Shown here: one piece after another, positions 1 to 64,000 of the stretch | Numbering within the stretch: position 1 is the stretch's first letter | Layout of the letters: each line of letters starts with the position of its first letter | Source: Ruficoccus amylovorans | Lineage (GTDB): Bacteria > Verrucomicrobiota > Verrucomicrobiia > Opitutales > Cerasicoccaceae | Reading direction: 5' to 3' | DNA length: 64,000 bases | Assembly: GCF_014230085.1 (NCBI RefSeq) | Contig: NZ_JACHVB010000063.1 | Location: forward strand, 1-64,000 | Made by a program: the position numbers and the translations under genes | The notes under the pieces: model-generated | Told to the model about the DNA's origin: nothing | The model's database searches: none | Seen by the model: the letters and a program-made list of their open reading frames with translations, nothing else

Positions 1-5
1 ATTTA

Positions 6-27
6 GAGCGTTTCAAATAAAACTGTA
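6..27 (+). repeat. Left terminal inverted repeat of IS630-type element
   Basis: Begins GAGCGTTTCAAATAAAACTG and is the reverse complement of 984-1005. It follows directly on TA at 4-5. Confidence 0.93.
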
Positions 28-60
28 GCTATTTTCTCTGGGATCTGGTAGTGGGTAGTG

Positions 61-528
61 ATGAAAACGCTATCGTTGGATTTGAGACGGCGGCTCGTGG
101 AGAGCTACGATGAAGGCAAGTGCACGCAGGCCGAGGTGGCTCAGCGTTTCCGGGTGTCGTTGGGGATGGTGAAGAAGCTGATCCAGCAACGGCGCCGGAC
201 TGGCCTGATCGAAGCCCGGCATCGGTTTTCGGGCCGCAAGGCACGCTTATTGCCTGATCATGGGCCGGAACTGAAGGCATTGGTGGGGCAGCATCCGGAC
301 TTGACCTTGGCCGAAATCAAGGAGCGTCTGGACTTAGGCTATACGGTCGGAGCGATCCATTGGGCTCTGGACAAGCTGGGGCTGACATATAAAAAAAGAC
401 GCTCCATGCCTCCGAGCAAAACCGCCCCGATATCGCGCAAGCCCGCCGCCGCTGGAAGCGCAGCCAAGGCGGCCTCGACCCGGCGCGGCTCGTGTTCATC
501 GACGAGTCGGCGGCCAAGACCAACCTGA
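61..528 (+). CDS. IS630 transposase, N-terminal helix-turn-helix part (OrfA)
   Basis: This 155-residue reading frame holds the DNA-binding half of an IS630 transposase. A helix-turn-helix segment (about residues 15-45, with CTQAEVAQRFRVSLGMVKKL) is followed by a second winged-helix region that reads LTLAEIKERLDLGYTVGAIH. ATG at 61 is chosen; GTG at 58 is an equal alternative. Homology to the family stops after the run of seven A at 391-397. There the true protein continues in the -1 frame (KKTLHASEQNRPDIAQAR), while this frame drifts into low-complexity sequence to the stop at 528. The A7G run is a plausible programmed -1 slippage site, or a fixed indel. Confidence 0.85.
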   Translation: MKTLSLDLRRRLVESYDEGKCTQAEVAQRFRVSLGMVKKLIQQRRRTGLIEARHRFSGRKARLLPDHGPELKALVGQHPDLTLAEIKERLDLGYTVGAIHWALDKLGLTYKKRRSMPPSKTAPISRKPAAAGSAAKAASTRRGSCSSTSRRPRPT

Positions 529-998
529 CCCGGTTACGGGGTCGCGCCCCTCGGGCGCCAACGTCTGCTCTGCCATGCTCCGCATGGACACTGGCACACC
601 ACCACGATGATCTCCTCGGGCGCCTGGACGGCACCACCGCCTGCATGAGTGTTGAGGGCGCGGCTAACACCGAGGTCTTTCAAGCCTATGTGCTCCAGAT
701 CCTCGTCCCCTCCCTGCGTCCCGGAGACATCGTCATCATGGACAACTTGCGCGCCCATAAAAACGAGGACACCCTCAATCTGATCCGGCAGGCCAAGGCC
801 CAAGTCCGCTTCCTGCCGGCTTACTCCCCGGACCTCAATCCCATCGAAATGATGTGGAGTAAGCTCAAGGCAATCCTGCGAAAGATCCAGGCACGAAACT
901 ATCCCCATTTACTCGACGCCATCGCTAACGCATTGGCGGACGTATCCACCAACGATGTCCGGGGCTGGTTTACCCATTGCGGATACAGTTTTATTTGA
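396..998 (+). pseudogene. IS630 transposase, DDE catalytic part (OrfB), internally frameshifted
   Basis: This is the continuation of OrfA after a -1 slip at 391-398. The catalytic Asp lies in VFIDES (about 495), the second Asp in MDNLRAHK (about 740), and the third acidic residue in SPDLNPIEMMW (about 830-855). Between about 555 and 618 the reading frame makes no family sense. The next frame (codons from 556) gives QRLLCHAPHGHWHTTTMISS, the conserved IS630 block, before sense returns to the original frame at 618. Two compensating indels are therefore inferred. The protein stays open but loses the HGHW segment, so activity is unlikely unless the assembly is wrong here. ATG at 492 is the first in-frame Met but is not the biological start. 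Confidence 0.8.
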
Positions 999-1005
999 AA
1001 CGCTC
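984..1005 (-). repeat. Right terminal inverted repeat of IS630-type element
   Basis: Mirror image of 6-27, followed by TA at 1006-1007. The transposase stop codon (996-998) lies within it. Confidence 0.93.
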
Positions 1006-1016
1006 TAGACTGCTCT

Positions 1017-1051
1017 AAAAAGGAGCCGCCTGACCCAGGCGGCTCCTTTTT
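1017..1051. terminator. Bidirectional intrinsic terminator
   Basis: A perfect 11-bp stem (1022-1032 with 1036-1046, loop ACC) has five A on the left and five T on the right, so it can act on both strands. It probably ends the minus-strand operon that finishes at 1187. It lies only 10 bp outside the IS630 right end. Confidence 0.85.
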
Positions 1052-1186
1052 ACCTTGGAGTGGTCGGTTCGGGATTCACGATTTTAAGGCCACGGCCCCA
1101 GCGTTTGAGATCGCTGGGGTTAGGCCCGGGTACTTCGATAAATATCCTTTAAAGAAAATGCCCGAGCAGGATGCTCAAGGAATTCC

Positions 1187-3790
1187 TTACCCTTCGACGG
1201 GGCGAAGCCAGAGTTCGGACAGGCAGGTGCTACGCGCGCGATCTTTGACACGCCGGAACTGGATATCAGCGTCTCCATTGGTGATGAGCCGGGCGGGGAT
1301 GCGCACAGAGATGCGGTCAATGCCCTTGCCACTGGGAATGACGCGATGGAGGATCTCTCCGTTGACGACAACATCGAATTCGTTGGGGCTATTGATCGCG
1401 AAGCTGACTCCGCTGGGATTCGGGTGCATGAGAATTAACTCATAATCCGTATTTTTAAGAAGCCCATCGAACTGAAACTCCAGGCCTTCCTGATGAGAGT
1501 GGGAATAGGCATACGTGCGTTGAGAGGGACGTGAGTCGTCGGCCCAACTGCCTGTGCCATAATACAGGTTGCCGGACGCAAAATTGAAGTGCGGCGCGTA
1601 ATCGAGCGTACCGACGTCTTCGTAGAATTCTCCAGGTCCTGTACGGTCGTAGTTGACCACTTCGGATATCCTGTTGCGAATGTCGCTCGAACTCTCGCCC
1701 TCGTAGGCGGCGTGACGAAGCTGGGAAGCCAGCCATTTCACTCCAATGCCGTCGTAGTCTTTGATCTTGAGTAAGGCCGCGCAGCGAATACCGCCGTTGC
1801 GGTCGGTGAGATCATCGAGTGCGATGGCTTCGTTGCGCAGAGCGAGCAATTCAGGGGTTTCCTCCAGCGCATTCTCCAGCGATTGGATGAGCGGGATAAG
1901 GTCTTTAATCGGGCGGTTGGTTGCAAGCTGGCGGTCAAGTTCTGCGATGGCAGAATCGTAGGCGTTTTGCAGGGCCATTTGACGGCGCAAAATATAGAGG
2001 TCGATCACTGCGCGCTGAGCGAGCATGGCGTAGCGCCAGTCGTGTGCGAGAACGTCCTCCGGGATCAGATCGCGGGCCTGAGTGACGAGTTCATAGGAGC
2101 GCTCGATACCGGCGGCATTCTCAAGCAACGGTTTTTCGTAGTTGATTTCGCCCTGGAAAACGGCGTCGGCCAGGGTTTCAGCGGCGGCTTCTCCGGTGTA
2201 GTAAGAGTAGTATTCCAGGGCGATGCTGCGCGCGTCGAGCTTGGGGTCCCAGGCCAGGCGGAGGAGGAGGTATTTATTGAAATCGTCGTAGTTGCCTTCG
2301 CTGTAGCCGAGCAGTCCATCGACGCAGGAGATGTCAGCGGTGACTACCCGGTGGTAGGCCACGGGGCGGGCGTTAAAAGTGCGTCGGGGGTAGATCTCGG
2401 AGAGAATCGGATCTATGTATGGGATGCCATTCTCCGCGCGTTTCCAGTGGGAGATGTCGATGAGGGATAGTATTTCCTGGCCCGGGTGGAGGTACGAGCG
2501 CAGCGACTTGAGGAAGGCACGCTCGGGGAAAGGACCAGGGGCATTTTCCCACTTGGGATTGAGGATGACGTCGCCGTATGTGTTTTGCTCGCTGCCTCCG
2601 GGTGCCATACAGTAACCACCGATCCAACTGGGGTTATCGTTTTTGATTTTGGAGAAGAACCATTCATTATCCGCAATCTGAAAGTCCTGGTTGGCGAAGA
2701 TGGATTTGGTCTCGGGGTGGTAGATATGGAGACGTTCAGAGAGGTCTTTGACGAGGTCGTAAAAGGTGTGCGACCACGGCGCGCAAGCATCACAATCACA
2801 CCCGGCGACATCGGAAGGAGACCAGATGATGCGGTCGAGCCGCGGCACCTGCGCGAAGTAATCTTCCTTGCCATCAAGGAGGAATTCGCGGGCTTCCGGA
2901 ACGGAGACGCAGACGTTGGCGTTATGAAGGCCACCGGCGTCATGTGCACGCCACCCGGGCTGCATGTTTTCCCGGCCAATGCCGTTAATGGAATTGCACA
3001 CGATAAAGCCGACGTCGAGGTCTTGGGCACGCTCCGAGCGCTCGGTCGAGGACGGAATACTGGAGCCCCAGCCGTTAAGAATCTGGTTCGCACCGAGCAT
3101 GTATTGGAAATCAAGGTAGTTGAGTCCCTCGGAGAAACTCCACGCGCGGGCCTTGGTTTCGCGGGCAGCGCGCGGATCCATCGGTTGCTTTTCCGCTCCC
3201 ATTGTGGAGCGTATTTGAACAGAGGGGGCGGTGCAAATTTCTCCGGATTTCAGATAGAGTCCATCGTCATTGAACCGGGTCTGTTGCAGAACCCAGCCAA
3301 GCCCATAGAGAATCGAACGGCTGCTGACACCTGCGACGATTGCCAATTGCCCTGCGGTGGGGCTGTCAGCGTCGATGCGGGCGTAAAAGCCCTCGGGGCC
3401 AGGATCGGTGGCATCGGGGATGGCGACCTGATGATCCGTGAGCCAGCGAGCAAGCTCGGGATCGGAGTCGGGGCGGCCGACATAGATATACACGAGTCCA
3501 GGCGTGCCGGGGGAGGAAATGGAGTCGCTTGTTTTGACACTGACGCGAACCGGCAGGTCGCCGATGCGCAGGCGGAATTGAGTCGCAGCCAATTCGACAT
3601 GGCGAAGGTCCACCGGATCGAATTCCCTGGGGTGAATGATCTCGATCGCGGTAATCGTGCGGGCGGAAGCCTCCTGTGCGCGGCCCGTCAGTGAAGGTAC
3701 GAGCAGGAGTATTGTCAGGATAATCCAGTGGATCGGGAATACGTTCGAAAGGGAAGTTGGGCGCATTGTGTGGATTTGAAAGGGAGACAT
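1187..3790 (-). CDS. Secreted DUF4838 / GH67-N-like glycan-active protein
   Basis: This large exported protein (867 residues) is likely a glycoside hydrolase-like enzyme. The N-terminus has a membrane or signal segment (about residues 20-38) ending in an Ala-Gln site. Residues about 45-175 resemble the alpha-glucuronidase (GH67) N-terminal domain, with VYIYVGRP and GLGWVLQQTRF. The middle holds the DUF4838 barrel signature with the Cys cluster CDCDAC near residue 335. The C-terminus (about 720-867) looks like a beta-sandwich ligand-binding domain. It is the last gene of the minus-strand block, 12 bases after the symporter gene. A later Met (residue 9) is an alternative start. The substrate cannot be read from the sequence; a uronic-acid or acidic glycan is a guess from the GH67-like head. 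Confidence 0.72.
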   Translation of the reverse strand: MSPFQIHTMRPTSLSNVFPIHWIILTILLLVPSLTGRAQEASARTITAIEIIHPREFDPVDLRHVELAATQFRLRIGDLPVRVSVKTSDSISSPGTPGLVYIYVGRPDSDPELARWLTDHQVAIPDATDPGPEGFYARIDADSPTAGQLAIVAGVSSRSILYGLGWVLQQTRFNDDGLYLKSGEICTAPSVQIRSTMGAEKQPMDPRAARETKARAWSFSEGLNYLDFQYMLGANQILNGWGSSIPSSTERSERAQDLDVGFIVCNSINGIGRENMQPGWRAHDAGGLHNANVCVSVPEAREFLLDGKEDYFAQVPRLDRIIWSPSDVAGCDCDACAPWSHTFYDLVKDLSERLHIYHPETKSIFANQDFQIADNEWFFSKIKNDNPSWIGGYCMAPGGSEQNTYGDVILNPKWENAPGPFPERAFLKSLRSYLHPGQEILSLIDISHWKRAENGIPYIDPILSEIYPRRTFNARPVAYHRVVTADISCVDGLLGYSEGNYDDFNKYLLLRLAWDPKLDARSIALEYYSYYTGEAAAETLADAVFQGEINYEKPLLENAAGIERSYELVTQARDLIPEDVLAHDWRYAMLAQRAVIDLYILRRQMALQNAYDSAIAELDRQLATNRPIKDLIPLIQSLENALEETPELLALRNEAIALDDLTDRNGGIRCAALLKIKDYDGIGVKWLASQLRHAAYEGESSSDIRNRISEVVNYDRTGPGEFYEDVGTLDYAPHFNFASGNLYYGTGSWADDSRPSQRTYAYSHSHQEGLEFQFDGLLKNTDYELILMHPNPSGVSFAINSPNEFDVVVNGEILHRVIPSGKGIDRISVRIPARLITNGDADIQFRRVKDRARSTCLSELWLRPVEG

Positions 3791-3802
3791 GGTAAGGCAG
3801 GA

Positions 3803-5311
3803 TTAGTTAGTCGAGGAGGAGGGTTTTGTGCGGACGAGCAGGAGGATAAAAAAACCGGTCGCCAGAACGGCAAGGGTGCCGAAAGTGCTGATGAGAAAGG
3901 GATGGGTGGGAGAACGCAGCGCGAGCGGCAGCCATTGAGTCTGAGATAGCGTGAGCCAGACAACGGTGACAATGCCGACACTTACGCTGACGGCACCGGC
4001 GAGCCGTGAGCGCACCCGAACAGCCAGGCTGAGGAGGAACAGGCCAAAGAGCCCGCCGGAAACGATACCGCTTATCTTCCACCCCACATCCAGCGTGCTG
4101 CCGGCATGGATCATGAGGATGGCGAGCAGGGTGCCAACCACGCCGATCGCGATCGTTGTGAGGCGGATGGTGCGGATGGACTGACGTTCGGTCGCGTCAG
4201 GTTTGATGTAGCGTCGGTAGATATCGGAGTAGATGACGGTGGCGGAGGCGTTGAGACTGCTGGAGAGCGTACTCATCGCGGCGGCGAATATAGCTGCGAT
4301 GACGAGGCCGGTTAGTCCGGTGGGCATCTCGGTGGAGATGAAGTACGGAAAGACCCAGTCCCCTTTCAGGGGGTCAAGCAGCTCGGCGCTAATGCGCTCC
4401 GGATGGTGCCGGTAAAAGGCGAACAGGCTGGTCCCAATGAAGAAAAAGACGGCGGAAACCGGAATGTAGATGAGCCCTCCGAGCCAGACGGCCTTGTTGG
4501 CTTCCCGGGCTGAGGTGGCTACATGGTAGCGCTGCACATAGTTCTGGTCCACCGAGAAGGCCTGAAGGTTGCCGACCAGGCCGAACACAAAAACGACCCA
4601 GAATGTGGATTCGGTAAGTGTGAGTGACAGGCTGCCGAGGCTGAACTTGTTTTCGCTGGCACCGAGCCGGATAATTTCCACGGCCCCGCCGGGCACATTG
4701 ATCCAGATGAGGGCGATGCTTATAAGCGCGCCGAGGATGAGCACCAATGCTTGGATGGCATCGGTCCAGATGACGGCGGTGATCCCGCCTATGAATGTAT
4801 AGAGGGTGGTGGAAACGCCCGTGACCAGAATGATGGTTCGGATATCCCAGCCGAGAAATACACTGACGGGCACGGCCATGAGGTAGGTGACAATCGCGAT
4901 ACGCCCGAGCTGGGAAAGCACAAAGCAGAGGGTCGCATAAAGCCGTGCTCCGCCTCCGAATTTGGCCTCCAGGTGGGAGTATGCGGATATCTGACCACCG
5001 TTGCGGTAGAAGGGGACGAAGTACTTTACGGCGACCCAGACAGCGACAGGAATGGCCAAACTGAAGGCATAGGCATTCCAGTTCTCAATAAACGCCTTGC
5101 CGGGGAGCGCCAGAAAGGTGACCGAGCTGATAAAGGAGCCGACGATAGACAGGCCGCACAACCAACCGGGGATGCTGTGGCTGGCCGCAGTTATCCCTTC
5201 AACGGACCTGTCCTTCCGGCTGACATAAAGGGCGAAAGTGATCGTAAGGACGAAATATAGTCCAATGACCGCAAGGTCGATGGCATTTGCCGGGGCGGAG
5301 TCAGAAGTCAT
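3803..5311 (-). CDS. Sodium:solute symporter (SSS family)
   Basis: This inner-membrane Na+-coupled transporter (502 residues, about 13 hydrophobic helices) carries SSS family features. These are an N-terminal helix followed by a charged YVSRKDRSVEG loop, the GWLCGLSIVGSFISSVTFL stretch of helix 2, and the DQNYVQRY signature near residue 255. The start at 5311 is chosen because its ATG overlaps the TGA of the upstream lyase gene as ATGA, implying translational coupling; a longer version from 5350 would run into that gene. Coupling to a DapA/NanA-type lyase suggests uptake of the sugar acid that the lyase cleaves, as in sialate or keto-sugar-acid import. The substrate is inferred, not shown. 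Confidence 0.88.
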   Translation of the reverse strand: MTSDSAPANAIDLAVIGLYFVLTITFALYVSRKDRSVEGITAASHSIPGWLCGLSIVGSFISSVTFLALPGKAFIENWNAYAFSLAIPVAVWVAVKYFVPFYRNGGQISAYSHLEAKFGGGARLYATLCFVLSQLGRIAIVTYLMAVPVSVFLGWDIRTIILVTGVSTTLYTFIGGITAVIWTDAIQALVLILGALISIALIWINVPGGAVEIIRLGASENKFSLGSLSLTLTESTFWVVFVFGLVGNLQAFSVDQNYVQRYHVATSAREANKAVWLGGLIYIPVSAVFFFIGTSLFAFYRHHPERISAELLDPLKGDWVFPYFISTEMPTGLTGLVIAAIFAAAMSTLSSSLNASATVIYSDIYRRYIKPDATERQSIRTIRLTTIAIGVVGTLLAILMIHAGSTLDVGWKISGIVSGGLFGLFLLSLAVRVRSRLAGAVSVSVGIVTVVWLTLSQTQWLPLALRSPTHPFLISTFGTLAVLATGFFILLLVRTKPSSSTN

Positions 5312-6273
5312 CGCGCGGCGGTGGTCGAAGGGCAGAGGCCAAGACGGCACTCCCAGTCGATGATGCGGCCCCTGAGCGAACGCAAGTCCTCAAGCTGGGA
5401 TGCACTGAAGTCAAAACTGGACACCCGGGTGTGCGGCGTGAGGCGGAGCCCGGCAAGCCCGAGGTAGTGCTTGGCTGATTGGGGATACTGCACGTGGACA
5501 AGCCGGTTTTCGGCTTGAATGAAGGCACTGAGTTCCTCGGCTAGCGCTGGCTGCTCGGCATGGTGGCGACAGAGCCAGGAGAAAAGGGACAGGAAATAGT
5601 TGCCTGCTATGCCGCTGTAGCCAGCTCCGCCCCGGCGGAGGCTATCCAGCAGGGTGACCCCATCGGCATTGTAGAAGCTTAGCGGAGTATTCGCTGTGCT
5701 GCGCAGCTTTTCAGCGATGACCCCGGAGTCGCAACAGGTGTCCTTTGTCATGACAAAGCGTCCGGTGCCGGCCAGCCAGCCAAGTGTCCCGGCTGAAAGA
5801 TTACACGGGAAGGGGCGGGGGCACTCGTAGATACCCAAGGGGATATTGTCAGGGACAAGCTCCAGAAAACGGGAAACGGCGTCGCGCCAATCAGAATCGC
5901 TGCCGTCCGGTTCGTCGGGCGCTTCGCAATAGAATTGGTTTGTCAGCAGGATGACCGCCGCGACACCGGTGTCAGCCATTCGGCGAGTTTGCTCCGCCAT
6001 GTCATTCAGGTCTGGTCCCATTGGGCCAGCAGCGATGACAGGCACGCGACCAGAAACTCGCGCGAGCGCACGTTTGGCGAGAGCTTCTTTCTCCTCTGCC
6101 GAGAGGTGATAAAGCTCGCTGGAGAGACACACGGAAAAAAGTCCGGAGGCGCCAGCACTCACATACCAGTCCACGAGCTCATCGAAGGCTGGCCAGTCGA
6201 TCGTGTCGTCCGGCGTGAAGGGGGTTAGCATAACCGGCCAAGTGCCGGAGGGAGGATGAAAACAAGTGTGCAT
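5308..6273 (-). CDS. Dihydrodipicolinate synthase/N-acetylneuraminate lyase family protein
   Basis: A TIM-barrel class I aldolase of 321 residues, the usual family length. The N-terminus GTWPVMLTPFTPDDTIDW is typical. The Schiff-base Lys is probably in VMTKDTCCD (about residue 174) and the partner Tyr in IYECPRPFP (about 147). The usual GTTGE substrate loop is replaced by CLSSELYHLS, so pyruvate-type substrates differ from those of true DapA. The gene lies between a pseudopilin-like gene and the symporter gene, which it overlaps by ATGA. With an SSS transporter and a Gfo/Idh oxidoreductase in the same block, a catabolic sugar-acid lyase is more likely than lysine synthesis. The exact reaction is unknown. 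Confidence 0.82.
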   Translation of the reverse strand: MHTCFHPPSGTWPVMLTPFTPDDTIDWPAFDELVDWYVSAGASGLFSVCLSSELYHLSAEEKEALAKRALARVSGRVPVIAAGPMGPDLNDMAEQTRRMADTGVAAVILLTNQFYCEAPDEPDGSDSDWRDAVSRFLELVPDNIPLGIYECPRPFPCNLSAGTLGWLAGTGRFVMTKDTCCDSGVIAEKLRSTANTPLSFYNADGVTLLDSLRRGGAGYSGIAGNYFLSLFSWLCRHHAEQPALAEELSAFIQAENRLVHVQYPQSAKHYLGLAGLRLTPHTRVSSFDFSASQLEDLRSLRGRIIDWECRLGLCPSTTAAR

Positions 6274-6362
6274 AGGTGGTATTATCTCACAAATTCCCGA
6301 TCGGGGTAAGCGTGCGGGGCGGTGTGTACAATCACGTTGGCTTGTGGCCAGGGGAAGGAGCG

Positions 6363-7019
6363 TCAGTCAACGTTTTCCGTGCGTACACTGCCGTCAAAGT
6401 AGAGGACATTACGGACATTGCCATGTACTGGGTCCCAAGTGGCGGACTGACCGATGGGGCCACCGTTCGCCTTGATGTTTTTCCGGTCAACCTCGTATAT
6501 GGCTGGGACATTCGGCAGGGGGTCGGATATCTGATAGAGACGGATGGGTTTCTTGCTGCCGGTGGCACGGCCAAAAGGTTCAATCCATGTGTCACCTCCG
6601 TCGATTGGTACCCGCATGTTCATGGCGTAGCAGACGCCGCTGACTCGAAGAGCTTCCCAGGACGGGCAAACGAAGAGTTCGTTCTTCAGGGAGACGCCGG
6701 ACTTGTACAGGGTGCCATCGACATAGGGGGCGATGAACGCAGCCAGAGAGCCGCTGGATTCTCCCTTGTAGAGGCCGTTTTGGCCCTCGTTGAGGCCGCC
6801 GGGAAGTACGCCCTCATGCTCGTTGGCATACAGGTTGATGCCGATCCCGATCTGGCGCAGGTTGCTGGCACAGTGGGTGCGTTGAGAGGTCGCTCGAATC
6901 TTGCTTATGGTCGGGATCAGGATGGAGGCGATGACGCCAATGATCGCGATAACCGTAAGCATTTCAACCAGCGTGAAACCAACAAACTTTCGACTGCGCG
7001 GTCTGAATGAAGCGTTCAT
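6363..7019 (-). CDS. Pseudopilin-like protein with prepilin N-terminal methylation motif
   Basis: A 218-residue protein with a classic type IV prepilin leader: RKFVGFTLVEMLTVIAIIG, cleavage expected after Gly, then a hydrophobic helix. The rest is a soluble domain with SNLRQIGIGINLYANEHEG and a C-terminal VHGNVRNVLYFDGSVR. This is the arrangement of the many Planctomycetes/Verrucomicrobia proteins with a prepilin-type head and an H-x9-DG ending. It would need a prepilin peptidase, not encoded in this window. It sits among glycan genes, not in the type II operon at 17295, so it may be a surface or substrate-binding component and not a secretion pseudopilin. Its role is unknown. Confidence 0.82.
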   Translation of the reverse strand: MNASFRPRSRKFVGFTLVEMLTVIAIIGVIASILIPTISKIRATSQRTHCASNLRQIGIGINLYANEHEGVLPGGLNEGQNGLYKGESSGSLAAFIAPYVDGTLYKSGVSLKNELFVCPSWEALRVSGVCYAMNMRVPIDGGDTWIEPFGRATGSKKPIRLYQISDPLPNVPAIYEVDRKNIKANGGPIGQSATWDPVHGNVRNVLYFDGSVRTENVD

Positions 7020-7052
7020 GAAAGGACCTGTGCTTTTGATGGGCAGATCGCA

Positions 7053-7820
7053 TCAGCGACTCGAAACCCACGTGATTTCCGAGCCGGCGGCTATGTCATC
7101 GAGGAAGAAGCTGAACATCCCTGAAGCCTGTCCGTTGATGGCAATGTTTTTAAGCGGTCTCATGGCGGCGGTATGATGTTTTTCAATTCCGGAAGCAATC
7201 AGGACACCATCCAGCCACACGTCCATCGTGCCGGATTCAAGCGTGCGACGATCTTTGTCATAGCTCACCGCAGATGTACCGTTGTTGAAAACGAGAATGA
7301 GGCTGTGCGGCTGGTGCATGGCATACTCACCCAGCCTGGAGGTTTTATTGATGTCCGCGGAGTCGGGGCGATTCGTGTATATTGCGCCATTGGTCAGGAA
7401 AATCATGAAGGCAGTGGAGGAATTGCCCGGATTATTATCGGAGGTGGACAGTCGCAACTGAAGGCCGTTGGCGTTCTTGGTAACGCTGGAGATGCCAGGG
7501 TCGTAAAAGGTGAATTCAACCTGTCCGCTGTATCCGAAACCGTAGGGCTTGATGACCGCGTGGAGTTGAATATTCGCCTGCGAGCCGCCGTCGCGCAGGT
7601 ACAGGAAGTTGTTTCCCTCTCCCTTGCCGAAAAGATTCTGGGTATCAGCTTTGACCAGATATTCCAGTTTTGGATCATCGGCCTGATGGAGAACCCACGG
7701 CTCGCCAAGGCTTGTGTCGGGCGTTGCCGAATCGAAGTTCTCGAAGAGCTCCGTAGTAGCGCCCGAGAGGGACGTCAACGTGAGGCATGAGAGACCAAGG
7801 ATGAGAGCTGTAGTATGCAT
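7053..7820 (-). CDS. Secreted LamG/concanavalin-like protein of unknown function
   Basis: A 255-residue exported protein. The signal peptide MHTTALILGLSCLTLTSLSG is followed by a beta-rich domain (NFDSATPDTSLGEPWVL, VEFTFYDPG, LNIAINGQASGMFSFFLDDI) of the kind seen in LamG/jellyroll modules. The following gene upstream in the operon (7905-8759) encodes a protein with the same domain plus a PEP-CTERM tail, so the two are probably paralogues. This one ends in ITWVSSR with no sorting signal, so it should be released to the periplasm or outside. A carbohydrate-binding role is inferred only from fold and neighbours. Confidence 0.7.
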   Translation of the reverse strand: MHTTALILGLSCLTLTSLSGATTELFENFDSATPDTSLGEPWVLHQADDPKLEYLVKADTQNLFGKGEGNNFLYLRDGGSQANIQLHAVIKPYGFGYSGQVEFTFYDPGISSVTKNANGLQLRLSTSDNNPGNSSTAFMIFLTNGAIYTNRPDSADINKTSRLGEYAMHQPHSLILVFNNGTSAVSYDKDRRTLESGTMDVWLDGVLIASGIEKHHTAAMRPLKNIAINGQASGMFSFFLDDIAAGSEITWVSSR

Positions 7821-7904
7821 GGGAAATAAATGGTGTGGCTGGATGGAGCAGGCGGTCGTTGCATTTCTATTTCAGACCGCCTGCCAAAATCATACAAACG
7901 GCGT

Positions 7905-8759
7905 TCAGGCGCGACGGCGGAGACGTTGGGCCGTGAACACAAGGCATAATACTCCGCCAATGATGAATGCGAAGTTGGAAGGCTCCGGGATCGTGATATT
8001 CGACAGGTAGGAAATGTCGTCCAGGTACATGTTGAATTCGCCGGAGGATTGGCCATTGAAAGTCACATTGCCTATACCATCGGTGGAGGTGTTGTTATTG
8101 AATTTGGTGAGGCCGGATGCGACCACGATGCCATTCAGCCAGATGTCCATTCTTCCCGCAGCCAATGAATAGATGTCTCCATCGCCATAGGTGATGTCTG
8201 TGGTGCCGTTGTTAAAAACGATGCTCAACTCCTGCGCAGTACGGGTTGGGCTGGTATCGTAGGTGGCGAGCAGATTGTTGGTATCGATGGACGAGGAACC
8301 GGGGCTGTTGGTATATATCCCGCCGTTGGAAACGAAAATGCCAAACGGGGAAGTACTGTTACCGGCGGCACCCGTTGTGGATGTGCCAAGGCGGACCAAT
8401 AAGCCGGTGTTGTTGGCCCCGCCGGTCGTGCTGGTCAGCGGGTCGTAGAAGGAGAAGGATATCTGACCAATGGTGGACGGAGTCGATACGGTCCGGTAGA
8501 ACTGAATATTCGGAGCGCCGCTTACGCCATCATGCAGGGAGAGGTACTTGTTACTGGTCCCCTGGCCAAAGAGATCAGAGGTGTCCGTGGCGATGCGATA
8601 GGTCAGCGTGCTGCCATTATCCGGAACACTCAGGCTCCAGGGGGAGCCAAGGACAGAGCCGCTGGGGTAGCTTTGGAAGTTCTCTGAGAAGAGAACGTCG
8701 GCCGAGAGCGGGGCAGCCAGGGTGAACGTGAGCAAGAAGACGCGAAGCTTGGTATTCAT
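7905..8759 (-). CDS. PEP-CTERM sorted LamG-like surface protein
   Basis: A 284-residue exported protein with a signal peptide (VFLLTFTLAAPLSAD) and a jellyroll-like body (ENFQSYPSGSVLGSPWSL, ISFSFYDPLTS, FNGQSSGEFNMYLDDIS). It ends with a PEP-CTERM signal: IPEPSNF, a hydrophobic helix, then RLRRRA. The tail predicts processing by an exosortase and attachment at, or release from, the envelope. The start at 8759 overlaps the stop of the upstream oxidoreductase gene as ATGA; ATG at 8765 is a close alternative. It is a paralogue of the next gene (7053-7820), which lacks the tail, suggesting a displayed and a free version of one binding module. Confidence 0.82.
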   Translation of the reverse strand: MNTKLRVFLLTFTLAAPLSADVLFSENFQSYPSGSVLGSPWSLSVPDNGSTLTYRIATDTSDLFGQGTSNKYLSLHDGVSGAPNIQFYRTVSTPSTIGQISFSFYDPLTSTTGGANNTGLLVRLGTSTTGAAGNSTSPFGIFVSNGGIYTNSPGSSSIDTNNLLATYDTSPTRTAQELSIVFNNGTTDITYGDGDIYSLAAGRMDIWLNGIVVASGLTKFNNNTSTDGIGNVTFNGQSSGEFNMYLDDISYLSNITIPEPSNFAFIIGGVLCLVFTAQRLRRRA

Positions 8760-10003
8760 TGGCATAGGTTGTTTGGGCTGTGTTTTTGTGGCAGGGCGCC
8801 TCTCCCAAAGAGAGGACCGTAGATAGATTCCAACTCCACCCACGTCGGGTCGAGGTTGACGATGTGTCCCAAGTCCATGGAACGGTCAATGGCGTTGGCC
8901 AGAGCGAGCGAGCGCACGCCTTCGCCAAAGCCGGCGGCAGGGGGGACGTGATTGAGAAGGACATCGATGAGTTCGCTGGTCATGACTTCATCACCACCTG
9001 CGTGGGAGTTTCCTTCGATCGGTTTATAGACGACCGGAGATTCGTCCCAGCCGATGCGGCGAACTTCGATGACTCCTGTCATTGCATCAGCACGAATCGT
9101 TCCCTCGGTGCCAAGGACATAGAAGCGGCGCTCGTCGATGCCGGCATTGCAATTGGTGTGAAAAGTGGCCCGGATGCCGGTCGCAAACTCAACAATCGCG
9201 ACCTGATGATCAACGATGTCCTTGTCATCATTAAAAGGGTTGATGCCTGTGGGGTCAATCCAGTTCTGGTAGGCCGGGCGGCCGGTGTCCGGGTTGGGGC
9301 CGATGCGCTTGGCCAGGTAATTGTTGTCGGGAGTAAATACCGCACACCCTCCAAAGCTGGCGACACGCATGGGCTTGTCTTCGGCCAGCCACAGCATGAG
9401 GTCAAGATCGTGGCAGCACTTTTCGAGAAGATGGGTTCCGGCGTTGGCGCGTTTGCGGCGCCAGTTGCCGTGGATGTATCCGCCGTGGTTGAAGGTCAGT
9501 GTTTCGTTGAACTCAAAAGAGACGATACGCCCGATGGTTTGCTCGTCGAGAACCTGGCGAATCTTGCGATAAAAGGGTGAGTATCGCAGCACGAGGCCAA
9601 GGGCAAAGGTGCGGTTACTTTCTACCTGGGCGTCACGCATGCAACGGGCCTCCTCAAGCGTGAGGGCGAGGGGCTTTTCGCAGAAAACATGCTTGCCCGC
9701 CTTGAAGGCGGCGATGCTCTGCTGGGCGTGGTAGCTGTTCCAGGAGCCGATGAAGACCCAGTCAACGTCCTCCCGCGCACAGAGATCTTCGGCGGATGCG
9801 CAGATGTGCGCCTCGGGAGCCAAATCCTGGCGCAGTTGGCGGACTGAATCTTTGTCAGGATCGTAAACTGCGGTTATAGAAATTTTAGCAGCCGCCGGAT
9901 TGCCGAGCAGAAGCCGGAGAACGTTCCTCATACGACTACCAGCCCCGATGACGCCAATCTTGACGCAGGAAAGGGGGACGGCTGTGAATTCAGGGGAATA
10001 CAT
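8756..10003 (-). CDS. Gfo/Idh/MocA family oxidoreductase
   Basis: An NAD(P)-dependent sugar or sugar-acid dehydrogenase of 415 residues. The N-terminal Rossmann fold has IGVIGAGSRMRNV (about residues 15-28). The CEKPLALTLEEA segment near residue 100 carries the EKP lysine typical of the family, and a catalytic His is likely in LLEKCCHDLDLMLWL (about 195). It is the first gene of the minus-strand block and starts 37 bases from the divergent AraC gene, so both probably share one control region. Oxidation of a sugar released by the DUF4838 protein is plausible; the substrate is not deducible. Confidence 0.88.
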   Translation of the reverse strand: MYSPEFTAVPLSCVKIGVIGAGSRMRNVLRLLLGNPAAAKISITAVYDPDKDSVRQLRQDLAPEAHICASAEDLCAREDVDWVFIGSWNSYHAQQSIAAFKAGKHVFCEKPLALTLEEARCMRDAQVESNRTFALGLVLRYSPFYRKIRQVLDEQTIGRIVSFEFNETLTFNHGGYIHGNWRRKRANAGTHLLEKCCHDLDLMLWLAEDKPMRVASFGGCAVFTPDNNYLAKRIGPNPDTGRPAYQNWIDPTGINPFNDDKDIVDHQVAIVEFATGIRATFHTNCNAGIDERRFYVLGTEGTIRADAMTGVIEVRRIGWDESPVVYKPIEGNSHAGGDEVMTSELIDVLLNHVPPAAGFGEGVRSLALANAIDRSMDLGHIVNLDPTWVELESIYGPLFGRGALPQKHSPNNLCQ

Positions 10004-10040
10004 GATGGTGGCATTTTAGCCGGAATCCTATTTTCTTGCA

Positions 10041-10976
10041 ATGGCACTGGCGATGGAAGATTTTGCAAAAACGATGGCCACAGATAATCTCTTAATCAAG
10101 AGGGTCAGGGGGAAGGTCCGACGAGTGCCTCCCGTTCCTTCCAACTATTATTCGGGGATCAGGCGGTGGAGCGGGACCTTTCCGGACAACATCCTGTTGT
10201 TTTCGAGAAGTCACCGTCGAAGCCTTCCTTCTGATGACGTCTCGTCCTATTTTCACCACCGGTGGGTGGTGATATTTGTCTTGGAGGGAGAGGTCACGAT
10301 TCGGTTGGACCGTAATCCATGTCACATGGCCCCCGGCTCGGTGATCCTTATTCCTCCGCTTCACTTTCACCACTACAACGATGTGGTATCGGAGAAACTG
10401 TGCTGGCTGTTTATCACATTTGATTGGCCAGGGCACGCGGCTCCATCGGCTTCTGATCTGAAGCCGGTTTCAATGAGCCAAGCCGATATGCACCGGCTGG
10501 AGTCTGTGCTGGCTACGTGGGCTGCGCAGGATGACCCGATGTGCGGCAGCTTGCTCAGTGTGAATGTGCTGGGAGTATTACTGGAGTTGTTTCCTATCCT
10601 TGCCGACAGGAAGCATGAGGAAGAAATCCCAAGTGGTGAACCCGAGATGGTTGCGGCTGTGAGGCAACTGCTTACCGAGAATCCCCACCGATCCTTGTCT
10701 GTTGAAGATGTGGCGGGACTTCTTGGAATAAGCGCCAGTCACCTTCGCGCGGAATTCCGGGCTCGCGCAGGTATCAGTCTCGGTCGTTACATGCGCGAGT
10801 GGAGACTGCGCGAGGCTGCGCTTCTGCTATCGTCTTCAGAATTATCCGTAAAAGATACCGCGGAAAGATTGGGCTTCAGGGATATTTATGCCTTCAGTCG
10901 TTCTTTTACGCATACGCTGGGCATGACTCCCTCAAGCCTGCGTCCCAAAAATCGTAGCCAGAAAAAAAACAAATGA
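10041..10976 (+). CDS. AraC family transcriptional regulator
   Basis: A 311-residue regulator with a cupin-type sensing domain at the N-terminus (DRNPCHMAPGSVILIPPLHFHHY, about residues 95-115, metal or sugar-pocket His residues). The C-terminus has a double helix-turn-helix (about 215-305: LSVEDVAGLLGISASHLRAEF and LSVKDTAERLGFRDIYAFS). It is transcribed away from the oxidoreductase operon and most likely activates that block on binding a sugar. Only 37 bases separate the two starts if ATG 10041 is used. ATG 10053 and 10074 are in-frame alternatives that would leave more room for promoters. None has a clear Shine-Dalgarno sequence. Confidence 0.9.
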   Translation: MALAMEDFAKTMATDNLLIKRVRGKVRRVPPVPSNYYSGIRRWSGTFPDNILLFSRSHRRSLPSDDVSSYFHHRWVVIFVLEGEVTIRLDRNPCHMAPGSVILIPPLHFHHYNDVVSEKLCWLFITFDWPGHAAPSASDLKPVSMSQADMHRLESVLATWAAQDDPMCGSLLSVNVLGVLLELFPILADRKHEEEIPSGEPEMVAAVRQLLTENPHRSLSVEDVAGLLGISASHLRAEFRARAGISLGRYMREWRLREAALLLSSSELSVKDTAERLGFRDIYAFSRSFTHTLGMTPSSLRPKNRSQKKNK

Positions 10977-11167
10977 ATATAAGTGCCAGAGACGATGTCG
11001 CTTCGAAACCGTCTTAGGGCCTGTTTGCGTAAGCAGATCACCCAAACCCCGCAGTGCGCAGTCGCACAGGACAACTAAGCGACGCTGTCCCAATTGATTG
11101 TCGGTCCAGCCGGACCTGACGCGGGTCCGGAGCACGCAGCCCCGTGAAACCGGAAAGAAGTCTGCCC

Positions 11168-12400
11168 TCAATTGGCAATACGCATGGCGGCGGGACCACC
11201 GGAGCAGGGGATGCGCAATCCCGTTGGAACGAGCTTTCCCTCTTTACTGAGTTCGTAGAAGCAGATGTCCCGTTCGGTATTACTGGCCACAGCCAGATAG
11301 CGCCCGTCCGGCGTAAAAATCGCCGCCTGCGGAATCCCGCCGACCCGCACCACATCCACTGCTGAAAAAGTCCTCCCCTCTCGGCGCAGGAGCATCACCA
11401 TCCCGCTGGAGCGGTAGAAGGGGTCTTCGGGCCGCTGATTGCTGTTGTCCAGGCAATTGACGGCCAGCCAACGCCCGTCCGGGCTGATGTCCACCCCCTC
11501 GGCCAGCGTGCCCACCGGGATTGTATCCACAATCTCGATACGGTCAGCTTTCACATCGAGGACGGAGAGCGTGCCATCGTAGACATTGCCGACCACGGCC
11601 TGCCCGCCGTCCGGCATGAACTCGGCTGCGTACGGCCCGGAACGACCGTCAACGCGCTGCAGGACGGTCACGGTGTCGTCTTCGAGAGAAACGTAAAGAA
11701 TACCGTCGGACTTGTTCAACGTGACCAGGGCACGGGTACCGTCGGGGGAAAATGTCGCGTGCGACACACTCTCCTCCGGCTCGGCCACGGAAAAAGTCCC
11801 CAGCAGGCGGACGGGCCGCCCCTCCCCTGTCAACTCCAGCAGGGAGACCGTGCCATCCGCGCGGTTGGCAACGAGCGCACGGGTGCCCTCGGCGTTGATT
11901 TCCACACCCGAGGGCTGACGGCCCAGTTCAAGCGTCTGCACAATTTCCGGCGCTTCACCATCGAGCCGGACAACGCTCAAGCGCGTGTCAACCACCTGCC
12001 GAGAGGCATCTTCGGGATCCAGGCGCATGGCGGCGGTAACAAGCGCGTAGCGGTTGTCCGGCGTGACCGCGACCGAGGTCGGTGGCCCGATCAGGCTGGC
12101 GGGAACGTTTTCCAGTGTGCGCACTTCAAGCTCTGGCAAGGCCGTGGCGTTGACCATAACCAGTGAACCCGGTCGGGCGTCGGGGTAAATGCGCTCCCCG
12201 CCCCCGACCTGCGTATAGCGCTGGTCGTTGGCACACACGATCCACGCCTCCTGAGCCGGAGGCTCCTGGGCCACCGCAGCCAGCGGCAGCAGCGCGGCCA
12301 CAGCCAACCGTGCCGGATGACAAACGAGGCGCACGCAACGCGGCAAGAAAGCAGGTCTGACGCGGGACGTACCGGAACGAAACGAGGCTATATCGGGCAT
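11168..12400 (-). CDS. Secreted YVTN/lactonase-type beta-propeller protein
   Basis: A 410-residue protein starting at the Met directly before a signal-like segment (CHPARLAVAALLPLAAVAQE). An upstream extension to 12568 is open but reads like non-coding sequence. The body has repeated blades with the pattern V.PDGR.A.V, for example VAVTPDNRYALVT, EINAEGTRALVANRADGTVSLL, ISPDGRWLAVNCLD and FTPDGRYLAVASN, about seven in all. Such propellers are often surface or periplasmic binding scaffolds, and some are lactonases. It stands alone between the AraC gene and the next plus-strand operon, with no functional hint from neighbours. Confidence 0.75.
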   Translation of the reverse strand: MPDIASFRSGTSRVRPAFLPRCVRLVCHPARLAVAALLPLAAVAQEPPAQEAWIVCANDQRYTQVGGGERIYPDARPGSLVMVNATALPELEVRTLENVPASLIGPPTSVAVTPDNRYALVTAAMRLDPEDASRQVVDTRLSVVRLDGEAPEIVQTLELGRQPSGVEINAEGTRALVANRADGTVSLLELTGEGRPVRLLGTFSVAEPEESVSHATFSPDGTRALVTLNKSDGILYVSLEDDTVTVLQRVDGRSGPYAAEFMPDGGQAVVGNVYDGTLSVLDVKADRIEIVDTIPVGTLAEGVDISPDGRWLAVNCLDNSNQRPEDPFYRSSGMVMLLRREGRTFSAVDVVRVGGIPQAAIFTPDGRYLAVASNTERDICFYELSKEGKLVPTGLRIPCSGGPAAMRIAN

Positions 12401-12841
12401 AAACGACGGGCGTAACGGGGTGGTTGAATTTACGTTAAAGGGTATGAAGCAAAGCCCAGAGGCTGACCGGAAATCCTTTTCGCTCTGTACAGGATACCAC
12501 GCAAAGCATGAATTCATACGACAGCAGCCATCAAGGATCGGGTCCCAGTTGCCATTTCCAGAAAACACTCAAGGCCTGCTCTTAAATCGCCCCGTGGTCA
12601 ATAAAATCCGGCATAACCGCCCACCTGACTCACAAGGAGCGGCAGTTTTTCATCCAGGGGAAGCCGCACGATATCCAACTCCGGAGCATCCACTACGCTC
12701 GACCACCAATTTGTAAAATAAATGCTAAATCCATCGCCTAAAAACCCTTGGCTACGACGGGTTTAGGCTGGAAATAGCGCACCTCCCGGCTTAGCGTTGA
12801 TAATCCGTTCTATTATTTTTTGAGCGCCATTCCGACATCAA
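12401..12841. other. Intergenic region, no gene seen
   Basis: These 441 bases separate two divergent transcription units (beta-propeller gene and the hydrolase operon). Open frames here lack family signals. The last 100 bases are AT-richer and presumably hold the promoter of the hydrolase gene, but no confident -35/-10 pair or terminator was identified. Confidence 0.5.
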
Positions 12842-13828
12842 ATGAAGGTCATTTTCTGGGGTACCCAAGGTTCATTACCGGCGAGCGTGAACGAGAAAAC
12901 CGTTCGCGAAAAGATCTTCATGGCCGTGCAGGCCGCTCAGGGCTACAAGCTGGAATCGGCTGAGGCGATTGACCGTTTCATCGACCAGGAGTTGCCTTTC
13001 GCAGTGCGGGGAACCTACGGAACCAACACCTCGTGCGTGCAGTTGGATAACCCCGGCGGAGATTTCGTCATCCTCGATGCCGGGTCGGGCTTGCGGGACC
13101 TGGGGCTCACGCTCGTCAAAAGCGGGCAGGCGAAAAAGCCCTCGACCTACCACTTCGTGATGAGCCACCTGCACTGGGACCACCTGCAGGGGTTTCCGTT
13201 CTTTGTGCCGGCCTTCATCCCGGGGAACCGGATCGTCATCCACGCCTATCACCCGGAGGCCGAGGCCTGTTTTCGCCAGCAGATGTCGGGGCAGTTCTTT
13301 CCGGTGCATTTCGACCAGTTGGCGGCGGACATCAGCTTCGAGATCCGCGAACCGGGCACGCCATTCGAGGTCGGGGGCTTCTCTGTCACGAGCATGGCGC
13401 AGAACCACCCCGGCATTTCCTACGGCTACCGCTTTGAGAAAGACGGCAAGTGCGTGGTCTATTCGACCGATTCGGAGCACAAGCACGACGCCTACGAGAA
13501 GGATTACCCCTTTGTCGGTTTTTTCCGGGGGGCGGACCTGCTCATTTTTGACGCCCAGTACACGATGGCCGACGCCACCTTTACCAAGGCCAACTGGGGG
13601 CACTCCAGCAACGTCATGGGCGTGGAACTGGCCGCCCGCGCCGGGGTGCGCAAGCTGGCGATCTTCCACCACGAGCCGACCAGCAGCGACGCCGCGCTGG
13701 AAGAATTTCTTTTCAACACGCGCATGTACTGCAATATATACCATCAGGAAACCGGCGGCAAACTCGGACACGAGCGCTACCCGGAGCAAATACTGCTCGC
13801 CTATGACGGGCTTGAGATGGAAATATAG
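12842..13828 (+). CDS. MBL-fold metallo-hydrolase
   Basis: A 328-residue metallo-beta-lactamase-fold enzyme with the zinc motif HLHWDH at residues 109-114. Further metal ligands are likely in MAQNHPGISYGYRF, VVYSTDSEH and the C-terminal FHHEPTSSD. The N-terminal GTQGSLPA and GTNTSC segments are typical of the RNase Z/PhnP/cAMP phosphodiesterase-like branch. A phosphodiesterase on a nucleotide or a similar ester is therefore likely. The next gene, a DEDDy exonuclease, begins at the base after this stop, suggesting one operon and possibly a link to RNA or nucleotide turnover. Confidence 0.85.
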   Translation: MKVIFWGTQGSLPASVNEKTVREKIFMAVQAAQGYKLESAEAIDRFIDQELPFAVRGTYGTNTSCVQLDNPGGDFVILDAGSGLRDLGLTLVKSGQAKKPSTYHFVMSHLHWDHLQGFPFFVPAFIPGNRIVIHAYHPEAEACFRQQMSGQFFPVHFDQLAADISFEIREPGTPFEVGGFSVTSMAQNHPGISYGYRFEKDGKCVVYSTDSEHKHDAYEKDYPFVGFFRGADLLIFDAQYTMADATFTKANWGHSSNVMGVELAARAGVRKLAIFHHEPTSSDAALEEFLFNTRMYCNIYHQETGGKLGHERYPEQILLAYDGLEMEI

Positions 13829-14464
13829 ATGGCAGGGAACAATACTGTGGATTTGGAACAAGAGACTGGAACGGAGGCGCTGCCGTACGCTACAAGCATC
13901 AGCAAGTCTGAGATCAACGACTTGCCGCTTTTTCGCTACGAGGGCACAATACACTTGATTGATAACGAGGCGGAGGCCCGCAAGGCGGTCAAAATCCTCA
14001 AGAAAGAGCAGGTGCTGGGCTTTGACACCGAATCGCGCCCGTCCTTCCGCAAGGGGGACCACTACCTGCCCTCGCTGGTGCAGTTCGCCTCGGCCACCGA
14101 GGTTTATCTGTTTCAGATCGGGCAGTTCGACGGCATCGGGGTCCTCAGCCCCATCTTCGGCAGCAAGTCGATCGCCAAAGTCGGCGTAGCCCTCCACGAC
14201 GACGTGCGCCGCCTCCAGGAAATCGCCCCCTTCAAGGACCGGGGCTTTGTCGAAATCGCCACCATGACGAAGCAACTCGGGATCAACAACACCGGCCTGC
14301 GCTCGCTGGCGGCGATCCTGCTCGGCTTTCGCATCTCCAAGGGCGCGCAAGTCTCGAACTGGGCACGGTCCAATCTCAGCCACAGCCAATTGGTCTATGC
14401 GGCAACGGACGCCTGGGTCAGCCGCCTGCTTTACGAAAAGGCCCAGAGCTTGGCCCAAGGCTGA
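13829..14464 (+). CDS. DEDDy 3'-5' exonuclease domain protein (RNase D-like)
   Basis: A 211-residue single-domain exonuclease. The acidic residues are visible: D66 and E68 in GFDTES, D124/D125 in ALHDDV, and Y190 with D194 in YAATDAW, which makes it DEDDy type. It lacks the C-terminal HRDC domain of full RNase D, so it resembles the short exonucleases of the WRN/RNase D family. It starts right after the stop of the hydrolase gene with no gap, implying coupled translation. It probably acts in the cytoplasm on RNA or DNA 3' ends. Confidence 0.85.
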   Translation: MAGNNTVDLEQETGTEALPYATSISKSEINDLPLFRYEGTIHLIDNEAEARKAVKILKKEQVLGFDTESRPSFRKGDHYLPSLVQFASATEVYLFQIGQFDGIGVLSPIFGSKSIAKVGVALHDDVRRLQEIAPFKDRGFVEIATMTKQLGINNTGLRSLAAILLGFRISKGAQVSNWARSNLSHSQLVYAATDAWVSRLLYEKAQSLAQG

Positions 14465-14520
14465 AAACCGCCAAGCATTTGGCCAGAGAATCCCTTATAA
14501 CACCTCCCCTCCCCCAACGC

Positions 14521-14784
14521 ATGCCCCTCTCCGACCAGGAACTTAACCAGGTATCCGAAGCGATCCTCGCCGGAAACAAAATCCAGGCGATCAAGATCTA
14601 CCGCGAGGCCACCGGACTGAGCCTGAGCGAGGCCAAGCAGGAGATTGACGCCATCACGGCGCAGTTGGCCAAGGACCACCCGGAACTTGCCGCCGCGCAA
14701 AGCAAGGGTTGCCTCTCGGTCTTCGTGCTGGGCTTTCTTTGCCTCAGTGCCGCCGGGATTCTCATTGCCCAGCAAGCGGGCTGA
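14521..14784 (+). CDS. Small L7/L12 C-terminal-like protein with C-terminal membrane helix
   Basis: An 87-residue protein. Residues 1-55 match the ribosomal L7/L12 C-terminal fold (AILAGNKIQAIKIYREATG, then LSLSEAKQEIDAI). Residues about 63-85 form one hydrophobic helix (VFVLGFLCLSAAGILIAQQ). It would be tail-anchored in the inner membrane with the L7/L12-like domain in the cytoplasm. ATG 14521 is chosen because the family match starts there; the open frame extends back to 14479 without similarity. Its last 23 bases overlap the end of the convergent IclR gene. The function of such proteins is unknown. Confidence 0.72.
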   Translation: MPLSDQELNQVSEAILAGNKIQAIKIYREATGLSLSEAKQEIDAITAQLAKDHPELAAAQSKGCLSVFVLGFLCLSAAGILIAQQAG

Positions 14785-15553
14785 CGCCCTCCTCCAGCCG
14801 ACGGCAGGCCCCCTCCAGCAGGATACTCAGCAGCGGACGCCGGGTCCGCGCGGCATCAAGGGTCAGGCAATAAAAGACGCACCCGAGCGTCTCCCCGCAG
14901 TGGAAAGGTTTGGCCAGACGGCAGACGCCCGGCCGGACGCTTGACTCGTCCAGCAGCATCCCGCCCGGTGCGGAAATGTCCCCGTCCGCAGACATGGTGC
15001 GGAGGCTGTCCGCGAGGCTCTCCCCGTCCGAGAACCGGCTGAACGGTCCCGCCAGCAGACGTTTTTGCTCGCCTGCACTCAAGAGCGAAAGCACGGCAAC
15101 CGCCCCGGCATGATCGGGCTCGAAGTAGAGCGTGTCGCCTGCGCGAATCACGCTGATCCCCCCCTCGACCGAGAGAGACTCACGCACGGCGAGCCGGTCT
15201 TCTTCCAAAACAATCAGACAGGCCGACTCCCCACCCTCGGCGGCCAACCGCTCAACCTCGATGCGGGCCAGGTCCGCGAACGCGGGACGGGCGCGGTTCA
15301 GGTACGGCCCCCACCCGAACACCCGCGACGAAAGCCGGTAACCGGCGTCAGCGAGTCGCTCGACGTAACCGAGGGCTTCGAGGGATTTCAACAGCCGGGC
15401 CAGCGTCGAGTCCTGCACGCCGGGCAGCGCGGTCTTCATCTCGCTGTAGCGCATCCGGCCCGCGCCGGAGCGGATCAGCAGGTCGAGCACGGCCAGCCCG
15501 CGCTGGAGCGACAGGAGCGAAGGCTTGGAGGAAGAGTCGGAGGAAGGCATCAC
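14762..15553 (-). CDS. IclR family transcriptional regulator
   Basis: A 263-residue regulator with an N-terminal winged helix (about residues 13-75, SLQRGLAVLDLLIRSGAGRM, then STLARLLKSLEALGYVERL). A C-terminal ligand-binding domain follows, with the YRLSSRVFGWG hinge and VCRLAKPFHCG pocket segment. Two starts are possible: GTG 15553 (GTGA overlap with the sulfatase stop) or ATG 15550 (TGATG overlap). Either shows translational coupling to the upstream sulfatase gene, so this regulator probably controls sulfatase expression in response to a sugar or acid product. The 3' end overlaps the convergent small gene by 23 bases. Confidence 0.87.
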   Translation of the reverse strand: MMPSSDSSSKPSLLSLQRGLAVLDLLIRSGAGRMRYSEMKTALPGVQDSTLARLLKSLEALGYVERLADAGYRLSSRVFGWGPYLNRARPAFADLARIEVERLAAEGGESACLIVLEEDRLAVRESLSVEGGISVIRAGDTLYFEPDHAGAVAVLSLLSAGEQKRLLAGPFSRFSDGESLADSLRTMSADGDISAPGGMLLDESSVRPGVCRLAKPFHCGETLGCVFYCLTLDAARTRRPLLSILLEGACRRLEEGVSPLAGQ

Positions 15554-17064
15554 GCAGGGGCTATCCGTGGCATAGGCAGGACATCCTTGGCCATCTCAGC
15601 TTGGACAAAACGGTGATACAAGCGCATTTTCACCTCCGCCCAGGCCGGGTCGTCGAAGCGGTTCTCACACTCGCCGGGGTCGTCCCGCAGGTCGTAGAGC
15701 TCGCCCTCGTCGCTGTCGCGGTAAATGGTCAGCTTGTAGCGCTCGTCGATGTAGGTCCGCAACTCGACCGATCCGGGGACGTGGTTGTTCTCGACCAGGC
15801 AATGGTCGCGGGCCGCCCCGACCTCTCCCACCCAAACAGGCAACTGGTCCACCCCGGACATGTGGCCGGGCTTCTCCAGCCCGGCGGCGGCCAGCAACGT
15901 CACGGGAAGATCGACGAGACTCTGCAAGGCATTGCTACGGACTCCGGCCGGGATATGCCCCGGCCAGCGCGCAGCCATCGGCACCTTTACCCCGTCCTCG
16001 TAGTGGAAGGGGCCTTTGGCGATCAGGCTGTGGTGCCCGAGGTAGTGCCCGTGGTCGGTGGTGAAGACCACCAGCGTCTTGTCGGTCAGCCCGAGCTCGT
16101 CCAGGCAGTCGAGGGTCTGGCCAATCATGTGGTCCATGAACGAGACCATCCCGTAGTAAAGCGCGAGATCGCGCCGCGTCTGCGCGGGGTCCTGCACATG
16201 GGAATGCACCCCGTGCATCCATTTGCCCTTAATACCATAGTCCTCCCTGCTGGCCCCCTCGCTCATGGCGAAGCGGTGGAAGCGCGGGCTGTGGCGGTGG
16301 CCGTCGGCTTGCGGCGCGGGCAGGGTCAGCGTATCCGGGTCGTACATCGTGTCCCAGGGCGCGGGCACGAGGTAGGGCGGGTGCGGATCGAAGTAGCTCG
16401 ACCACAGAAAGAAGGGCTGCCCGCGTCCGGCCCACTCGCGGATGAGGACGTTCGTGCGCTCGGCGATCCAGGTGTTGAGGTGAAACTCCTGCGGGATGTT
16501 CCAACGGCCATGCTGCGGCGCGTGGGTGCCGGTCGGCTCGCAGAAGCACTCGCGCCAGTTTTTGAAGCCCTTTTCCTCCATCCACAGGGCGTAGTGCTGG
16601 CCGACATGGGCCTCGTCTCCGTGGTTGCGAGCCAGCTCGAAGTGGTCGAAACCGTAAAACGGCCCCTCAAAGGTCCGCCAGAACTCCAGATCCTGCAGCA
16701 CCGGGTACGCCTCCAGCGACGGGAACTCCGGGGGCGAAGCCAGTGGCTGGAAGTGCGCCTTGCCAATGAGGCCCGTCGCGTAGCCCAGCTCACGCCAACG
16801 GTCGTTCATGGTGGGACGCGACTCGTCAAGTTTGGTCCCGAGCGTGTAGGCGCCGTGCTGGCTGGGGTACTGCCCAGTCAGGATACTGGAGCGGGTCGGG
16901 GTGCAGGTCGGGTTCGGACAGTAGGCCCGATCGAAGACCATCCCCTGCGCCGCCAGCCGGTCGAGGTTTGGGGTCCGGATTTCCGGATTGTTGTAGCCCA
17001 GCGTCATCCAGTGCTGCTGGTCGCTGGTGATTAAAAGCACATTGGGACGGGCAACCGACTGCAT
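15550..17064 (-). CDS. Sulfatase (formylglycine type)
   Basis: A 504-residue arylsulfatase/choline-sulfatase-like enzyme. The formylglycine motif is CTPTR with Cys54. Metal-binding segments are NVLLITSDQQHW at the N-terminus and VVFTTDHGHYLGHH around residue 310. The C-terminus has the usual LYDLRDDPGE strand. ATG 17064 is chosen; the frame stays open upstream to a TTG at 17103. No signal peptide is visible, since the protein begins MQSVARPN, so a cytoplasmic location acting on imported sulfated sugars is likely. It is co-transcribed with the IclR gene downstream. The substrate is unknown. Confidence 0.9.
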   Translation of the reverse strand: MQSVARPNVLLITSDQQHWMTLGYNNPEIRTPNLDRLAAQGMVFDRAYCPNPTCTPTRSSILTGQYPSQHGAYTLGTKLDESRPTMNDRWRELGYATGLIGKAHFQPLASPPEFPSLEAYPVLQDLEFWRTFEGPFYGFDHFELARNHGDEAHVGQHYALWMEEKGFKNWRECFCEPTGTHAPQHGRWNIPQEFHLNTWIAERTNVLIREWAGRGQPFFLWSSYFDPHPPYLVPAPWDTMYDPDTLTLPAPQADGHRHSPRFHRFAMSEGASREDYGIKGKWMHGVHSHVQDPAQTRRDLALYYGMVSFMDHMIGQTLDCLDELGLTDKTLVVFTTDHGHYLGHHSLIAKGPFHYEDGVKVPMAARWPGHIPAGVRSNALQSLVDLPVTLLAAAGLEKPGHMSGVDQLPVWVGEVGAARDHCLVENNHVPGSVELRTYIDERYKLTIYRDSDEGELYDLRDDPGECENRFDDPAWAEVKMRLYHRFVQAEMAKDVLPMPRIAPA

Positions 17065-17294
17065 GCTTTCGTTTTTGATATTTAATACCTTAAACGCAAG
17101 CAAAAATCATAATCCCCCACTCCACAGATCAGCCGGAGGGACGTTTTTGATCGGTTTACCCTTAACTGAAGCATTTTTTGCAACTATATGAATGAATTCT
17201 TCACATATTATTGAACCATTTTGAAAAAAACGTTACTGAATCGGTTTCGCATTACCCAACCTAATTCTACGACTAGCACTTCAACTTCATAATT

Positions 17295-17774
17295 ATGATG
17301 ACCAAAGCTGCCCCGGCACAACGCCGCAAAGGCTTCACGCTGCTTGAGGTATTGATCGCGATTGCGCTTTTGGCCGCCATCGTCGCGCTCCTTATCACCA
17401 ACCTCGACCGCATCCTCGGCGGTGGTAACAAGGAAGTCGCCCGCATCTTCGTCAACGAAACGCTCGAAACGCCCCTTATGACCTACCGGGTACACATGGG
17501 AAGCTACCCGACGACCGAGATGGGGCTTAAGGCCCTGATGATCCGTCCCTCCGACGAGGCCGTCAACTGGCAGGGACCGTACATCAAGCAACTCTCCAAA
17601 GACCCGTGGGGTAACGAGTACCAGTACCGCTTCCCCGGTGAAAAGAACACCGAGTCCTACGACCTGTGGTCCTGGGGGCCCGACGGCCAGGAAAGCGCCG
17701 ACGATATTGGCAACTGGAATCCGCAGCTCATGGGAGACTCCGGCAACCAGGCCTCCACCACGGATAATTTCTAA
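17295..17774 (+). CDS. gspG: Type II secretion major pseudopilin GspG
   Basis: A 159-residue pseudopilin with the leader RRKGFTLLEVLIAIALLAA, cleaved after Gly and N-methylated on Phe. The body is GspG-like: YPTTEMGLKALM, WQGPYIKQLSKDPWGNEYQY and the C-terminal YDLWSWGPDGQE calcium loop. It builds the shaft of the type II pseudopilus. It is the first gene of the secretion operon that runs to 30043. Two tandem ATGs (17295, 17298) compete as start. The gene sits divergent to the sulfatase gene across 230 bases that must contain the operon promoter. Confidence 0.93.
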   Translation: MMTKAAPAQRRKGFTLLEVLIAIALLAAIVALLITNLDRILGGGNKEVARIFVNETLETPLMTYRVHMGSYPTTEMGLKALMIRPSDEAVNWQGPYIKQLSKDPWGNEYQYRFPGEKNTESYDLWSWGPDGQESADDIGNWNPQLMGDSGNQASTTDNF

Positions 17775-17793
17775 ATCGTGAGCCTCAGTTTAC

Positions 17794-18312
17794 ATGAGAA
17801 GCCCTGCACGCCGCCGGCGACAGCCAGCCTTCACCGTGATCGAAGTGTTCATGGTGGTGTCGCTGCTGGCCGCGGTGCTGGGGCTTGTCATCGTAAACTA
17901 TTTTAATATCTCCGGCTCTTACGACAAGCGCCCGGCCCGGGACCAGATCCAGCGGGCCGTGGCCGAAGGCTACCGGCTGGCACGGCTGGAAGGCGGCATC
18001 GTCAGCCTCCGCTACGAGGCGGAGAACGGCGCGCTCTCGCTCAGCGATCAGCAGGGCAAGGAGCTGGCCAGAATCACGCTGCCCGGCGTCCCCGAAGACG
18101 GGGAAATGACCTTCTACCGGATCAAGCCCGAGTCCCAGCTTACCGAGGAGCCGAACTTCGAAGCCGAGGAAGACCCGGTCGAGGTGCTGGATTTCCAGCC
18201 CTACGGAGCCTCACTCCCGTTCCTGGTCCACTACACTCATGGAACCGAAGCCTTTACCCTGAGATTTGACGCATTCTCCGCCCTTAGCTGGGAAGAAGAA
18301 GATGTTCTCTAA
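17794..18312 (+). CDS. gspH: Type II secretion minor pseudopilin GspH-like
   Basis: A 172-residue pseudopilin with leader RRRQPAFTVIEVFMVVSLLA; the residue before Phe is Ala in place of Gly, an allowed but less common cleavage site. The body is divergent and beta-rich. Its position between gspG and a gspI-like gene supports the assignment as a tip minor pseudopilin, although sequence alone is not decisive. It ends 11 bases inside the next gene. Confidence 0.72.
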   Translation: MRSPARRRRQPAFTVIEVFMVVSLLAAVLGLVIVNYFNISGSYDKRPARDQIQRAVAEGYRLARLEGGIVSLRYEAENGALSLSDQQGKELARITLPGVPEDGEMTFYRIKPESQLTEEPNFEAEEDPVEVLDFQPYGASLPFLVHYTHGTEAFTLRFDAFSALSWEEEDVL

Positions 18313-18835
18313 AGCCACCCCCTCTTTCCCGCGTCGAGCGGGATTTACCCTCGCAGAAGTGGTTGTCGCCACCGTGCTGCTGGGGCTGGCTGCGACTGTC
18401 CTCGGGAGAACGGTTTCCGACGCCATGCGCGCCTATTCCATGACGCGCCTGTCCAACCCATACAGCTACGCCCTGCGCCACGTGCGTCAGGAAATCATGG
18501 AAATCCCCTCACGCGAACAGCTTGAGGAAGGCGGCACAATCGAGGTTTACGTCCCCAACCCCGGCGGCAGCGACAAGAGCGAAACCACCATCGCGGTCAG
18601 CGCCCGCTGGGAAGCCGAGATCTACCCCACCCGCCTGCTCAACGTCTATGTCGTCGAGCTGGACATATCCTTCGAGGCCGAGGGGGAGGCGGAATCTTTC
18701 CAGAGACGCATCACCGCGTACCGTCCGAACTGGGCTGACGCCGAGGAAAACTCGACCCTGCTTCAGGCCAAGGAAAAGGAATTCGAGCTGCGGCTGGCCG
18801 CCCGCGGTATCACCGAAAGCGAGGACGACTCATGA
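18302..18835 (+). CDS. gspI: Type II secretion minor pseudopilin GspI-like
   Basis: A 177-residue pseudopilin starting at ATG 18302, which overlaps the end of the previous gene; this start places the leader FPRRAGFTLAEVVVATVLLG near the N-terminus. The body (FQRRITAYRPNW) is short, as in GspI. It forms the pseudopilus tip complex together with the J and K proteins. The assignment rests mainly on order, G-H-I-J-K. Confidence 0.72.
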   Translation: MFSKATPSFPRRAGFTLAEVVVATVLLGLAATVLGRTVSDAMRAYSMTRLSNPYSYALRHVRQEIMEIPSREQLEEGGTIEVYVPNPGGSDKSETTIAVSARWEAEIYPTRLLNVYVVELDISFEAEGEAESFQRRITAYRPNWADAEENSTLLQAKEKEFELRLAARGITESEDDS

Positions 18836-19488
18836 AGGTGCACCGCTTCCGGGCTGGCATGAGTTTTCTGGAGGTCCTGCTGGCCGTGGCCATGCTGGGC
18901 CTGCTCATCGTTGCCGGGGCCACCATGCTTTTCGCGCTCACACGCAGTTACTTCACCCTCGAAACCAGTCCGCTCTTTGACCGGCACGCAGACGGCGTGA
19001 TCGGCCTGCTGCGCTCCCTGGCCAGTGAATCCGGCCCTCCCCCCGACCCCAACAGCAACGCGCGACCGGGTCCGCAATTCGGATGGAGTACCTCTCCGGT
19101 TAGTCAAAAATCCACCCTCTCCTTCAAGATCGACCGCGATCTGGCCTTCTTCGTCTCCGACGAGCATCCGCTCCCGGCCATCGACGCGTTTCTGGAGTTC
19201 GACGAAGAAAACCACCAGTTCTGGCTGGCCTGGTACGTTGACCCGAAATTCACCAACAACAACCGGACGATCAACTACACCCTGCTCTCCCCCTGGGCCT
19301 CCGATATCCAGTACGGCTACTACGACGAAGGGCAAAATCAGTGGGAGTTCGAATTCGCCAGCGACGACAGCCGCCAGCATGGCAACGAGAAGCCCCGGAA
19401 CGTGACCCTGATTTTTGACCGCGACGATGTCGTCGTCCGGCGAACCATCTACCTGGACACCCCCACGCACCATGTTCTCGACTACTAG
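18832..19488 (+). CDS. gspJ: Type II secretion minor pseudopilin GspJ-like
   Basis: A 218-residue pseudopilin with the leader FRAGMSFLEVLLAVAMLGLL; the position after Gly is Met, and Glu at mature position 5 is kept. The size and the beta-rich C-terminus fit GspJ. It overlaps the preceding gene by ATGA and the following one by 17 bases. It belongs to the tip complex with I and K. Confidence 0.75.
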   Translation: MKVHRFRAGMSFLEVLLAVAMLGLLIVAGATMLFALTRSYFTLETSPLFDRHADGVIGLLRSLASESGPPPDPNSNARPGPQFGWSTSPVSQKSTLSFKIDRDLAFFVSDEHPLPAIDAFLEFDEENHQFWLAWYVDPKFTNNNRTINYTLLSPWASDIQYGYYDEGQNQWEFEFASDDSRQHGNEKPRNVTLIFDRDDVVVRRTIYLDTPTHHVLDY

Positions 19489-20755
19489 GCAGCAGCGGAA
19501 GCGGCGGGGAGTCGTCATCGTCCTGGCCCTGGGCATGATCCTGCTCATGACCTGGCTGGCCCTGGAAATCCTGCGCGGCGTGCGCCAGGACCTGGCCGTC
19601 ACGACCTCACCCGTCAGCCGGACGCAACTTCGGGAAACCGCCTATCAGTTGCTCGAGGTAAGCATCGGCGTGCTGGCCGAGGTCAAGCGCTTTGAGGGCG
19701 GCATCTATTCCCCGTCACAGGGCTGGGGCCTCCCCCTGACCTATGCCGGAATGGCCCACTCCGCCAAACTCAAGAGCGCCCTGCCCCAGGAAACCCCACC
19801 TCCGGCCCCACCCGCTAACAGCGACGACGAGCTGGGATTTGACGAAACCGAACAGACCGACACGACTGACACCGCCCAGGCGGAAACCGACGAGGCTGAG
19901 TCCTTTCTCAACGACCTGGTCTTCGACGTGGAAAACGCGGAAGCGGCCCAGGACGGATTCGAACGCGCGGTCACGCAGGTTGAACCCTCAGCCGAGACGA
20001 CCGGCCAGATGTCCGCCGAAACCGCCTTGATCGAGCTTCCGCCCGGCATCCAGGCCCGGGTGCGACTCTTTGACGAGTCGGGCAAGCTCTCGCTCACCGA
20101 TACAAGCGAAGCCCGCTGGCTTCTCTTTTTCGAGCAGATGGGCTTCGAGGATTCCGAGTCGAAGACGCTGACCGACAGCCTGCTGGACTGGATCGACCCC
20201 GACGAGGAGGAACGCGAAAACGGTGCCGAGACCGAGACCTACGCCCAGCTCGACCCGCCCTACCGCTCCGCCAACCGCCCGTTGCGTGACTTCCGCGAAT
20301 TGCGCTACGTGCAGGGCTTCAAGACGCTGTTCTTCGACGAGCGCGGCGTCCCGAACGAATATTACAATACCTTCAAGGCCAACGTCTCCCTCTTCGGCAA
20401 GGGGGAGGTCAACTTCAACACCGCGAGCGAACTGGTGCTGCTCACCTTGGCCGAGGAGCGCGATTTTGATCCGGACCAGGTACTTACTTTCCTCGCCGGG
20501 ACGGACACGCAGTTCGGGACAGAAGATGACCGCATCCTCAGACCCGGCCTTGACGACAGCGAATTACCCAAAGACAATGATGGGAACGTTCTGCCCGCGA
20601 ACCGGTCGGTTAATTTTATCATTGCCGAAATCGCCGTCAGTGATGGTCAGAGTATCTACGTGCTTAATGCACTCCTGGATCTGACCCAGAAACATCCCGG
20701 CGGAACTTATCCCTTTCGCATTGTTCGTATAACTGAAAACCAGCCTCTATTTTAA
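19472..20755 (+). CDS. gspK: Type II secretion GspK-like tip protein
   Basis: A 427-residue protein beginning at ATG 19472. A basic start (RQQRKRRG) is followed by a hydrophobic helix (VVIVLALGMILLMTWLALEIL), the GspK/PilX type head. GspK hallmarks follow: KLSLTDTSEARWLLFFEQ, DSLLDWIDPDEE with acidic calcium-type residues, and NTASELVLLTL of the helix-hairpin region. Residues about 110-190 are an Asp/Glu/Ala-rich insert. It caps the pseudopilus. Confidence 0.85.
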   Translation: MFSTTRQQRKRRGVVIVLALGMILLMTWLALEILRGVRQDLAVTTSPVSRTQLRETAYQLLEVSIGVLAEVKRFEGGIYSPSQGWGLPLTYAGMAHSAKLKSALPQETPPPAPPANSDDELGFDETEQTDTTDTAQAETDEAESFLNDLVFDVENAEAAQDGFERAVTQVEPSAETTGQMSAETALIELPPGIQARVRLFDESGKLSLTDTSEARWLLFFEQMGFEDSESKTLTDSLLDWIDPDEEERENGAETETYAQLDPPYRSANRPLRDFRELRYVQGFKTLFFDERGVPNEYYNTFKANVSLFGKGEVNFNTASELVLLTLAEERDFDPDQVLTFLAGTDTQFGTEDDRILRPGLDDSELPKDNDGNVLPANRSVNFIIAEIAVSDGQSIYVLNALLDLTQKHPGGTYPFRIVRITENQPLF

Positions 20756-22251
20756 TGCCTAAAGCCCCGGTGCCCCCATCTGCCACCGACAAGCCGACCT
20801 CTGACCGGGTTCGGCTCGTCCCGTCGGCGCTGTTTTACGTGGCCAGCTACCCGATCCCCAAGGGCATTCGCAGCCGCGACATGGCCGCGATGGTACAGGG
20901 GCTGGTGGACGAGCATTCCCCTCTTCCCCTTGAGCAGACGAGCTGGGGCTTTCTGCTGGATAACCGCGGCATCAACAGCAGCCACTTCCTTTACTACGCC
21001 GGGGCCAAAGACCTGGTTTTCAAATCCGCCAGCGATGCGGTTTCCCTGAGCGAAACCGCTGTGCTCCCCGCCTTCGTCGCTACGCAGGGGCTGAGCTTCG
21101 ACACACCCACCTGGATATTTTTCCTGGAAAAAGAGTGCCTGAGCGCGCTCTTCTTCGAGAAGGCTTCCAACGTCCCCACCCGGCTCGTCTCGCGTTTTCT
21201 CTCCGACATCCTCCCGGGAACCGATTCGGTGTTTCTCAAGCGCGAAGAAATGCTTCGCAGCCTGACCAAGGCCGATTCCGATGAAAACATCGCCCCCGGC
21301 CTGATCCGTATTTCCGAAACCACTCCGCGCAAGAACAAGACCGTTTCTTTCCAACTCCAGCGCTGCGAGAGCGAGAACGACGACTGGAGAGACTGGAAGC
21401 GCACCGAATTCAGGAAGACGAACCGCTTGCTCGCCGCCGATGTCCGCGACCACACCACCCTGCTCGACCAGCAGCAGCGGGCCGGTCTCGGGCGCCGCCT
21501 CGGGCAGATAGCCACCGTCGTCGCCATCACCGTCGCGGCCCTGCTCATTTTCGAGTTTCTGCAATTCCGCCGCCAATCCGAAGCCGCCGCCCTCGCGCAG
21601 CAGGTCACGCGGCAGGCCCCCGAAGTCCAACGCCTGCAGGACATCGAAGCGATGGTCAAAACCCTCAAAACCCTTTTCGATCAGGACTTCCAGCCCTACC
21701 GCTGGCTGATGGAGCTGAATACGGGCCGCCCCGATTCCATTTCGTTCACCAGCTTTGCGGTGGATGACCAGGGCAGCCTCGTCTTCAACGGTCAGTCTCC
21801 CGAGGTCAAAACACTCAACGAGTACAAGTCCGTCCTCGACAAAAACCCACGCTTCAAACAGCCCCAGCTTTCAAACCTGAAGACAGACAAGGACGGCGTC
21901 ACCTTCACCATCAAATCCGAAACCGGCAACCTCCAGGCGGAGCTTCCGGCCGAGCTTCTCACCCCTCCCCCCGCAGCGGAAACCCCCGACGAGCCCGCGC
22001 CGGACACCGAGGTCGCCCAGGCGGCCCCGCCGGTCCACCGCCCCGGCCAGAACGGGAAAAAGAACCCCAACGGCACCCCCGGCAAAAAGAAGGCCCAAAA
22101 TGGCGGCAAGCCGCGCACCGGCGAAAAAAATGCCGCCGCCAGCCCGACCGACACGACCAGCGAAAGCGAGGCCGAACCGGCCGACGCCCCTGAAGAAACA
22201 AATGCCGAGCCCGCCCCTGACTCCGACGCCCCCAACCCCCCCGACGCATGA
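20755..22251 (+). CDS. gspL: Type II secretion inner-membrane protein GspL-like with long charged tail
   Basis: A 498-residue protein in the GspL slot. The N-terminal 240 residues are a cytoplasmic domain of reduced actin-like type (VRLVPSALFYVASYP, WGFLLDNRGINSSHFLYYAG). One membrane helix follows at about 247-268 (IATVVAITVAALLIFEFLQF), then a PilN/GspL-like periplasmic ferredoxin-like domain (ITFTSFAVDD-like region to about 400). Residues about 400-498 are rich in Pro, Ala, Lys and Glu with no predicted fold, an unusual periplasmic extension. It shares one base with gspK and overlaps gspM by ATGA. It should link the GspE ATPase to the periplasmic parts. Confidence 0.75.
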   Translation: MPKAPVPPSATDKPTSDRVRLVPSALFYVASYPIPKGIRSRDMAAMVQGLVDEHSPLPLEQTSWGFLLDNRGINSSHFLYYAGAKDLVFKSASDAVSLSETAVLPAFVATQGLSFDTPTWIFFLEKECLSALFFEKASNVPTRLVSRFLSDILPGTDSVFLKREEMLRSLTKADSDENIAPGLIRISETTPRKNKTVSFQLQRCESENDDWRDWKRTEFRKTNRLLAADVRDHTTLLDQQQRAGLGRRLGQIATVVAITVAALLIFEFLQFRRQSEAAALAQQVTRQAPEVQRLQDIEAMVKTLKTLFDQDFQPYRWLMELNTGRPDSISFTSFAVDDQGSLVFNGQSPEVKTLNEYKSVLDKNPRFKQPQLSNLKTDKDGVTFTIKSETGNLQAELPAELLTPPPAAETPDEPAPDTEVAQAAPPVHRPGQNGKKNPNGTPGKKKAQNGGKPRTGEKNAAASPTDTTSESEAEPADAPEETNAEPAPDSDAPNPPDA

Positions 22252-22787
22252 TCCGCATTCTGCAAAGCATTTCCGCCCGCGAACGGCTCATGCTGGCCGC
22301 CTTTATCGCAGTCTGTATCCTGATCTGGGCCAGCTCGCTCTCGCGCCGCTGGGATGAGAGCGGCAAAGTCCTCTACGAAGCCCGCAAGGAGGTCAAGCAA
22401 CAGGAAATCTGGCTCAAAAGCTCCCCGCTTTTTCAGGCTCAGCTGGAGCAGGCCACCACGCGGCTCGACCGCGAGCAAATGCTCGACGGCAGCGGGCTGA
22501 CCGCGTTTGTCGATGCCTACTCGCGTGAGCACCAGCTCAAGCACCAGTTGACTTCGCCGCAGGTCGTCTCCGGTAAAGTCTATACCCGCTCGACCGTGCA
22601 GGTCACTTTCCGCAACATTTCCCTCGCCGACCTGATCGGGCTGCAACTGGCCCTTGACGAGAAGCGCCCCTATATCGCGGTCGAGAAGCTCGCCCTGTCC
22701 TCCAACCGGGCCGACCCGCGGCTGCTCAACGCCCGCCTCAGCCTGACCGCCCTTTACGTCAACCCTCCGGCTCAAAACGCCCCGTAA
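22248..22787 (+). CDS. gspM: Type II secretion inner-membrane protein GspM-like
   Basis: A 179-residue protein with one N-terminal membrane helix (ERLMLAAFIAVCILIWASSL), a coiled-coil stretch (residues about 35-80) and a small periplasmic domain (VQVTFRNISLADLIGLQLAL). Size, topology and position directly after the GspL-like gene (ATGA overlap) identify GspM, the GspL partner of the inner-membrane platform. Confidence 0.8.
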   Translation: MIRILQSISARERLMLAAFIAVCILIWASSLSRRWDESGKVLYEARKEVKQQEIWLKSSPLFQAQLEQATTRLDREQMLDGSGLTAFVDAYSREHQLKHQLTSPQVVSGKVYTRSTVQVTFRNISLADLIGLQLALDEKRPYIAVEKLALSSNRADPRLLNARLSLTALYVNPPAQNAP

Positions 22788-22811
22788 CCTTTCACCGTCC
22801 AACTGGTCAAC

Positions 22812-25800
22812 ATGCTCAAACTGAAACCCCACTGGTTCCTCCTGCCGTTACTGTTCGCCTGGGCACTCGCCCCGGCCTCGGCCCAGCCCGCGCCGGCCGC
22901 CGACACGCAGGCGCACGACATTATCTGCAAACCCGCCGAAGGCATTTCTCCCGATGAAATGGTCGGCCCCATCGTGATGGGCAACATGCCGGTCCTTCAA
23001 GCCCTGGATTTGCTGAGCAAATTCAGCGGACGGGTCATCCTCCCCGGCGAGGGACTTCCCAGCGGCAGGCTCAACTTCAACAGCGGCAGCAAGCTCAAGC
23101 GCACCGACGCCATCTTCGCCATCGAGAGTCTGCTCGCCCTCAACGGCGTCTCCCTGCGGCTGCTCGACAACGGCTTCGTACGGGCCATCTCCTCGGCCAA
23201 CCCCGACAAGAGCGCCCCACCCATGATCGACACCCTGCCCGAGAACTCCATGTCGGAGCAGATTTACACGAAGATTTTCAAGCTCAAGTACGCGGACAGC
23301 CGCTCCGCCTACAACAACGTCCGCGGCCTCCTCTCGGACCGTCGCCGCTCCTCGATGCAGAACCAGTCCGAGACCAATTCGCTGCTCATCACCGACAGCC
23401 TGATCAACCTCCAGCGCATCGAGAAAGTCCTCGAATACCTGGACCAGCCGCCGGATGCGCGCATGGAGCTGTACACCTTCCCCGTCAAGTACGGCTCGGC
23501 CTGGAACATCCGCACCTCCCTCCAGCAGATCCTGCGCACCGAGATGAAGAACCGGCTCAACGACAGCATGGTCTTCGTGGACAGCCGCACGAACAAGCTG
23601 CTCGTCGTCACCCACCCGACAAACCTCGAATTCTTTGAAACCATCGTGAAGGATCTCGACCAGGAGATCGCCCCCTTCACCACCACCGAAGTCATCAAGA
23701 TCACCCAGGGCAACTTTTGGAGCATCTGGAGCACGATCAACGGCATCGTCCGGCACCAGCAACGCGAGTTCTCCCGCCGGGGCTTCAGTGTGCAGGAGCG
23801 CGAGGAGAGCGACGAGGTCGGACGCCTCTCCGGCGGCAGCGAAACCGCCTCCGTCGAAGCCCCTGCTGGAGGCGAGGAAAGCACCGAACTGCCCGCCCTG
23901 GAAATGCCCACCACGGCCTCCGACCCCAATGCCGTCATGGTCGAAGACACCACGCCCGAGCTTCAATTCAGCCCCTATGTCGGCCTCTACGCCGACCCCT
24001 CGAACCTCGCGTTCGTCGTGTACGGAACCAATAACGACATCGCGCGGATCAAGCAGCTCATCGCCCAGCTTGACATCAAGTCCCCGCCCTACGTCACCAG
24101 CAAGGTCTTCACCATCGAGCACGCCCTGGCCGGAGATATCCGCAATGTCATCGAATACACCGTGAACGTCCAACGACGTAACTTCGCCCGTGCCGGACTC
24201 AGCACCGACAACCGAACCTCCTCGGCCGGGCCCGAAGCAGCCGGGCAGCAGTCAGCCGAACAGGGCTTCGAGTACAGCAACTTCATCTCGACCATCGCCG
24301 ACAACCGTAACAACACCATTCTCGTGCAAGGCACCCAACAGGACATCGCCCAAATCGGCCAACTGGTTGAGAAGCTCGACGTGCCCAGCGCCCCGCTCAC
24401 GCAGAACGAGGTCATTTATCTCAAGCATGCCGAGGCCAGCACGCTCGCCCGCGTCGTCCAGAACATCATCAACTACCAACGCTGGATGTTCTCCCGCCAG
24501 CGCACCGTCTCCCAGTCCAACAACGGCGACGCCTCTGCCCTCGCCAACCCCGAGATCGGGTTCGAGTTCAGTAACTACGCCATGGTCGGCGCGGACCGCC
24601 GCACCAACGCACTCTTCGCCTACGGGACCAAGCAGGACCTTGAGCGCATACGCTCTATTGTCACCGAGACCGACATCCCGGTCGAACCCATCACCACGAC
24701 CCGGGTTTTCCCGCTGACGCACACCGACGCCAGCCAGACTGCGTCCCTCATCAACAACATCATAAACGGCCAGCGCCGCGCCCTCAACCAGGTGCGCTCC
24801 GAAAGCCGCGAGGTGCAAAACCCGGCCGCACGCGAAGCCAACGCCCCGGCCGACCCGACCGCCGCGCCCAGCCAGGGTGTGATCGAGGGCAATGAGGCGC
24901 TCCAGTTCAGCCCCTTCATCAGTATCACGCCGGACCGCCGCAGTAATTCGCTCATCGTTTACGGCACCGCCTCGGACATCCGCCAGCTCGATGACCTGAT
25001 TAAGCAGATCGACATCGAGGTCGCCCCGCTGACCAGCAGCAAGGTCTTTCTGCTGGAAAACGCCCAGGCCCGCAGCCTCTACGCCGTGCTCAACAATGTC
25101 GTACGCGGCCAGGAACGCGCCCTGCGCCAGGTCCGCTCCAGCATTCAGCAGATCCGCAACATCCACCCGGACGACCCGAACGCTTCCGCCGCCGAGGTCA
25201 CGCTGGAAGCCCTCCAGTTCAGCCCTTATATCACCATCACCCCGAATGACCGCAACAACAGCATCATCGTTTACGGGACCGACAGCGACATCACCCAGCT
25301 CGAAAACCTGATCGAGATCAGCGATGTGCAGATCTCGCCCAAGACGCAAAGCCGCACCTTCTTCATCCGGCACGCTGACGCCAACGAGGTCGCCTCGACC
25401 ATCTCCAAACTCATCAGCCAGCAGCAGCGTGTGCGTGAACGCGAAAGCACCCTCACCCGCATTTTCCGCCGCGGTGCCAACGGCCAGGACGAAGGCGGCG
25501 AAGCCGACGGCGCCATTGGCATGGGGCAGGAAACCTTTGCCGGCGGTGGAGCAGGTGGAGGCCAGGGCGATCTGTTGACCGAAACCTCATCCGCCACTTA
25601 CAGCGACATCTTCTCCTTTGACGAAGACCTCCAGTTCAGCCCCTACGTGAGCCTCGTGGCCGACGACCGCAGTAACGCCGTGCTCGCCTACGGGACGCAA
25701 TTCGACCTGGAGCAGATCGGCGAACTCATCAAGCAGATCGACGACGTGCTGCCGCAGGTGCGCATCGAGGTCGTCATCGCCGAGGTGATTCTGTCCGACA

Positions 25801-26672
25801 AGCAGGTTTCCGGCCTGGACTCCTTCGGGATCAGCTACAATGTCACCGCCCCGAACCAGACCAGCATGAACACGAGTGCCCCGGCCATTTCCAGTGGCAA
25901 CCCGGCCTTCGAGGGCTCGTTCTCGATCAACGACTTCAGCCTCGACACGGTCTTCCGGGTGGCGAAGGAAAACAAGTTCGTCAAGGTCCTCTCCGCCCCG
26001 TCGCTGACCACCACCCACAACCGGCAGGCCGTGGTTAACGTCGGCGAGGCCCGCCCGATCATCACCAGCTCGGCCTCCAGTCTCGACAGCTCGGACCTCG
26101 TAACCCGCTCCACCGTCGAGTACCGCGACATCGGCATCAACCTGAAGGTTCGCCCGCTCATCAGCACCAAGGGCTACATCCAGATGGACATCGAGCAGGT
26201 GGTCGAAACCGTCATCGACACCCAGACCATTGACGGCAACGAGCAGCCGATCATCAGCACACGGCGGGCCATGTCCTTCCTCAGCGTACGCGACAAGGAG
26301 GTCATCGTCATGGCCGGACTCCAACAGGTGGACTCCTCCAAAACCGACGGCAGCGTCTTCATCCTGGGCGACCTGCCCGTCTTCGGCCCACTCTTCCAGC
26401 CTGAAAACAACGACCAGGCCGTTCGCGAACTGATTATCTTCATCAAACCCTACATCGTGGACAGCTTCGACGAGTCGCAGTTGCTCACCTCCGAAGAGCT
26501 TGACCGCACCGCCATCGGCCAGGATATCGCGACCTATCTTGAGAAGGGCCGCTTCAAGGAGCAGGAGAAGCTCATCCCTCCGCCCCCGGACCCCGAGGAA
26601 GCCGAGGAAGACGTTGCCAACTCCCGCACCCAGAACACCAACACCAACACCACGACCGGCCCCCGGCGATGA
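22812..26672 (+). CDS. gspD: Type II secretion secretin GspD with about eight N1-type repeats
   Basis: Outer-membrane secretin of 1286 residues, about twice the usual 650-700. A signal peptide (to about 25) is followed by an N0 domain (about 35-125, MGNMPVLQALDLLSKFSG). Eight N1-type KH-like repeats then start near residues 150, 218, 292, 427, 530, 627, 740 and 843. Most from the fourth on follow a pattern of F-hydrophobic-H.DA...., Q.R, LQFSPY.., D.R.N..I.YGT..D. The secretin pore domain spans about 975-1235 (VRIEVVIAEVIL, VVNVGEARPII, VIVMAGL), then a short Asn/Thr-rich tail. Between repeats are 30-60-residue Ser/Glu/Gly-rich linkers. The extra repeats would lengthen the periplasmic chamber. 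The next gene overlaps by ATGA. Confidence 0.93.
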   Translation: MLKLKPHWFLLPLLFAWALAPASAQPAPAADTQAHDIICKPAEGISPDEMVGPIVMGNMPVLQALDLLSKFSGRVILPGEGLPSGRLNFNSGSKLKRTDAIFAIESLLALNGVSLRLLDNGFVRAISSANPDKSAPPMIDTLPENSMSEQIYTKIFKLKYADSRSAYNNVRGLLSDRRRSSMQNQSETNSLLITDSLINLQRIEKVLEYLDQPPDARMELYTFPVKYGSAWNIRTSLQQILRTEMKNRLNDSMVFVDSRTNKLLVVTHPTNLEFFETIVKDLDQEIAPFTTTEVIKITQGNFWSIWSTINGIVRHQQREFSRRGFSVQEREESDEVGRLSGGSETASVEAPAGGEESTELPALEMPTTASDPNAVMVEDTTPELQFSPYVGLYADPSNLAFVVYGTNNDIARIKQLIAQLDIKSPPYVTSKVFTIEHALAGDIRNVIEYTVNVQRRNFARAGLSTDNRTSSAGPEAAGQQSAEQGFEYSNFISTIADNRNNTILVQGTQQDIAQIGQLVEKLDVPSAPLTQNEVIYLKHAEASTLARVVQNIINYQRWMFSRQRTVSQSNNGDASALANPEIGFEFSNYAMVGADRRTNALFAYGTKQDLERIRSIVTETDIPVEPITTTRVFPLTHTDASQTASLINNIINGQRRALNQVRSESREVQNPAAREANAPADPTAAPSQGVIEGNEALQFSPFISITPDRRSNSLIVYGTASDIRQLDDLIKQIDIEVAPLTSSKVFLLENAQARSLYAVLNNVVRGQERALRQVRSSIQQIRNIHPDDPNASAAEVTLEALQFSPYITITPNDRNNSIIVYGTDSDITQLENLIEISDVQISPKTQSRTFFIRHADANEVASTISKLISQQQRVRERESTLTRIFRRGANGQDEGGEADGAIGMGQETFAGGGAGGGQGDLLTETSSATYSDIFSFDEDLQFSPYVSLVADDRSNAVLAYGTQFDLEQIGELIKQIDDVLPQVRIEVVIAEVILSDKQVSGLDSFGISYNVTAPNQTSMNTSAPAISSGNPAFEGSFSINDFSLDTVFRVAKENKFVKVLSAPSLTTTHNRQAVVNVGEARPIITSSASSLDSSDLVTRSTVEYRDIGINLKVRPLISTKGYIQMDIEQVVETVIDTQTIDGNEQPIISTRRAMSFLSVRDKEVIVMAGLQQVDSSKTDGSVFILGDLPVFGPLFQPENNDQAVRELIIFIKPYIVDSFDESQLLTSEELDRTAIGQDIATYLEKGRFKEQEKLIPPPPDPEEAEEDVANSRTQNTNTNTTTGPRR

Positions 26673-27028
26673 AGCGACTGTTGATCTGCCTGCTCGCGGG
26701 AGCGCTTTCACCCTCGGCGGTACTGACCGCCGAGACGATGGAGGACTACACGCCGTTGCTGGAAAACTCCCCCTTCATGACCCTCGCTTTCAAGGAAAAG
26801 CTGGCCAAGAAGGGTGGAATTACAGGCTTGAGCCTGCACGGCTACATGTGGTTGGATGGTAAGTGGAACATCTGCCTGATACAAAAAGACGTGGAACCTG
26901 CCATTTGGGTCAGTGTCGGTGATGTAATCAAGGATTACAAAATCACGGAGTTCGACCCGGAGAGCGGTACACTCGTTTTGCAGAAAGGAAGCCTCACCGA
27001 CACCCTCAAGCTGGAGCAACCGAAATGA
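26669..27028 (+). CDS. Small exported protein in the type II operon, possible GspC/PilP HR-like domain
   Basis: A 119-residue protein with a signal peptide (MKRLLICLLAGALSPSAVLTAE) and a small beta domain. It contains ITGLSLHGYMWLDGKWNICLI, WVSVGDVIKDYKITEFDPESGTLVLQ and ends in LKLEQPK. The pattern of a short strand, an I.VGD.I..Y.I..I turn and a final strand resembles the homology-region domain of GspC and the PilP fold. No gspC-like gene is found elsewhere in the operon. It overlaps gspD and gspE by ATGA on both sides, so it is part of the machine. It may contact the secretin N0 domain; the GspC analogy is inference. Confidence 0.6.
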   Translation: MKRLLICLLAGALSPSAVLTAETMEDYTPLLENSPFMTLAFKEKLAKKGGITGLSLHGYMWLDGKWNICLIQKDVEPAIWVSVGDVIKDYKITEFDPESGTLVLQKGSLTDTLKLEQPK

Positions 27029-28770
27029 GTGCACATACGGTCCATGCCGCCGACAGGGATGTCCTGAACCTTCCGCCCATCCAGCGGATGCTGGAGGGTG
27101 TCGATCCCTCCCACATGCAGGCCCTCGCTGACGCCCCACGCGCCAAACGCCTCAGCCTGCTCTCCGATATGACCGGCCTGAGCGAACGCGAGCTGCTCGT
27201 CATGATTTCCAACGGCACCGGGCTCGATGTGCTCGACCGCTTCGAGGCCGACGCCGAGACCGCCGCCGCCATCCCGATTCGCATGATGCTCCGCTACCAG
27301 AGCGTCCCGATCAAGCCCCCGCCCGAGTGGGGCGATGTTTTCTGCATGGCCACTTCCTGGCCCCCCGACGACGAGATGCGCCAATGGCTCTACTCCGCCG
27401 TCCGCCGCGAGATCACCTTTTTCCTCGTCCTGCCCGAGAAGCTCAACCAGTTCCTCGTCGAGCGCTTCGGCGTCGGCTCCGACAGTCTTGACGACCCCGA
27501 GATGCAGGCCTTCCTCGACCAGACCGCCGAAAAGGAGGAGGAAAAGGAAGACGAAAACGCCGCCATCATCCGCTTCGTCAACGAAGTCATCGCTCAGGCC
27601 ATGCGCGACCGGGCGACGGACATCCACTTTGAGCCGCGCCGCGAATCTCTGCAAATCCGCTACCGCATCGACGGGCGACTCGTGCAGGTGCCCGTCCCCA
27701 AGAATCTCGTCGCCTACCAGGGGGCCATCATTTCGCGTATCAAGATCATGTCGCGGCTGAACATCTCCGAGAAACGCCGCCCGCAGGACGGACGTATCAC
27801 CTACGGCGGTGGCCGCGACGAGGTGGATGTGCGCGTCTCCACCCTGCCCACCATGTACGGCGAGAGCATCAGTATGCGCCTGCTCAGCGAGCAGAGCCAA
27901 CCAGCGTCCATTCAGGATCTCGGTTTTATCGAGTCCGACGAGCACGCCATCAACAAGATCCTCGACCTGCCGCACGGCATCATGCTCATCACCGGGCCGA
28001 CCGGCTCCGGCAAGAGCACCACCCTGAGCGCCTTTATGCACCGGCTCGGCACGCCCGAGCGGCGCGTCATCACCGTTGAAGACCCGATCGAATACGAAAT
28101 TCCCGAGGTCAACCAGACCCAGGTCAACCACGAGATCGGGCTGACCTTCGCCAGCGCCCTGCGCAGTGTCCTTCGCCAGGACCCGGACGTCATCATGGTC
28201 GGGGAAATCCGCGACCGCGAAACCGCCGACATCGCCGTGCGCGCCTCGCTCACCGGCCACCTTGTGCTCTCCACCCTGCACACCAACGACGCCCCTGGCG
28301 CGATCACGCGCCTGATCGACATGGAGATCGAGCCGTTTCTGATCGCCTCCTCGGTCGAGATGGTTATCGCCCAGCGCCTGGTCCGGCGGCTGTGCCAGTC
28401 GTGTGCAAAGGTGGACGACGCGGACATCACTTACGTCGGCTCCTGCCTCATGTCTCTCGGCCTGCCCCCCTCGGAAATCCAGTACGCCCACGGCATCAAG
28501 AAACCCTGCGGCTGCGAAGACTGCCGCAACCTCGGCTATCGGGGCCGGATCGGGCTGTACGAAATCCTCCGGGTGGACGACACCGTGCATGACCTGATTT
28601 ACAAGCAGGCTTCGGCGCGGGAACTGCGTAAGCGGGCGCTCGAACACGGCATGCGCACGCTCCAGGGCTGCGGCTGGCACCATGTGAAACACGGGCTGAC
28701 CAGCCTGTCCGAGATCATGCGCTACGCCGACCTCCAGTCCGAGGACGAAACCGTGGACAGCAAGAACTGA
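27025..28770 (+). CDS. gspE: Type II secretion ATPase GspE
   Basis: A 581-residue hexameric ATPase of the GspE/PilB/VirB11 superfamily. The N1E-like domain (1-150) ends in an acidic Glu/Lys linker. The N2 domain has ATDIHFEPRR, Walker A is GPTGSGKST (about 323-331), the Asp box is VEDPIEY, Walker B is VIMVGEIRDRETADIA, and the His box is TGHLVLSTLHTN. The zinc tetra-cysteine motif is CQSC (about 457) with CGCEDC (about 495-500), as in GspE. It powers pseudopilus extension at the inner membrane. It overlaps the small gene upstream by ATGA. Confidence 0.95.
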   Translation: MSAHTVHAADRDVLNLPPIQRMLEGVDPSHMQALADAPRAKRLSLLSDMTGLSERELLVMISNGTGLDVLDRFEADAETAAAIPIRMMLRYQSVPIKPPPEWGDVFCMATSWPPDDEMRQWLYSAVRREITFFLVLPEKLNQFLVERFGVGSDSLDDPEMQAFLDQTAEKEEEKEDENAAIIRFVNEVIAQAMRDRATDIHFEPRRESLQIRYRIDGRLVQVPVPKNLVAYQGAIISRIKIMSRLNISEKRRPQDGRITYGGGRDEVDVRVSTLPTMYGESISMRLLSEQSQPASIQDLGFIESDEHAINKILDLPHGIMLITGPTGSGKSTTLSAFMHRLGTPERRVITVEDPIEYEIPEVNQTQVNHEIGLTFASALRSVLRQDPDVIMVGEIRDRETADIAVRASLTGHLVLSTLHTNDAPGAITRLIDMEIEPFLIASSVEMVIAQRLVRRLCQSCAKVDDADITYVGSCLMSLGLPPSEIQYAHGIKKPCGCEDCRNLGYRGRIGLYEILRVDDTVHDLIYKQASARELRKRALEHGMRTLQGCGWHHVKHGLTSLSEIMRYADLQSEDETVDSKN

Positions 28771-28777
28771 CCGCCCG

Positions 28778-30043
28778 ATGCCGACCTACACGTACCGGGC
28801 CCTCGGTAAACGGGGACGCTATGAGAACGGGCGTATCGACGCCAACAGCAGCGACGAGGCGCGCCGTCGCCTGCGCGAGCGCGGCCTCAACCCCGTCGAG
28901 CTAAACTCGACTGGTGGCTCCTCGCAGGCCAAAAGTTCCTCACCACGCATCGCCGCCGCCGACATCAAGAAGATCGATCTGGACAAGATGCAACTTGGCC
29001 GCGCCAAGGCCGACAAGATCAGCCTCTCGCTGCTGGAGAAGATTTACCAGTTGGTGGAAAGCGGCATGCCGATGGGCGACGCCGTCAAATCCCTCAACCA
29101 GCGCCTGACCGACCCGGTGCTCCACGCCATCAGCGAAGAACTCTGGCGCGACCTGAGCGAAGGCTCCACCCTGGCCGCCGCCCTGCGCCGCCGGCCCAAG
29201 CTTTTCGACCCGACCCTGGCCTCCATGATCGAGGCGGGCGAGGCCACCGGGAACATCAAGCCCATCCTCGGCAACATCATCGAGCTGCTGGAAGCTCGAC
29301 TGGCCCTGCGCAAGGAGATCATCACCGGCCTCTCCTACCCGGCCTTCCTGCTCGTGGTTGTGTTCTTCGTCCTTATCTTCGTGCTCTTCTACCTCATGCC
29401 GAAGGTGGAAATGATGCTGCACAACATGGGCGGCGAGCTCTCGCTGGCAGCCAAGATTGTGGTCGGCTTCGCCAACTTCTCCCTCACCGGCGGCCCCATT
29501 CTCGTCGTGCTGGGCTTCGTCGCAGGCGTGGGGATTTTCCAGTGGCGCAAGACTGGCGAGGGCAAGCTCGCCACCGACCGTTTCCTGCTGCGCGTACCAG
29601 TGTTGAAAAACATCGTCATGAACGCTGAACTCAGCCGCATGGCCAATCTTTCCTCGATTCTGCTGGGCAGCGGCGTGGACACGACCGACGCGCTCAAACT
29701 GATCGAAAAGGGCTTCCGCAACGAGGAGATCCGTCAACACTTCCGCACCTGCCGCTCGCTCATTTCCGACGGAGCCTCGATCTCCTCGGCCCTGCACAGC
29801 CAGGATATCCTCGCCGACATGGACGCGGACATTCTCAGCATCAGTGAAAACACCGGCAGTCTGGTCAAGGGCTTCAGCCACATCTACCGCAACCGCCACG
29901 CCGGGCTGGAAGCACAGATGAAGCGCCTGACCACAGTCATCGCCACCGGAGCGCTGCTGTTCGTGTTTTCGCTCATCTTCCTGCTCGTTTTCGGCGTCGT
30001 CTCCTCGATCATGCAACTCAGCTCCTCCGTTCTGGGCGGATAA
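28778..30043 (+). CDS. gspF: Type II secretion inner-membrane platform protein GspF
   Basis: A 421-residue polytopic protein with an N-terminal PTYTYRALGKRG domain, two GspF cytoplasmic domains (LLEKIYQLVESGMPMGDAVK near 85 and MANLSSILLGSGVDTTDALK near 290), and hydrophobic segments at about 190-215, 225-250 and 385-415. It is the platform that turns with GspE to assemble the pseudopilus. It begins 7 bases after gspE and is the last gene of the operon. No prepilin peptidase (GspO) follows, so it must be elsewhere. Confidence 0.94.
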   Translation: MPTYTYRALGKRGRYENGRIDANSSDEARRRLRERGLNPVELNSTGGSSQAKSSSPRIAAADIKKIDLDKMQLGRAKADKISLSLLEKIYQLVESGMPMGDAVKSLNQRLTDPVLHAISEELWRDLSEGSTLAAALRRRPKLFDPTLASMIEAGEATGNIKPILGNIIELLEARLALRKEIITGLSYPAFLLVVVFFVLIFVLFYLMPKVEMMLHNMGGELSLAAKIVVGFANFSLTGGPILVVLGFVAGVGIFQWRKTGEGKLATDRFLLRVPVLKNIVMNAELSRMANLSSILLGSGVDTTDALKLIEKGFRNEEIRQHFRTCRSLISDGASISSALHSQDILADMDADILSISENTGSLVKGFSHIYRNRHAGLEAQMKRLTTVIATGALLFVFSLIFLLVFGVVSSIMQLSSSVLGG

Positions 30044-30360
30044 AAAATTGCCCGCGAAGGGACGCGAAGAAACGCCAAGTTATTCATTTCATAGGCTGCG
30101 CCATCATCAGCGAGTAGGCTACGTGGACAAAATGCGGAACGAGTCCGCGCAACCTAGAGCATGTCGCTTTAGGGTTCTCTCTCGGGCTGCGGGCGGGCTG
30201 TTAAAGCTGACAAGTGCCAGCCCCCAGATTGTTCCAGACGGAGGAGAAAAGTACCGGCGACTCTCCATGCGGACATAGGGTTAAAAACCATAACATTTAT
30301 GTTAAATATGCAAAGCGTGTATTCTTGGAACTCTCCAAGCACTCCGGCAAACTATCATCT
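30044..30360. other. Intergenic region, no gene seen
   Basis: These 317 bases between gspF and the FAD oxidoreductase gene turn AT-rich towards the end (from about 30280). An in-frame extension of the oxidoreductase gene to 30214 is open but has no family similarity. No terminator hairpin or clear promoter was recognised. Confidence 0.5.
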
Positions 30361-31929
30361 ATGTCCAGCCCCTCCACCGGCGAAACCCTGCGCTACTATT
30401 TCCAACCGAAAACCCAACTTGGGCTCAACCTAAACGTCGATCTCTGCGTTTACGGCGGCAACTCCGGGGGCATTATCGCCGCTATCGCCGCACGCCGCAA
30501 GGGCTTGAGCGTCGCCCTGCTGGAGCCGGGACTCCACCTCGGCGGGCTGACCGCCGGCGGGCTCGGACTGACCGACATCGGCAACAAGTTCGCCATCGGA
30601 GGGCTTGCGCGGGAGTTCTACCGCCGTGTCGGCCAGTGCTACGGGCAGGGCGAGAACTGGCGCTTCGAGCCGTGTGTGGCTTCGCGCGTGTTCCGCGAAT
30701 GGATGGACGAGCACGGCATCACCTGCCATACAGGAAGCTTTCTCGACACCGTGGAAATGTCCGGCGGATGTATCCAGGCTATCACTACAGAGAACGGTAT
30801 CCGCGTGCAGGCCCAACAGTTTATAGATGCCAGCTACGAGGGCGATCTCATGGCCAAAGCCAGAGTCAGCTACACGGTGGGCCGCGAGGACAACAGCCTC
30901 TACGACGAGACCTACAGCGGGGAACAGGTGCTTGAGTATCATCAGTTCACCCTCGACGTCGATCCCTACCGTATCGAGGGCGACCCCTCCAGCGGACTGC
31001 TGCCGGGGATCGATTCCGGCGACTACGTGCGCGGGCGGGGCGACCGCCGTGTGCAGGCCTACAACTTTCGTCTCTGCCTGACCGACAACCCCGACAACCG
31101 CCTCCCCATCACCGAACCCGAGGGCTACGACCGGGCGGATTACGAACTGCTCGCGCGCTATTGCCGAGCCGGGCACGTGCCCGCCTTCAGCAAGTTCGAC
31201 CGACTCATCAACAGCAAGATCGACCTCAACAACCACGGCGCCGTCTCGACCGACTACATCGGCATGAACCACGGCTTCCCCGAGGCCGGGTACGCCGAGC
31301 GCGAGAAAATCTTCCAGGCGCATGTGCGCTGGACCAAAGGGTTGCTGTGGTTCTGGGCCAGCGATCCGGCAGTCCCTGCCGAATTCCGGGATAATTTCAA
31401 TAACTGGGGCTGGTGCCGGGACGAGTTCACCGCGACAGGCGGCTTCTCTCCCGCACTCTATGTGCGTGAGGCCCGACGACTCGTCAGCGACATGGTGATG
31501 ACCGAGCACCACTGCATGGGTCGGGAAAAAATCGACGACCCGGTCTCGCTCGCCGCCTACACGATGGACTCGCACAACTGCCGCCGCCTTGTCATCGACG
31601 GCAAGGTCCGCAACGATGGCGACGTACAGGTCCACTCCGGCCCACCCTATCCAGTCTCCTACCGCAGTATCATCCCCCGGCGCGGCGAGTGCCGCAACCT
31701 CTTCATCCCCTTCTGCCTCTCGGCTTCGCACATCGCCTTTGGATCGATCCGAATGGAGCCGGTTTTCATGATCCTGTCCGAGTCCGCTGTCGAGGCGGCC
31801 GCTCTCGCGATGGAGAAAAGCATCGACGTTCAGGACGTGCCCTACCCCGAACTGCGCCAACGCCTGCTCGCCGCCGGACAGGTCATTGACCCGGTTCCTC
31901 CAGTCAAAAACATCCAGTCGGGCGAATAG
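30361..31929 (+). CDS. FAD-dependent oxidoreductase
   Basis: A 522-residue flavoprotein of the FAD_oxidored type, common in Planctomycetes and Verrucomicrobia and often labelled xanthan-lyase-like. The dinucleotide motif is VYGGNSGGIIAAIAARRKG (about residues 26-44), where the usual GxGxxG is GGNSGG. LHLGGLTAGGLGLTD and FIDASYEGDLMAKA follow, and the C-terminus has FIPFCLSASHIAFGSIRMEP. No signal peptide is seen with the ATG 30361 start. The neighbours downstream are polysaccharide-degradation genes on the other strand. The substrate is unknown. Confidence 0.85.
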   Translation: MSSPSTGETLRYYFQPKTQLGLNLNVDLCVYGGNSGGIIAAIAARRKGLSVALLEPGLHLGGLTAGGLGLTDIGNKFAIGGLAREFYRRVGQCYGQGENWRFEPCVASRVFREWMDEHGITCHTGSFLDTVEMSGGCIQAITTENGIRVQAQQFIDASYEGDLMAKARVSYTVGREDNSLYDETYSGEQVLEYHQFTLDVDPYRIEGDPSSGLLPGIDSGDYVRGRGDRRVQAYNFRLCLTDNPDNRLPITEPEGYDRADYELLARYCRAGHVPAFSKFDRLINSKIDLNNHGAVSTDYIGMNHGFPEAGYAEREKIFQAHVRWTKGLLWFWASDPAVPAEFRDNFNNWGWCRDEFTATGGFSPALYVREARRLVSDMVMTEHHCMGREKIDDPVSLAAYTMDSHNCRRLVIDGKVRNDGDVQVHSGPPYPVSYRSIIPRRGECRNLFIPFCLSASHIAFGSIRMEPVFMILSESAVEAAALAMEKSIDVQDVPYPELRQRLLAAGQVIDPVPPVKNIQSGE

Positions 31930-32043
31930 CCGCGTCCGCGTCAACGGCGAAGCGGTCACGCACAACTCGCCGCTTGCCGGTTGTCACAGCCTTACCCGCA
32001 GTTGGCGGCAAACAGCCTTTCCGCTTTGCCTTTCACAACGCTA

Positions 32044-32398
32044 GAGCAACTGTGTCCCAGGCTACCCTGGGGCGAAGTCATTTTCTCCGGCTGGGGCGAT
32101 GCCTGCGGTTAATGCCGAGCTGCTGGCTGCCCTCCCCAATCTGAAAGCGATTTTCTACAGCGCCCAGATCGTTCTCTCGACCAAGAGGGCCTGGCAACTG
32201 GCCGCCCATTCCCGGCAGAACCAAGGCTTCCCAGCCCCCTCCGACCGCGAATCGCCCGGCATGTACGGTGAGATCACCATTGGGCCACCCGTTGGAGGCA
32301 GCTGGCATGCAGATCCGGCTCTGCTCGCTGGACGAGCTTTTCGAGCAGGCCCTCGTCATGGCCTGATTCTAAACTGCTCACGGAGCACGTACATACCC
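32044..32398 (+). pseudogene. Remnant of a D-2-hydroxyacid dehydrogenase gene
   Basis: Pieces of one family appear in different frames in the right order. LPWGEVIFSGWG (from about 32060) ends in a stop. MPAVNAELLAALPNLKAIFY is at 32099, joined by an apparent deletion to IVLSTKRAWQLAAHSRQNQG, and later PGMYGE. Then CSLDELFEQALVMA is in another frame (about 32320-32355), and PDSKLLTEHV is in yet another (about 32355-32385). This matches the N-terminal and Rossmann parts of a NAD-dependent 2-hydroxyacid dehydrogenase with deletions and at least three frame changes. The catalytic C-terminus is missing. It abuts the sulfatase gene on the other strand. Confidence 0.75.
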
Positions 32399-32420
32399 CG
32401 CTGCGATAGAGAGGACAAGC

Positions 32421-33884
32421 TCAAGGCTTTCGCCAGGCAGCACTGCGCTCGCGCAGGTACGGCGTCAGGTCGAGATGGCTGTCCTTGGCCAGGGGTGCGT
32501 CAGCCTGCGGCAAGCCCTGGCGCAGACGCTCCAATACCCCGGCATAGGCCGGATCGCTCGCGAGGTTGGTATGTTCCCAGCTATCGGTCCGGTGGTCGTA
32601 GAGTTCTTCCGAGCCATCCTCGTAGCGGATGTAGCGGAAGTTCCGGTCGCGCACGCTGTGGTTATTGCGGCCATGCGTGGTAAGGGAAACATGTTCCCAG
32701 TCGGCCCGCTCGGGATCTCGCAGCAGGGGAACGAGCGAGTAGCCCTCCAGTGGCGTGCGGGCGGGAACCCCGGCCAGTTCCAACACCGTTGGATAAAAGT
32801 CGAGCAAGTTGACCGGCTGGTCGCTGGTCGCATCGGCGACAATCCCCGGCCCGGCGAAAATAAACGGCACCTTTGTCGAACGTTCCCAGAGCGCCATCTT
32901 GGCGAAGCGGTTTTTCTCGCCCAGGTGGTAGCCGTTATCCCCCATCAGCACGACGATGGTGTTGTCGGCGTAGGGGCTTCCGGCGAGGGCGTCGAGCACC
33001 TGCCCGATCTGGTAGTCGGTGAAGGCGACACAGGCCAAATAAGCTTGAACAATCGCCTGCCACTCTCCTGCCAGTTGTGCCCACTCCGTCGTCGGAAAAC
33101 CCGGAATCGTGCAAAGTATCTGTGCAATGGCGGGCACGTCGTCCATGTCATCGGGCAGGTAAGGCGGAGTCTGCATCTCATCGCGCTTGAAAAGGTCGAA
33201 CCACTTCTGCGGCACGTACCAGGGCACATGCGGGCGGACAAAACCCACGCCCATGAAGAAAGGCTCCTGAATGCCGGCGTCGATCCGCTCGACGGCCCAC
33301 TGACGAATATCGTAGTCGGGCAGTTGCTCGTCCTTTTGCGGAAAAGCCCCCCAGTCCGTACTCGTGTAACGCGGGCCAGTCCAGTTGGGCTCGAAGTTCA
33401 GACGCATGTTCTCGGACGGCTTCGGACCGAAGCTGAAGCCGGGGCCATACTCGTCAAACGAGTGGGCCATGTCTCCGGCATGAAAGAGCTTCCCCGCCCC
33501 GAGCGTATGGTAGCCGTGAGCTTCGAGCAAATCGGGCAGAAAGACCGCCTCCACGCCCCCGGGCAGGTTGTCCATGATCTGGTCGTCACGGATGTGAAAA
33601 TAAATCCCCGTCGTCGCGGCGGAACGTCCGGTCCACAATGCCGCCCGACTAGGTCCGCACAGTGGAGCCGGACAGTGGGCGTTGAGAAAGGTCAGCCCCT
33701 CCGCGGCCAGACGGTCCATATTGGGGGTGATCGCCTGCGGGTGCCCCTTCATCGGGCCGATCCAGTCATTGAGATCGTCCACCATGATGATAAGGAAATT
33801 CGGTTGCGTCGGAGTCGCTTGCGCACAGGCCAGCGTCGCAGTGACAAGAAAAGCGGATAACAGGGCGGGTAATCTCAGGGTCAT
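32421..33884 (-). CDS. Exported sulfatase (formylglycine type)
   Basis: A 487-residue periplasmic or secreted sulfatase close to iduronate-2-sulfatase types. A signal peptide (LRLPALLSAFLVTATLACAQ) is followed by the metal-binding FLIIMVDDLNDW, the formylglycine motif CGPSR with Cys76, the VLMGDNGYHLGEKNRFAK segment, and the C-terminal ELYDHRTDSWEHTNLA. ATG 33884 is chosen because it places the signal peptide at the N-terminus; ATG 33938 is in frame upstream. It lies directly downstream of a heparinase-type lyase gene on the same strand. The pair should act on a sulfated uronate polymer; which polymer is inference. Confidence 0.88.
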   Translation of the reverse strand: MTLRLPALLSAFLVTATLACAQATPTQPNFLIIMVDDLNDWIGPMKGHPQAITPNMDRLAAEGLTFLNAHCPAPLCGPSRAALWTGRSAATTGIYFHIRDDQIMDNLPGGVEAVFLPDLLEAHGYHTLGAGKLFHAGDMAHSFDEYGPGFSFGPKPSENMRLNFEPNWTGPRYTSTDWGAFPQKDEQLPDYDIRQWAVERIDAGIQEPFFMGVGFVRPHVPWYVPQKWFDLFKRDEMQTPPYLPDDMDDVPAIAQILCTIPGFPTTEWAQLAGEWQAIVQAYLACVAFTDYQIGQVLDALAGSPYADNTIVVLMGDNGYHLGEKNRFAKMALWERSTKVPFIFAGPGIVADATSDQPVNLLDFYPTVLELAGVPARTPLEGYSLVPLLRDPERADWEHVSLTTHGRNNHSVRDRNFRYIRYEDGSEELYDHRTDSWEHTNLASDPAYAGVLERLRQGLPQADAPLAKDSHLDLTPYLRERSAAWRKP

Positions 33885-34016
33885 TGCCAGACGAGGGTAG
33901 TGTTTTTCGGGCCGGGTTCGATGGTATAACGCATTCATATTGGTAACATTGTTAGTCCTCTTTGGCTTCACATGCGGACAAAAAGCAAGGGTGCGATGAA
34001 TCTTTCCGCAACACAA

Positions 34017-35909
34017 CTACCACTCAGCCAGCGGCTTGGACGGAGGTAATTTCGCCTGCCCATCGCCGCGCGGCTCGAAGAGCACTCGCCACTCGAAGTC
34101 CTCGCCGGGAGGGAGTTCCAGTTCAAAACCGAATTGGCGCAGAGCCGGATTCACCAAGTCGTACTCCGCCGGGGGAACATTCCGATCGAAGAGCCGGAAC
34201 TCGACGCCCTCCAACCCATCAGCAAAAATGTCCAGCGTCTTGCCCGCCTGGCGCAAGCGCACGCGATCGCCCATCAGCTCGATGTCAGCCTCCGTCATCG
34301 CGGCCCACCTGACCCGCGTAACCGGACGCCATGCGGGCGTGCTCACCTCGTCCTGCACGAGCAGGGAATCGCCGTTGACGAGCTTCAGCCCACGGCTCGC
34401 GCTGTCTAGCTGGCCGGCATAAACCTCCGTCATATCCACGATGGAGAAGGGGCCCAGCGGGTCGTCCGAGAACCCGATGAAGCGGGCCTCGGCGTCCACG
34501 TTCTGCAATTGGCCGTTCACGGTCAGCGTGTTATGGCTGAAATTGTTGTTGCGAAAAATCTTCCAGCGGTCGCCCGACTGGCTGCGGTCCCAGTTGTTCA
34601 AGCCGGCCTGCTCCGCGATGTCATAGGACTGCATGCCCGCGTCCACAATCCAGCGCACGCCGCTGGCCTCCAGCACAAAAGAGCCGATGTCCAGATGTGA
34701 ATGCGGGGGCGTCACCTTGCCCGCCCGTGTGCCGAAAAAAGTGGCATCATCCTCCCAGCCCGAACGGTGGAGGCTGACAGGAACCTCGCCGTCGGCATGC
34801 CAATGGTTTTGAGCCGGAGGCTGGAGGTTCTTCAACCCGGGAGCCCAGAGCAGCACCAGCGGATAGTGCTTCCAGTTGCCGCCCTCGTCGATGTGGTGGC
34901 GGATGCGTTCGCGCATGCTCCACATCAGGCTGGGGTTGCCCTGGTCCTTGGCAAACCACGGCATGGCCTCCAGCGGATATTTTCCCATCCCCGCGTCGCT
35001 GTAGTTAAACTCGGCACCCGTCGGCCCGCAGACATGCAGGTAATAGTTCGCCGTGCCCATAAAACCGGGATTGGTCTCCTTCAGGCCAAAGGTTTCACCC
35101 AGGGCGGTCTGAAGCGCCTCCAGCATAATCGCGGTGTATCCGGTGCCATAGCCCCAGTAGGTCGGGCCTTCCGGATAGGCGCCGTCAGGTTCGTATTTTT
35201 CCAGCGCGATGGGCACGTTTTTAACAGCTCGCTCCACCAGCGTGGCAGCGGCTTCGGGCTGATCCTTCATCACCGCGAGCGAGGCCATGACCAGTCCGCT
35301 GTTGCAAACCTGATTCCAGTTGCTGCCGGTGCTGACCCAGCCTCCGCCCACCAATCCGGGCTCGATGGCTTTTTCGATAATCGCCTTGCGCACGGTCTCC
35401 CGCACTTGCGGCGAAAGATCATCATAGAGCCAGTCGTAACCGATGGCCATGCCAGTCGCCATCTCCCCAACATCGAGGAAGTGGCTCGGGTTCCAACTCG
35501 GAAAAGCCGCCACCGCGAGCATCTCCTTTTCCGCTCCCTTGAGGTATTTCTTCTCGCCGCTCATGCGATAGGCAAAGGCCAGATACTCCACGCGCCGGAG
35601 GAATTCGCGCGACACCGCCAGCAGCCGCGGCCCGATCACTTGATAGGAGACCGGAGGCTCGGCGGCGTACACATCCGCCAAGGCCAGGAGGTTCGCATAG
35701 GCGTCGCGGTAAAGCGCCTCTGCCTCGATCTTATCGGCCAGCGCCTGCTCCTCGCCCTTGGGAAAAAGCAAATACGGATGCTGCCGGTCTTTGTTCTTTT
35801 CTATGCGCATGGCGACATCCGGCTCCGCGGCAAAATTCGCAGTTGGCAGGTTCATACAAGCAACGGCCAGAATAAACAGGGCGCATTTTTTTTCGACCAA
35901 GAATTTCAT
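34017..35909 (-). CDS. Heparinase II/III-like polysaccharide lyase, exported
   Basis: A 630-residue protein with a signal peptide (EKKCALFILAVACMNLPTANFA) from ATG 35909; ATG 35939 is in frame but less likely. The first half is an alpha-barrel like alginate/heparin lyases (YLAFAYRMSGEKKYLKGAEKE, MAIGYDWLYDDLSP, GSNWNQVCNSGLVMASLAV). The second half is the heparinase II/III beta-sandwich (VTPPHSHLDIGSFVLEASG, FSHNTLTVNGQLQNVDAEA). It would cleave uronic-acid bonds by beta-elimination outside the inner membrane. One base of non-coding sequence or less separates it from the upstream end of the sulfatase frame, so the two are probably one operon. Confidence 0.82.
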   Translation of the reverse strand: MKFLVEKKCALFILAVACMNLPTANFAAEPDVAMRIEKNKDRQHPYLLFPKGEEQALADKIEAEALYRDAYANLLALADVYAAEPPVSYQVIGPRLLAVSREFLRRVEYLAFAYRMSGEKKYLKGAEKEMLAVAAFPSWNPSHFLDVGEMATGMAIGYDWLYDDLSPQVRETVRKAIIEKAIEPGLVGGGWVSTGSNWNQVCNSGLVMASLAVMKDQPEAAATLVERAVKNVPIALEKYEPDGAYPEGPTYWGYGTGYTAIMLEALQTALGETFGLKETNPGFMGTANYYLHVCGPTGAEFNYSDAGMGKYPLEAMPWFAKDQGNPSLMWSMRERIRHHIDEGGNWKHYPLVLLWAPGLKNLQPPAQNHWHADGEVPVSLHRSGWEDDATFFGTRAGKVTPPHSHLDIGSFVLEASGVRWIVDAGMQSYDIAEQAGLNNWDRSQSGDRWKIFRNNNFSHNTLTVNGQLQNVDAEARFIGFSDDPLGPFSIVDMTEVYAGQLDSASRGLKLVNGDSLLVQDEVSTPAWRPVTRVRWAAMTEADIELMGDRVRLRQAGKTLDIFADGLEGVEFRLFDRNVPPAEYDLVNPALRQFGFELELPPGEDFEWRVLFEPRGDGQAKLPPSKPLAEW

Positions 35910-36028
35910 AAAGCAAAACACCATTGATAACCACGCCAAGCACCGGAACTACTCAAGACTCCTGCCTTTCGACAAAAAAGCCGAGCGCGATCGCCATGCA
36001 CAGACAGCCGCGCCCGACTCGCGATAAA

Positions 36029-36667
36029 TCAGTCGGCCACAACCAAAGTCAGCGTGGCGGGAGGTTTCCCGCTCTCCCGGGCCGCGATATTATAGAAGCG
36101 CGTTCCGTTGTGGGAAAAGGCCACCGTCGCCTTACGGTCACCAGAGTTGAGCGCCTTTATCAGCGCCTGCTTCGCGTCCTGCGCGGAACTTTTCTCAGAA
36201 CCGAAAACGATCTCACCGAGCTCGCCGGGATTCCCCGTATTCGAGCCTAAATGAATCACGTTCTGGCCCTCGCCCGCCGTAAAACCGTCCAAGTCGGTAG
36301 CGGGGACATTAGCGGGCGCGTTATTCCAGGTGATCGCCTCCTCGGTCCAGTCGTTGGCCCCTTTCCCCGTGATGAGGAAGTAGCTGGCCGAGCGCCCGCG
36401 CTTGGTCGAATAGAAGACCGTGAAGGACTCGATATCTTTAACCGGGGGAAGCCCGCTGGCATCGAACATCAGATAGCCCTTGGACACCGGACGCTCACCG
36501 CCATCCGTAGAGTCCTGGGCCTTCACATTGGTATCCGAGCCGAGATTCGTGCCGGGCAGCACCTGGTCCACTGTCGCATCAGCCGCTACCGACAGCTTCA
36601 CGGTGGCCGCGCCTGTTATGTTGGCGATCAGCACGCACGATGCTGCCACCGCCAGATATACTTTCAT
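36029..36667 (-). CDS. Exported DNRLRE/CBM96-like carbohydrate-binding protein
   Basis: A 212-residue exported protein with a signal peptide (MKVYLAVAASCVLIANITGA) and one DNRLRE/CBM96-type beta-sandwich: SVAADATVDQVLPGTNLGSDTNV, KGYLMFDASGLPP, DWTEEAITWNNAPANVP and TLTLVVAD at the end. This fold is found as a binding module beside alginate and glycosaminoglycan lyases. It has no sorting tail, unlike its neighbour at 36701-37414 with the same domain. It lies upstream of the lyase-sulfatase pair on the same strand. Confidence 0.75.
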   Translation of the reverse strand: MKVYLAVAASCVLIANITGAATVKLSVAADATVDQVLPGTNLGSDTNVKAQDSTDGGERPVSKGYLMFDASGLPPVKDIESFTVFYSTKRGRSASYFLITGKGANDWTEEAITWNNAPANVPATDLDGFTAGEGQNVIHLGSNTGNPGELGEIVFGSEKSSAQDAKQALIKALNSGDRKATVAFSHNGTRFYNIAARESGKPPATLTLVVAD

Positions 36668-36700
36668 ATTCACGATAATGCCTTATCTTCAGGTTATCAC

Positions 36701-37414
36701 TCAAGCTTGCTTGCGACGACGCGCCAACACAGCGACGGCAAGCATGACACCGCCAAAGATCGCCGCGTATGTCCCTGGCTCAGGCACGAGGGTCAGTTCC
36801 AGTGTAGGAGGGATAAAACCACCCGTATGTTCGCTCGAGGCAAAGCGGGTATAGCGGTCGCCATTACGCATGAGCCCCAGCGTAACCGTGCGGTCACCGC
36901 TATTGAGCGCGCTCAGCAGCAGGGCCTTACCGTCCACTCCGTCCGTCTCCAGCGTCAGAAAAGTCAAGCTGACGACCGAGTTCACAATACCTTCAATAGT
37001 GCCGATCTGTGTAACGGTCTGATTGGCACCCGCGATGAATTCATTCCCGTCCGTCTGGTTGGCCGGAGCGTTATTCCACGTGATGGTATCTTCATCCCAG
37101 GCCACCTCACTGCCATCGTTGTTTACGATCAGGTAGACCCACGCGACACGCGCATAGGGAGCCGTGTAGTAAGCCGAAAAGCTGACATCCGTAACCGTAT
37201 CAAGGGAACTGGCATCGAACTTGAGGTAACTTTTCCTTTGATTCTTCGTCTGCGCCAATTCGGCAGAAGACCCGAAGTTTGTATCCGGAGCGAGATCGTC
37301 GATCATGGCATCATCGACGGTAGTCAGATCAACTTCAACTTGAGACAACCCCCAAACCGGGGCTAACAAAGTCACAAAGCAAACAACAAAAAATGACCTA
37401 CTAATTTTACTCAT
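36701..37414 (-). CDS. PEP-CTERM sorted DNRLRE/CBM96-like protein
   Basis: A 237-residue exported protein with a signal peptide (FFVVCFVTLLAPVWGLSQ), the same beta-sandwich as the next gene (TTVDDAMIDDLAPDTNFGSS, KSYLKFDASSLD, AWDEDTITWNNAPANQTDG), and a PEP-CTERM ending (VPEPGTYAAIFGGVMLAVA, then RRRKQA). It would be exosortase-sorted. With 36029-36667 it forms a pair in which one member is tethered and one is free, the same scheme as the LamG pair at 7053-8759. Confidence 0.8.
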   Translation of the reverse strand: MSKISRSFFVVCFVTLLAPVWGLSQVEVDLTTVDDAMIDDLAPDTNFGSSAELAQTKNQRKSYLKFDASSLDTVTDVSFSAYYTAPYARVAWVYLIVNNDGSEVAWDEDTITWNNAPANQTDGNEFIAGANQTVTQIGTIEGIVNSVVSLTFLTLETDGVDGKALLLSALNSGDRTVTLGLMRNGDRYTRFASSEHTGGFIPPTLELTLVPEPGTYAAIFGGVMLAVAVLARRRKQA

Positions 37415-37760
37415 AATAACAGATATTTTGGGGTTAGCACTACTCGTCCCTGACGAACTACTTCATCAAAACGATGATAGTAGAATCCATGCCTTAACAC
37501 GAACGGTCAACCGTGATTGATCCGAGATCATCAGTATGACCCAGATGCATACCGGCATCATCGACTGCTCTGTGAGGCCTCTACCGCCCCGATCACCCTC
37601 CCCTACTGCTATAGCCTGTACCGACGGAACTGCTCCTGCGGGGCGTGAACCTCCTCCATCAGCGCACGCATGCGCCGAACGATCCGATCCTCAAAGACAG
37701 CGACCGGGTCCGCCACACCATCCGATACAGATACAGCTCAGCGCAGCAAGAAACCTCGCC
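37415..37760. other. Intergenic region with a possible sulfatase remnant
   Basis: These 346 bases separate two minus-strand genes. The only coding trace is the sulfatase-like tail listed at 37609. The first 100 bases are AT-rich and should contain the promoter of the CBM-type gene, but no clear motif was found. Confidence 0.4.
37609..37745 (-). pseudogene. Possible C-terminal remnant of a sulfatase gene
   Basis: On the minus strand one frame reads DPVAVFEDRIVRRMRALMEE, then VHAPQEQFRRYRL and a stop at 37609. This looks like the last helix of Verrucomicrobia sulfatases (R.RALMEE.DAP.EQF). Just upstream, another frame gives AELYLYRM, perhaps the ELYDL strand after a frameshift. No other part of the gene is visible. 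The similarity is judged by eye and is short. Confidence 0.35.
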
Positions 37761-39938
37761 TCACTCACCACCCCGGGCATCGCTCTCACCACTCGCCACG
37801 CCCAGCGGCTCAATCCTCAACGGCTGCGTGGTATCGGCTGGAACGGTGGCCGCAAAGGCGCGCCCATCGGAAAGCCGGAACACGAAAGTATCCGCGTCCA
37901 CCTGCTCACAATCCGCCAGCGTAAGCTCGGCTTCGGCGCGAACCGGTACTAGCAGCGTGAGAAAACGCACGTCGTCTTTACCCCATTTCATGTGACGGAT
38001 GGTGGTGGCCGGAACCGGGTCGCGATCCTTGCGCTGAAAGTTCCAGCCAATGATCGGATCGGTGCCGGCGGAAACCGTTTCCGTGTCAAGGAGCGAGGTA
38101 TCGAGCGCCGCCACCAGTATATTAGGCTTGCCCGGGTCGGCTGTCGCAACCGCGTCATAGATACCGTCCGGCCCCTCGACCGTGGTGCTGTCGAGCGTCC
38201 AGCGCAGTTCGTAATCATGGCTCTCTCCGTCCAGCGAGACGAGCGTGTCCGCCACCAGCACGATATCCGGGTGCAGGAAAAAGACCCGCCGGTACTGCGC
38301 CGCAGGCTTGCCCCACCCTTTATTAAAGTTACCGCCCTCGGTGTAGGGGTAGGAGTCGGATTCACCGGCCAACCCGTAAGAGTCGGTGTACTCCCCGGAT
38401 GCCCGGTCCCAGCCCGGACCGGTCTCGAAGGTGAAGTCCTCCAGCGGTTGGTCATAGGGAATGTAACCGCCGGACTTGCCCCACTTGCGGCGCTGCGGCC
38501 GGTTGTCAACCAGTGCCGTGTTGTGCGAAAAGGTGTCGAGCGCCCACGTCGAAAATCCCTCCGTCCCATAGACGCCGTGTCCGGGGTCGATCAATATCTC
38601 ACGGCCATAGGCCCACATCACCAGGTTGAGTTTGTCCTGATGCGCGTGCCCCAGCCCGATTGAGCCGACATCGAAACCGACGTAGTTCGCGTCCGATTCC
38701 CAACCCGTGCGCATGGCGATATAGCCCGCGTACGGAAGCGCCACGGACAGATAGTCCGGCTCGCTCCCCTGCTCTCCTTTACTGACAAACCACTGAAAAA
38801 GCGTATTGTCCGGGTAATAATCCAGCGCCTTCTCAAGCTCCTCCCTGAGCCTGACTGCGCCCGAGTCCTGGTACTCCGGCAAGGTTCCATCCGGAGAGAC
38901 GAGCGTCGCGCTGACGGCAAAAAGCCGTTCACAGCCGTCCACCAGTTCGGCCAACCGGGGGCTGCTCCGGCCCGTAATCCGGGCGATCTCAACGATCGTC
39001 AGGTAGTTGGTAAAAGCATAGTGGTAGCCGGGCGACTGTTCGACCCCCATCCCGTCGTGCAAGTAGCCTTTGTCAAGATCTCCGAGCGCCTGATCCACCG
39101 CGTAGCTGCGCCATTCATCTGCCCGGACCAGTTCGGGAAAAGCCGAACCCGCCGCGTAAAGCCCCACCATGGCGTAGGCAATCTTGTTGCCCGTCGGCCA
39201 GTGACGGCGCTTTGCGTACTCGGCCTGCTCGATGACGGACTTGAGAAAGTTCGTGATATCCTGATCGGTAAATTCCGGCGCCTCCCGAAAAGCCGCAAAT
39301 GCCTGTGACCATCCGCTACGCAGGCGGATGGCTGCCTTCATTGCGTCCCAGTAGTAGTTCCCTTTGTCATCGGACGGAGGTGGGCACTGCTCGATAAAGC
39401 TGCGCAAAAGACCAACCCATGTCGTGGCCACTTCCGGTTCCCCCGTCGCCAAATAAGCCTGGGCAATGCCTCCCCACCAGTACATGCGCGGGAAAAACCC
39501 CTCCCGCGCGCCGGGCATTTTTTTGTCGTAGTCGATGGTGTACTTGCCCGTCCAACGCCCTTCCAGCAGCTTGTGCATGAGCAGGTCGCGGGCCGTCTGA
39601 ATGCCATTTGAGCGCTGCTCCGGGGTCAGCGCGGTACCCTCGCTCGAGCCCTCCCAAACAGGGATCTCCCGCGAGCGGTAATACTCGGCCAGACGGGCCT
39701 TGGCCGCGTCATAATCTCCCGCCGCCACTGCCGTCCGTACCGCCGCCATGCCCGGAAACTCCAGGTCGATCTCCTCCGTAAAAAAGCGCTCGTCAGAAAA
39801 TCGCTGATTGAGGGCGGGAATGTCCGCCGATGGCATCTGCGCCTCCGCCCCTGGGGCCGATACCGCGCACGACAGCCAAAAACAGGCGCATTTTCCAAAG
39901 GTGGTCAACAGGGCAAACAAGGGCTTGGGCAATCTCAT
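37761..39938 (-). CDS. Heparinase II/III-family lyase, exported
   Basis: A 725-residue protein. The signal peptide (LFALLTTFGKCACFWLSCAVSAPGA region, ending Ala-Gln) is followed by an alginate-lyase-like N-terminal helix-rich domain (ARDLLMHKLLEGRWTGKYTI, MYWWGGIAQAYLATGEP) and an alpha-barrel (GNKIAYAMVGLYAAGSAFPEL, HDGMGVEQSPGYHYAFTNYL). The heparinase II/III sandwich has GLGHAHQDKLNLVMWAYG, ILIDPGHGVYG and TFSHNTALVDNR. His and Tyr residues in these blocks are candidate catalytic residues. It probably degrades a uronate polymer at the cell surface. It is a second, divergent member beside the 34017 lyase and lies next to a LacI gene across a MITE. Confidence 0.82.
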   Translation of the reverse strand: MRLPKPLFALLTTFGKCACFWLSCAVSAPGAEAQMPSADIPALNQRFSDERFFTEEIDLEFPGMAAVRTAVAAGDYDAAKARLAEYYRSREIPVWEGSSEGTALTPEQRSNGIQTARDLLMHKLLEGRWTGKYTIDYDKKMPGAREGFFPRMYWWGGIAQAYLATGEPEVATTWVGLLRSFIEQCPPPSDDKGNYYWDAMKAAIRLRSGWSQAFAAFREAPEFTDQDITNFLKSVIEQAEYAKRRHWPTGNKIAYAMVGLYAAGSAFPELVRADEWRSYAVDQALGDLDKGYLHDGMGVEQSPGYHYAFTNYLTIVEIARITGRSSPRLAELVDGCERLFAVSATLVSPDGTLPEYQDSGAVRLREELEKALDYYPDNTLFQWFVSKGEQGSEPDYLSVALPYAGYIAMRTGWESDANYVGFDVGSIGLGHAHQDKLNLVMWAYGREILIDPGHGVYGTEGFSTWALDTFSHNTALVDNRPQRRKWGKSGGYIPYDQPLEDFTFETGPGWDRASGEYTDSYGLAGESDSYPYTEGGNFNKGWGKPAAQYRRVFFLHPDIVLVADTLVSLDGESHDYELRWTLDSTTVEGPDGIYDAVATADPGKPNILVAALDTSLLDTETVSAGTDPIIGWNFQRKDRDPVPATTIRHMKWGKDDVRFLTLLVPVRAEAELTLADCEQVDADTFVFRLSDGRAFAATVPADTTQPLRIEPLGVASGESDARGGE

Positions 39939-40027
39939 ATAGGCAATAGTTCAAGGCTCATCATTACGTTTCCAATTAATTCATTATAAAACAAAAGTCA
40001 TACAGATTAGTCATCCACGCCTATGAC

Positions 40028-40194
40028 TAGCGCGGCTTAAATAGAGTCGTAGCCGGCTGCTCAAAGACCGAATGGCTAAATAGTTAAATGGCTAATTGTT
40101 GTTTTCTACGTTTCACATCCAACAATTAACAATTAGCCATTTAGCCATTTAGCCATTCAAAGACTGTGGCTACAGTATTTTTTGAAACGCTTTA
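40028..40194 (+). mobile_element. MITE with IS630-like ends, copy 1
   Basis: A 167-bp non-coding element. Its 27-base ends (40028-40054 and 40168-40194) are imperfect inverted repeats beginning with TA. The right end, read inward, matches the IS630 element's end in 23 of 27 positions counted by eye (shared GCGTTTCAAA and ACTGTAGC). The core is a long imperfect palindrome built of AATGGCTAAAT-type units and AATTGTT. Copy 2 at 45699 has the same core in the opposite orientation. It fills the space between the lyase and LacI genes. Confidence 0.8.
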
Positions 40195-40247
40195 GGCATA
40201 ACAAAACAGTATAATGAGAGAACAAACTGAAACGCATGACCATCTCC

Positions 40248-41300
40248 CTACCCATTCGAAGAACGGTCGATGATCGTTTTTCCGAGGTAGAAGCGCTGCT
40301 TGACCGCGATATGCTCGACGCTCTCGGGCACCCCCTTCTCCCAGTTATGCAGGAGCGAGATCAGGCGCTGCGCGGCGATCTCTCCCGTCCGCTGGCTGTC
40401 CAGCACCATACCCCCGGTATCCGCCGCCTCGGTCAGCAGGTGAACGCCAAAGGAAACATCTTCGGGGATGCGGATGCCGGCCCGCGTGAGGTCTTCCACC
40501 ACAGCGCTGCCCGCCGAAACAATGACCCCGTCAATGCGGTTTTTCCGAATCCAGTCGGCGATCGCCTCGATATTCTCGCTCATATCCCCGATGCGCTTGA
40601 CCAGTTCGGCACCGGGGCGCTTCGCCAGGTAAGCCCGGGCCAGGAACGCACCCAGGATGTGGTGCGCGGTCCGGTCATCAGACTCCTCATCGACGAGCAG
40701 GCCGATCCGCTTGTGGCCCAATTCCTCGTACTTGCGGTAAATGGTCTCCACGCCCGAGAAGAGCTCGCCGTGGACGACATGGAACTGCGGCTCAATCAGC
40801 GAAAACCCCAGCGAGACGGCGGCGAAGTCACTCAAGTCCAGGTCGATCCGGGTATCCGGAAGCTGTTGCGGCGCGAGAATCAGGCCCTCGATTCCGCGCG
40901 AGCGGAGCATGGTGCGGAAGCGCTCCGGGGCCATCTCAGGGTTTGCCAGCCAGTGTGTTTCCAGCCGGTAGCCGGAGCGCAGGAGTGCGCGCTTGACCCC
41001 CTCGTAAAACTCATAAAAAAGCCGGTGGCGCTTCCAGCCCTCACGCTCTTCGAAGTTCGTCACCCAGGCGATGGTGCCCTTGTAGCTGGGGGTATTTTTC
41101 TTGTTGCGATAGGCGGCCAAAGCGCTGAGCCGCGGATCGACACGGTAGCGCGAACGCTCGGCCTCCGCTCTCACACGCTCCTTCACGGCGGGGGAGATTC
41201 GGGGGTGGTCCGCCAAGGCGAGAGAGACGGACGACTGGGAAAGCCCCAGCCGCCTGGCCAGATCGCGCTGGGTGACGGGCATGTCCGGAGAACTGTTCAT
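40248..41300 (-). CDS. LacI family transcriptional regulator
   Basis: A 350-residue repressor with an N-terminal helix-turn-helix (about residues 8-50, VTQRDLARRLGLSQSSVSLA), a hinge helix region (SALAAYRNKK), and a periplasmic-binding-protein-like sugar sensor (ISLGFSLIEP-like core, RIGLLVDEESDD, IDGVIVSAGSAVVEDL). ATG 41282 (residue 7) is an alternative start nearer the HTH. Flanking lyase genes and a surface-protein operon suggest a polysaccharide-derived ligand. A perfect palindrome just upstream (41311-41320) may be its own operator. Confidence 0.9.
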   Translation of the reverse strand: MNSSPDMPVTQRDLARRLGLSQSSVSLALADHPRISPAVKERVRAEAERSRYRVDPRLSALAAYRNKKNTPSYKGTIAWVTNFEEREGWKRHRLFYEFYEGVKRALLRSGYRLETHWLANPEMAPERFRTMLRSRGIEGLILAPQQLPDTRIDLDLSDFAAVSLGFSLIEPQFHVVHGELFSGVETIYRKYEELGHKRIGLLVDEESDDRTAHHILGAFLARAYLAKRPGAELVKRIGDMSENIEAIADWIRKNRIDGVIVSAGSAVVEDLTRAGIRIPEDVSFGVHLLTEAADTGGMVLDSQRTGEIAAQRLISLLHNWEKGVPESVEHIAVKQRFYLGKTIIDRSSNG

Positions 41301-41310
41301 CGCTGCATTA

Positions 41311-41320
41311 ACTTTAAAGT
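41311..41320. promoter_or_regulatory. Palindrome ACTTTAAAGT, possible LacI operator
   Basis: A perfect 10-base palindrome, extended by near-symmetric TTA/TAA flanks, lies 11 bases before the LacI start. The centre is TTTAAA and not the CG centre usual for LacI operators, which lowers confidence. Confidence 0.25.
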
Positions 41321-41334
41321 AACTCTGTCCGGGC

Positions 41335-42078
41335 TCACAGTCCGCTCACTTCCGGCGGAGGAGGGGTTGGAATCGGTGAATCATAGAAGCGCTTGACCTC
41401 GATCTTATCCTTACCACCTCGCGCATCGAAAATGAAAAACAGCGTGTTCAAGTCCGGATTGTTACCCCAGACCGTGCTGAAAGCAACCTGCCAGTCATCG
41501 TTCGCATATCGGGCCAGCCGCAGGCTCAAGTTGTTATTCTTGTTGGCCTCGGGGTGGATCTCCGCGTAGCCCCCGCGCTTGAGCGAGAAGCGTTCGCCTC
41601 CGGACTCACCCACGATCGGGTAGGAGGACATATTGTAGAGGATCGTTTGCCCGCGCTTACCGACAAGGCCGTCCCTCGGGATCGCGGCCAGGCGGTACTT
41701 CGCTCCTTCCGTCGCGTCTTTGCTCTCCGAGAAAAGAAGCAGGAAGTTTTTCCCGCCCGCTGGCAACACCGCCGAACCCACCGGATTGTAAAGCGGGGCA
41801 CCGGTCTCATCCGTCCCCACTCCCGGTTGATAGAAAATGATCTGGTCCCCGACCGCCGTGATTTCGACGGGTGGAGAAACCCGCCGCTTGGAAAGATTGC
41901 AGCGGACCCAGCCGCCCCCTTTTGCCTCGCGGACAAATACCGGCTCGGCATGCTCCGAGAGCAGCAGGGTCTTCACGTTGACCTTGCGCGTCGGAAGCGG
42001 CTCCTGCTGCGCCCGCAGCGTGAGACCACACAGGCCGACCAGGAGAGAGAGAGCGAAAATAATTGTTCGGTTACTCAT
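41335..42078 (-). CDS. Exported protein of unknown function
   Basis: A 247-residue protein with a signal peptide (RTIIFALSLLVGLCGLTLRAQ). The mature part is beta-rich, with an early VNVKTLLLSEHAEPVFVRE, a middle ILYNMSSYPIVG, the SLKRGGYAEIHPEANKNNN segment and a Pro-rich C-terminus (PIPTPPPPEVSGL). No family is recognised. It overlaps the 1062-residue pilin-headed gene by ATGA, so the two are translated together and likely work together at the surface. Confidence 0.65.
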   Translation of the reverse strand: MSNRTIIFALSLLVGLCGLTLRAQQEPLPTRKVNVKTLLLSEHAEPVFVREAKGGGWVRCNLSKRRVSPPVEITAVGDQIIFYQPGVGTDETGAPLYNPVGSAVLPAGGKNFLLLFSESKDATEGAKYRLAAIPRDGLVGKRGQTILYNMSSYPIVGESGGERFSLKRGGYAEIHPEANKNNNLSLRLARYANDDWQVAFSTVWGNNPDLNTLFFIFDARGGKDKIEVKRFYDSPIPTPPPPEVSGL

Positions 42079-45000
42079 AGGGGGTTTTCATGGAACCATT
42101 CGAGACTGACAATTTTGAACCGGCGGCCGAAGTCTTTGTTTTCCTGAGTGAGAGCGGTGTCGTCAGGTTCTACAGTCGGAGCGTTGCTCGCGTCCACATA
42201 TTCCGCCGTCCGCTGGACAATCGCCTGCAGGTAAATGCCCGCGCCGCTCTGCCCAACGACGCTGCCCGGACCTTCACCGTAGACCACGACCTTGAAGGTA
42301 TCGCCCCGCGTCGTTATCACCGGCCCGATGGCCGAGAGAATGTCGGCCTGCGTCAAGTCGCCAGTGATGCCAGCCCCCTGCTTGATCTCCCCGTCTGCGA
42401 ACGTCGAAGTGCCCGGCAGCAGATTGGCGTCTTCGAGGCCGTAGTCGGACTCGAAAGTATCATTGATCGTCGTCGCGTCGATCGCGGCCTGCAACGCGCC
42501 CACCTTCCCCAATGCTCCGGTGACAAGGCGGCGGTTGACGAAATCAGCGAGGTTCATGAACGGCCCTCGCGCACGAACCTGCGCCACGATCGCGTCCGCC
42601 AGCTCCCTCACCTGCTGCTCGGTCAACTCCCAGTGCCCCTGATACCACTCGGCTTCATTCGTGCCGGTCAGCGGCCGGGTGAAGCGAAAGACCGCCCGGC
42701 TCATGTCGGGAGAGGCCACCGTCCCGCTGTCGAGATTGTAAACCTGGACATTGGAGTCGGTCAGGCTGCCCAGCAGCGCGGCCCAGGCCTTGGTGGAAGT
42801 GGTATTTACATTAAAAGCGCCGTCGATTGTCAGGTACTGGGCGGCGTTGTCATAGGAGTCGATATCGGTAAGTGCCGCCGACCCGCCGTTAATGTTGAGC
42901 CGACTGTTCGGAAGAGACATCACTGTGTCCTCCGTTGTGTCATCCGGCAGCGAGGACAGGAAATACCGGTCGAACAACGCCGTGTTCAACAGCCAGCTCA
43001 AGTCCATCTGGGTTTCTCCGCCGGAGATCCCCGCCGCGTACGCCACGCTCAAGTGCGGATTGGCCCAGGAATTTCCCAGCGCCAGCGCCGGGAGGTTCGC
43101 CCGGTAGCTCAGGTTGGCGTTACGAAACTCGGCCAGGCTCTGCGGGAACGCCCGCGGCAGATCGAAGAGAATAACATTGGACTGGCCCGCCGCCTCGATA
43201 CTGGTCCCCCAACGGCCTTTCAAGAGATTCCCGTTCGGGGTGCTCTCAAAGTCCTGGTACAGCGGCTCCGTATCCGTCGCGTCGACGGCCCAGTTCGGAG
43301 GCTCTTCATCGGCATAATCGGCGGAAAGAATTCCATGATAATAAGCCCGCGGGTTGAACGCAGCAACCACTGGCACCCCCTGGTCATCCTCTTCGCCCGC
43401 GTGCTTAAGGCGAATGTCATACCCGCCCATATCGAGCGCACCGATCACAAGTCCTTCATCGATATCGCCGTCCCCATCGGTGTCCAGCGCGATAGGCACA
43501 TCCTCCGAATAGCCGTTTCCATCGGGTTTATCCAAACCAAAGCCCGACACCTGCTGAATCAGATAAGTACCGCTGGAGTTTCTTTTTGAAAACTGCACCG
43601 ATGCGCTCTTGGTTGTGTTGCCTTTTGAGTAACTCGAATGCGTATTCCAGTTGAGGCCGATCCAGTCTCCTTCCTGTAAATTTTCAGTCGCATCCGCCGC
43701 CACGTATTCAATACCCGCGTTGTCATTGAGATACGGATCAAGCGTGACGAATATCTGCCCTTTGCCGCCCTTGGACAGATTATCAGCCGGAACAAGATCT
43801 TTCATCCCGAACGTGCGCGACTCACCCGGCTGGATGACGCGGTCCTCCGGTTCGAGCGCGCTGCCGTCGAGCCGGAAGGTGAAGTAATCACGTCCTGCGT
43901 CTGAAATGTCCCGCAAGGTACCGCTGAAGAAGCTGGCACCATTTTTTGTGAAGTTGAAAAACGGCTTGAGGTAAACCTGGAACTCGTAGCCGTCGGACAA
44001 GGTAAGCGGAACGTTATAAGGGTTCCACAAGGTCACCCGCGGATAAATCACCAGAGTGAGATTATAGGTGGAGGCGATCGTCCCGCTGCCGGCATTTTCC
44101 GAGGCCGTGGCTCGGTAGTACAGTCCGAACCGTGTCATGAGCGGGGCGATGTCATTCTCCCGGGGTTCCTCGTCCGCAAAGAAACCGCCGAAACGCTCGG
44201 TGAACTCGGGAGCCTGCGCCTGTAGTTCGGTCTCACGTTCTGGCATGAGGGCGTAGTCGCGCAGGATGTCCCAGCGAGGCACGGTAAAGTCCACGCCGTT
44301 CCTCCACGCCTCATCGATGTCATCGGGCTCGATAATGCGTTCGTCTTCCAGCGTATTGCTAAAGACCGTATCATCCTGAAAGGCAGCGGTGAGGTTCTTG
44401 CGCAGGCCGCCATGCTGGGTGTCCACCAGCAGGCCATAGCCCTCGGCAGTGTAATGGTGGAAAGTCTCGTCGTAGTAGTCTTGCCGGCTGGCGCCACTAC
44501 CGTGCAGATCAGCAATCGCGGCGAAGTCCGAGTCCAGCAGCGGCAGCGTCTCCAGGTTATAAACACGGTCCCAGCTCCCCCAGTTCTCAGACTTCCAGAC
44601 CGTGACGCCGCCCAGCCGCGTGTCCATGTCCAGCGCGTTGGTCTGCGGCAGAAAGACGCGGGCCTTTTCAGTCGCGGTGTCACTCTGACTCTCGCGCCGG
44701 TAGGGGTCGTCGATATTGACCTTGGCCTTGAGGCTCTCGTCCGAAATCCAGTAAGCGTATTTTCCATTCGAAAGCCCGCTCCCGCTGTCCACTTCGACCA
44801 GAGGGACGGCAACCTGATTCTCAACTCTGGCCGAGTCCTTGCCCACGATCGTCATATTGCTGGCGGGCAGGTTATCATAGGCGTTTTCATTCGCCATCGC
44901 GGCGGGATTACCGGAAACCAGCCACCCTAGAAACACTCGCTGCCCCGGATTCTGCGGGTCCCACGAAGATGAATCCCAAACGCCGGTCCAGTAGCGCGTG

Positions 45001-45263
45001 TTCGTAGCGTCCTCGTCGATCAGCGCGACATTGGCTGTGGCCCGCTGATCTGGCCCGGCCAGACGCTGAAGCTCGCCCAACGCAGTCAACAGACCTAATT
45101 CAGCGTTTTTCTTCGCCTCAAGCGTGGCGCGGGAAACCTCGGAAGTCGCGATGTCCACTCGCGTCAAGGTAGCCAAAGACATCAGCAAAAGCAGCACGAA
45201 CGCCATCAGTGTCAGCGCGATGATGAGAGCGAAACCTTCTTTACTGGCATTTTTGTTAATCAT
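42075..45263 (-). CDS. Very long pilin-headed surface protein, Verru_Chthon cassette A-like
   Basis: A 1062-residue protein with a PilX/GspK-type head: SKEGFALIIALTLMAFVLLL, with Gly-Phe cleavage-like site and a hydrophobic helix, then a helical stretch (SRATLEAKKNAELGLLTALGELQRLAG). The rest is a long beta-rich region with no recognised enzyme motif. Near the C-terminus is a GspK-like segment (ELADAIVAQVRARGPFMNLADFVNRRLV). Architecture and length resemble the Verru_Chthon cassette protein A family (recalled, not searched). It may be a pilus-tip or surface adhesin. The secreted unknown at 41335 is coupled downstream by ATGA. Confidence 0.6.
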   Translation of the reverse strand: MINKNASKEGFALIIALTLMAFVLLLLMSLATLTRVDIATSEVSRATLEAKKNAELGLLTALGELQRLAGPDQRATANVALIDEDATNTRYWTGVWDSSSWDPQNPGQRVFLGWLVSGNPAAMANENAYDNLPASNMTIVGKDSARVENQVAVPLVEVDSGSGLSNGKYAYWISDESLKAKVNIDDPYRRESQSDTATEKARVFLPQTNALDMDTRLGGVTVWKSENWGSWDRVYNLETLPLLDSDFAAIADLHGSGASRQDYYDETFHHYTAEGYGLLVDTQHGGLRKNLTAAFQDDTVFSNTLEDERIIEPDDIDEAWRNGVDFTVPRWDILRDYALMPERETELQAQAPEFTERFGGFFADEEPRENDIAPLMTRFGLYYRATASENAGSGTIASTYNLTLVIYPRVTLWNPYNVPLTLSDGYEFQVYLKPFFNFTKNGASFFSGTLRDISDAGRDYFTFRLDGSALEPEDRVIQPGESRTFGMKDLVPADNLSKGGKGQIFVTLDPYLNDNAGIEYVAADATENLQEGDWIGLNWNTHSSYSKGNTTKSASVQFSKRNSSGTYLIQQVSGFGLDKPDGNGYSEDVPIALDTDGDGDIDEGLVIGALDMGGYDIRLKHAGEEDDQGVPVVAAFNPRAYYHGILSADYADEEPPNWAVDATDTEPLYQDFESTPNGNLLKGRWGTSIEAAGQSNVILFDLPRAFPQSLAEFRNANLSYRANLPALALGNSWANPHLSVAYAAGISGGETQMDLSWLLNTALFDRYFLSSLPDDTTEDTVMSLPNSRLNINGGSAALTDIDSYDNAAQYLTIDGAFNVNTTSTKAWAALLGSLTDSNVQVYNLDSGTVASPDMSRAVFRFTRPLTGTNEAEWYQGHWELTEQQVRELADAIVAQVRARGPFMNLADFVNRRLVTGALGKVGALQAAIDATTINDTFESDYGLEDANLLPGTSTFADGEIKQGAGITGDLTQADILSAIGPVITTRGDTFKVVVYGEGPGSVVGQSGAGIYLQAIVQRTAEYVDASNAPTVEPDDTALTQENKDFGRRFKIVSLEWFHENPL

Positions 45264-45698
45264 CGGGGCTGAGTTGGGGGACGAAACCCGGTTGTCTATT
45301 AGCGAGGATAAAGTTTAGAATCACCGGAGAAAGCAGGGGGTATTAATCCGATGACTCATTAATTCACGGTCTTTTCCAACATGACAAGTAAACCCGTAGA
45401 ACGCCATCAGTCATACTGATGACATAACGCACACATACGACTCCAACATCCAGCATTACGATCAAATTTCAAATGACTACTAACTGTTTAAAACAAGAGG
45501 ATTATCCGCAATAAACCACCAAACAAAGATACAACACATCGCCCATAAGCTAATCATAATCGACAGGCTCGGAACGCCTCCGACAGAGCGAGAATGTCTA
45601 TCCTCAAGACAGAGGCACCCTTTTGTTTACAACTCGATCAACCAACAATTATCACTTACAACTAAGCTCTAACTGATACCAGCGACGCAATATTGCCA
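45264..45698. other. AT-rich intergenic region, no gene seen
   Basis: These 435 bases are markedly AT-richer than the neighbours. They hold the upstream region of the pilin-headed gene and lead into MITE copy 2. No open frame with family signal, terminator or certain promoter was found. Confidence 0.5.
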
Positions 45699-45856
45699 TA
45701 GAGCGGTTAAAAAAACACTGTAGCCACCATAGTTAAATGGCTAAATGACCAATTTTTAATTGTTGGATACGGAACGGAGAAAACAACAATTAGCCATTTT
45801 AACCATTTATCCATTCGGCCTCTTTGTGGAGGCTACGAATTTATTTAACCGCCCTA
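45699..45856 (-). mobile_element. MITE with IS630-like ends, copy 2
   Basis: A 158-bp element with ends at 45699-45725 (TAGAGCGGTTAAAAAAACAC, then TGTAGCC) and 45831-45856 (inverted, starting GGCTACG). The left end resembles the IS630 end at 4-30 and the ends of copy 1. The core is the reverse complement of the copy 1 core with scattered differences, so the two copies lie in opposite orientation. It has no coding capacity. Confidence 0.8.
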
Positions 45857-45929
45857 ATGCGTTTTGACACCCCGTGCCGTTTCCCCAAATTAAGCCAAAG
45901 CCAGCTAACACACTCCATACCTGCCACCC

Positions 45930-46910
45930 ATGAGTACGCCAAATATTGTTATTCTCGATGCTCAGACGTTTCACTTTCCGGACAAAACGCCGTGGGCTCC
46001 CATTGAAAAACTCGGTCACGTCACGATCCACGACCGCACGGAAAGCGCCCCGGCCGTCATCACCGAGCGCTGCCGCGACGCCCAGATAGTACTGACCAAT
46101 AAAGTTCCCTTCGACCGGGAAACCCTGGCCGGTTTGCCCGGACTCAAGCTCATCTCAATGCTGGCTACCGGCTACAACGTCATCGACATCGAGGCTGCGA
46201 CCGAGCACGGAATCACCGTCTGCAACGCACCCAGCTACGGCACCAGTTGCGTCGCCCAGCATACCGTCGCGCTGATGCTCGAGCTATGCAACCGCGTGGG
46301 CGAGCACGCTGAGAGCGTCCGCCGGGGAGACTGGGTGCGTAGCCCGGATATCGTCTATTGGCTCCAGGCCCCGCGCGAGTTGGCGGGCCTGACCATCGGC
46401 CTGATCGGGCTGGGGGAAATCGGGCGCGGCGTGGCCGAGCGACTACGCCCTTTCGGCTGCGAATTCATCGCCTACACGCCGAGTCGCCGCAACGGCCCGG
46501 ACTGGCCGGAGTTTTCATGGGCCAGCTCGGTGGAGGAAGTCTTCGAGCGGGCCGACATCGTCTCTTTGCACTGCCCGCAGACGGCAGACAACGCCGGGTT
46601 CGTCAACGCCACCAGACTCAGCCGGATGAAGCGCGGCAGCTTCATCGTCAACACCGCCCGGGGAACGCTCATCAACGAGCACGATCTGGCCGCCGCCCTC
46701 CGCAACGGGCCACTGGCCGGAGCCGCCCTCGATGTCGTCGCGCACGAGCCGATGCTCCCCGACAACCCGCTACGCACACTCGACAACGCCTTCATCACCC
46801 CGCACCTGGCCTGGGCCAGCGAACCCAGCCGCCTGCGCCTGATTGAAATCAACGCCGCGAACATCGCTGCCTTCCTCTCGGGCAAGCCGCAGAACGTCGT
46901 CAACGGCTGA
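45930..46910 (+). CDS. D-2-hydroxyacid dehydrogenase (glycerate dehydrogenase-like)
   Basis: A 326-residue NAD-dependent enzyme of the usual family length. The Rossmann motif is GLGEIGRGVAERL (about residues 158-170), the substrate Arg is in NTARGTLIN (about 245), the Glu in VAHEPML and the catalytic His in FITPHLAWAS. LATGYNVIDIEAATEHGITV is the N-terminal signature. The family reduces hydroxypyruvate or glyoxylate, or oxidises D-glycerate. It stands alone downstream of MITE copy 2. The degraded gene at 32044 is of the same superfamily but not a direct copy. Confidence 0.9.
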   Translation: MSTPNIVILDAQTFHFPDKTPWAPIEKLGHVTIHDRTESAPAVITERCRDAQIVLTNKVPFDRETLAGLPGLKLISMLATGYNVIDIEAATEHGITVCNAPSYGTSCVAQHTVALMLELCNRVGEHAESVRRGDWVRSPDIVYWLQAPRELAGLTIGLIGLGEIGRGVAERLRPFGCEFIAYTPSRRNGPDWPEFSWASSVEEVFERADIVSLHCPQTADNAGFVNATRLSRMKRGSFIVNTARGTLINEHDLAAALRNGPLAGAALDVVAHEPMLPDNPLRTLDNAFITPHLAWASEPSRLRLIEINAANIAAFLSGKPQNVVNG

Positions 46911-47153
46911 AACAACAAACGCCCAGGTCCGCTTTTCCAGAGAGCCGCGCATCCGTTCCCCAATTGACTCCATTCCAAGGGCTTTTTCTGTATCCGAAAA
47001 CAACTACAATTCCTCCGAGTACCCGAAACGGGCCGCCTGGCTGGGCACTGAGCATTTCTCCTTCTTCCCGGTAGCCTCGCCCGCCAAGAGCTTCCGGGCA
47101 TGATAATTCTGACTGGCCCCGACGACACCGATGTACAGGATACGGAATTTCTG

Positions 47154-48386
47154 ATGACCACCGTCCCAAACTTTCTCCGCAGGGCGCTCGTACTGCTGGC
47201 CACGCTGGCGATCCCGCTCACAACCGGAGCCGAACCCGTCGCCAGCGACTCTGCCTCATCGGCGCAAGCGCCCATTTCGGTCGTTGACGCACCCGCGACA
47301 GACGCAGTCCGCGTCATCTATTTCTATCAGGTCGGCTGCGGCGAATGCGCCCAGGCCCAGTCGTGGTTGGAGGAACTGCACGCGGCCATGCCGGAGCTGG
47401 TGATTGAAAAACACGACATCCACTCGCCCGAGGCCATGCGGCTCAACGAAGCCCTTGCCGCCCGCTTCGACCTGCCGGAAAGCCAGCGCCTGCTGGCCCC
47501 GGCGGTATTCACGCGAGCCGGGGCGCTGGTGCGCGGAGATATCACTTTTGGCTCGCTGGCGGACCTGCTCGACAATGCCCTGGCCGCGCCACCGGCAGAT
47601 TGGGCCCCCTCCCCCGGCACGGCGGACCTGGACCAGTCGGCGGAAAGCATCCGCCAACGCTTCGAAGGCATGACCGTCTGGATCGTGTTCGTGGCCGGAC
47701 TGCTCGACGGCGTCAACCCCTGCGCCTTTGCCACGATCCTGTTTTTCCTCTCCTACCTGCACGTCACCCGCCGCAGTCCGGCCCAGATGCTCCAGGTCGG
47801 GGCGGCTTTCGCGCTGGCGATTTTCCTGACCTACCTCGCGCTGGGGGTAGGCTTCGCGCAGGCCATCAGCCGGGCCGGGGCCATCCGGCTCGTGGCCGAG
47901 ATTTTCAACTGGGTGCTGGCCGTGGCCGCCCTCGTGCTCGCGGTGTTGAGTATCCGCGACGGTGTGCTGTGCCTGCGGGGACGGCTCAACGAAACCGCCC
48001 TCAAGCTCCCGATGTTCCTGCGCAAGCGGATCAACGCCGCCATCCGTCACGGGGCCAGGCACCGGCGCGTCGTGCTGGCCGCCTTTGGCGCGGGGGTGAT
48101 CGTCTCCGTCCTCGAACTGGCCTGTACCGGCCAGGTTTACGCCCCGGTCATTCTTTATGTGCTCCACACCGGAGCGGAGAAATCCGCCGCCTTCGGCTAC
48201 CTCGTGCTCTACAACCTGGCCTTTACCGTGCCCCTGCTCGTGGTTATCGTGCTGGCCTTCTTCGGCCTGAGCAATGAGCGCCTGACCGGCTTTTTCCAAC
48301 GTAACGCGGCACTGGTCAAATTCGCCACCGGCGGGCTTTTCCTCCTTATCCTCGCCCTGCTGCTGAGCACGATGATCGTGCTGTAG
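47154..48386 (+). CDS. Thioredoxin-like plus DsbD/CcdA-like membrane protein
   Basis: A 410-residue protein. A signal segment (LRRALVLLATLAIPLTTGA) is followed by a thioredoxin-like domain with the redox pair C62/C65 in GCGEC, then about six membrane helices from residue about 185. The helices carry the Cys of DGVNPCAFATILFF and of LELACTGQVYAPVI, the pair expected in CcdA/DsbD electron carriers. It should pass reducing power from the cytoplasm to the periplasm. The order (periplasmic thioredoxin first) is the reverse of E. coli DsbD, where the thioredoxin domain is last. ATG 47154 is chosen because it starts the signal segment; the frame opens at 47100. Confidence 0.78.
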   Translation: MTTVPNFLRRALVLLATLAIPLTTGAEPVASDSASSAQAPISVVDAPATDAVRVIYFYQVGCGECAQAQSWLEELHAAMPELVIEKHDIHSPEAMRLNEALAARFDLPESQRLLAPAVFTRAGALVRGDITFGSLADLLDNALAAPPADWAPSPGTADLDQSAESIRQRFEGMTVWIVFVAGLLDGVNPCAFATILFFLSYLHVTRRSPAQMLQVGAAFALAIFLTYLALGVGFAQAISRAGAIRLVAEIFNWVLAVAALVLAVLSIRDGVLCLRGRLNETALKLPMFLRKRINAAIRHGARHRRVVLAAFGAGVIVSVLELACTGQVYAPVILYVLHTGAEKSAAFGYLVLYNLAFTVPLLVVIVLAFFGLSNERLTGFFQRNAALVKFATGGLFLLILALLLSTMIVL

Positions 48387-48538
48387 CTCCGGCTGGAGCC
48401 GCGCAGAGTGGAACCAAGTTCCCCCTACGCGTCCATTAATGCTTCTCGAACCCGGTGTTTAAGCTGGCAAAGGAGTCTCAATGTTCTCTGTGCCCTCTGT
48501 GGTTAAAACAAAAACCATTTCCCATCGCAAAAACGCTC

Positions 48539-49249
48539 CTACTCCGCGCCCTCGACCGGGACACTCAGGGATGCGCCGTTGTCGGCGGGAGTCAGCCCGA
48601 GGATGAACGGGGCCGCGATCTCGGCCCAGGCGGCCGGATCAATCTCCTCCCCCGAGCGTTCCTCGCCCCAGTGATCGCGGAGCATGTCCGTATCGACCAC
48701 GCCCGGCGAGAGCGGAATGCAGGCCAGCCCCGCCGGGAGGTCTTCGGCCACGGCCTTGCTCAGGCCCTCGACCGCGTACTTCGAGGCGACGTAGGCCGAG
48801 AAATTCTCAACGGCGAAACGCCCCACCCCCGAGCTGAGATTGACCGCGATCCCGCTCCCGCGCTCGATCATGGCCGGGAGGAAGGCTCGCAGGACATTGG
48901 CCGTGCCCTTGATGTTCGTGTCGATCACGCGGTTAAAATCCTCTCCCGGCAGTTCCCAGAAGGGGACTCCCGAGTGGGCTACCGCCGCGTTGTTAATCAG
49001 GAAGTCCGGCGGCCCGAAGCGGTCCAGCACGTCGAGCGCCCAAGCCTGCACGGCTCCGGCGTCGAGCACATCCACCACCGAGAGGTACGGGTCGGGGTCG
49101 AGCTCGTGGCGCACCACCTCCACCGCCTCGAAGCGCCGCCCGCACCCGATCACGGTGTGCCCGAGGGCGGTAAACTTTTCTGTCAGGGCGCGACCGAGGC
49201 CGCGCGTCACACCGGTGATGAGAATCTTACGGGGATCAGCTTCGCTCAT
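48539..49249 (-). CDS. Short-chain dehydrogenase/reductase
   Basis: A 236-residue classical SDR. The cofactor motif is TGVTRGLG (12-19), the NNA motif is INNAAVAHSG (85-94), the catalytic Ser is in NLSSGVG (139-140), and Y153/K157 lie in YVASK. The motif TGxxRGLG and the VVDVLDAG segment fit an NAD(P)H carbonyl reductase. It is transcribed alone, convergent with the gene before it and divergent from aspS. The substrate is unknown. Confidence 0.88.
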   Translation of the reverse strand: MSEADPRKILITGVTRGLGRALTEKFTALGHTVIGCGRRFEAVEVVRHELDPDPYLSVVDVLDAGAVQAWALDVLDRFGPPDFLINNAAVAHSGVPFWELPGEDFNRVIDTNIKGTANVLRAFLPAMIERGSGIAVNLSSGVGRFAVENFSAYVASKYAVEGLSKAVAEDLPAGLACIPLSPGVVDTDMLRDHWGEERSGEEIDPAAWAEIAAPFILGLTPADNGASLSVPVEGAE

Positions 49250-49407
49250 GCCGCCAACATGAACAGGTTTTTACCAAATAGCGAACCGGACCCCGGTTTT
49301 CCCCGCCCATCGGGCCGATCCCGCCCCCACGTCAGCGCAGGGCGGAGTCTTTAGATAAAACCTTGCGTTGGGCGGCGGGTTTTGCGTGAGTGTGTGGCTT
49401 TTCTGCC

Positions 49408-51207
<1,800 letters not shown>

Positions 51208-51278
51208 CCCCGCCGCCCCTGAGGCGAGCGCCTTAAAGGCACTCAGAGTCCAACGTTCATATTTTTAGCATCTTCATC

Positions 51279-51316
51279 GCCCCGCCCGGCCCAGCGCCGG
51301 ACGGGGCTTTTTTTTG
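51279..51316 (+). terminator. Intrinsic terminator after aspS
   Basis: A GC-rich stem, GCCCCGCCCGGC pairing imperfectly with GCCGGACGGGGC, is followed by eight T. Confidence 0.85.
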
Positions 51317-51456
51317 CTCATTTCTCAGTCCTCACGCGATTGCGCGCGGGCGGGCCGCGCCTGCTCATCCGCTTTTTCCAACCAGCTGAGGCAAGTTTTA
51401 ACGGAATTTTATCCAAACCGGCACGGATCGGTTCACCACATGCTTAGCCATTAGTC

Positions 51457-51524
51457 GCCAGCAAGTTAAGAGATAAAAGCGAGCAGTCATCTCAGAATAA
51501 GCAACGCTCTCGCTGGCTTTTTTT
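51457..51524 (+). other. Imperfect long hairpin followed by T run
   Basis: GCCAGCAAG (51457-51465) can pair with CTCGCTGGC (51509-51517) with one mismatch, followed by seven T. An alternative inner stem GCGAG/CTCGC exists. It lies just before the sigma-54 promoter and could be the end of a small transcript. It does not terminate aspS, which already has its own terminator. Confidence 0.3.
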
Positions 51525-51551
51525 AGCGGATCGCGATTCTACGGAAAGGGT

Positions 51552-51569
51552 TGGCACGCCCACTGCTTT
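51552..51569 (+). promoter_or_regulatory. Sigma-54 (-24/-12) promoter of the ammonium transporter gene
   Basis: TGGCACGCCCACTGCTTT matches the TGGCACG-N4-TTGCW consensus with the GG (51553) and GC (51565) doublets exactly 12 bases apart. One base of the -12 element differs (CTGC for TTGC). It lies about 70 bases before the transporter start, a suitable leader length, and fits nitrogen control of amt-glnK genes. Confidence 0.68.
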
Positions 51570-51637
51570 AATGCCCCTGCCTAAACTTAAACCGAAACAG
51601 CATACGCTCTGATTTCTAACTAACCCTGAACAATATC

Positions 51638-53023
51638 ATGATAACAAAACTCAGATTCTGGAAGTTTCTGCTGCTCATGTCTGGCCTGGCCTTTTTCGCC
51701 GGGACACACGTCATGGCGCAGGATGTCGATAAACTGACCGAGGGTGCCGTCGCTGAAACCTATGAAGGTTTCATGGCTACTCCGGCAGCCGACTTCTTCA
51801 CGATCAGCAACCTGTGGATTCTCATCGCAGCGGGGCTGGTCTTCATCATGCACCTGGGCTTCTCCACGGTCGAGACCGGCCTGACCCAGAGCAAGAACAC
51901 GGTCAACATCCTGTTTAAAAACGTGTTTATCGTTTGTATGGGTGTGCTCGTGTACGCGCTGTGGGGCTTTAACGCGATGTACCCGGGGGACTTCAACGGC
52001 TTCTTCGCCGCTGGCAGCCCGATCGCCAACGCCTTTGCCGACGCTGATGTCTTCGCCAACATGACCTCCGAGTACGCCGACTACACCTACTGGGCGGACT
52101 TCATCTTCCAGGCCATGTTCGCCGCCACCGCCGCGACCATCGTCTCCGGTGCTGTGGCCGAGCGCGTCAAGCTCTCCAGCTTCATGATTTACGCCACGAT
52201 CCTGGTCTGCTTCATCTACCCGATCACCGGCTCCTGGGAATGGGGCGGCGGCTGGCTGAACAACTTCGGCGGCGGTGAAAAGGAATTCATCGACTTCGCC
52301 GGTTCCTCGCTGGTGCACGCCTTCGGTGGTTACGCCGCCCTGGCCGCGGTTCTCCTGCTGGGCGCCCGCAAGGGCAAATACGTCGGCGGCAAGATCAAGC
52401 CGATCCTCGGCCACTCCATGCCGCTGGCCACCATCGGGGTCTTTATGCTGTTCTTCGGCTGGTTCGGGTTCAACGGCGGCTCGGTCCTGAGCGCCGACCC
52501 GCAGGCGGTTTCGCTCGTCTTCGTGACGACCACGCTGGCCGGTTGCGCCGGTGGCCTCGGTGGCATGTTCACCTCCTGGGCCCTGCTCAAGAAGCCTGAC
52601 CTCTCCATGGGCCTCAACGGCATCCTCGCCGGTCTGGTCGGGATCACTGCCGGAGCCGACACCATCGCTCCCTGGTCCGCCGTCCTTGTCGGTCTGATCG
52701 CCGGTATCATCGTGGTCTTCTCGGTCCTCTTCTTCGACAAGCTGAAGATTGACGACCCGGTCGGCGCCATCTCGGTGCACGGCATCTGCGGTAACTTCGG
52801 CACCATCGCCGTCGGTATCTGGGGCGGAGGTTTCTTCCTCTCCCAGCTCATCGGTACGGTCGCGGTCTCCGCGTTCGCCTTCATCTGCTCCTTCATCATC
52901 TTCGGCATCGTCAAGGCCATCATGGGTGTCCGCGTGAGCGAAGAAGAAGAGTTCGGTGGACTCGACGTGGGCGAGCACGGCCAGGAAGCCTATCCGGACT
53001 TCGCTGGGGCCACCAAGGGCTAA
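51638..53023 (+). CDS. amt: Ammonium transporter (Amt family)
   Basis: A 461-residue inner-membrane channel with a cleavable signal (FWKFLLLMSGLAFFAGTHVMA) and about eleven helices. Conserved features are FSTVETGLTQSKN in helix 2, GAVAERVKLSSFM, DFAGSSLVHAFGGYAAL with the first pore His, GWFGFNGGS, and AISVHGICGNFGTIAVG with the second pore His. It ends in a cytoplasmic EEEEFGGLDVGEHG tail that contacts PII. The PII gene follows 64 bases downstream, a classical amt-glnK pair, here led by a sigma-54 promoter. Confidence 0.95.
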   Translation: MITKLRFWKFLLLMSGLAFFAGTHVMAQDVDKLTEGAVAETYEGFMATPAADFFTISNLWILIAAGLVFIMHLGFSTVETGLTQSKNTVNILFKNVFIVCMGVLVYALWGFNAMYPGDFNGFFAAGSPIANAFADADVFANMTSEYADYTYWADFIFQAMFAATAATIVSGAVAERVKLSSFMIYATILVCFIYPITGSWEWGGGWLNNFGGGEKEFIDFAGSSLVHAFGGYAALAAVLLLGARKGKYVGGKIKPILGHSMPLATIGVFMLFFGWFGFNGGSVLSADPQAVSLVFVTTTLAGCAGGLGGMFTSWALLKKPDLSMGLNGILAGLVGITAGADTIAPWSAVLVGLIAGIIVVFSVLFFDKLKIDDPVGAISVHGICGNFGTIAVGIWGGGFFLSQLIGTVAVSAFAFICSFIIFGIVKAIMGVRVSEEEEFGGLDVGEHGQEAYPDFAGATKG

Positions 53024-53069
53024 TCGGGTGGAATTTACCTTGATTCCACGTAACCTATCTGAATATTAA

Positions 53070-53426
<357 letters not shown>

Positions 53427-53459
53427 GGCTCCCAACTCACCAATTCCTTTCGACACAGG

Positions 53460-53491
53460 CCGGGGTCCGATGACGGACCCCGGTTTTTTTT
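53460..53491 (+). terminator. Intrinsic terminator after glnK
   Basis: A perfect 10-bp stem CCGGGGTCCG (53460-53469), loop ATGA, CGGACCCCGG (53474-53483), then eight T. Confidence 0.93.
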
Positions 53492-53739
53492 GTGCCCGGT
53501 GACCACTTCTTGATCTCAGAGATAAGCTACCCCCACGCGCCAATTGAGCTTGAGTCTCATTTTCGCATTGACCTTATCCGCCCAACGTTTATTTTCTCTC
53601 CCGTCATAACAACCATCCCATCAGAAATCGACCGTGCCAGCAAAGAGCCTTCGCCGGTGTCACAGCCCGGTTTCCAAGGACGCTCCCGCCGCTCTCAACG
53701 CCTCCCATCCATTCTCTATCCGCCTCAACGCACAACACC

Positions 53740-54204
53740 ATGCAGTCACAAGATTCCACCCTGCACATTATCTTCGGCACCATGACCGGCAACTCCGAGG
53801 ACCTGGCCAACCGCCTCGCCGGACGCTGCAAGAACGAGGGTATCGCGCACACCATCTGCTCGGCCGAAGAATGGCCGTTGGAGCGCTTCTCCGAAGTCAG
53901 GCGCGTCATCCTCATCTTTTCGACCTGGGGCGACGGCGAGCCACCGGACGACGCGATTGACTTCTGCGAAAGCCTTTACGACCAGAAAGCCGAGGTCGCC
54001 CACCTCGACTACATGGTGATCGGCCTGGGTGACACCTCCTACGACGACTTCTGCGGCTGCGCCCGTCGTCTCGACGAGGCCCTGGAGGCCGGAGGGGCCA
54101 AGCGCATGAGCCAGCGGCTCGACCTGGACATCGACTTCGACAAAGACTTCGACGCCTGGACCGAGAGCTTCATCGCGGGCGAACTCGCCCTCCAGCGCCT
54201 CTGA
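53740..54204 (+). CDS. Flavodoxin
   Basis: A 154-residue FMN electron carrier. The phosphate loop is GTMTGNSEDLA (13-23), the second FMN loop is STWGDGEPPDDA (about 61-72), and the third is GLGDTSYDDFCGCARRLDE. The protein is acidic, like other flavodoxins of the MioC/sulfite-reductase type. It is followed 17 bases later by a HemS-like gene, so it may supply electrons to that protein. Confidence 0.9.
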   Translation: MQSQDSTLHIIFGTMTGNSEDLANRLAGRCKNEGIAHTICSAEEWPLERFSEVRRVILIFSTWGDGEPPDDAIDFCESLYDQKAEVAHLDYMVIGLGDTSYDDFCGCARRLDEALEAGGAKRMSQRLDLDIDFDKDFDAWTESFIAGELALQRL

Positions 54205-54221
54205 TTCCGTCCCGGCCCGCC

Positions 54222-55178
54222 ATGCACGACCCCGAGCACAACGCCTCCCGCCTCCCGCCATCCACTCCGCCCCGCAAAGAGCACCAATGCTCCTGCGGGT
54301 GCCAACCCGAGGCCGTTTACGTGGCTGAGCTCCAGCGCGATTACGCCGGTATCCTGCCCGAGCTGTGCAGTCTGGGCGAAATGATCTGTTTCGCCCGCAA
54401 CCGCCACTGCATCCTCGGCGGCCTGATCGCCCTGCCCGACCTGCGCGGCGACGGGCCCACCTTCACCGGCACCACGCCCCGCTCGGACTTTCACCTCGAC
54501 ACCACCCAGTGGAGTCACGCCTACACGGTGCACGAGCGCCACAAAAGCTGCGGCACCTTTATCGGGCTCGAATTCTACGACGCCAACCACCGCGCCCTCT
54601 TTCGGACCTGCGTCTCGCCCGGCTCCGAGCAGCGCGACCTGCAAGGCCTGGTCCACAACTTCCACCGCCGCGGCGTCCCACTGGAAGAAATGGCTGCCTG
54701 GCACCGCATGGGTCGCCTGACCCCGGCTCACACGGCCCTCCACGCGGGTGTCACCGATCGCTTCGCCCGCGCCGACTTACCGAGCACTCCTTTTGACGCG
54801 ACGCGCGTGCCCATTAAAAACGAGGCGGGCTTCGACGGCAGCCTTCCACTGGCCAACGCCATCCTGGCCGACGCCCAGGAGGAGGCGCAGGAACTCGGCG
54901 TGACCGTCTCCGGCGGTTTTGGCCGCATGAGTCTGGCCTTCACCCCCTATATGCTGGAAAACATCTCGGAGAGCTGGCTCTACGCGGGCGAACCGGGCTA
55001 CGCCCTCCGGCTCGATCTCAGCGCGGTGAACACCTACTGGATCGGCAGCTACGAGGCCGACGGCCACCACTTCAGCTACCTGGAAGCGGTCGATGCCTTC
55101 GGCGGGCTGATTACCCGCATCTGCTCCGCCAATCCCGACAGCCACCGCTACTGGCGCTCGCTCGCGGCCAGTATGTGA
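54222..55178 (+). CDS. HemS/ChuX-like heme-utilisation protein (putative)
   Basis: A 318-residue protein whose pattern resembles hemin-degrading HemS/HmuS proteins, judged by eye. The first half has LCSLGEMICFARNRHCILGG, SDFHLDTTQWSHAYTVHERH and FIGLEFYDANHRALFRTCVS, like the FDLHLRE...VWVV...SLE.FD..G core. The second half (about 235-310) could be a degenerate second copy (LRLDLSAVNTYWIGSYEADG). The N-terminus has a CSCGC cluster (C23, C25, C27) not usual in the family, perhaps a metal site. The coupled flavodoxin supports a redox role such as heme iron release. It could instead be another protein with the same fold. Confidence 0.5.
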   Translation: MHDPEHNASRLPPSTPPRKEHQCSCGCQPEAVYVAELQRDYAGILPELCSLGEMICFARNRHCILGGLIALPDLRGDGPTFTGTTPRSDFHLDTTQWSHAYTVHERHKSCGTFIGLEFYDANHRALFRTCVSPGSEQRDLQGLVHNFHRRGVPLEEMAAWHRMGRLTPAHTALHAGVTDRFARADLPSTPFDATRVPIKNEAGFDGSLPLANAILADAQEEAQELGVTVSGGFGRMSLAFTPYMLENISESWLYAGEPGYALRLDLSAVNTYWIGSYEADGHHFSYLEAVDAFGGLITRICSANPDSHRYWRSLAASM

Positions 55179-55184
55179 GGGGAG

Positions 55185-55220
55185 AAATGGCTAAATGGTC
55201 AAATGGCTGATTGTTAATTG
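55185..55220 (+). repeat. Partial MITE core (copy 3)
   Basis: AAATGGCTAAATGGTCAAAT and the following TGATTGTTAATTG match the first part of the MITE core at 40070 onward. No terminal repeats are present, so it is a fragment. Confidence 0.55.
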
Positions 55221-55224
55221 GCTG

Positions 55225-55508
55225 GTGATCGGAAGGGCAGGCGCATGGCCATGCTGGCGTAGGCCCGCGCAAAAAGTAACCCCTCATCGGCCAAGCTATC
55301 GATATTCGGCGTGGGCACGTTCTCGCCCCGTAGCACCCGAATGAACGGTACATGCAGTCGTCGGCCAGAATAAAAACGATGTTCGGCTTTTGCACGAACG
55401 GGCTCGCCTTCGGCTGCAACGCCGAATGTCCGCCGCCAGCATCGCTCCCCCTGCGCCCATCCACACAACTATCGCCGCCAGCGCAGCGGCAAAAAAATGC
55501 TCCGGCAT
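55225..55508 (-). pseudogene. N-terminal remnant of a sulfatase gene
   Basis: On the minus strand a signal peptide starts at 55508 (MPEHFFAAALAAIVVWMGAG, then GAMLAAD). After a frame change come KASPFVQKPNIVFILADDC and YRSFGCYG, the sulfatase metal-binding start. After a second change, GENVPTPNIDSLADEGLLFA and RAYASMAM follow. The sequence then stops just before the formylglycine motif, at the MITE fragment. At least two frameshifts and loss of the whole catalytic part make it non-functional. Confidence 0.82.
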
Positions 55509-55696
55509 GGCCGGAGGGACGGACAGCGCAAGGGTACAGTTCGCATGAGCGAAAGCGGTAGGGATTCTGAACGCTGAAAAAAGGGGGAAAACGTGACTCA
55601 CGTCCCCCACCCGAAAATCTGCGCGCACAAAAATTCACACGGACCAGAGCCCGTCTCTCCAACACCCCACTCCGGAGACGTCGGTCGAGCAAAGCC

Positions 55697-56647
55697 CTAG
55701 AAGCCCTTGATGTCAAAAAGGCCGGTCACGCTCTCATTGCTGTGGATGTGCATGATGGCCTTGCCGAGGATTTCGTTCACGTTGAGCACGGTGATGGGCA
55801 GGCCGCGCGTCTCCACCGGGGTGGTGTTGGTCGTGATCAGCTCGTCGATCGGGCCGTTGCGCAGGCGGTCGTAGCCGATCTCGTTGAGCACACCGTGGCT
55901 GACGGCGGCGCGCACGGAGCGGGCACCATTGACCTTGAGCAGGTTGGCGGCGGCAGTGAGCGTACCGGCGGTCTCGGTCATATCGTCCACCAGGAGGATA
56001 TCCTTGTCCGCCACGTCGCCCACGAGGTTGAAGGCCTCGACCTCGGTCGCGCTGGTGCGCTTCTTGGCCACAAAGCCGAGGGGACACTTGAGGATATCGG
56101 CGTAGGCGGCGGCCATTTTCATCCCGCCCACATCCGGCGAGTAAACGACGAGATCAGTCTGGAGCTTGAGCCGGGTCAGGTAATCCGAGAAGACCGGCGA
56201 GGCGTACAGATGATCGACCGGGATGTCGAAAAAGCCCTGAATCTGCTGAGCGTGCAGGTCCATGGTCAGGACCCGGTTCGCCCCGGAGGCAACCAGCAGG
56301 TTGGCCACGAGCTTGGCCGTGATCGGCACGCGAGGCTGGTCCTTACGGTCCTGGCGGGCGTAGCCGTAAAAGGGCAAGACGGCCGTGATGCGGCTGGCCG
56401 AGGCGCGACGCGCCGCATCGATCATGATGAGCAGCTCCATGATATGGTCGTTCGCCGGCGGGCAAGTCGGCTGGATGATAAACACATCCTGGCCGCGTAC
56501 ATTCTCGTCGATGCGAACGAAGGTCTCGCCGTCTGGAAAGCGCTTAACCGTCGCACGCCCCAGCGGAATGTTCATGAACTGGCAAATCTGCTCTGCCAGC
56601 TCGGGGTTCGCGTTACCGGTGAAGACTTTTAGTCCCTGCTCTCTCAT
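55697..56647 (-). CDS. prs: Ribose-phosphate pyrophosphokinase
   Basis: A 316-residue PRPP synthetase, the normal length. The flexible-loop and signature regions are KRFPDGETFVRIDENVRGQD, DLHAQQIQGFFDIPVDHLYA, VYSPDVGGMKMAAAYAD and the PRPP loop VDDMTETAGTL. It converts ribose 5-phosphate and ATP to PRPP for nucleotide, His and Trp synthesis. ATG 56647 is chosen because AAGGGA lies at good distance before it. It starts 16 bases after the lpxD stop and is probably the last gene of the envelope operon. Confidence 0.96.
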   Translation of the reverse strand: MREQGLKVFTGNANPELAEQICQFMNIPLGRATVKRFPDGETFVRIDENVRGQDVFIIQPTCPPANDHIMELLIMIDAARRASASRITAVLPFYGYARQDRKDQPRVPITAKLVANLLVASGANRVLTMDLHAQQIQGFFDIPVDHLYASPVFSDYLTRLKLQTDLVVYSPDVGGMKMAAAYADILKCPLGFVAKKRTSATEVEAFNLVGDVADKDILLVDDMTETAGTLTAAANLLKVNGARSVRAAVSHGVLNEIGYDRLRNGPIDELITTNTTPVETRGLPITVLNVNEILGKAIMHIHSNESVTGLFDIKGF

Positions 56648-56663
56648 AGAATCCCTTGAAATT

Positions 56664-57707
56664 TTATCCTGCCGTCTTCTCTTCGAGGCTGGCAACCCTT
56701 TTAAACAATTCGGGCAGCCGTTTGCTCAAAATATCTATCCGGTGCTGGAGTGCCGCTGTGTTCGCAGGCGAGCCCCGGTAGTAGCCGCCGGGCTTGGTGT
56801 CGTTGTGCAGCCCGGCCTGAGCGCCGATGACGCTGCCCTTGGCCAGCTTGAGATGGCCGGTGATCCCGGCCTGCCCCGCCACGATGACGAAGTCCTCCAG
56901 CGTCGTGCTGCCGGAGATCCCGGCCTGGGCCACAATGAGGCAGCCCTTGCCGATGACGACGTTGTGGGCGATCTGCACGAGGTTGTCGAGCTTGCTGCCT
57001 TCGCCGATCCGCGTACTGCTGAAGCGTGCCCGGTCGATGGCGGCATTCGCGCCGATCTCGACGTCGTTCTCGATCACCACATTGCCGATCTGGGGGACTT
57101 TTTCGTGAACCCCGTCGTTGGTCTCGAAGCCGAACCCGTCCGAGCCGATGACCACGCCCGGGTGCAGGCGCACGCGGTCCCCGACCTGGCAGTAATCACC
57201 AACCGAGACATGGGCCGAAATCCGGCAATGTGCGCCCACGGAGGCCTCGCGGCCAATCGTAACCAGCGACTCCAGATTGCTGCCGGGGCCGACTTTCGCC
57301 CCCGCGCCGATGACGCAGTACGGGCCGACCCACGCGCCCGGATCGACTTCGGCCGTCTCGTCTATGACGGCGGTCGGGTGGACACCGGGGTTGGGCTTGG
57401 GCCAGAGCATGGCCTCTATCGCACCGCACAGGCGGGCTAGTCCAAGGGAGGGATTTTCCAGGCGGACAAAGGCCTGACCGGGAGCCGGCGCGCCCTCGTA
57501 GTCGTGAAAGAGCAGAATGACCGAGGCCTGGCAGGCTTTGACGTCGGGGGTGTACTTGCGATTCCCGAGAAACGCCAGGTCGCCGGGCTGGGCCTTGGAA
57601 AGCGAGGCAATGCCGGTGATCGGCTTGCCGGGCTGGCCCTCGACCACGCCGTCCTGCAGGATCGCGGTGATATCCTCCATCTGGAAGGCAATCTTCATAC
57701 CGGCCAT
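56664..57707 (-). CDS. lpxD: UDP-3-O-acylglucosamine N-acyltransferase
   Basis: A 347-residue acyltransferase of lipid A synthesis. An N-terminal uridine-binding domain ([20 protein letters not shown]) is followed by a left-handed beta-helix of hexapeptide repeats ([20 protein letters not shown], then [11 protein letters not shown]). The catalytic His lies in [11 protein letters not shown] (about residue 247). It adds the second hydroxyacyl chain to UDP-GlcN, so the cell makes lipid A. ATG 57707 or 57698 can be the start. It follows the Skp gene in the classical bamA-skp-lpxD order. Confidence 0.95.
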
Positions 57708-57738
57708 TGTCGCAATGAGTGAGGGGGCTGTAAAACCA

Positions 57739-57769
57739 GAAAACTCCCTTCGTCACGAAGGGAGTTTTC
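57739..57769. terminator. Hairpin between skp and lpxD
   Basis: A perfect 15-bp stem (57739-57753 with 57755-57769, loop of one base, probably opening to three or more) includes a TTTTC/GAAAA foot. On the minus strand it is followed by TGGTTTTAC. It may attenuate or process the transcript between the two genes, not end it fully. Confidence 0.6.
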
Positions 57770-57788
57770 CGGAAAGCAAATCACTGAT

Positions 57789-58373
57789 TTAGTTTTGCGA
57801 AGAAGGTGTGGCGGAGGCGGAGCCTTTGTCCGCGTTGAGCTTGGCCAGCACTTCCTGTGTGATGTCGAAGGACTCGTCAAAGTAAACCACGGCCATGCCC
57901 GCGCTGTTGAGCACGAGGTCGGCGCCCTTTTCCTTGGCGATCTTGATCACTTCTTCGCGAATCTCGCTGATGTGAAGCTGCACGATGGACTGGCGGCGCT
58001 GCTGGAGCGTCTGCTCGGTCTGCTGGCGGTAGCGGTTGACTTCGGCTTCCTTCTCGCGGATGGACTGGGCCTTCTGCTGGGCCTCGGCGGTGAACTTCTC
58101 GCGCGCCGTCTCGGTCAGGGCCGGGTTGTTCATCTTGGACTGAAGCTCCTGCATTTCATTGGCCAGGCCCATGCCTTCTTCGATCATGGCCTGGATTTCC
58201 TGCTGGGCGTTTTCGACCGAGCTTTGGAACTTCTGATCGGCTTCCTGGGCCTTCCAGTAGTTCTGGTAAAGTTCACCCATATTGACGGTGACGACCATCG
58301 GGGTCTTCTGTGCCTGGAGGGCACCAACGGCCATAAATGCGGCCACGAGAGTGAGTAAGAGTTTTTTCGTCAT
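57789..58373 (-). CDS. skp: OmpH/Skp family periplasmic chaperone
   Basis: A 194-residue periplasmic protein. From ATG 58373 the signal peptide is MTKKLLLTLVAAFMAVGALQ, then a beta start (TPMVVTVNMGELYQNYWKAQ) and long coiled-coil arms rich in Gln/Glu/Lys (about 55-140), then ELVLNSAGMAVVYFDESFDI. It is the Skp/OmpH fold, which carries unfolded outer-membrane proteins to BamA. The frame is open to 58433 but the signal peptide fixes the start. It lies between bamA and lpxD. Confidence 0.92.
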   Translation of the reverse strand: MTKKLLLTLVAAFMAVGALQAQKTPMVVTVNMGELYQNYWKAQEADQKFQSSVENAQQEIQAMIEEGMGLANEMQELQSKMNNPALTETAREKFTAEAQQKAQSIREKEAEVNRYRQQTEQTLQQRRQSIVQLHISEIREEVIKIAKEKGADLVLNSAGMAVVYFDESFDITQEVLAKLNADKGSASATPSSQN

Positions 58374-58485
58374 GATGTACGTGTGTGGTAGAGTTATAGA
58401 AACTTGGAGCGTGAAAGAATGAGAAAGTTCCAAAGTGCCGGGAAACCGTCACCGGTTCAACCCCGAATTTTCCCGCCGGGAAGCC

Positions 58486-60852
58486 CTAGAAAACCGTCCC
58501 GAAGGAGAAGTTGAACTGCATGCCCTTGTTGTTGAACTGGTCGCTCTTGCGCGGGAAACCGAAGTCGATGTTCAGCGGAGCGCCCATCAGCAGCAGGCGG
58601 ATGCCGAAGCCGTAGTCGTCATTGTAGGCGTTCGGGTCCCAGTTGAGGTCGCCCGAGTTGACATAGCCCCAGTCATAGAACAGCGCGAAACGCAGCGGCT
58701 CAAGGATCTGGAAGGTGTACTCAATCGAGGCGTAGGCCATAGTCTGGCCGCCGACCGGGTCGCCGTAGCCGGGCTGGGTCGGGTCGCTCTGCTTCGGGCC
58801 GACATCGCGGTACTGGAAGCCGCGCAGGCTGTACGGACCGCCGAGGAAGAACTGGTCAAAGAACGGCACGACGTTATTGTCGTAAGGGATGACCGTACCC
58901 GTACGGCCGCGGAAGCTGATCACCTGATTGGCCCAGTCGAAGGTCTTGATCCAGACCGCGCCGCTGAAGACCTGGCGTACGTAGTCGGTCTGGCCGCCCA
59001 GCGGCCCCCCGGCGAACTCGGTCAAGCTCTCCAGCCGCGAACCGCGGTCGGGGAAGACGAGGTTGTTACGGGTGTCGCGCAGGAACTCGATCCCGACCTT
59101 GGACACGCTGCGGTTACCGGCTTCGTTCTGGACGACGAGCGGGGCCGTGGTGTCCACGTTCTTGATGTCAACTTCTTCGACCTGGTAGAAAATCTTACCC
59201 TCGACCAGTTCGAAGAGGCGCTTGCGCAGGTAGAACTGAGCGCCCATGCGCAACTCGTCGTAGTAGGTGGCGAGGTAGTTGCTCTCCGTGCGGTAGAGCT
59301 CGAAACCACCGGCCAGTTCGCGTTCCCAGAGCCAGGGCTCTTCAAAGGCGAGCAGGATCTGGTTGGACTGCGAACCGATGGACAGGCGCAGACGGAACTT
59401 CTGGCCGCCCCCCTGGAACCAGTTATTCGGGCTGAAGATGTCAAAATTGCTCTGCGAAAGTTCGACGAAGCCGACAATCGACTCGACCGAGCTGAAACCG
59501 GCCCCGAAGGTCAGGTTCCCGGTCTGGCCTTCCTTGACCGTGATGCGCAGGTTGCGGCGGCCGGGGATGTTGGTGGCCTCGGGAGAGAGGCGCACCTCGT
59601 CGAAGAAGCGGGTGTTCTCCAGGCGCGCCTGGCTGCTCTTCATGCGCACAAGGTCAAAGGTGTCGCCGGGGGCCAGGGCCAGTTCGCGCACGATGACTCG
59701 GCTGCGGGTTTTGGTGTTGCCCTGGAGGTTGATGCTTTCAACGCGGAAGCGCTCCCCTTCGGTCACGATGAACTTCAGGTCGATGGTGCCGCCCTCGATA
59801 TTCGGGTAGCGCTCGACCCGGACAAAGGTGTCCAGATAGCCGACCTGGCCGTAGTAGTCCTTGAGGATCTCGACATTCTGGTCGATCCTGCTGGGGGAGA
59901 AGGGATCACCGGTGCGCAGGTTCATGACGCGCAGCAACTCGTCGGACGGGAAGAGCTTGTTGCCCTCGACATTGATGTCGCCGATGTAGTAGCGACGGCC
60001 TTCATGCACGTTGATGACGACGTTCAACTCCCCGCTGTCTGGGTACTCCAGCACGACTTCGGACTCGGGGATTTCCACGTCGAGGTAGCCGAGATCTTTA
60101 TAATACGTGCGGAGCTTTTCCAGGTCGTCCTGAAAGATTTCTTCCTGCAGCCGGCCCGTGCCCATGATCCACGAGACTAGCCAAATGTACTCGGTGGTCT
60201 CCATCTGGCTACGCAGGTCGCTGGATTCGACGTGCTCGTTGCCGGTAAACTCGATGTTGTTGATCTCCAGCCGGTCTCCCTCGTCGATCTCGAAGACGAC
60301 CACCCCGGTGCCGAGCTGCTCGTTGCGCTCGATCTCGTAGGAGACCTTGGCGTTGGTGTAGCCGCGCTTCTGGAGGTAGTGGTAAAGGGTGGTGGCGTCG
60401 CGCTTGACCTGCACCTCGTCCAGCGGCAGGCCGACCTGGGTCTCGATCTCGTCCTGCAGGTCGCTGTCGTCCTCGTTATTGTTGCCCTCGAAGAGGATCT
60501 GCGAGACGCGGTACTTCGGGACGACGATGAAGGCCACCCCGAGCCGTCCGTCGGGCAGCGCCTGGCGGCGCACCTCGATGAACTCGAAATTCCCGGTCTG
60601 GTAGAGCGCCCGAATGGACTGGTCCACCAGGTTCTGGCTAAAAGGCTCGCCGACGCGCAATCGCACGTGAGCCATGATATTTTCGACGCTGACGGTTTTA
60701 ACGCCCTCGAAAATAACCTCGATCTCTCCCACTATTGCTTCCGACTCCTCGGCCTGCTGGGCGAAAGCCGGGCCGGGCGAGAAAACGGAAATTAATAGCG
60801 AGATAACGAGAAAGTAGCGGAGCCTAAGCAGAGTGTCTCTGTGAATTTTCAA
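58486..60852 (-). CDS. bamA: Outer membrane protein assembly factor BamA
   Basis: A 788-residue Omp85 protein. The signal peptide (LRYFLVISLLISVFSPGPAFA) is followed by five POTRA domains (about 35-430, for example VEVIFEGVKTVSVENIMAHV type starts) and a 16-strand barrel. The barrel has FGAGFSSVESIVGFVELSQS, FFLGGPYSLRGFQYRDVGP with the conserved lid motif RGF, and a C-terminal FNFSFGTVF ending in Phe. It inserts beta-barrel proteins in the outer membrane. The gene overlaps the end of dnaB by 29 bases. Confidence 0.95.
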   Translation of the reverse strand: MKIHRDTLLRLRYFLVISLLISVFSPGPAFAQQAEESEAIVGEIEVIFEGVKTVSVENIMAHVRLRVGEPFSQNLVDQSIRALYQTGNFEFIEVRRQALPDGRLGVAFIVVPKYRVSQILFEGNNNEDDSDLQDEIETQVGLPLDEVQVKRDATTLYHYLQKRGYTNAKVSYEIERNEQLGTGVVVFEIDEGDRLEINNIEFTGNEHVESSDLRSQMETTEYIWLVSWIMGTGRLQEEIFQDDLEKLRTYYKDLGYLDVEIPESEVVLEYPDSGELNVVINVHEGRRYYIGDINVEGNKLFPSDELLRVMNLRTGDPFSPSRIDQNVEILKDYYGQVGYLDTFVRVERYPNIEGGTIDLKFIVTEGERFRVESINLQGNTKTRSRVIVRELALAPGDTFDLVRMKSSQARLENTRFFDEVRLSPEATNIPGRRNLRITVKEGQTGNLTFGAGFSSVESIVGFVELSQSNFDIFSPNNWFQGGGQKFRLRLSIGSQSNQILLAFEEPWLWERELAGGFELYRTESNYLATYYDELRMGAQFYLRKRLFELVEGKIFYQVEEVDIKNVDTTAPLVVQNEAGNRSVSKVGIEFLRDTRNNLVFPDRGSRLESLTEFAGGPLGGQTDYVRQVFSGAVWIKTFDWANQVISFRGRTGTVIPYDNNVVPFFDQFFLGGPYSLRGFQYRDVGPKQSDPTQPGYGDPVGGQTMAYASIEYTFQILEPLRFALFYDWGYVNSGDLNWDPNAYNDDYGFGIRLLLMGAPLNIDFGFPRKSDQFNNKGMQFNFSFGTVF

Positions 60853-62245
60853 AACGCGTCAGGTGCTTGATGAAATATAAAGGAACAGTTCCTATGGGGC
60901 CGTTTCGCTGTTTGGCAACGATTAAATCCCGCGCTACCGCTTCGGCGGCCATATCTTCCTCTTCGTTGTAGTCGCGGGGCTTGGATAAGAGCAGGACCAC
61001 GTCGGCGTCCTGCTCAATAGAGCCGGACTCGCGCAGGTCCGAAATTCGGGGCTGGCGTTTTTCTTTTTCGGCCTCTCGGTTGAGCTGGGCCAGAACGATG
61101 ACGGGCACGCGTAATTCCTTGGCCATGCCCTTCATGCCGCGGGAAATTTCCGCGATTTGCTGTTCGCGCGGTATCCGCGAATCGGTCCCGGCCACGAGCT
61201 GGATGTAGTCCACCGCGATGAGGCCGAGCTTACCCTTCATCTGGCTGGCCACACGGCGGGCCTTGGCGCGCAGTTCCAGGATGTTCAGGCCGGAGCTGTC
61301 GTCGATCATGAGCGGGGAGTTTTTCAACTCCTGCGCCGCCCGGACGATGTCCTGCTGCTTTTCCTTGGGCACGAAGCCGTCGCGCAGCTTGGTCATGTTG
61401 ACCCGGGCACGCGAGCACAGCAGACGCATGGCCAACTGCTCAGAGGGCATTTCCAGCGAAAACATCAGCGCCCCGACGGGCTCCCGGCCCGGTCGGCCGC
61501 AGATGGCGGGCTCGATCATGTTGAGCGCGATGGAGGTCTTACCCATGGACGGGCGGGCGGCCACGACAATCATTTCGCCCTCGTGCCAGCCGGTGGTCAT
61601 CTTGTCCAGATCGGCGAAACCGGTGGTGACACCGGTGATCTCGCCCTTGTTCTGGATCATGTTGTTGACCAACTGGACGGCGTCGTCGATGGACTTTTCC
61701 AGCGGCTGGGCCGAGTCCACGATCCGCGTCTCGCTGATGGAGAAAATGTTCTGCTCGGTCTTTTCCAGAAACGAGTCCACGTCCTGGGTTTCGTCGTAAG
61801 CGCCCTCGATGGCCTCGTTGGAGAGGCGGATGACCTCGCGCAACAGGTAGGTGTCGCGCACGCGCTGAATATAGTACGGCAGGTGCGCGTGGGTGTCGAT
61901 ACGGTTGGAAAGCTCGACCAGATAGGCGTCGCCTCCGGCGTCCTCGAAGTTACCGTCCTTGCGCAGGCGGTCGCTGAGCGTGATTTCGTCGATGGGGTCC
62001 TGCTTCTCGTAGAGGCCGAACATGGCCTTGTAGATAAGCTGGTGGCGGACGTTGTAAAAGCACTCCGGGCGCACGCGCTCCTGCACGCAGATGGCCATCG
62101 TCTCGGCTCCGCCCTCCAGGATGATCGCCCCGAGCAGCGCCTGCTCCATGTCGATGCTGTAGGGCACGCGACGGGAGGCGGCGGGCGATTCCTTGCGGCG
62201 GCGAGGTTCGTCGGAGGAGGACTTGAAAGCGGCGGCTTTGGGCAT
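60824..62245 (-). CDS. dnaB: Replicative DNA helicase DnaB
   Basis: A 473-residue hexameric helicase of normal length. The N-terminal domain (about 30-130, SIDMEQALLGAIILEGGAET) is followed by a linker and the RecA-like domain. Walker A is ARPSMGKTS (230-238), the Walker B region is LIAVDYIQLVAG (about 345), and the later motif is SGSIEQDADVVLLL. It ends in QRHSA. It unwinds DNA at the fork. Its last 29 bases overlap the start of bamA, so the two genes share one transcript. Confidence 0.96.
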   Translation of the reverse strand: MPKAAAFKSSSDEPRRRKESPAASRRVPYSIDMEQALLGAIILEGGAETMAICVQERVRPECFYNVRHQLIYKAMFGLYEKQDPIDEITLSDRLRKDGNFEDAGGDAYLVELSNRIDTHAHLPYYIQRVRDTYLLREVIRLSNEAIEGAYDETQDVDSFLEKTEQNIFSISETRIVDSAQPLEKSIDDAVQLVNNMIQNKGEITGVTTGFADLDKMTTGWHEGEMIVVAARPSMGKTSIALNMIEPAICGRPGREPVGALMFSLEMPSEQLAMRLLCSRARVNMTKLRDGFVPKEKQQDIVRAAQELKNSPLMIDDSSGLNILELRAKARRVASQMKGKLGLIAVDYIQLVAGTDSRIPREQQIAEISRGMKGMAKELRVPVIVLAQLNREAEKEKRQPRISDLRESGSIEQDADVVLLLSKPRDYNEEEDMAAEAVARDLIVAKQRNGPIGTVPLYFIKHLTRFENSQRHSA

Positions 62246-62579
62246 GGCAGACAGGAAAACGCGACCAGACGGACGGCCTCAGTTCCGGCGGACGGTCCGT
62301 TGTCGCGTTGAGTAAGCGAAGAGACAAACCCAATGCGGCCTCACAGGCAATGCTCTCTTCGAGAAAAAGATTCGCAAGTTATTCACAGCGTTTTGTGAAG
62401 AACGGGAATAAGTCCCTTACGCAGACCGGGTTGACCAGCATTTCCCCTACATTACCGTGCCGAAACCCTGAGCCCATCCAGTATTTATCCTGATAACAGA
62501 GTCCGCAAAAGTTAATGGCCCAGGCATCGGGGCCTGATAGCCGATTTTTTTTAATAAAATCCGAGAAAACCGCCCTCCC
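62246..62579. other. Intergenic region upstream of dnaB, no gene seen
   Basis: These 334 bases carry the upstream control region of the dnaB-bamA-skp-lpxD-prs block (right side) and the end of the PfpI gene side. A T-rich tract lies near 62545. No certain promoter or terminator was read. Confidence 0.45.
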
Positions 62580-63209
62580 CTATTCCAGCTCGATCCGGCG
62601 GGCGTCGCTCTCCGGGTAGGCGTACTCCATGTGCCGTGCGGTGGCGCGGGCCAGCGGCTCCCCGAGCAGGTCGGCTACGATGGCCAGCGACATGTCGATC
62701 CCGGCGGAAATCCCCGCCGACGTCCAGAGGCTGCCGTCGCGGACAAAATGCCGGTCACGCACGACTTCGGTTTCGGGGAAAAGTCCGGCCATCCAGGCCA
62801 GCAACTTCCAGTGCGTGGTGGCGCGCTTACCGGCCAGCAGCCCGGCCTTCCCCAACAAGAGAGAGCCCGTGCAGACCGAGGCCAGCAGGCGAACTTCCGC
62901 CGCCCGCTCGCGTATCCACGCCAGCAGGACGGGGTTCTCAAGCTCGCGCCGCGTCCCCCACCCGCCCGGCACCAGCACGATGTCCAGCCGTGGGCAATCC
63001 GCCAGCGCATGGTCCGGCCAGACCCGCATACCGCCTGATGTCGTGACGGGACCGGGCTTTTCCGCGATCAGGCGCACATCGAAGGGCGAGAGCGAGTCGC
63101 GACGGGTCGCCTCGTCAAGCCGGACGGTCGAGAACACCTCGAACGGCCCGCAATAATCGAGCACCTCCACCTCGTCAAAAATAACGATCCCCAGCGTCAG
63201 CCTGTCCAT
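62580..63209 (-). CDS. DJ-1/PfpI (GATase1-like) family protein
   Basis: A 209-residue protein of the class I glutamine-amidotransferase-like fold. The nucleophile elbow is SVCTGSLLLGKAG with Cys113, the partner Glu is in IFDEVEVLDYCGPFEV (about 12-24), and PGGWGTRRE lies between. It has no AraC-type HTH, so it is the stand-alone type. Members act as isocyanide hydratases, chaperones/deglycases or hydrolases; which one cannot be said here. Confidence 0.85.
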   Translation of the reverse strand: MDRLTLGIVIFDEVEVLDYCGPFEVFSTVRLDEATRRDSLSPFDVRLIAEKPGPVTTSGGMRVWPDHALADCPRLDIVLVPGGWGTRRELENPVLLAWIRERAAEVRLLASVCTGSLLLGKAGLLAGKRATTHWKLLAWMAGLFPETEVVRDRHFVRDGSLWTSAGISAGIDMSLAIVADLLGEPLARATARHMEYAYPESDARRIELE

Positions 63210-63371
63210 GCGCTTACTTTTGCCCGACGCGGGTGAGTTGTCAAAGCCCGCCTGCGGTTGGATTTGACAGACGGATCGGCACCTTGCCCCAAAACGCAGG
63301 CTAAGCCTCTCCAGAGACCGTTCGCAGCCCTGCCCGGTACAAGGAATTCCCCGGTCCCGCCACTCCCCGAC

Positions 63372-64000
63372 TTACTCCGGCGCTTGCATGAACGACAAGT
63401 CGCTCATGCAGCGGATGACGCGGCGGCCCTCGACCGTCTGGTGCAGGAACGTGACCCCGCCGCTGAGCCCGAAGAGGTCGCAGCCGTTGAGAAACTCCGG
63501 GTCCTGCCGCAGCCACATGGCATTGAAAAGCGCCAGCGTGTCGCCGTGCGAAACGATGACCGCCGTTTCCACGTCGCTTGAGAGCAGTTCATCGAAAAAG
63601 GGGTAAAGCCGGTCCCAGACATCCCGGCGCGACTCGGCGTCGGAGAAACAGCGGTCCTCAACCGTGCGCTCGGGCTGCTCGATGTTTTCCCGCAGCCAGG
63701 CCACCGACTGGCCAACCGCCGCCCCGAGGTTGCGCTCGCGCAGGCGGTCCATCGCCACCGGCATCACGTCGAGATGGCCGCTGATGATTTCCGCCGTCTG
63801 CCGCGCCCGCCGCAGGGTGGAGACGTAGAGTGCGCAACGTCGCCCCTTCAACTCGCGGGCGAGGTTGAGCCCGATATTTTCGGCCTGCTCGCGGCCCCGC
63901 TCGGTCAAGGCCCAGTCGCCCCACGAGCCCACCATGCCGTTGAGGTGGTGCTCGGACTCGGGGTGCTGGACGGTGATAATCGTCTTGGGCGTTGCGGGCG
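63372..64000 (-). CDS. Histidine phosphatase family protein (5' end outside window)
   Basis: The frame is open to the window edge, so the N-terminus is missing. Within the window it reads TIITVQHPESEHHLNGMVGS, then WGDWALTERG, followed by VSTLRRARQTAEII and the second His in VIVSHGDTLALFNAMW. The usual RHG motif is QHP, so the catalytic His is kept but the Arg is Gln, as in a known divergent branch. ATG 63935 is in frame but would remove the catalytic His, so the true start lies upstream. It should hydrolyse a phosphoester. Confidence 0.82.
   Translation of the reverse strand, partial: PATPKTIITVQHPESEHHLNGMVGSWGDWALTERGREQAENIGLNLARELKGRRCALYVSTLRRARQTAEIISGHLDVMPVAMDRLRERNLGAAVGQSVAWLRENIEQPERTVEDRCFSDAESRRDVWDRLYPFFDELLSSDVETAVIVSHGDTLALFNAMWLRQDPEFLNGCDLFGLSGGVTFLHQTVEGRRVIRCMSDLSFMQAPE

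Follow-up and report, generated by a model that had tools for sequence, protein, structure and literature searches.

Algal and mucus polysaccharides are consumed on a large scale by PVC bacteria. In Bacteroidota, SusD is central to polysaccharide uptake, and a SusC/SusD PUL combines a regulator, a transporter, surface binders and degradative enzymes for each substrate locus. Few paralogue families of PVC bacteria are as large as the DUF1559 prepilins, for which, to our knowledge, no function is known. In Planctomycetes, prepilins with N_methyl and SBP_bac_10 (DUF1559) domains occur as dozens of paralogues per genome, and their genes are evenly spread in Tuwongella, according to the available passages of the relevant papers (PMC8567305, PMC10632474, PMC2754498). 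Pili-like fibres in the crateriform structures of planctomycetes bind dextran (PMC5394234, in excerpt). The Akkermansia muciniphila MUL (‘mucinosomes’) links type IV-like pilus proteins to glycan uptake (PMC12997984, in excerpt).

The locus analyzed here, from Ruficoccus amylovorans (Verrucomicrobiota, family Cerasicoccaceae), shares observed or proposed features with each of these systems. As in a PUL, regulator, transporter and degradative genes are adjacent. Unlike in a SusC/SusD PUL, SusD is absent, a prepilin and PEP-CTERM proteins with a predicted lectin fold replace the surface binders, and uptake is assigned to an SSS symporter. The Akkermansia MUL, compared by its published description in part, is also from Verrucomicrobiota and joins pilus proteins to glycan uptake, as is proposed here, but it is one machine locus, whereas pilins are found here in dozens of places, of which many are substrate loci. 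With the planctomycete structures, as far as the excerpt describes them, the likeness would be one of polysaccharide-binding, pili-like fibres in PVC bacteria and not of named proteins. The planctomycete prepilins have the identical domain pair and similarly dozens of paralogues. The passages of the three papers link them to no glycan loci, whereas those studied here are enriched beside glycan genes. Our literature search, which covered little of the subscription literature, found no report linking DUF1559 prepilins, PEP-CTERM lectins and glycan loci.

Organization of the glycan block

The window is the whole stretch of 64,000 nucleotides that was analyzed (assembly GCF_014230085.1, contig NZ_JACHVB010000063.1, positions 1 to 64,000, forward strand). 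Seven of its genes form one tight minus-strand operon running from 10003 to 1187, with an AraC gene divergent from it:

10041..10976, plus strand: AraC-type regulator with a cupin sensor domain, divergent (PF12833, E 3.7e-18; PF02311, E 8.8e-7)
8756..10003, minus strand: Gfo/Idh/MocA oxidoreductase, first gene of the operon (PF01408, E 1.9e-20; PF22725; PF02894)
7905..8759, minus strand: LAM2, signal peptide, predicted ConA-like lectin sandwich and PEP-CTERM tail (predicted structure and sequence)
7053..7820, minus strand: LAM1, tandem paralogue of LAM2 without the tail (42% identity, tree)
6363..7019, minus strand: PIL, DUF1559-type protein with a prepilin head (TIGR02532, PF07596)
5308..6273, minus strand: DHDPS/N-acetylneuraminate-lyase-type aldolase (PF00701, E 1.6e-21)
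3803..5311, minus strand: SSS-family Na+/solute symporter (PF00474, E 1.8e-43)
1187..3790, minus strand: DUF4838-like secreted protein, last gene of the operon (PF16126, below cut-off)
1016..1052, minus strand: likely intrinsic terminator of the operon (perfect 17-bp inverted repeat and T run)

The gene content, strands and order given in an earlier, sequence-only reading of this DNA are correct. The Pfam matches of the symporter, lyase, oxidoreductase and AraC proteins are all above their cut-offs. PF16126 scores 20.7 bits against a cut-off of 26.6, which makes DUF4838 a weak assignment, and a search of solved sequences found no relative of this protein. The proposed coupling of the PEP-CTERM gene to the oxidoreductase gene is present: the oxidoreductase TGA overlaps the LAM2 start as ATGA at 8759-8756. 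A second ATGA, at 5311-5308, joins the lyase TGA to the symporter start. The remaining gaps measure 84 bases (LAM2-LAM1), 33 (LAM1-PIL), 89 (PIL-lyase) and 12 (symporter-DUF4838).

The closest solved relative of the symporter is the sialic-acid/Na+ symporter SiaT (5nv9, phmmer E 1.7e-70). Ser60, Thr63 and Arg135 of SiaT are kept in the window symporter, whereas Thr58 and Gln82, the contacts to the anomeric hydroxyl and to the glycerol tail, have been lost. The carboxylate-binding Arg is found in 5/5 symporters from lyase loci and in 0/7 from other cassettes. Judged from this residue, sugar-acid substrates fit. Two resemblances, of the symporter to SiaT among solved structures and of the LAM2 fold to sialidase lectin domains, made sialic acid a candidate substrate. 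It was lowered as a candidate because the glycerol-tail contacts are lost and few solved SSS symporters exist.

The paired LAM proteins and the prepilin

LAM1 and LAM2 had been described as LamG-like. Neither is matched by Pfam LamG models at E ≤ 1 or by NCBIfam LamG models at E ≤ 0.1, and LAM2 has no Pfam match. The AlphaFold2 model of LAM2 (pLDDT 86.4, pTM 0.83) aligns with solved folds in VIA-align, with Z scores of 18.4 (5mqr), 17.7 (8hls) and 15.8 (2w68). The top matches, with Z up to 18.4, are sialidase lectin domains, and residues 18-258 align with lectin, CBM and GH16/PL domains at Z 13-18. This suggests that LAM2 adopts a ConA-like lectin fold, a two-sheet jelly-roll sandwich. The lectin part of the earlier description is thus supported by the predicted structure of LAM2, but membership in the Pfam LamG family is not.

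As the reading also stated, only LAM2 carries a PEP-CTERM tail, evident in its sequence. The tail consists of IPEPS, a hydrophobic helix at 261-283 in the model, and a basic end, RLRRRA; LAM2 does not reach PF07589 (PEP-CTERM) despite this plain tail. With the PEP motif, the helix and the basic end, in a genome that encodes three exosortases, LAM2 has the features of an exosortase substrate. The two LAM genes form a tandem duplication, their products being 42% identical and sister rows in the tree (support 99/98), and pairs of tailed and tail-less proteins have at least three separate origins there. No LAM2 relatives were found in viral contigs. A scan of the whole genome collection with a broad LAM alignment gave no conserved stretch, a narrower alignment found just 3 loci, and the LAM profile gave no useful match among solved sequences.

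PIL is, by its sequence, a DUF1559-type prepilin; its earlier description as prepilin-headed is correct. It has the prepilin head GFTLVE and scores 24.3 bits with TIGR02532 (cut-off 16.3) and 25.4 with PF07596 (DUF1559/SBP_bac_10; cut-off 23.3). The PF07963 score of 19.3 is under the cut-off of 21.2. A literal H-X9-DG stretch is located at its end, where TIGR04294 scores 14.0 against a cut-off of 19. In alignment A3 the D of this motif never varies and the H hardly does, and nearly all aligned rows retain the prepilin signal as well as the H-X9-DG end. The PIL model (pLDDT 83.8) contains a helix at 17-67. Foldseek returned nothing at E ≤ 0.001, leaving the PIL head without a solved relative, and sequence matches to solved proteins are confined to the pilin helix.

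Recurrence of the pairing beside sugar-use genes

About 50 DUF1559-type prepilins are encoded in the R. amylovorans genome, and ten genomes of the family have 30-71 matches each. In ten other genomes, LAM-type genes are located within 7 kb of such prepilins in 19/29 places, where 1.4 are expected. Rows outside profile building gave 11/19 in the same genomes (0.83 expected), although about six of these 11 are a single orthologous locus with a spacing of 5-6 kb and are therefore not independent. In an eleventh genome, G020, 7 of the 16 LAM clusters have a PIL no more than 5 kb away (1.6 expected; p 0.003 by circular rotation, which preserves gene clustering). Rows not used for the profiles gave 4/10 clusters (p 0.009), and strong LAMs were near weak PILs in 0/13 clusters. 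Throughout the bacterial family, genes of both kinds are repeatedly found side by side, and in the company of regulators, polysaccharide lyases, sulfatases and SSS symporters. In one recurring order, LacI-HADH-LAM, with the PEP tail, is divergent from PIL and a heparinase-like lyase. Divergence of PIL correlates with that of LAM (r 0.53, n=23) and with that of the co-transcribed heparinase-like lyase (r 0.72, n=15). Within G020 no LAM-PIL distance correlation was found (n=8, r -0.29, p 0.85).

Homologues of the window lyase are within 8 kb of a PIL in 4 of 6 places among the matches listed, with no PIL at the other two; at three of the four, a PEP-CTERM protein is encoded that has a genuine Laminin_G_3 domain. 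Outside the bacterial order, no PIL was found near LAM in nine LAM regions. The DUF4838-like protein had no match at E ≤ 1e-30 in 343 other genomes, among the best six or so (or two) candidates scored per genome. Only this many candidates were scored in the order- and phylum-wide searches, so that their counts are lower bounds. Neighborhood gene lists were made by picking the longest ORFs, at times on the wrong strand; they missed the window PIL, which was called by hand. Among the genomes searched, the exact gene set of the block is unique to R. amylovorans. The sequence-only reading was to fall if the pilin-like and LamG genes were not conserved with the catabolic genes. This was checked and the reading mostly survived (19/29, 7/16 and 4/6): pilin and lectin do pair beside catabolic genes in other genomes, but neither the exact set nor, outside the order, the pairing was recovered.

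A random sample from the genome itself revealed glycan markers beside 12/20 PILs, compared to 2/20 control regions (p 0.001). SSS symporters were found in 7 versus 0 neighborhoods (20 each), AraC regulators in 7 versus 0 and PEP-CTERM proteins in 8 versus 1. The main glycan markers are absent beside 8/20 sampled PILs, and several of the 20 are accompanied by regulators or symporters only.

Possible roles of the surface module

The recurrence of LAM and PIL beside sugar-use gene sets hints at pilus-based polysaccharide catching. We infer surface capture by a pilus, coupled to uptake. The block may be a substrate-specific glycan-utilization operon with a recurrent two-part surface module for such capture and uptake, a reading we hold tentatively, at a little under an even chance. 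After cleavage by the one prepilin peptidase identified in the genome, PIL would join a shared type IV/type II pilus machine as a minor subunit specific to its locus. An exosortase would sort LAM2 to the cell surface, and LAM1 would be released or periplasmic. Both, with the PIL head, would bind the locus substrate and hold it or draw it toward the cell, where the DUF4838-like protein would trim it. The symporter, with the carboxylate-binding residues kept and the glycerol-tail contacts lost, would import a small sugar acid for degradation by the lyase and oxidoreductase, and the AraC protein would turn the gene set on.

The pilin-like and exosortase-sorted parts proposed earlier agree with the genome, which has, besides its exosortases, pilus/secretion machinery with eight T2SSE-family matches above cut-off. 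These parts had been placed ‘in place of SusC/D’. This holds for SusD only: SusD_RagB (PF07980) has no match in the genome, with a positive Bacteroides control. For SusC, no TonB-dependent transporter is present among the genes of the block.

Alternatively, PIL could be an inner-membrane-anchored periplasmic solute-binding protein feeding the symporter, its head a mere anchor that forms no filament, with the LAMs as surface lectins. The Pfam name of PF07596, SBP_bac_10, agrees with this, as do the SSS symporters near 7/20 sampled PILs and the Tuwongella two-domain proteins, mostly in fractions S2 and S3 in the available part of PMC8567305. We consider it unlikely, however: the prepilin signal is conserved in nearly all rows, as is the H-X9-DG end, and both a prepilin peptidase and pilus/secretion machinery are encoded in the genome. 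Moreover, SSS symporters are not generally known to need a binding protein.

A role for PIL as a locus-specific T2SS pseudopilin, exporting or presenting locus enzymes such as polysaccharide lyases and DUF4838-like proteins, would suit its strongest co-divergence, which is with the heparinase-like lyase, and a T2SS-like gene set is located at 19415-30043 of the same window. This seems distinctly improbable, since no heparinase-like enzyme is labelled beside PIL in the window or in the DHDPS-type lyase loci, and several sampled PILs adjoin only regulators or symporters. Still less probable is a chance set without functional module, in which abundant PIL, LAM and PEP-CTERM accessory genes merely share glycan islands: the roughly 50 PIL-type genes, the unique window set and the missing correlation within G020 would suit it, but the same-strand operon with two ATGA overlaps, the similar gene order at many loci, the clustering-preserving rotation test and the 0/13 clusters argue against it.

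Under the pilus-capture reading, the association of prepilins at individual loci with glycan genes and with exosortase substrates of lectin fold provides a testable proposal for how polysaccharides are held and taken up. A broader version, which we put forward as doubtful, gives the dozens of DUF1559 prepilins in this family the part that SusD plays in Bacteroidota: every glycan locus would supply its own pilin tip, often with an exosortase-sorted lectin, to one shared polysaccharide-reeling pilus machine. For annotation, a prepilin paired with a ConA-like PEP-CTERM protein would flag glycan loci in Cerasicoccaceae.

Organization of the operon and its flanks

The block comprises seven genes on the minus strand and a divergent AraC gene whose start is 37 bases from the first of them. 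ATGA overlaps are present at two junctions, Gfo/Idh-LAM2 and lyase-symporter, and no intergenic gap is wider than 89 bases, so the seven genes likely form a single transcript. Gene order and strands confirmed the catabolic set under a divergent AraC gene described in the sequence-only reading, as did the Gfo/Idh-LAM2 overlap for its coupling of the PEP-CTERM gene to the oxidoreductase gene.

Features of the window
4-1007: IS630-like element beyond the hairpin, with 24-bp perfect inverted ends and a transposase in two overlapping frames, 58-528 (HTH) and 492-998 (DDE_3)
1052-1016, minus: perfect 17-bp hairpin with a T run, immediately past the last operon gene
10003 down to 1187, minus: Gfo/Idh oxidoreductase, LAM2 and LAM1 (paired lectin-like proteins), PIL (prepilin-headed DUF1559-type protein, 6363..7019), DHDPS-type lyase, SSS symporter, DUF4838-like secreted protein
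17316-30043, 6-8 kb from the block: type II secretion/type IV pilus-like set with a prepilin head, T2SSK-like protein, secretin with repeated N domains, ATPase and T2SSF
32421-45263: second glycan locus with a sulfatase-like protein, two heparinase II/III-like proteins, a PEP-CTERM protein, a LacI regulator and a large Verru_Chthon-like protein

Fold and tail of the lectin-like pair

LAM2 was modeled with AlphaFold2 from an alignment of 26 relatives. The model (pLDDT 86.4) predicts a beta sandwich with a helix at the C-terminal end. In structure comparison it comes closest to lectin-like domains of sialidases: 5mqr (Z 18.4, 178 residues, 2.8 Å), 8hls (Z 17.7, 181 residues, 2.6 Å) and the V. 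cholerae sialic-acid-binding domain 2w68 (Z 15.8, 181 residues, 3.3 Å). Calreticulin, ERGIC-53-type lectins and GH16/PL enzymes come after these. On the basis of these matches LAM2 likely has a ConA-like fold, with putative carbohydrate binding. The two proteins had been called LamG-like, but neither has a Pfam match at E <= 1.

LAM1 is a tandem sister of LAM2 (40-42% identity, 99/98 tree support) and lacks the PEP-CTERM tail, so that one of the pair is tailed, as first read. Seven of the 26 rows in the LAM tree are tail-less. The tree needs four tail changes, at least three of them forced by starred branches. The window and L044 pairs each arose by local duplication; the tail-less L036/L045 pair is an older orthologous set. 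Tail loss is not general, because locus L032 has four tailed copies in tandem (6244-9946), located after LacI and 2-hydroxyacid-dehydrogenase-like genes and with no PIL nearby. Part of the loss may be decay, since some tail-less copies contain stop codons within the profile match. In four regions outside the order (L123, L124, L127, L128), LAM-type domains are also found within large proteins of 700-1450 aa, and LAM thus looks like a mobile domain absent so far from Pfam.

Pairing of the prepilin with lectin and catabolic genes

LAM relatives are found in at least 17 of 372 genomes of the order, the window's own included. They are recurrently PEP-CTERM-tailed and accompanied by a LacI regulator and a D-2-hydroxyacid-dehydrogenase-like protein (PF02826). 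A PIL-type prepilin and a heparinase II/III-like lyase (PF07940) are often divergent from these, with sulfatases and SSS symporters also close. Among 21 sources (20 regions and the whole window, ORFs picked automatically), LAM was counted in 19, LacI in 15, the dehydrogenase in 13, the heparinase-like lyase in 10, sulfatase in 8, SSS in 7 and PIL in 10, or 11 with the window PIL, which the ORF picker skipped. In many cassettes (L032, L036, L045, L059, L072) the dehydrogenase-like gene lies between LacI and the lectin gene. A single LAM/PIL locus (L054, L055) keeps a constant 5-6 kb spacing across several genera and also holds SSS, SASA esterase-like, DUF2264 and heparinase-like genes; it is probably an ancestral glycan locus of the family.

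The pilin/lectin pairing that the sequence-only reading proposed to seek elsewhere thus recurs within the order. None of nine LAM regions read outside the order has a PIL, so within the regions examined the pairing is a trait of the window's family, Cerasicoccaceae, and a few order members (G049, G042). Some outside regions have LacI, sulfatase, SSS or Gfo/Idh genes nearby.

Genome G020 has nearly all its DNA on one contig, and a circular rotation test there preserves the clustering of both sets. PIL lies within 5 kb of 7 of 16 LAM clusters (mean 1.6 under rotation, p 0.003), and of 4 of 10 when only rows outside profile building are used (0.9-1.0 expected, p 0.009); strong LAMs were near weak PILs in 0 of 13 clusters. 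In ten other genomes, PIL is within 7 kb of at least 19 of 29 LAM places (1.4 expected), or at least 11 of 19 outside profile building (0.83 expected). These figures are a guide, because a single orthologous locus, spaced at 5-6 kb, accounts for about six of the 11 places, the uniform placement behind the expected values takes no account of islands, and PIL was taken among the best 150 rows. LAM and PIL distances correlate (r 0.53, n=23, p 0.0002; r 0.33, n=20, p 0.002 without near-orthologues), and PIL and lyase distances more strongly (r 0.72, n=15; 0.57, n=12). In G020 taken by itself, LAM and PIL distances are uncorrelated (r -0.29, n=8, p 0.85).

Relatives of the DHDPS-type lyase (E <= 1e-40) are found in at least 5 of 344 genomes, own counted, at six places besides the window. 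PIL is within 8 kb at four (G129:C53, G039:C24, G000:C60, G000:C64) and missing at two (L074, L078). In the first two, match coordinates put the lyase about 260 bases from PIL, and SSS, AraC and a PEP-CTERM protein are also nearby. The LAM slot can be occupied by a real LamG protein, because PEP-CTERM proteins of three lyase loci carry true Laminin_G_3 (G129, E 2.8e-24; G039, 1.2e-24; G000:C64, 4.5e-16); L072, which has a strong PIL but no LAM, also carries one in that slot (E 5.2e-13). Loss of conservation with the catabolic genes had been named as refuting. PIL is conserved near the lyase at four of the six places, but the exact gene set appears private to this genome, because among the matches listed no relative of the DUF4838-like protein at E <= 1e-30 came from any of the 343 other genomes.

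The window's own genome has 37 separated PIL places (42 of 50 matches kept), of which 20 were chosen at random and set against 20 random control regions. One or more markers from the set sulfatase, SSS, heparinase-like lyase, DHDPS and LacI occurred in 12 PIL and 2 control regions (p 0.001). Individually, the counts were 7 versus 0 for SSS and also for AraC (p 0.004 each), 8 versus 1 for PEP-CTERM proteins (p 0.010) and 6 versus 1 for LacI (p 0.046); sulfatase was not significant (5 versus 1, p 0.09). The comparison is conservative, because two of the controls have a PIL within 10 kb. One sampled region (L084) is a LAM locus found earlier.

Putative substrate and proposed surface capture

The nearest solved relative of the symporter is SiaT (5nv9, E 1.7e-70; next 7e-36). 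SiaT is reported to hold the carboxylate of Neu5Ac by Ser60, Thr63 and Arg135 (PMC5931594). The window symporter keeps these three residues, whereas Thr58 and Gln82 of SiaT are lost. The Arg135 equivalent is present in 5/5 symporters of lyase loci versus 0/7 of other cassettes; the five are related and represent one line of descent. Our best guess for the substrate is therefore a sugar acid, but not sialic acid itself.

Pilin-like and exosortase-sorted parts had been suggested to replace SusC/D. In part this is supported: SusD_RagB was not found in the genome, which has 3 exosortases, 8 T2SSE-family matches above cut-off and 1 prepilin peptidase. Structure and sequence searches found no solved relatives of the PIL head. 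Planctomycetales genomes are reported to have at least 41 such prepilins each (PMC8567305), and the 68 DUF1559 paralogues of Planctopirus are described as of unknown function (PMC10632474). Pili-like fibres of Planctopirus and Gemmata bind dextran (PMC5394234), and an Akkermansia mucin locus includes type IV-like pilus proteins (PMC12997984). Because of these precedents, capture by a pilus is plausible within the superphylum, and we propose it here by analogy.

The glycan block with pilin-like and lectin-like proteins is therefore confirmed with the qualifications described. Surface capture tied to uptake is partly supported: the pairing recurs, but capture itself is argued by analogy. The block represents a previously undescribed form of glycan-utilisation locus, and the link between DUF1559 prepilins and glycan loci is the most valuable result.

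Follow-up and report, generated by a model that had tools for sequence, protein, structure and literature searches.

A type II secretion GspD of Ruficoccus amylovorans with six N3-type domains and its possible lengthened channel

The gspD gene at positions 22812-26672 (forward strand) of the window, a stretch of 64,000 nucleotides from Ruficoccus amylovorans (contig NZ_JACHVB010000063.1), encodes a secretin of the type II secretion system (T2SS) with eight N-type domains between N0 and the pore. As typed by sequence profiles, its plan is N0-N1-N2-(N3)n-pore, with n equal to six here, seven in Pontiellaceae, and three in a relative, G305. We favor the interpretation that the N3 domain of a T2SS secretin was multiplied in situ and that the resulting stack extends the enclosed channel in the direction of the inner membrane, and consider its chance of being correct to be about even. 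By domain counts within Verrucomicrobiota, the long-GspD system has the most N domains of the secretins examined here.

Domain organization of the long GspD

The gspD reading frame is intact, starts with ATG, and encodes 1286 amino acids; its third-position GC content (0.86) is high, as in the neighboring genes. The protein scores 449 bits with the NCBIfam GspD model TIGR02517, above the curated cut-off of 351, and the PilQ, HofQ, SctC, and MshL models each remain below their own cut-offs. In Pfam searches, Secretin_N is detected in eight stretches (E 2.7e-79) and Secretin as a single domain (E 4.2e-35). The ordinary GspD plan, that is, N0, N1, N2, and a single N3 by the pore, comes from published descriptions and lies outside the curated TIGR02517 definition. 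The protein departs from this plan, and since it has six N3-type domains instead of one, it is a GspD variant and not a standard member. An assembly artefact is ruled out, as the same array is present in independent genomes.

A typical signal peptide (MLKLKPHWFLLPLLFAWALAPASAQ, approximately residues 1-25; 22812-22886) is followed by the N0 domain, delineated from AlphaFold2 secondary structure (approximately 52-130; 22965-23201), and by N-type repeats starting at residues 151, 220, 291, 429, 531, 629, 742, and 846. To type them, N1, N2, and N3 profiles were derived from 19 GspDs of the ordinary three-domain plan, all belonging to the same order. Repeat 1 (approximately 151-216; 23262-23459) is of the N1 type, with 43.8 bits for N1, 4.5 for N2, and 0.7 for N3, and repeat 2 (approximately 220-286; 23469-23669) is of the N2 type, with 44.2 bits for N2, 13.5 for N1, and 7.4 for N3. 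For each of repeats 3-8, N3 is the highest-scoring profile (41.5 to 99.6 bits), and the same N3 type from repeat 3 onward is seen in all seven expanded secretins, this one and six further. The preliminary description had called all the repeats N1-type, a label that the type-specific profiles overturn. In the E. coli K-12 GspD, analyzed as a control, the expected three-domain region was found, but the order-level profiles type its domains unsharply, so the N1/N2/N3 assignment is limited to this lineage.

The N3-type repeats differ in the loop that connects helix 1 to strand 2. Repeat 3 (23682-24092; 54.8 bits) has a loop of 64 residues with a net charge of -11. The loops are short in repeat 4 (24096-24398; 59.6 bits), with 28 residues and charge -1, and repeat 5 (24402-24692; 41.5 bits), with 24 residues and charge 0; they have 39 residues (-3) in repeat 6 (24696-25031; 95.4 bits) and 30 residues (-1) in repeat 7 (25035-25343; 77.9 bits). 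Repeat 8 (25347-25757; 99.6 bits), which is next to the pore and belongs to the last-position clade of the repeat tree, making it the positional counterpart of the ordinary N3, again has a long loop, 65 residues with charge -9. The secretin domain (approximately residues 983-1223; 25758-26480) is recognized by TIGR02517 and by PF00263 at residues 1052-1217. All these features are on the forward strand.

Structural models are in agreement with folded repeats. The AlphaFold2 model of 1200 residues of GspD, based on an alignment of just four sequences, is of low confidence overall (mean pLDDT 52, pTM 0.26), yet still has eight beta-alpha-[loop]-beta-beta-alpha units with pLDDT of about 60-80, joined by long disordered linkers (mostly pLDDT 24-35), and a Foldseek search with it yields matches to solved GspDs. 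Repeat 7, modeled alone with an alignment of 26 N3 repeats, reaches pLDDT 87.8. In the PDB, it matches secretin N domains for the most part, such as XcpQ 5wln at 1.3 A rmsd, although the E-values exceed 0.001 because the domain is small. Pairwise identity among repeats 3-8 is 26-44%, thus they are clear homologues, but not recent copies.

Most of what the preliminary description proposed for this protein is upheld. Eight N domains between N0 and the pore are seen by Pfam, in the AlphaFold2 units, and in the single-repeat model, and both models and the PDB matches speak for folded domains over disordered inserts; the later repeats, said to be duplicated from one another, are mutually homologous at the identities given above. 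The acidic or polar linkers are real: repeats 3 and 8 have long, acidic ones, whereas in repeats 4-7 they are shorter and close to neutral. The longer tube stands as a natural structural consequence of the extra N domains, provided that these stack as rings.

The operon and the C' gene

The gene order G-H-I-J-K-L-M-D-C'-E-F is found in the window and in all expanded loci, and the long gspD is thus linked to T2SS genes. All are transcribed from the forward strand. The major pseudopilin GspG (17295-17774) has 104 bits with TIGR01710 (cut-off 88.85). It is followed by three pseudopilin-like genes. The one at the GspH position (17794-18312) has an N-terminal prepilin-like segment and a position conserved in long-secretin operons. 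The one at the GspI position (18296-18835), also conserved, carries the TIGR02532 prepilin motif and is of uncertain start, as the listed reading frame begins at 18266. The gene at the GspJ position (18832-19488) was assigned by its conserved position in long-secretin operons. GspK (19481-20755; start uncertain) has 83 bits with NF037980, below the equivalog cut-off of 130; the GspL-like protein (20755-22251) contains a PilN-like region (PF05137, E 1.5e-4, just below the cut-off) and was assigned also by position; the GspM-like protein (22248-22787) matches NF040576 at E 6.7e-5, below the cut-off. Downstream of gspD, the GspE ATPase (27025-28770) has TIGR02533 as its best family, with 528 bits against a cut-off of 630, and the platform protein GspF (28778-30043) was assigned by conserved position, being 51-73% identical in other operons with eight or nine domains. 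For GspE, GspK, and GspM, the best family is the expected one and the scores fall short of the equivalog cut-offs, which is unsurprising in a divergent phylum. The length of GspL does not differ with the array.

No canonical GspC gene was recognized in the long operon. Between gspD and gspE lies a small gene, denoted C' (26669-27028; 119 amino acids), whose product has a short, hydrophobic, signal-peptide-like N-terminus, an NSPF motif, and a beta-rich domain that, by family alignment, weakly resembles the GspC homology region (HR). The match of C' to the HR of E. coli GspC is colinear but weak (hhalign P 0.0011, probability 20%), and ranks first of 45 comparisons. Searches of the C' sequence against Pfam and the PDB gave no match, the PDB returning chance matches only. 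Gene order had suggested C' as a gene specific for long secretins, which was ruled out, since the family is widespread in the order and only the missing C-terminal tail tracks the array. This tail is 1-3 residues long in all six systems with eight or nine domains, 44 residues in the five-domain system of G305, and 48-115 residues in five adjacent three-domain systems; across the latter and 25 other listed entries, a few of which are the same gene in a second locus, it spans 33-194 residues. Long tails are basic, usually Pro/Arg-rich, and often contain an RRR(V/I)V motif. GspC combines an HR that binds N0 with an N-terminal transmembrane anchor and a linker that spans the periplasm; in C' of the eight- and nine-domain systems, a long linker is also absent, except in G290. 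The C' family, combining a signal or transmembrane segment, NSPF, an HR-like domain, and a basic tail, is apparently an undescribed small T2SS-linked family of this order.

The T2SS operon is flanked by two sulfatase-like genes and one heparinase/alginate-lyase-like gene (15550-17103, 32421-34016, and 34017-35939, all on the reverse strand), as judged from sequence, and a polysaccharide-degrading lifestyle is likely from these neighbors. A PADLOC search for a link to defence systems gave no match. Further along the window, the reverse strand encodes a 1062-aa protein (42078-45263) whose hydrophobic N-terminus (GFALIIALTLMAFVLLLLMSLATL) resembles PilX and which may be a large protein of the minor pilin type, together with an adjoining secreted protein of 247 amino acids (41338-42078).

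Occurrence and evolution

The preliminary description had left open that long secretins might be the norm in Verrucomicrobiota; they are not. When genomes of the phylum were surveyed with the GspD model, 260 of 289 proved to encode GspD-like secretins. Searching with the N3 region (repeats 3-8) at a threshold of E 1e-25 produced matches in four of 388 phylum genomes and in six of 223 genomes of the order, the latter including the three-domain protein of G470 and the five-domain protein of G305. Direct domain counts give eight domains in R. amylovorans and three relatives from the same order (G290, G291, and G039), whose copies are 55-73% identical to the R. amylovorans protein; nine in G160 and G248, both Pontiellaceae, of another class; and five in G305. 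About 85 other GspDs, the longest frames included, have at most three. Ordinary GspDs of Verrucomicrobiota have three such domains, and eight or nine are rare. Further expansions had been considered for the phylum's longest GspD frames, which reach 1214 aa, but these carry only two or three N domains. In G242, G019, and G106 (loci L164, L165, and L173), GspD-like secretins with just two detected N domains have an unassigned stretch between the two that may hold a divergent N2.

A contig scan with GspD peptides identified three of the genomes with expanded arrays: JAUIHT01, a Verrucomicrobiia metagenome-assembled genome with a 73% identical protein, and two Pontiellaceae isolates at 43%; beyond Verrucomicrobiota, the scan detects close relatives only, because the peptides were specific to the 1286-aa GspD. 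No homologues of the long GspD were found on plasmids, and literature searches returned no GspD with several N3 domains.

In the repeat tree, each N3 position forms one clade spanning the order and Pontiellaceae, with bootstraps of 98 for position 3, 88 for position 4, 94 for 5/6, 96 for 6/7, 91 for 7/8, and 98-100 for the last position; the Pontiellaceae arrays contain one extra repeat. Since each position is a single clade across both classes, the array is old and has been held by position. It appears, from this tree, to have been fixed once in the ancestor of the long clade, with the N3 positions diverging afterwards. In the secretin-core tree, the long systems group together (87) and are joined first by G305 (91) and next by the three-domain G303 and G311 (100). 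The GspG+E+F tree, which was midpoint-rooted and had one Kiritimatiellae outgroup, also recovers the long systems as a group (99) with G305 as sister (98), but places G303 and G311 among other three-domain systems; the two trees thus disagree on the nearest three-domain sister. The Pontiellaceae long systems nest within the order-level group, distant from the second T2SS of G248. This position appears to fit horizontal transfer of the 11-gene operon between the classes (G160/G248: L085/L008, L084/L007). Flanking genes common to the long operons of both classes, which might have pointed to substrates, were not found.

Proposed channel lengthening and alternatives

A typical GspD assembles as an outer-membrane channel of C15 symmetry through which folded proteins are secreted. 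In the T2SS, the N-module consists of N0-N1-N2, with N3 counted in the pore module, and published secretins have N0-N1-N2-N3 and the pore (PMC10550240). In the Klebsiella T2SS, a gap of 5-10 nm between the secretin and the inner-membrane platform is bridged by linkers of PulC (GspC) (PMC6882859). Extra N rings lengthen the secretin PilQ of Thermus, in which six N rings form a tube of 350 A (PMC5745081). We propose that the ring-building N3 domain was multiplied at its own site, between N2 and the pore, and that each added copy would form one more ring of the assembled channel. Assuming that these rings stack as a straight tube, the conduit would extend further toward the inner membrane; by comparison with PilQ, five extra rings should move its inner end by several nanometers, and could close a gap such as that of 5-10 nm to the platform. 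Such a conduit would enclose more of the pseudopilus and of the substrate path.

The N3 stack may also take over, by its structure, a spacing or tethering role that in ordinary systems of the order may fall to the basic C' tail, and the loss of this tail is consistent with a tether that is no longer needed. Because the long systems are one clade, the association between array and tail counts as effectively one evolutionary event. Tentatively, a distinct T2SS subtype can be envisaged, in which the N3-lengthened secretin reaches, or nearly reaches, the inner membrane, and a closed conduit with charged rings at both ends replaces the flexible tether. We regard this specific proposal as unlikely.

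The charged rings refer to the N3 loops. In all seven expanded secretins, the first and last loops are 41-68 residues long with charges of -5 to -13, and the middle ones have 22-39 residues and charges of -4 to +1; ordinary N3 loops have 34-57 residues and a mean charge of +0.6. The acidic loops of the first and last rings could project inward and so form a charged constriction at either end of the added segment. Serial filtering or sealing might then be the main role of the added rings, their acidic loops keeping the channel tight or sorting substrates, with length as a by-product. The long, strongly acidic terminal loops, unlike those of ordinary N3, agree with this, and in f1 pIV the N3 loops face the pore and N3 mutations make the channel leaky (PMC8563730). 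However, most added rings would lack a strong extra barrier, given the short, near-neutral loops of the middle repeats, and the lumen-facing orientation of the loops is presumptive. We therefore consider filtering as the main role rather unlikely.

A wide periplasm, the reason for the long tube offered in the preliminary description and the explanation given for Thermus PilQ (PMC5745081), is weakened by the second secretins of the same cells. Of the six genomes with a long secretin, at least five also encode an ordinary three-domain T2SS GspD: R. amylovorans (G000, contig C5; 806 aa), G290 (808 aa), G291 (858 aa), G160, and G248. Long and three-domain secretins must cross the same envelope, and most relatives of the same family and order possess no more than three domains; thus a wide envelope as the cause is improbable. 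Neutral growth of the N3 array by unequal exchange, tolerated without special function, is less probable still: the domain number does vary among relatives (3, 5, 8, 9), but positions are orthologous across two classes, the count is eight in R. amylovorans and its three relatives at the identities given above, and under neutrality one would expect more variation and stronger homogenisation of the array.

Returning to channel lengthening, the three-domain T2SS in the same cell and the series of three, five, eight, and nine domains in relatives provide built-in controls, which make the roles of ring number, N3 loops, and the inner-membrane gap directly testable. The 806-aa GspD of R. amylovorans belongs to the same order-level T2SS lineage as the long one and has the same gspG-F gene order, but has three N domains, and the C' gene was not found between its gspD and gspE. 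The five-domain system of G305 is likewise accompanied by another GspD, which has 709 aa and three N domains.

Among known secretins, PulD, XcpQ, and EpsD-type GspDs share with the long GspD the N0, N1, N2, pore-adjacent N3, and secretin domains, as well as the gspG-F operon, but they have one N3 in place of six, and the lack of a recognized canonical GspC gene sets the long operon apart. PilQ of Thermus thermophilus (PMC5745081) is similar in its extra N rings and longer periplasmic tube; it serves type IV pili and DNA uptake and has N0-N5, whereas the long GspD is of the protein-secretion type and has N0 and eight further domains, the gain coming from N3. Finally, DR_0774 of Deinococcus radiodurans (PDB 8co1), a multi-domain secretin and the top Foldseek match of the single N3 repeat, is annotated as a type IV piliation protein, has about 740 residues compared with 1286, and is 11-21% identical over the aligned parts.
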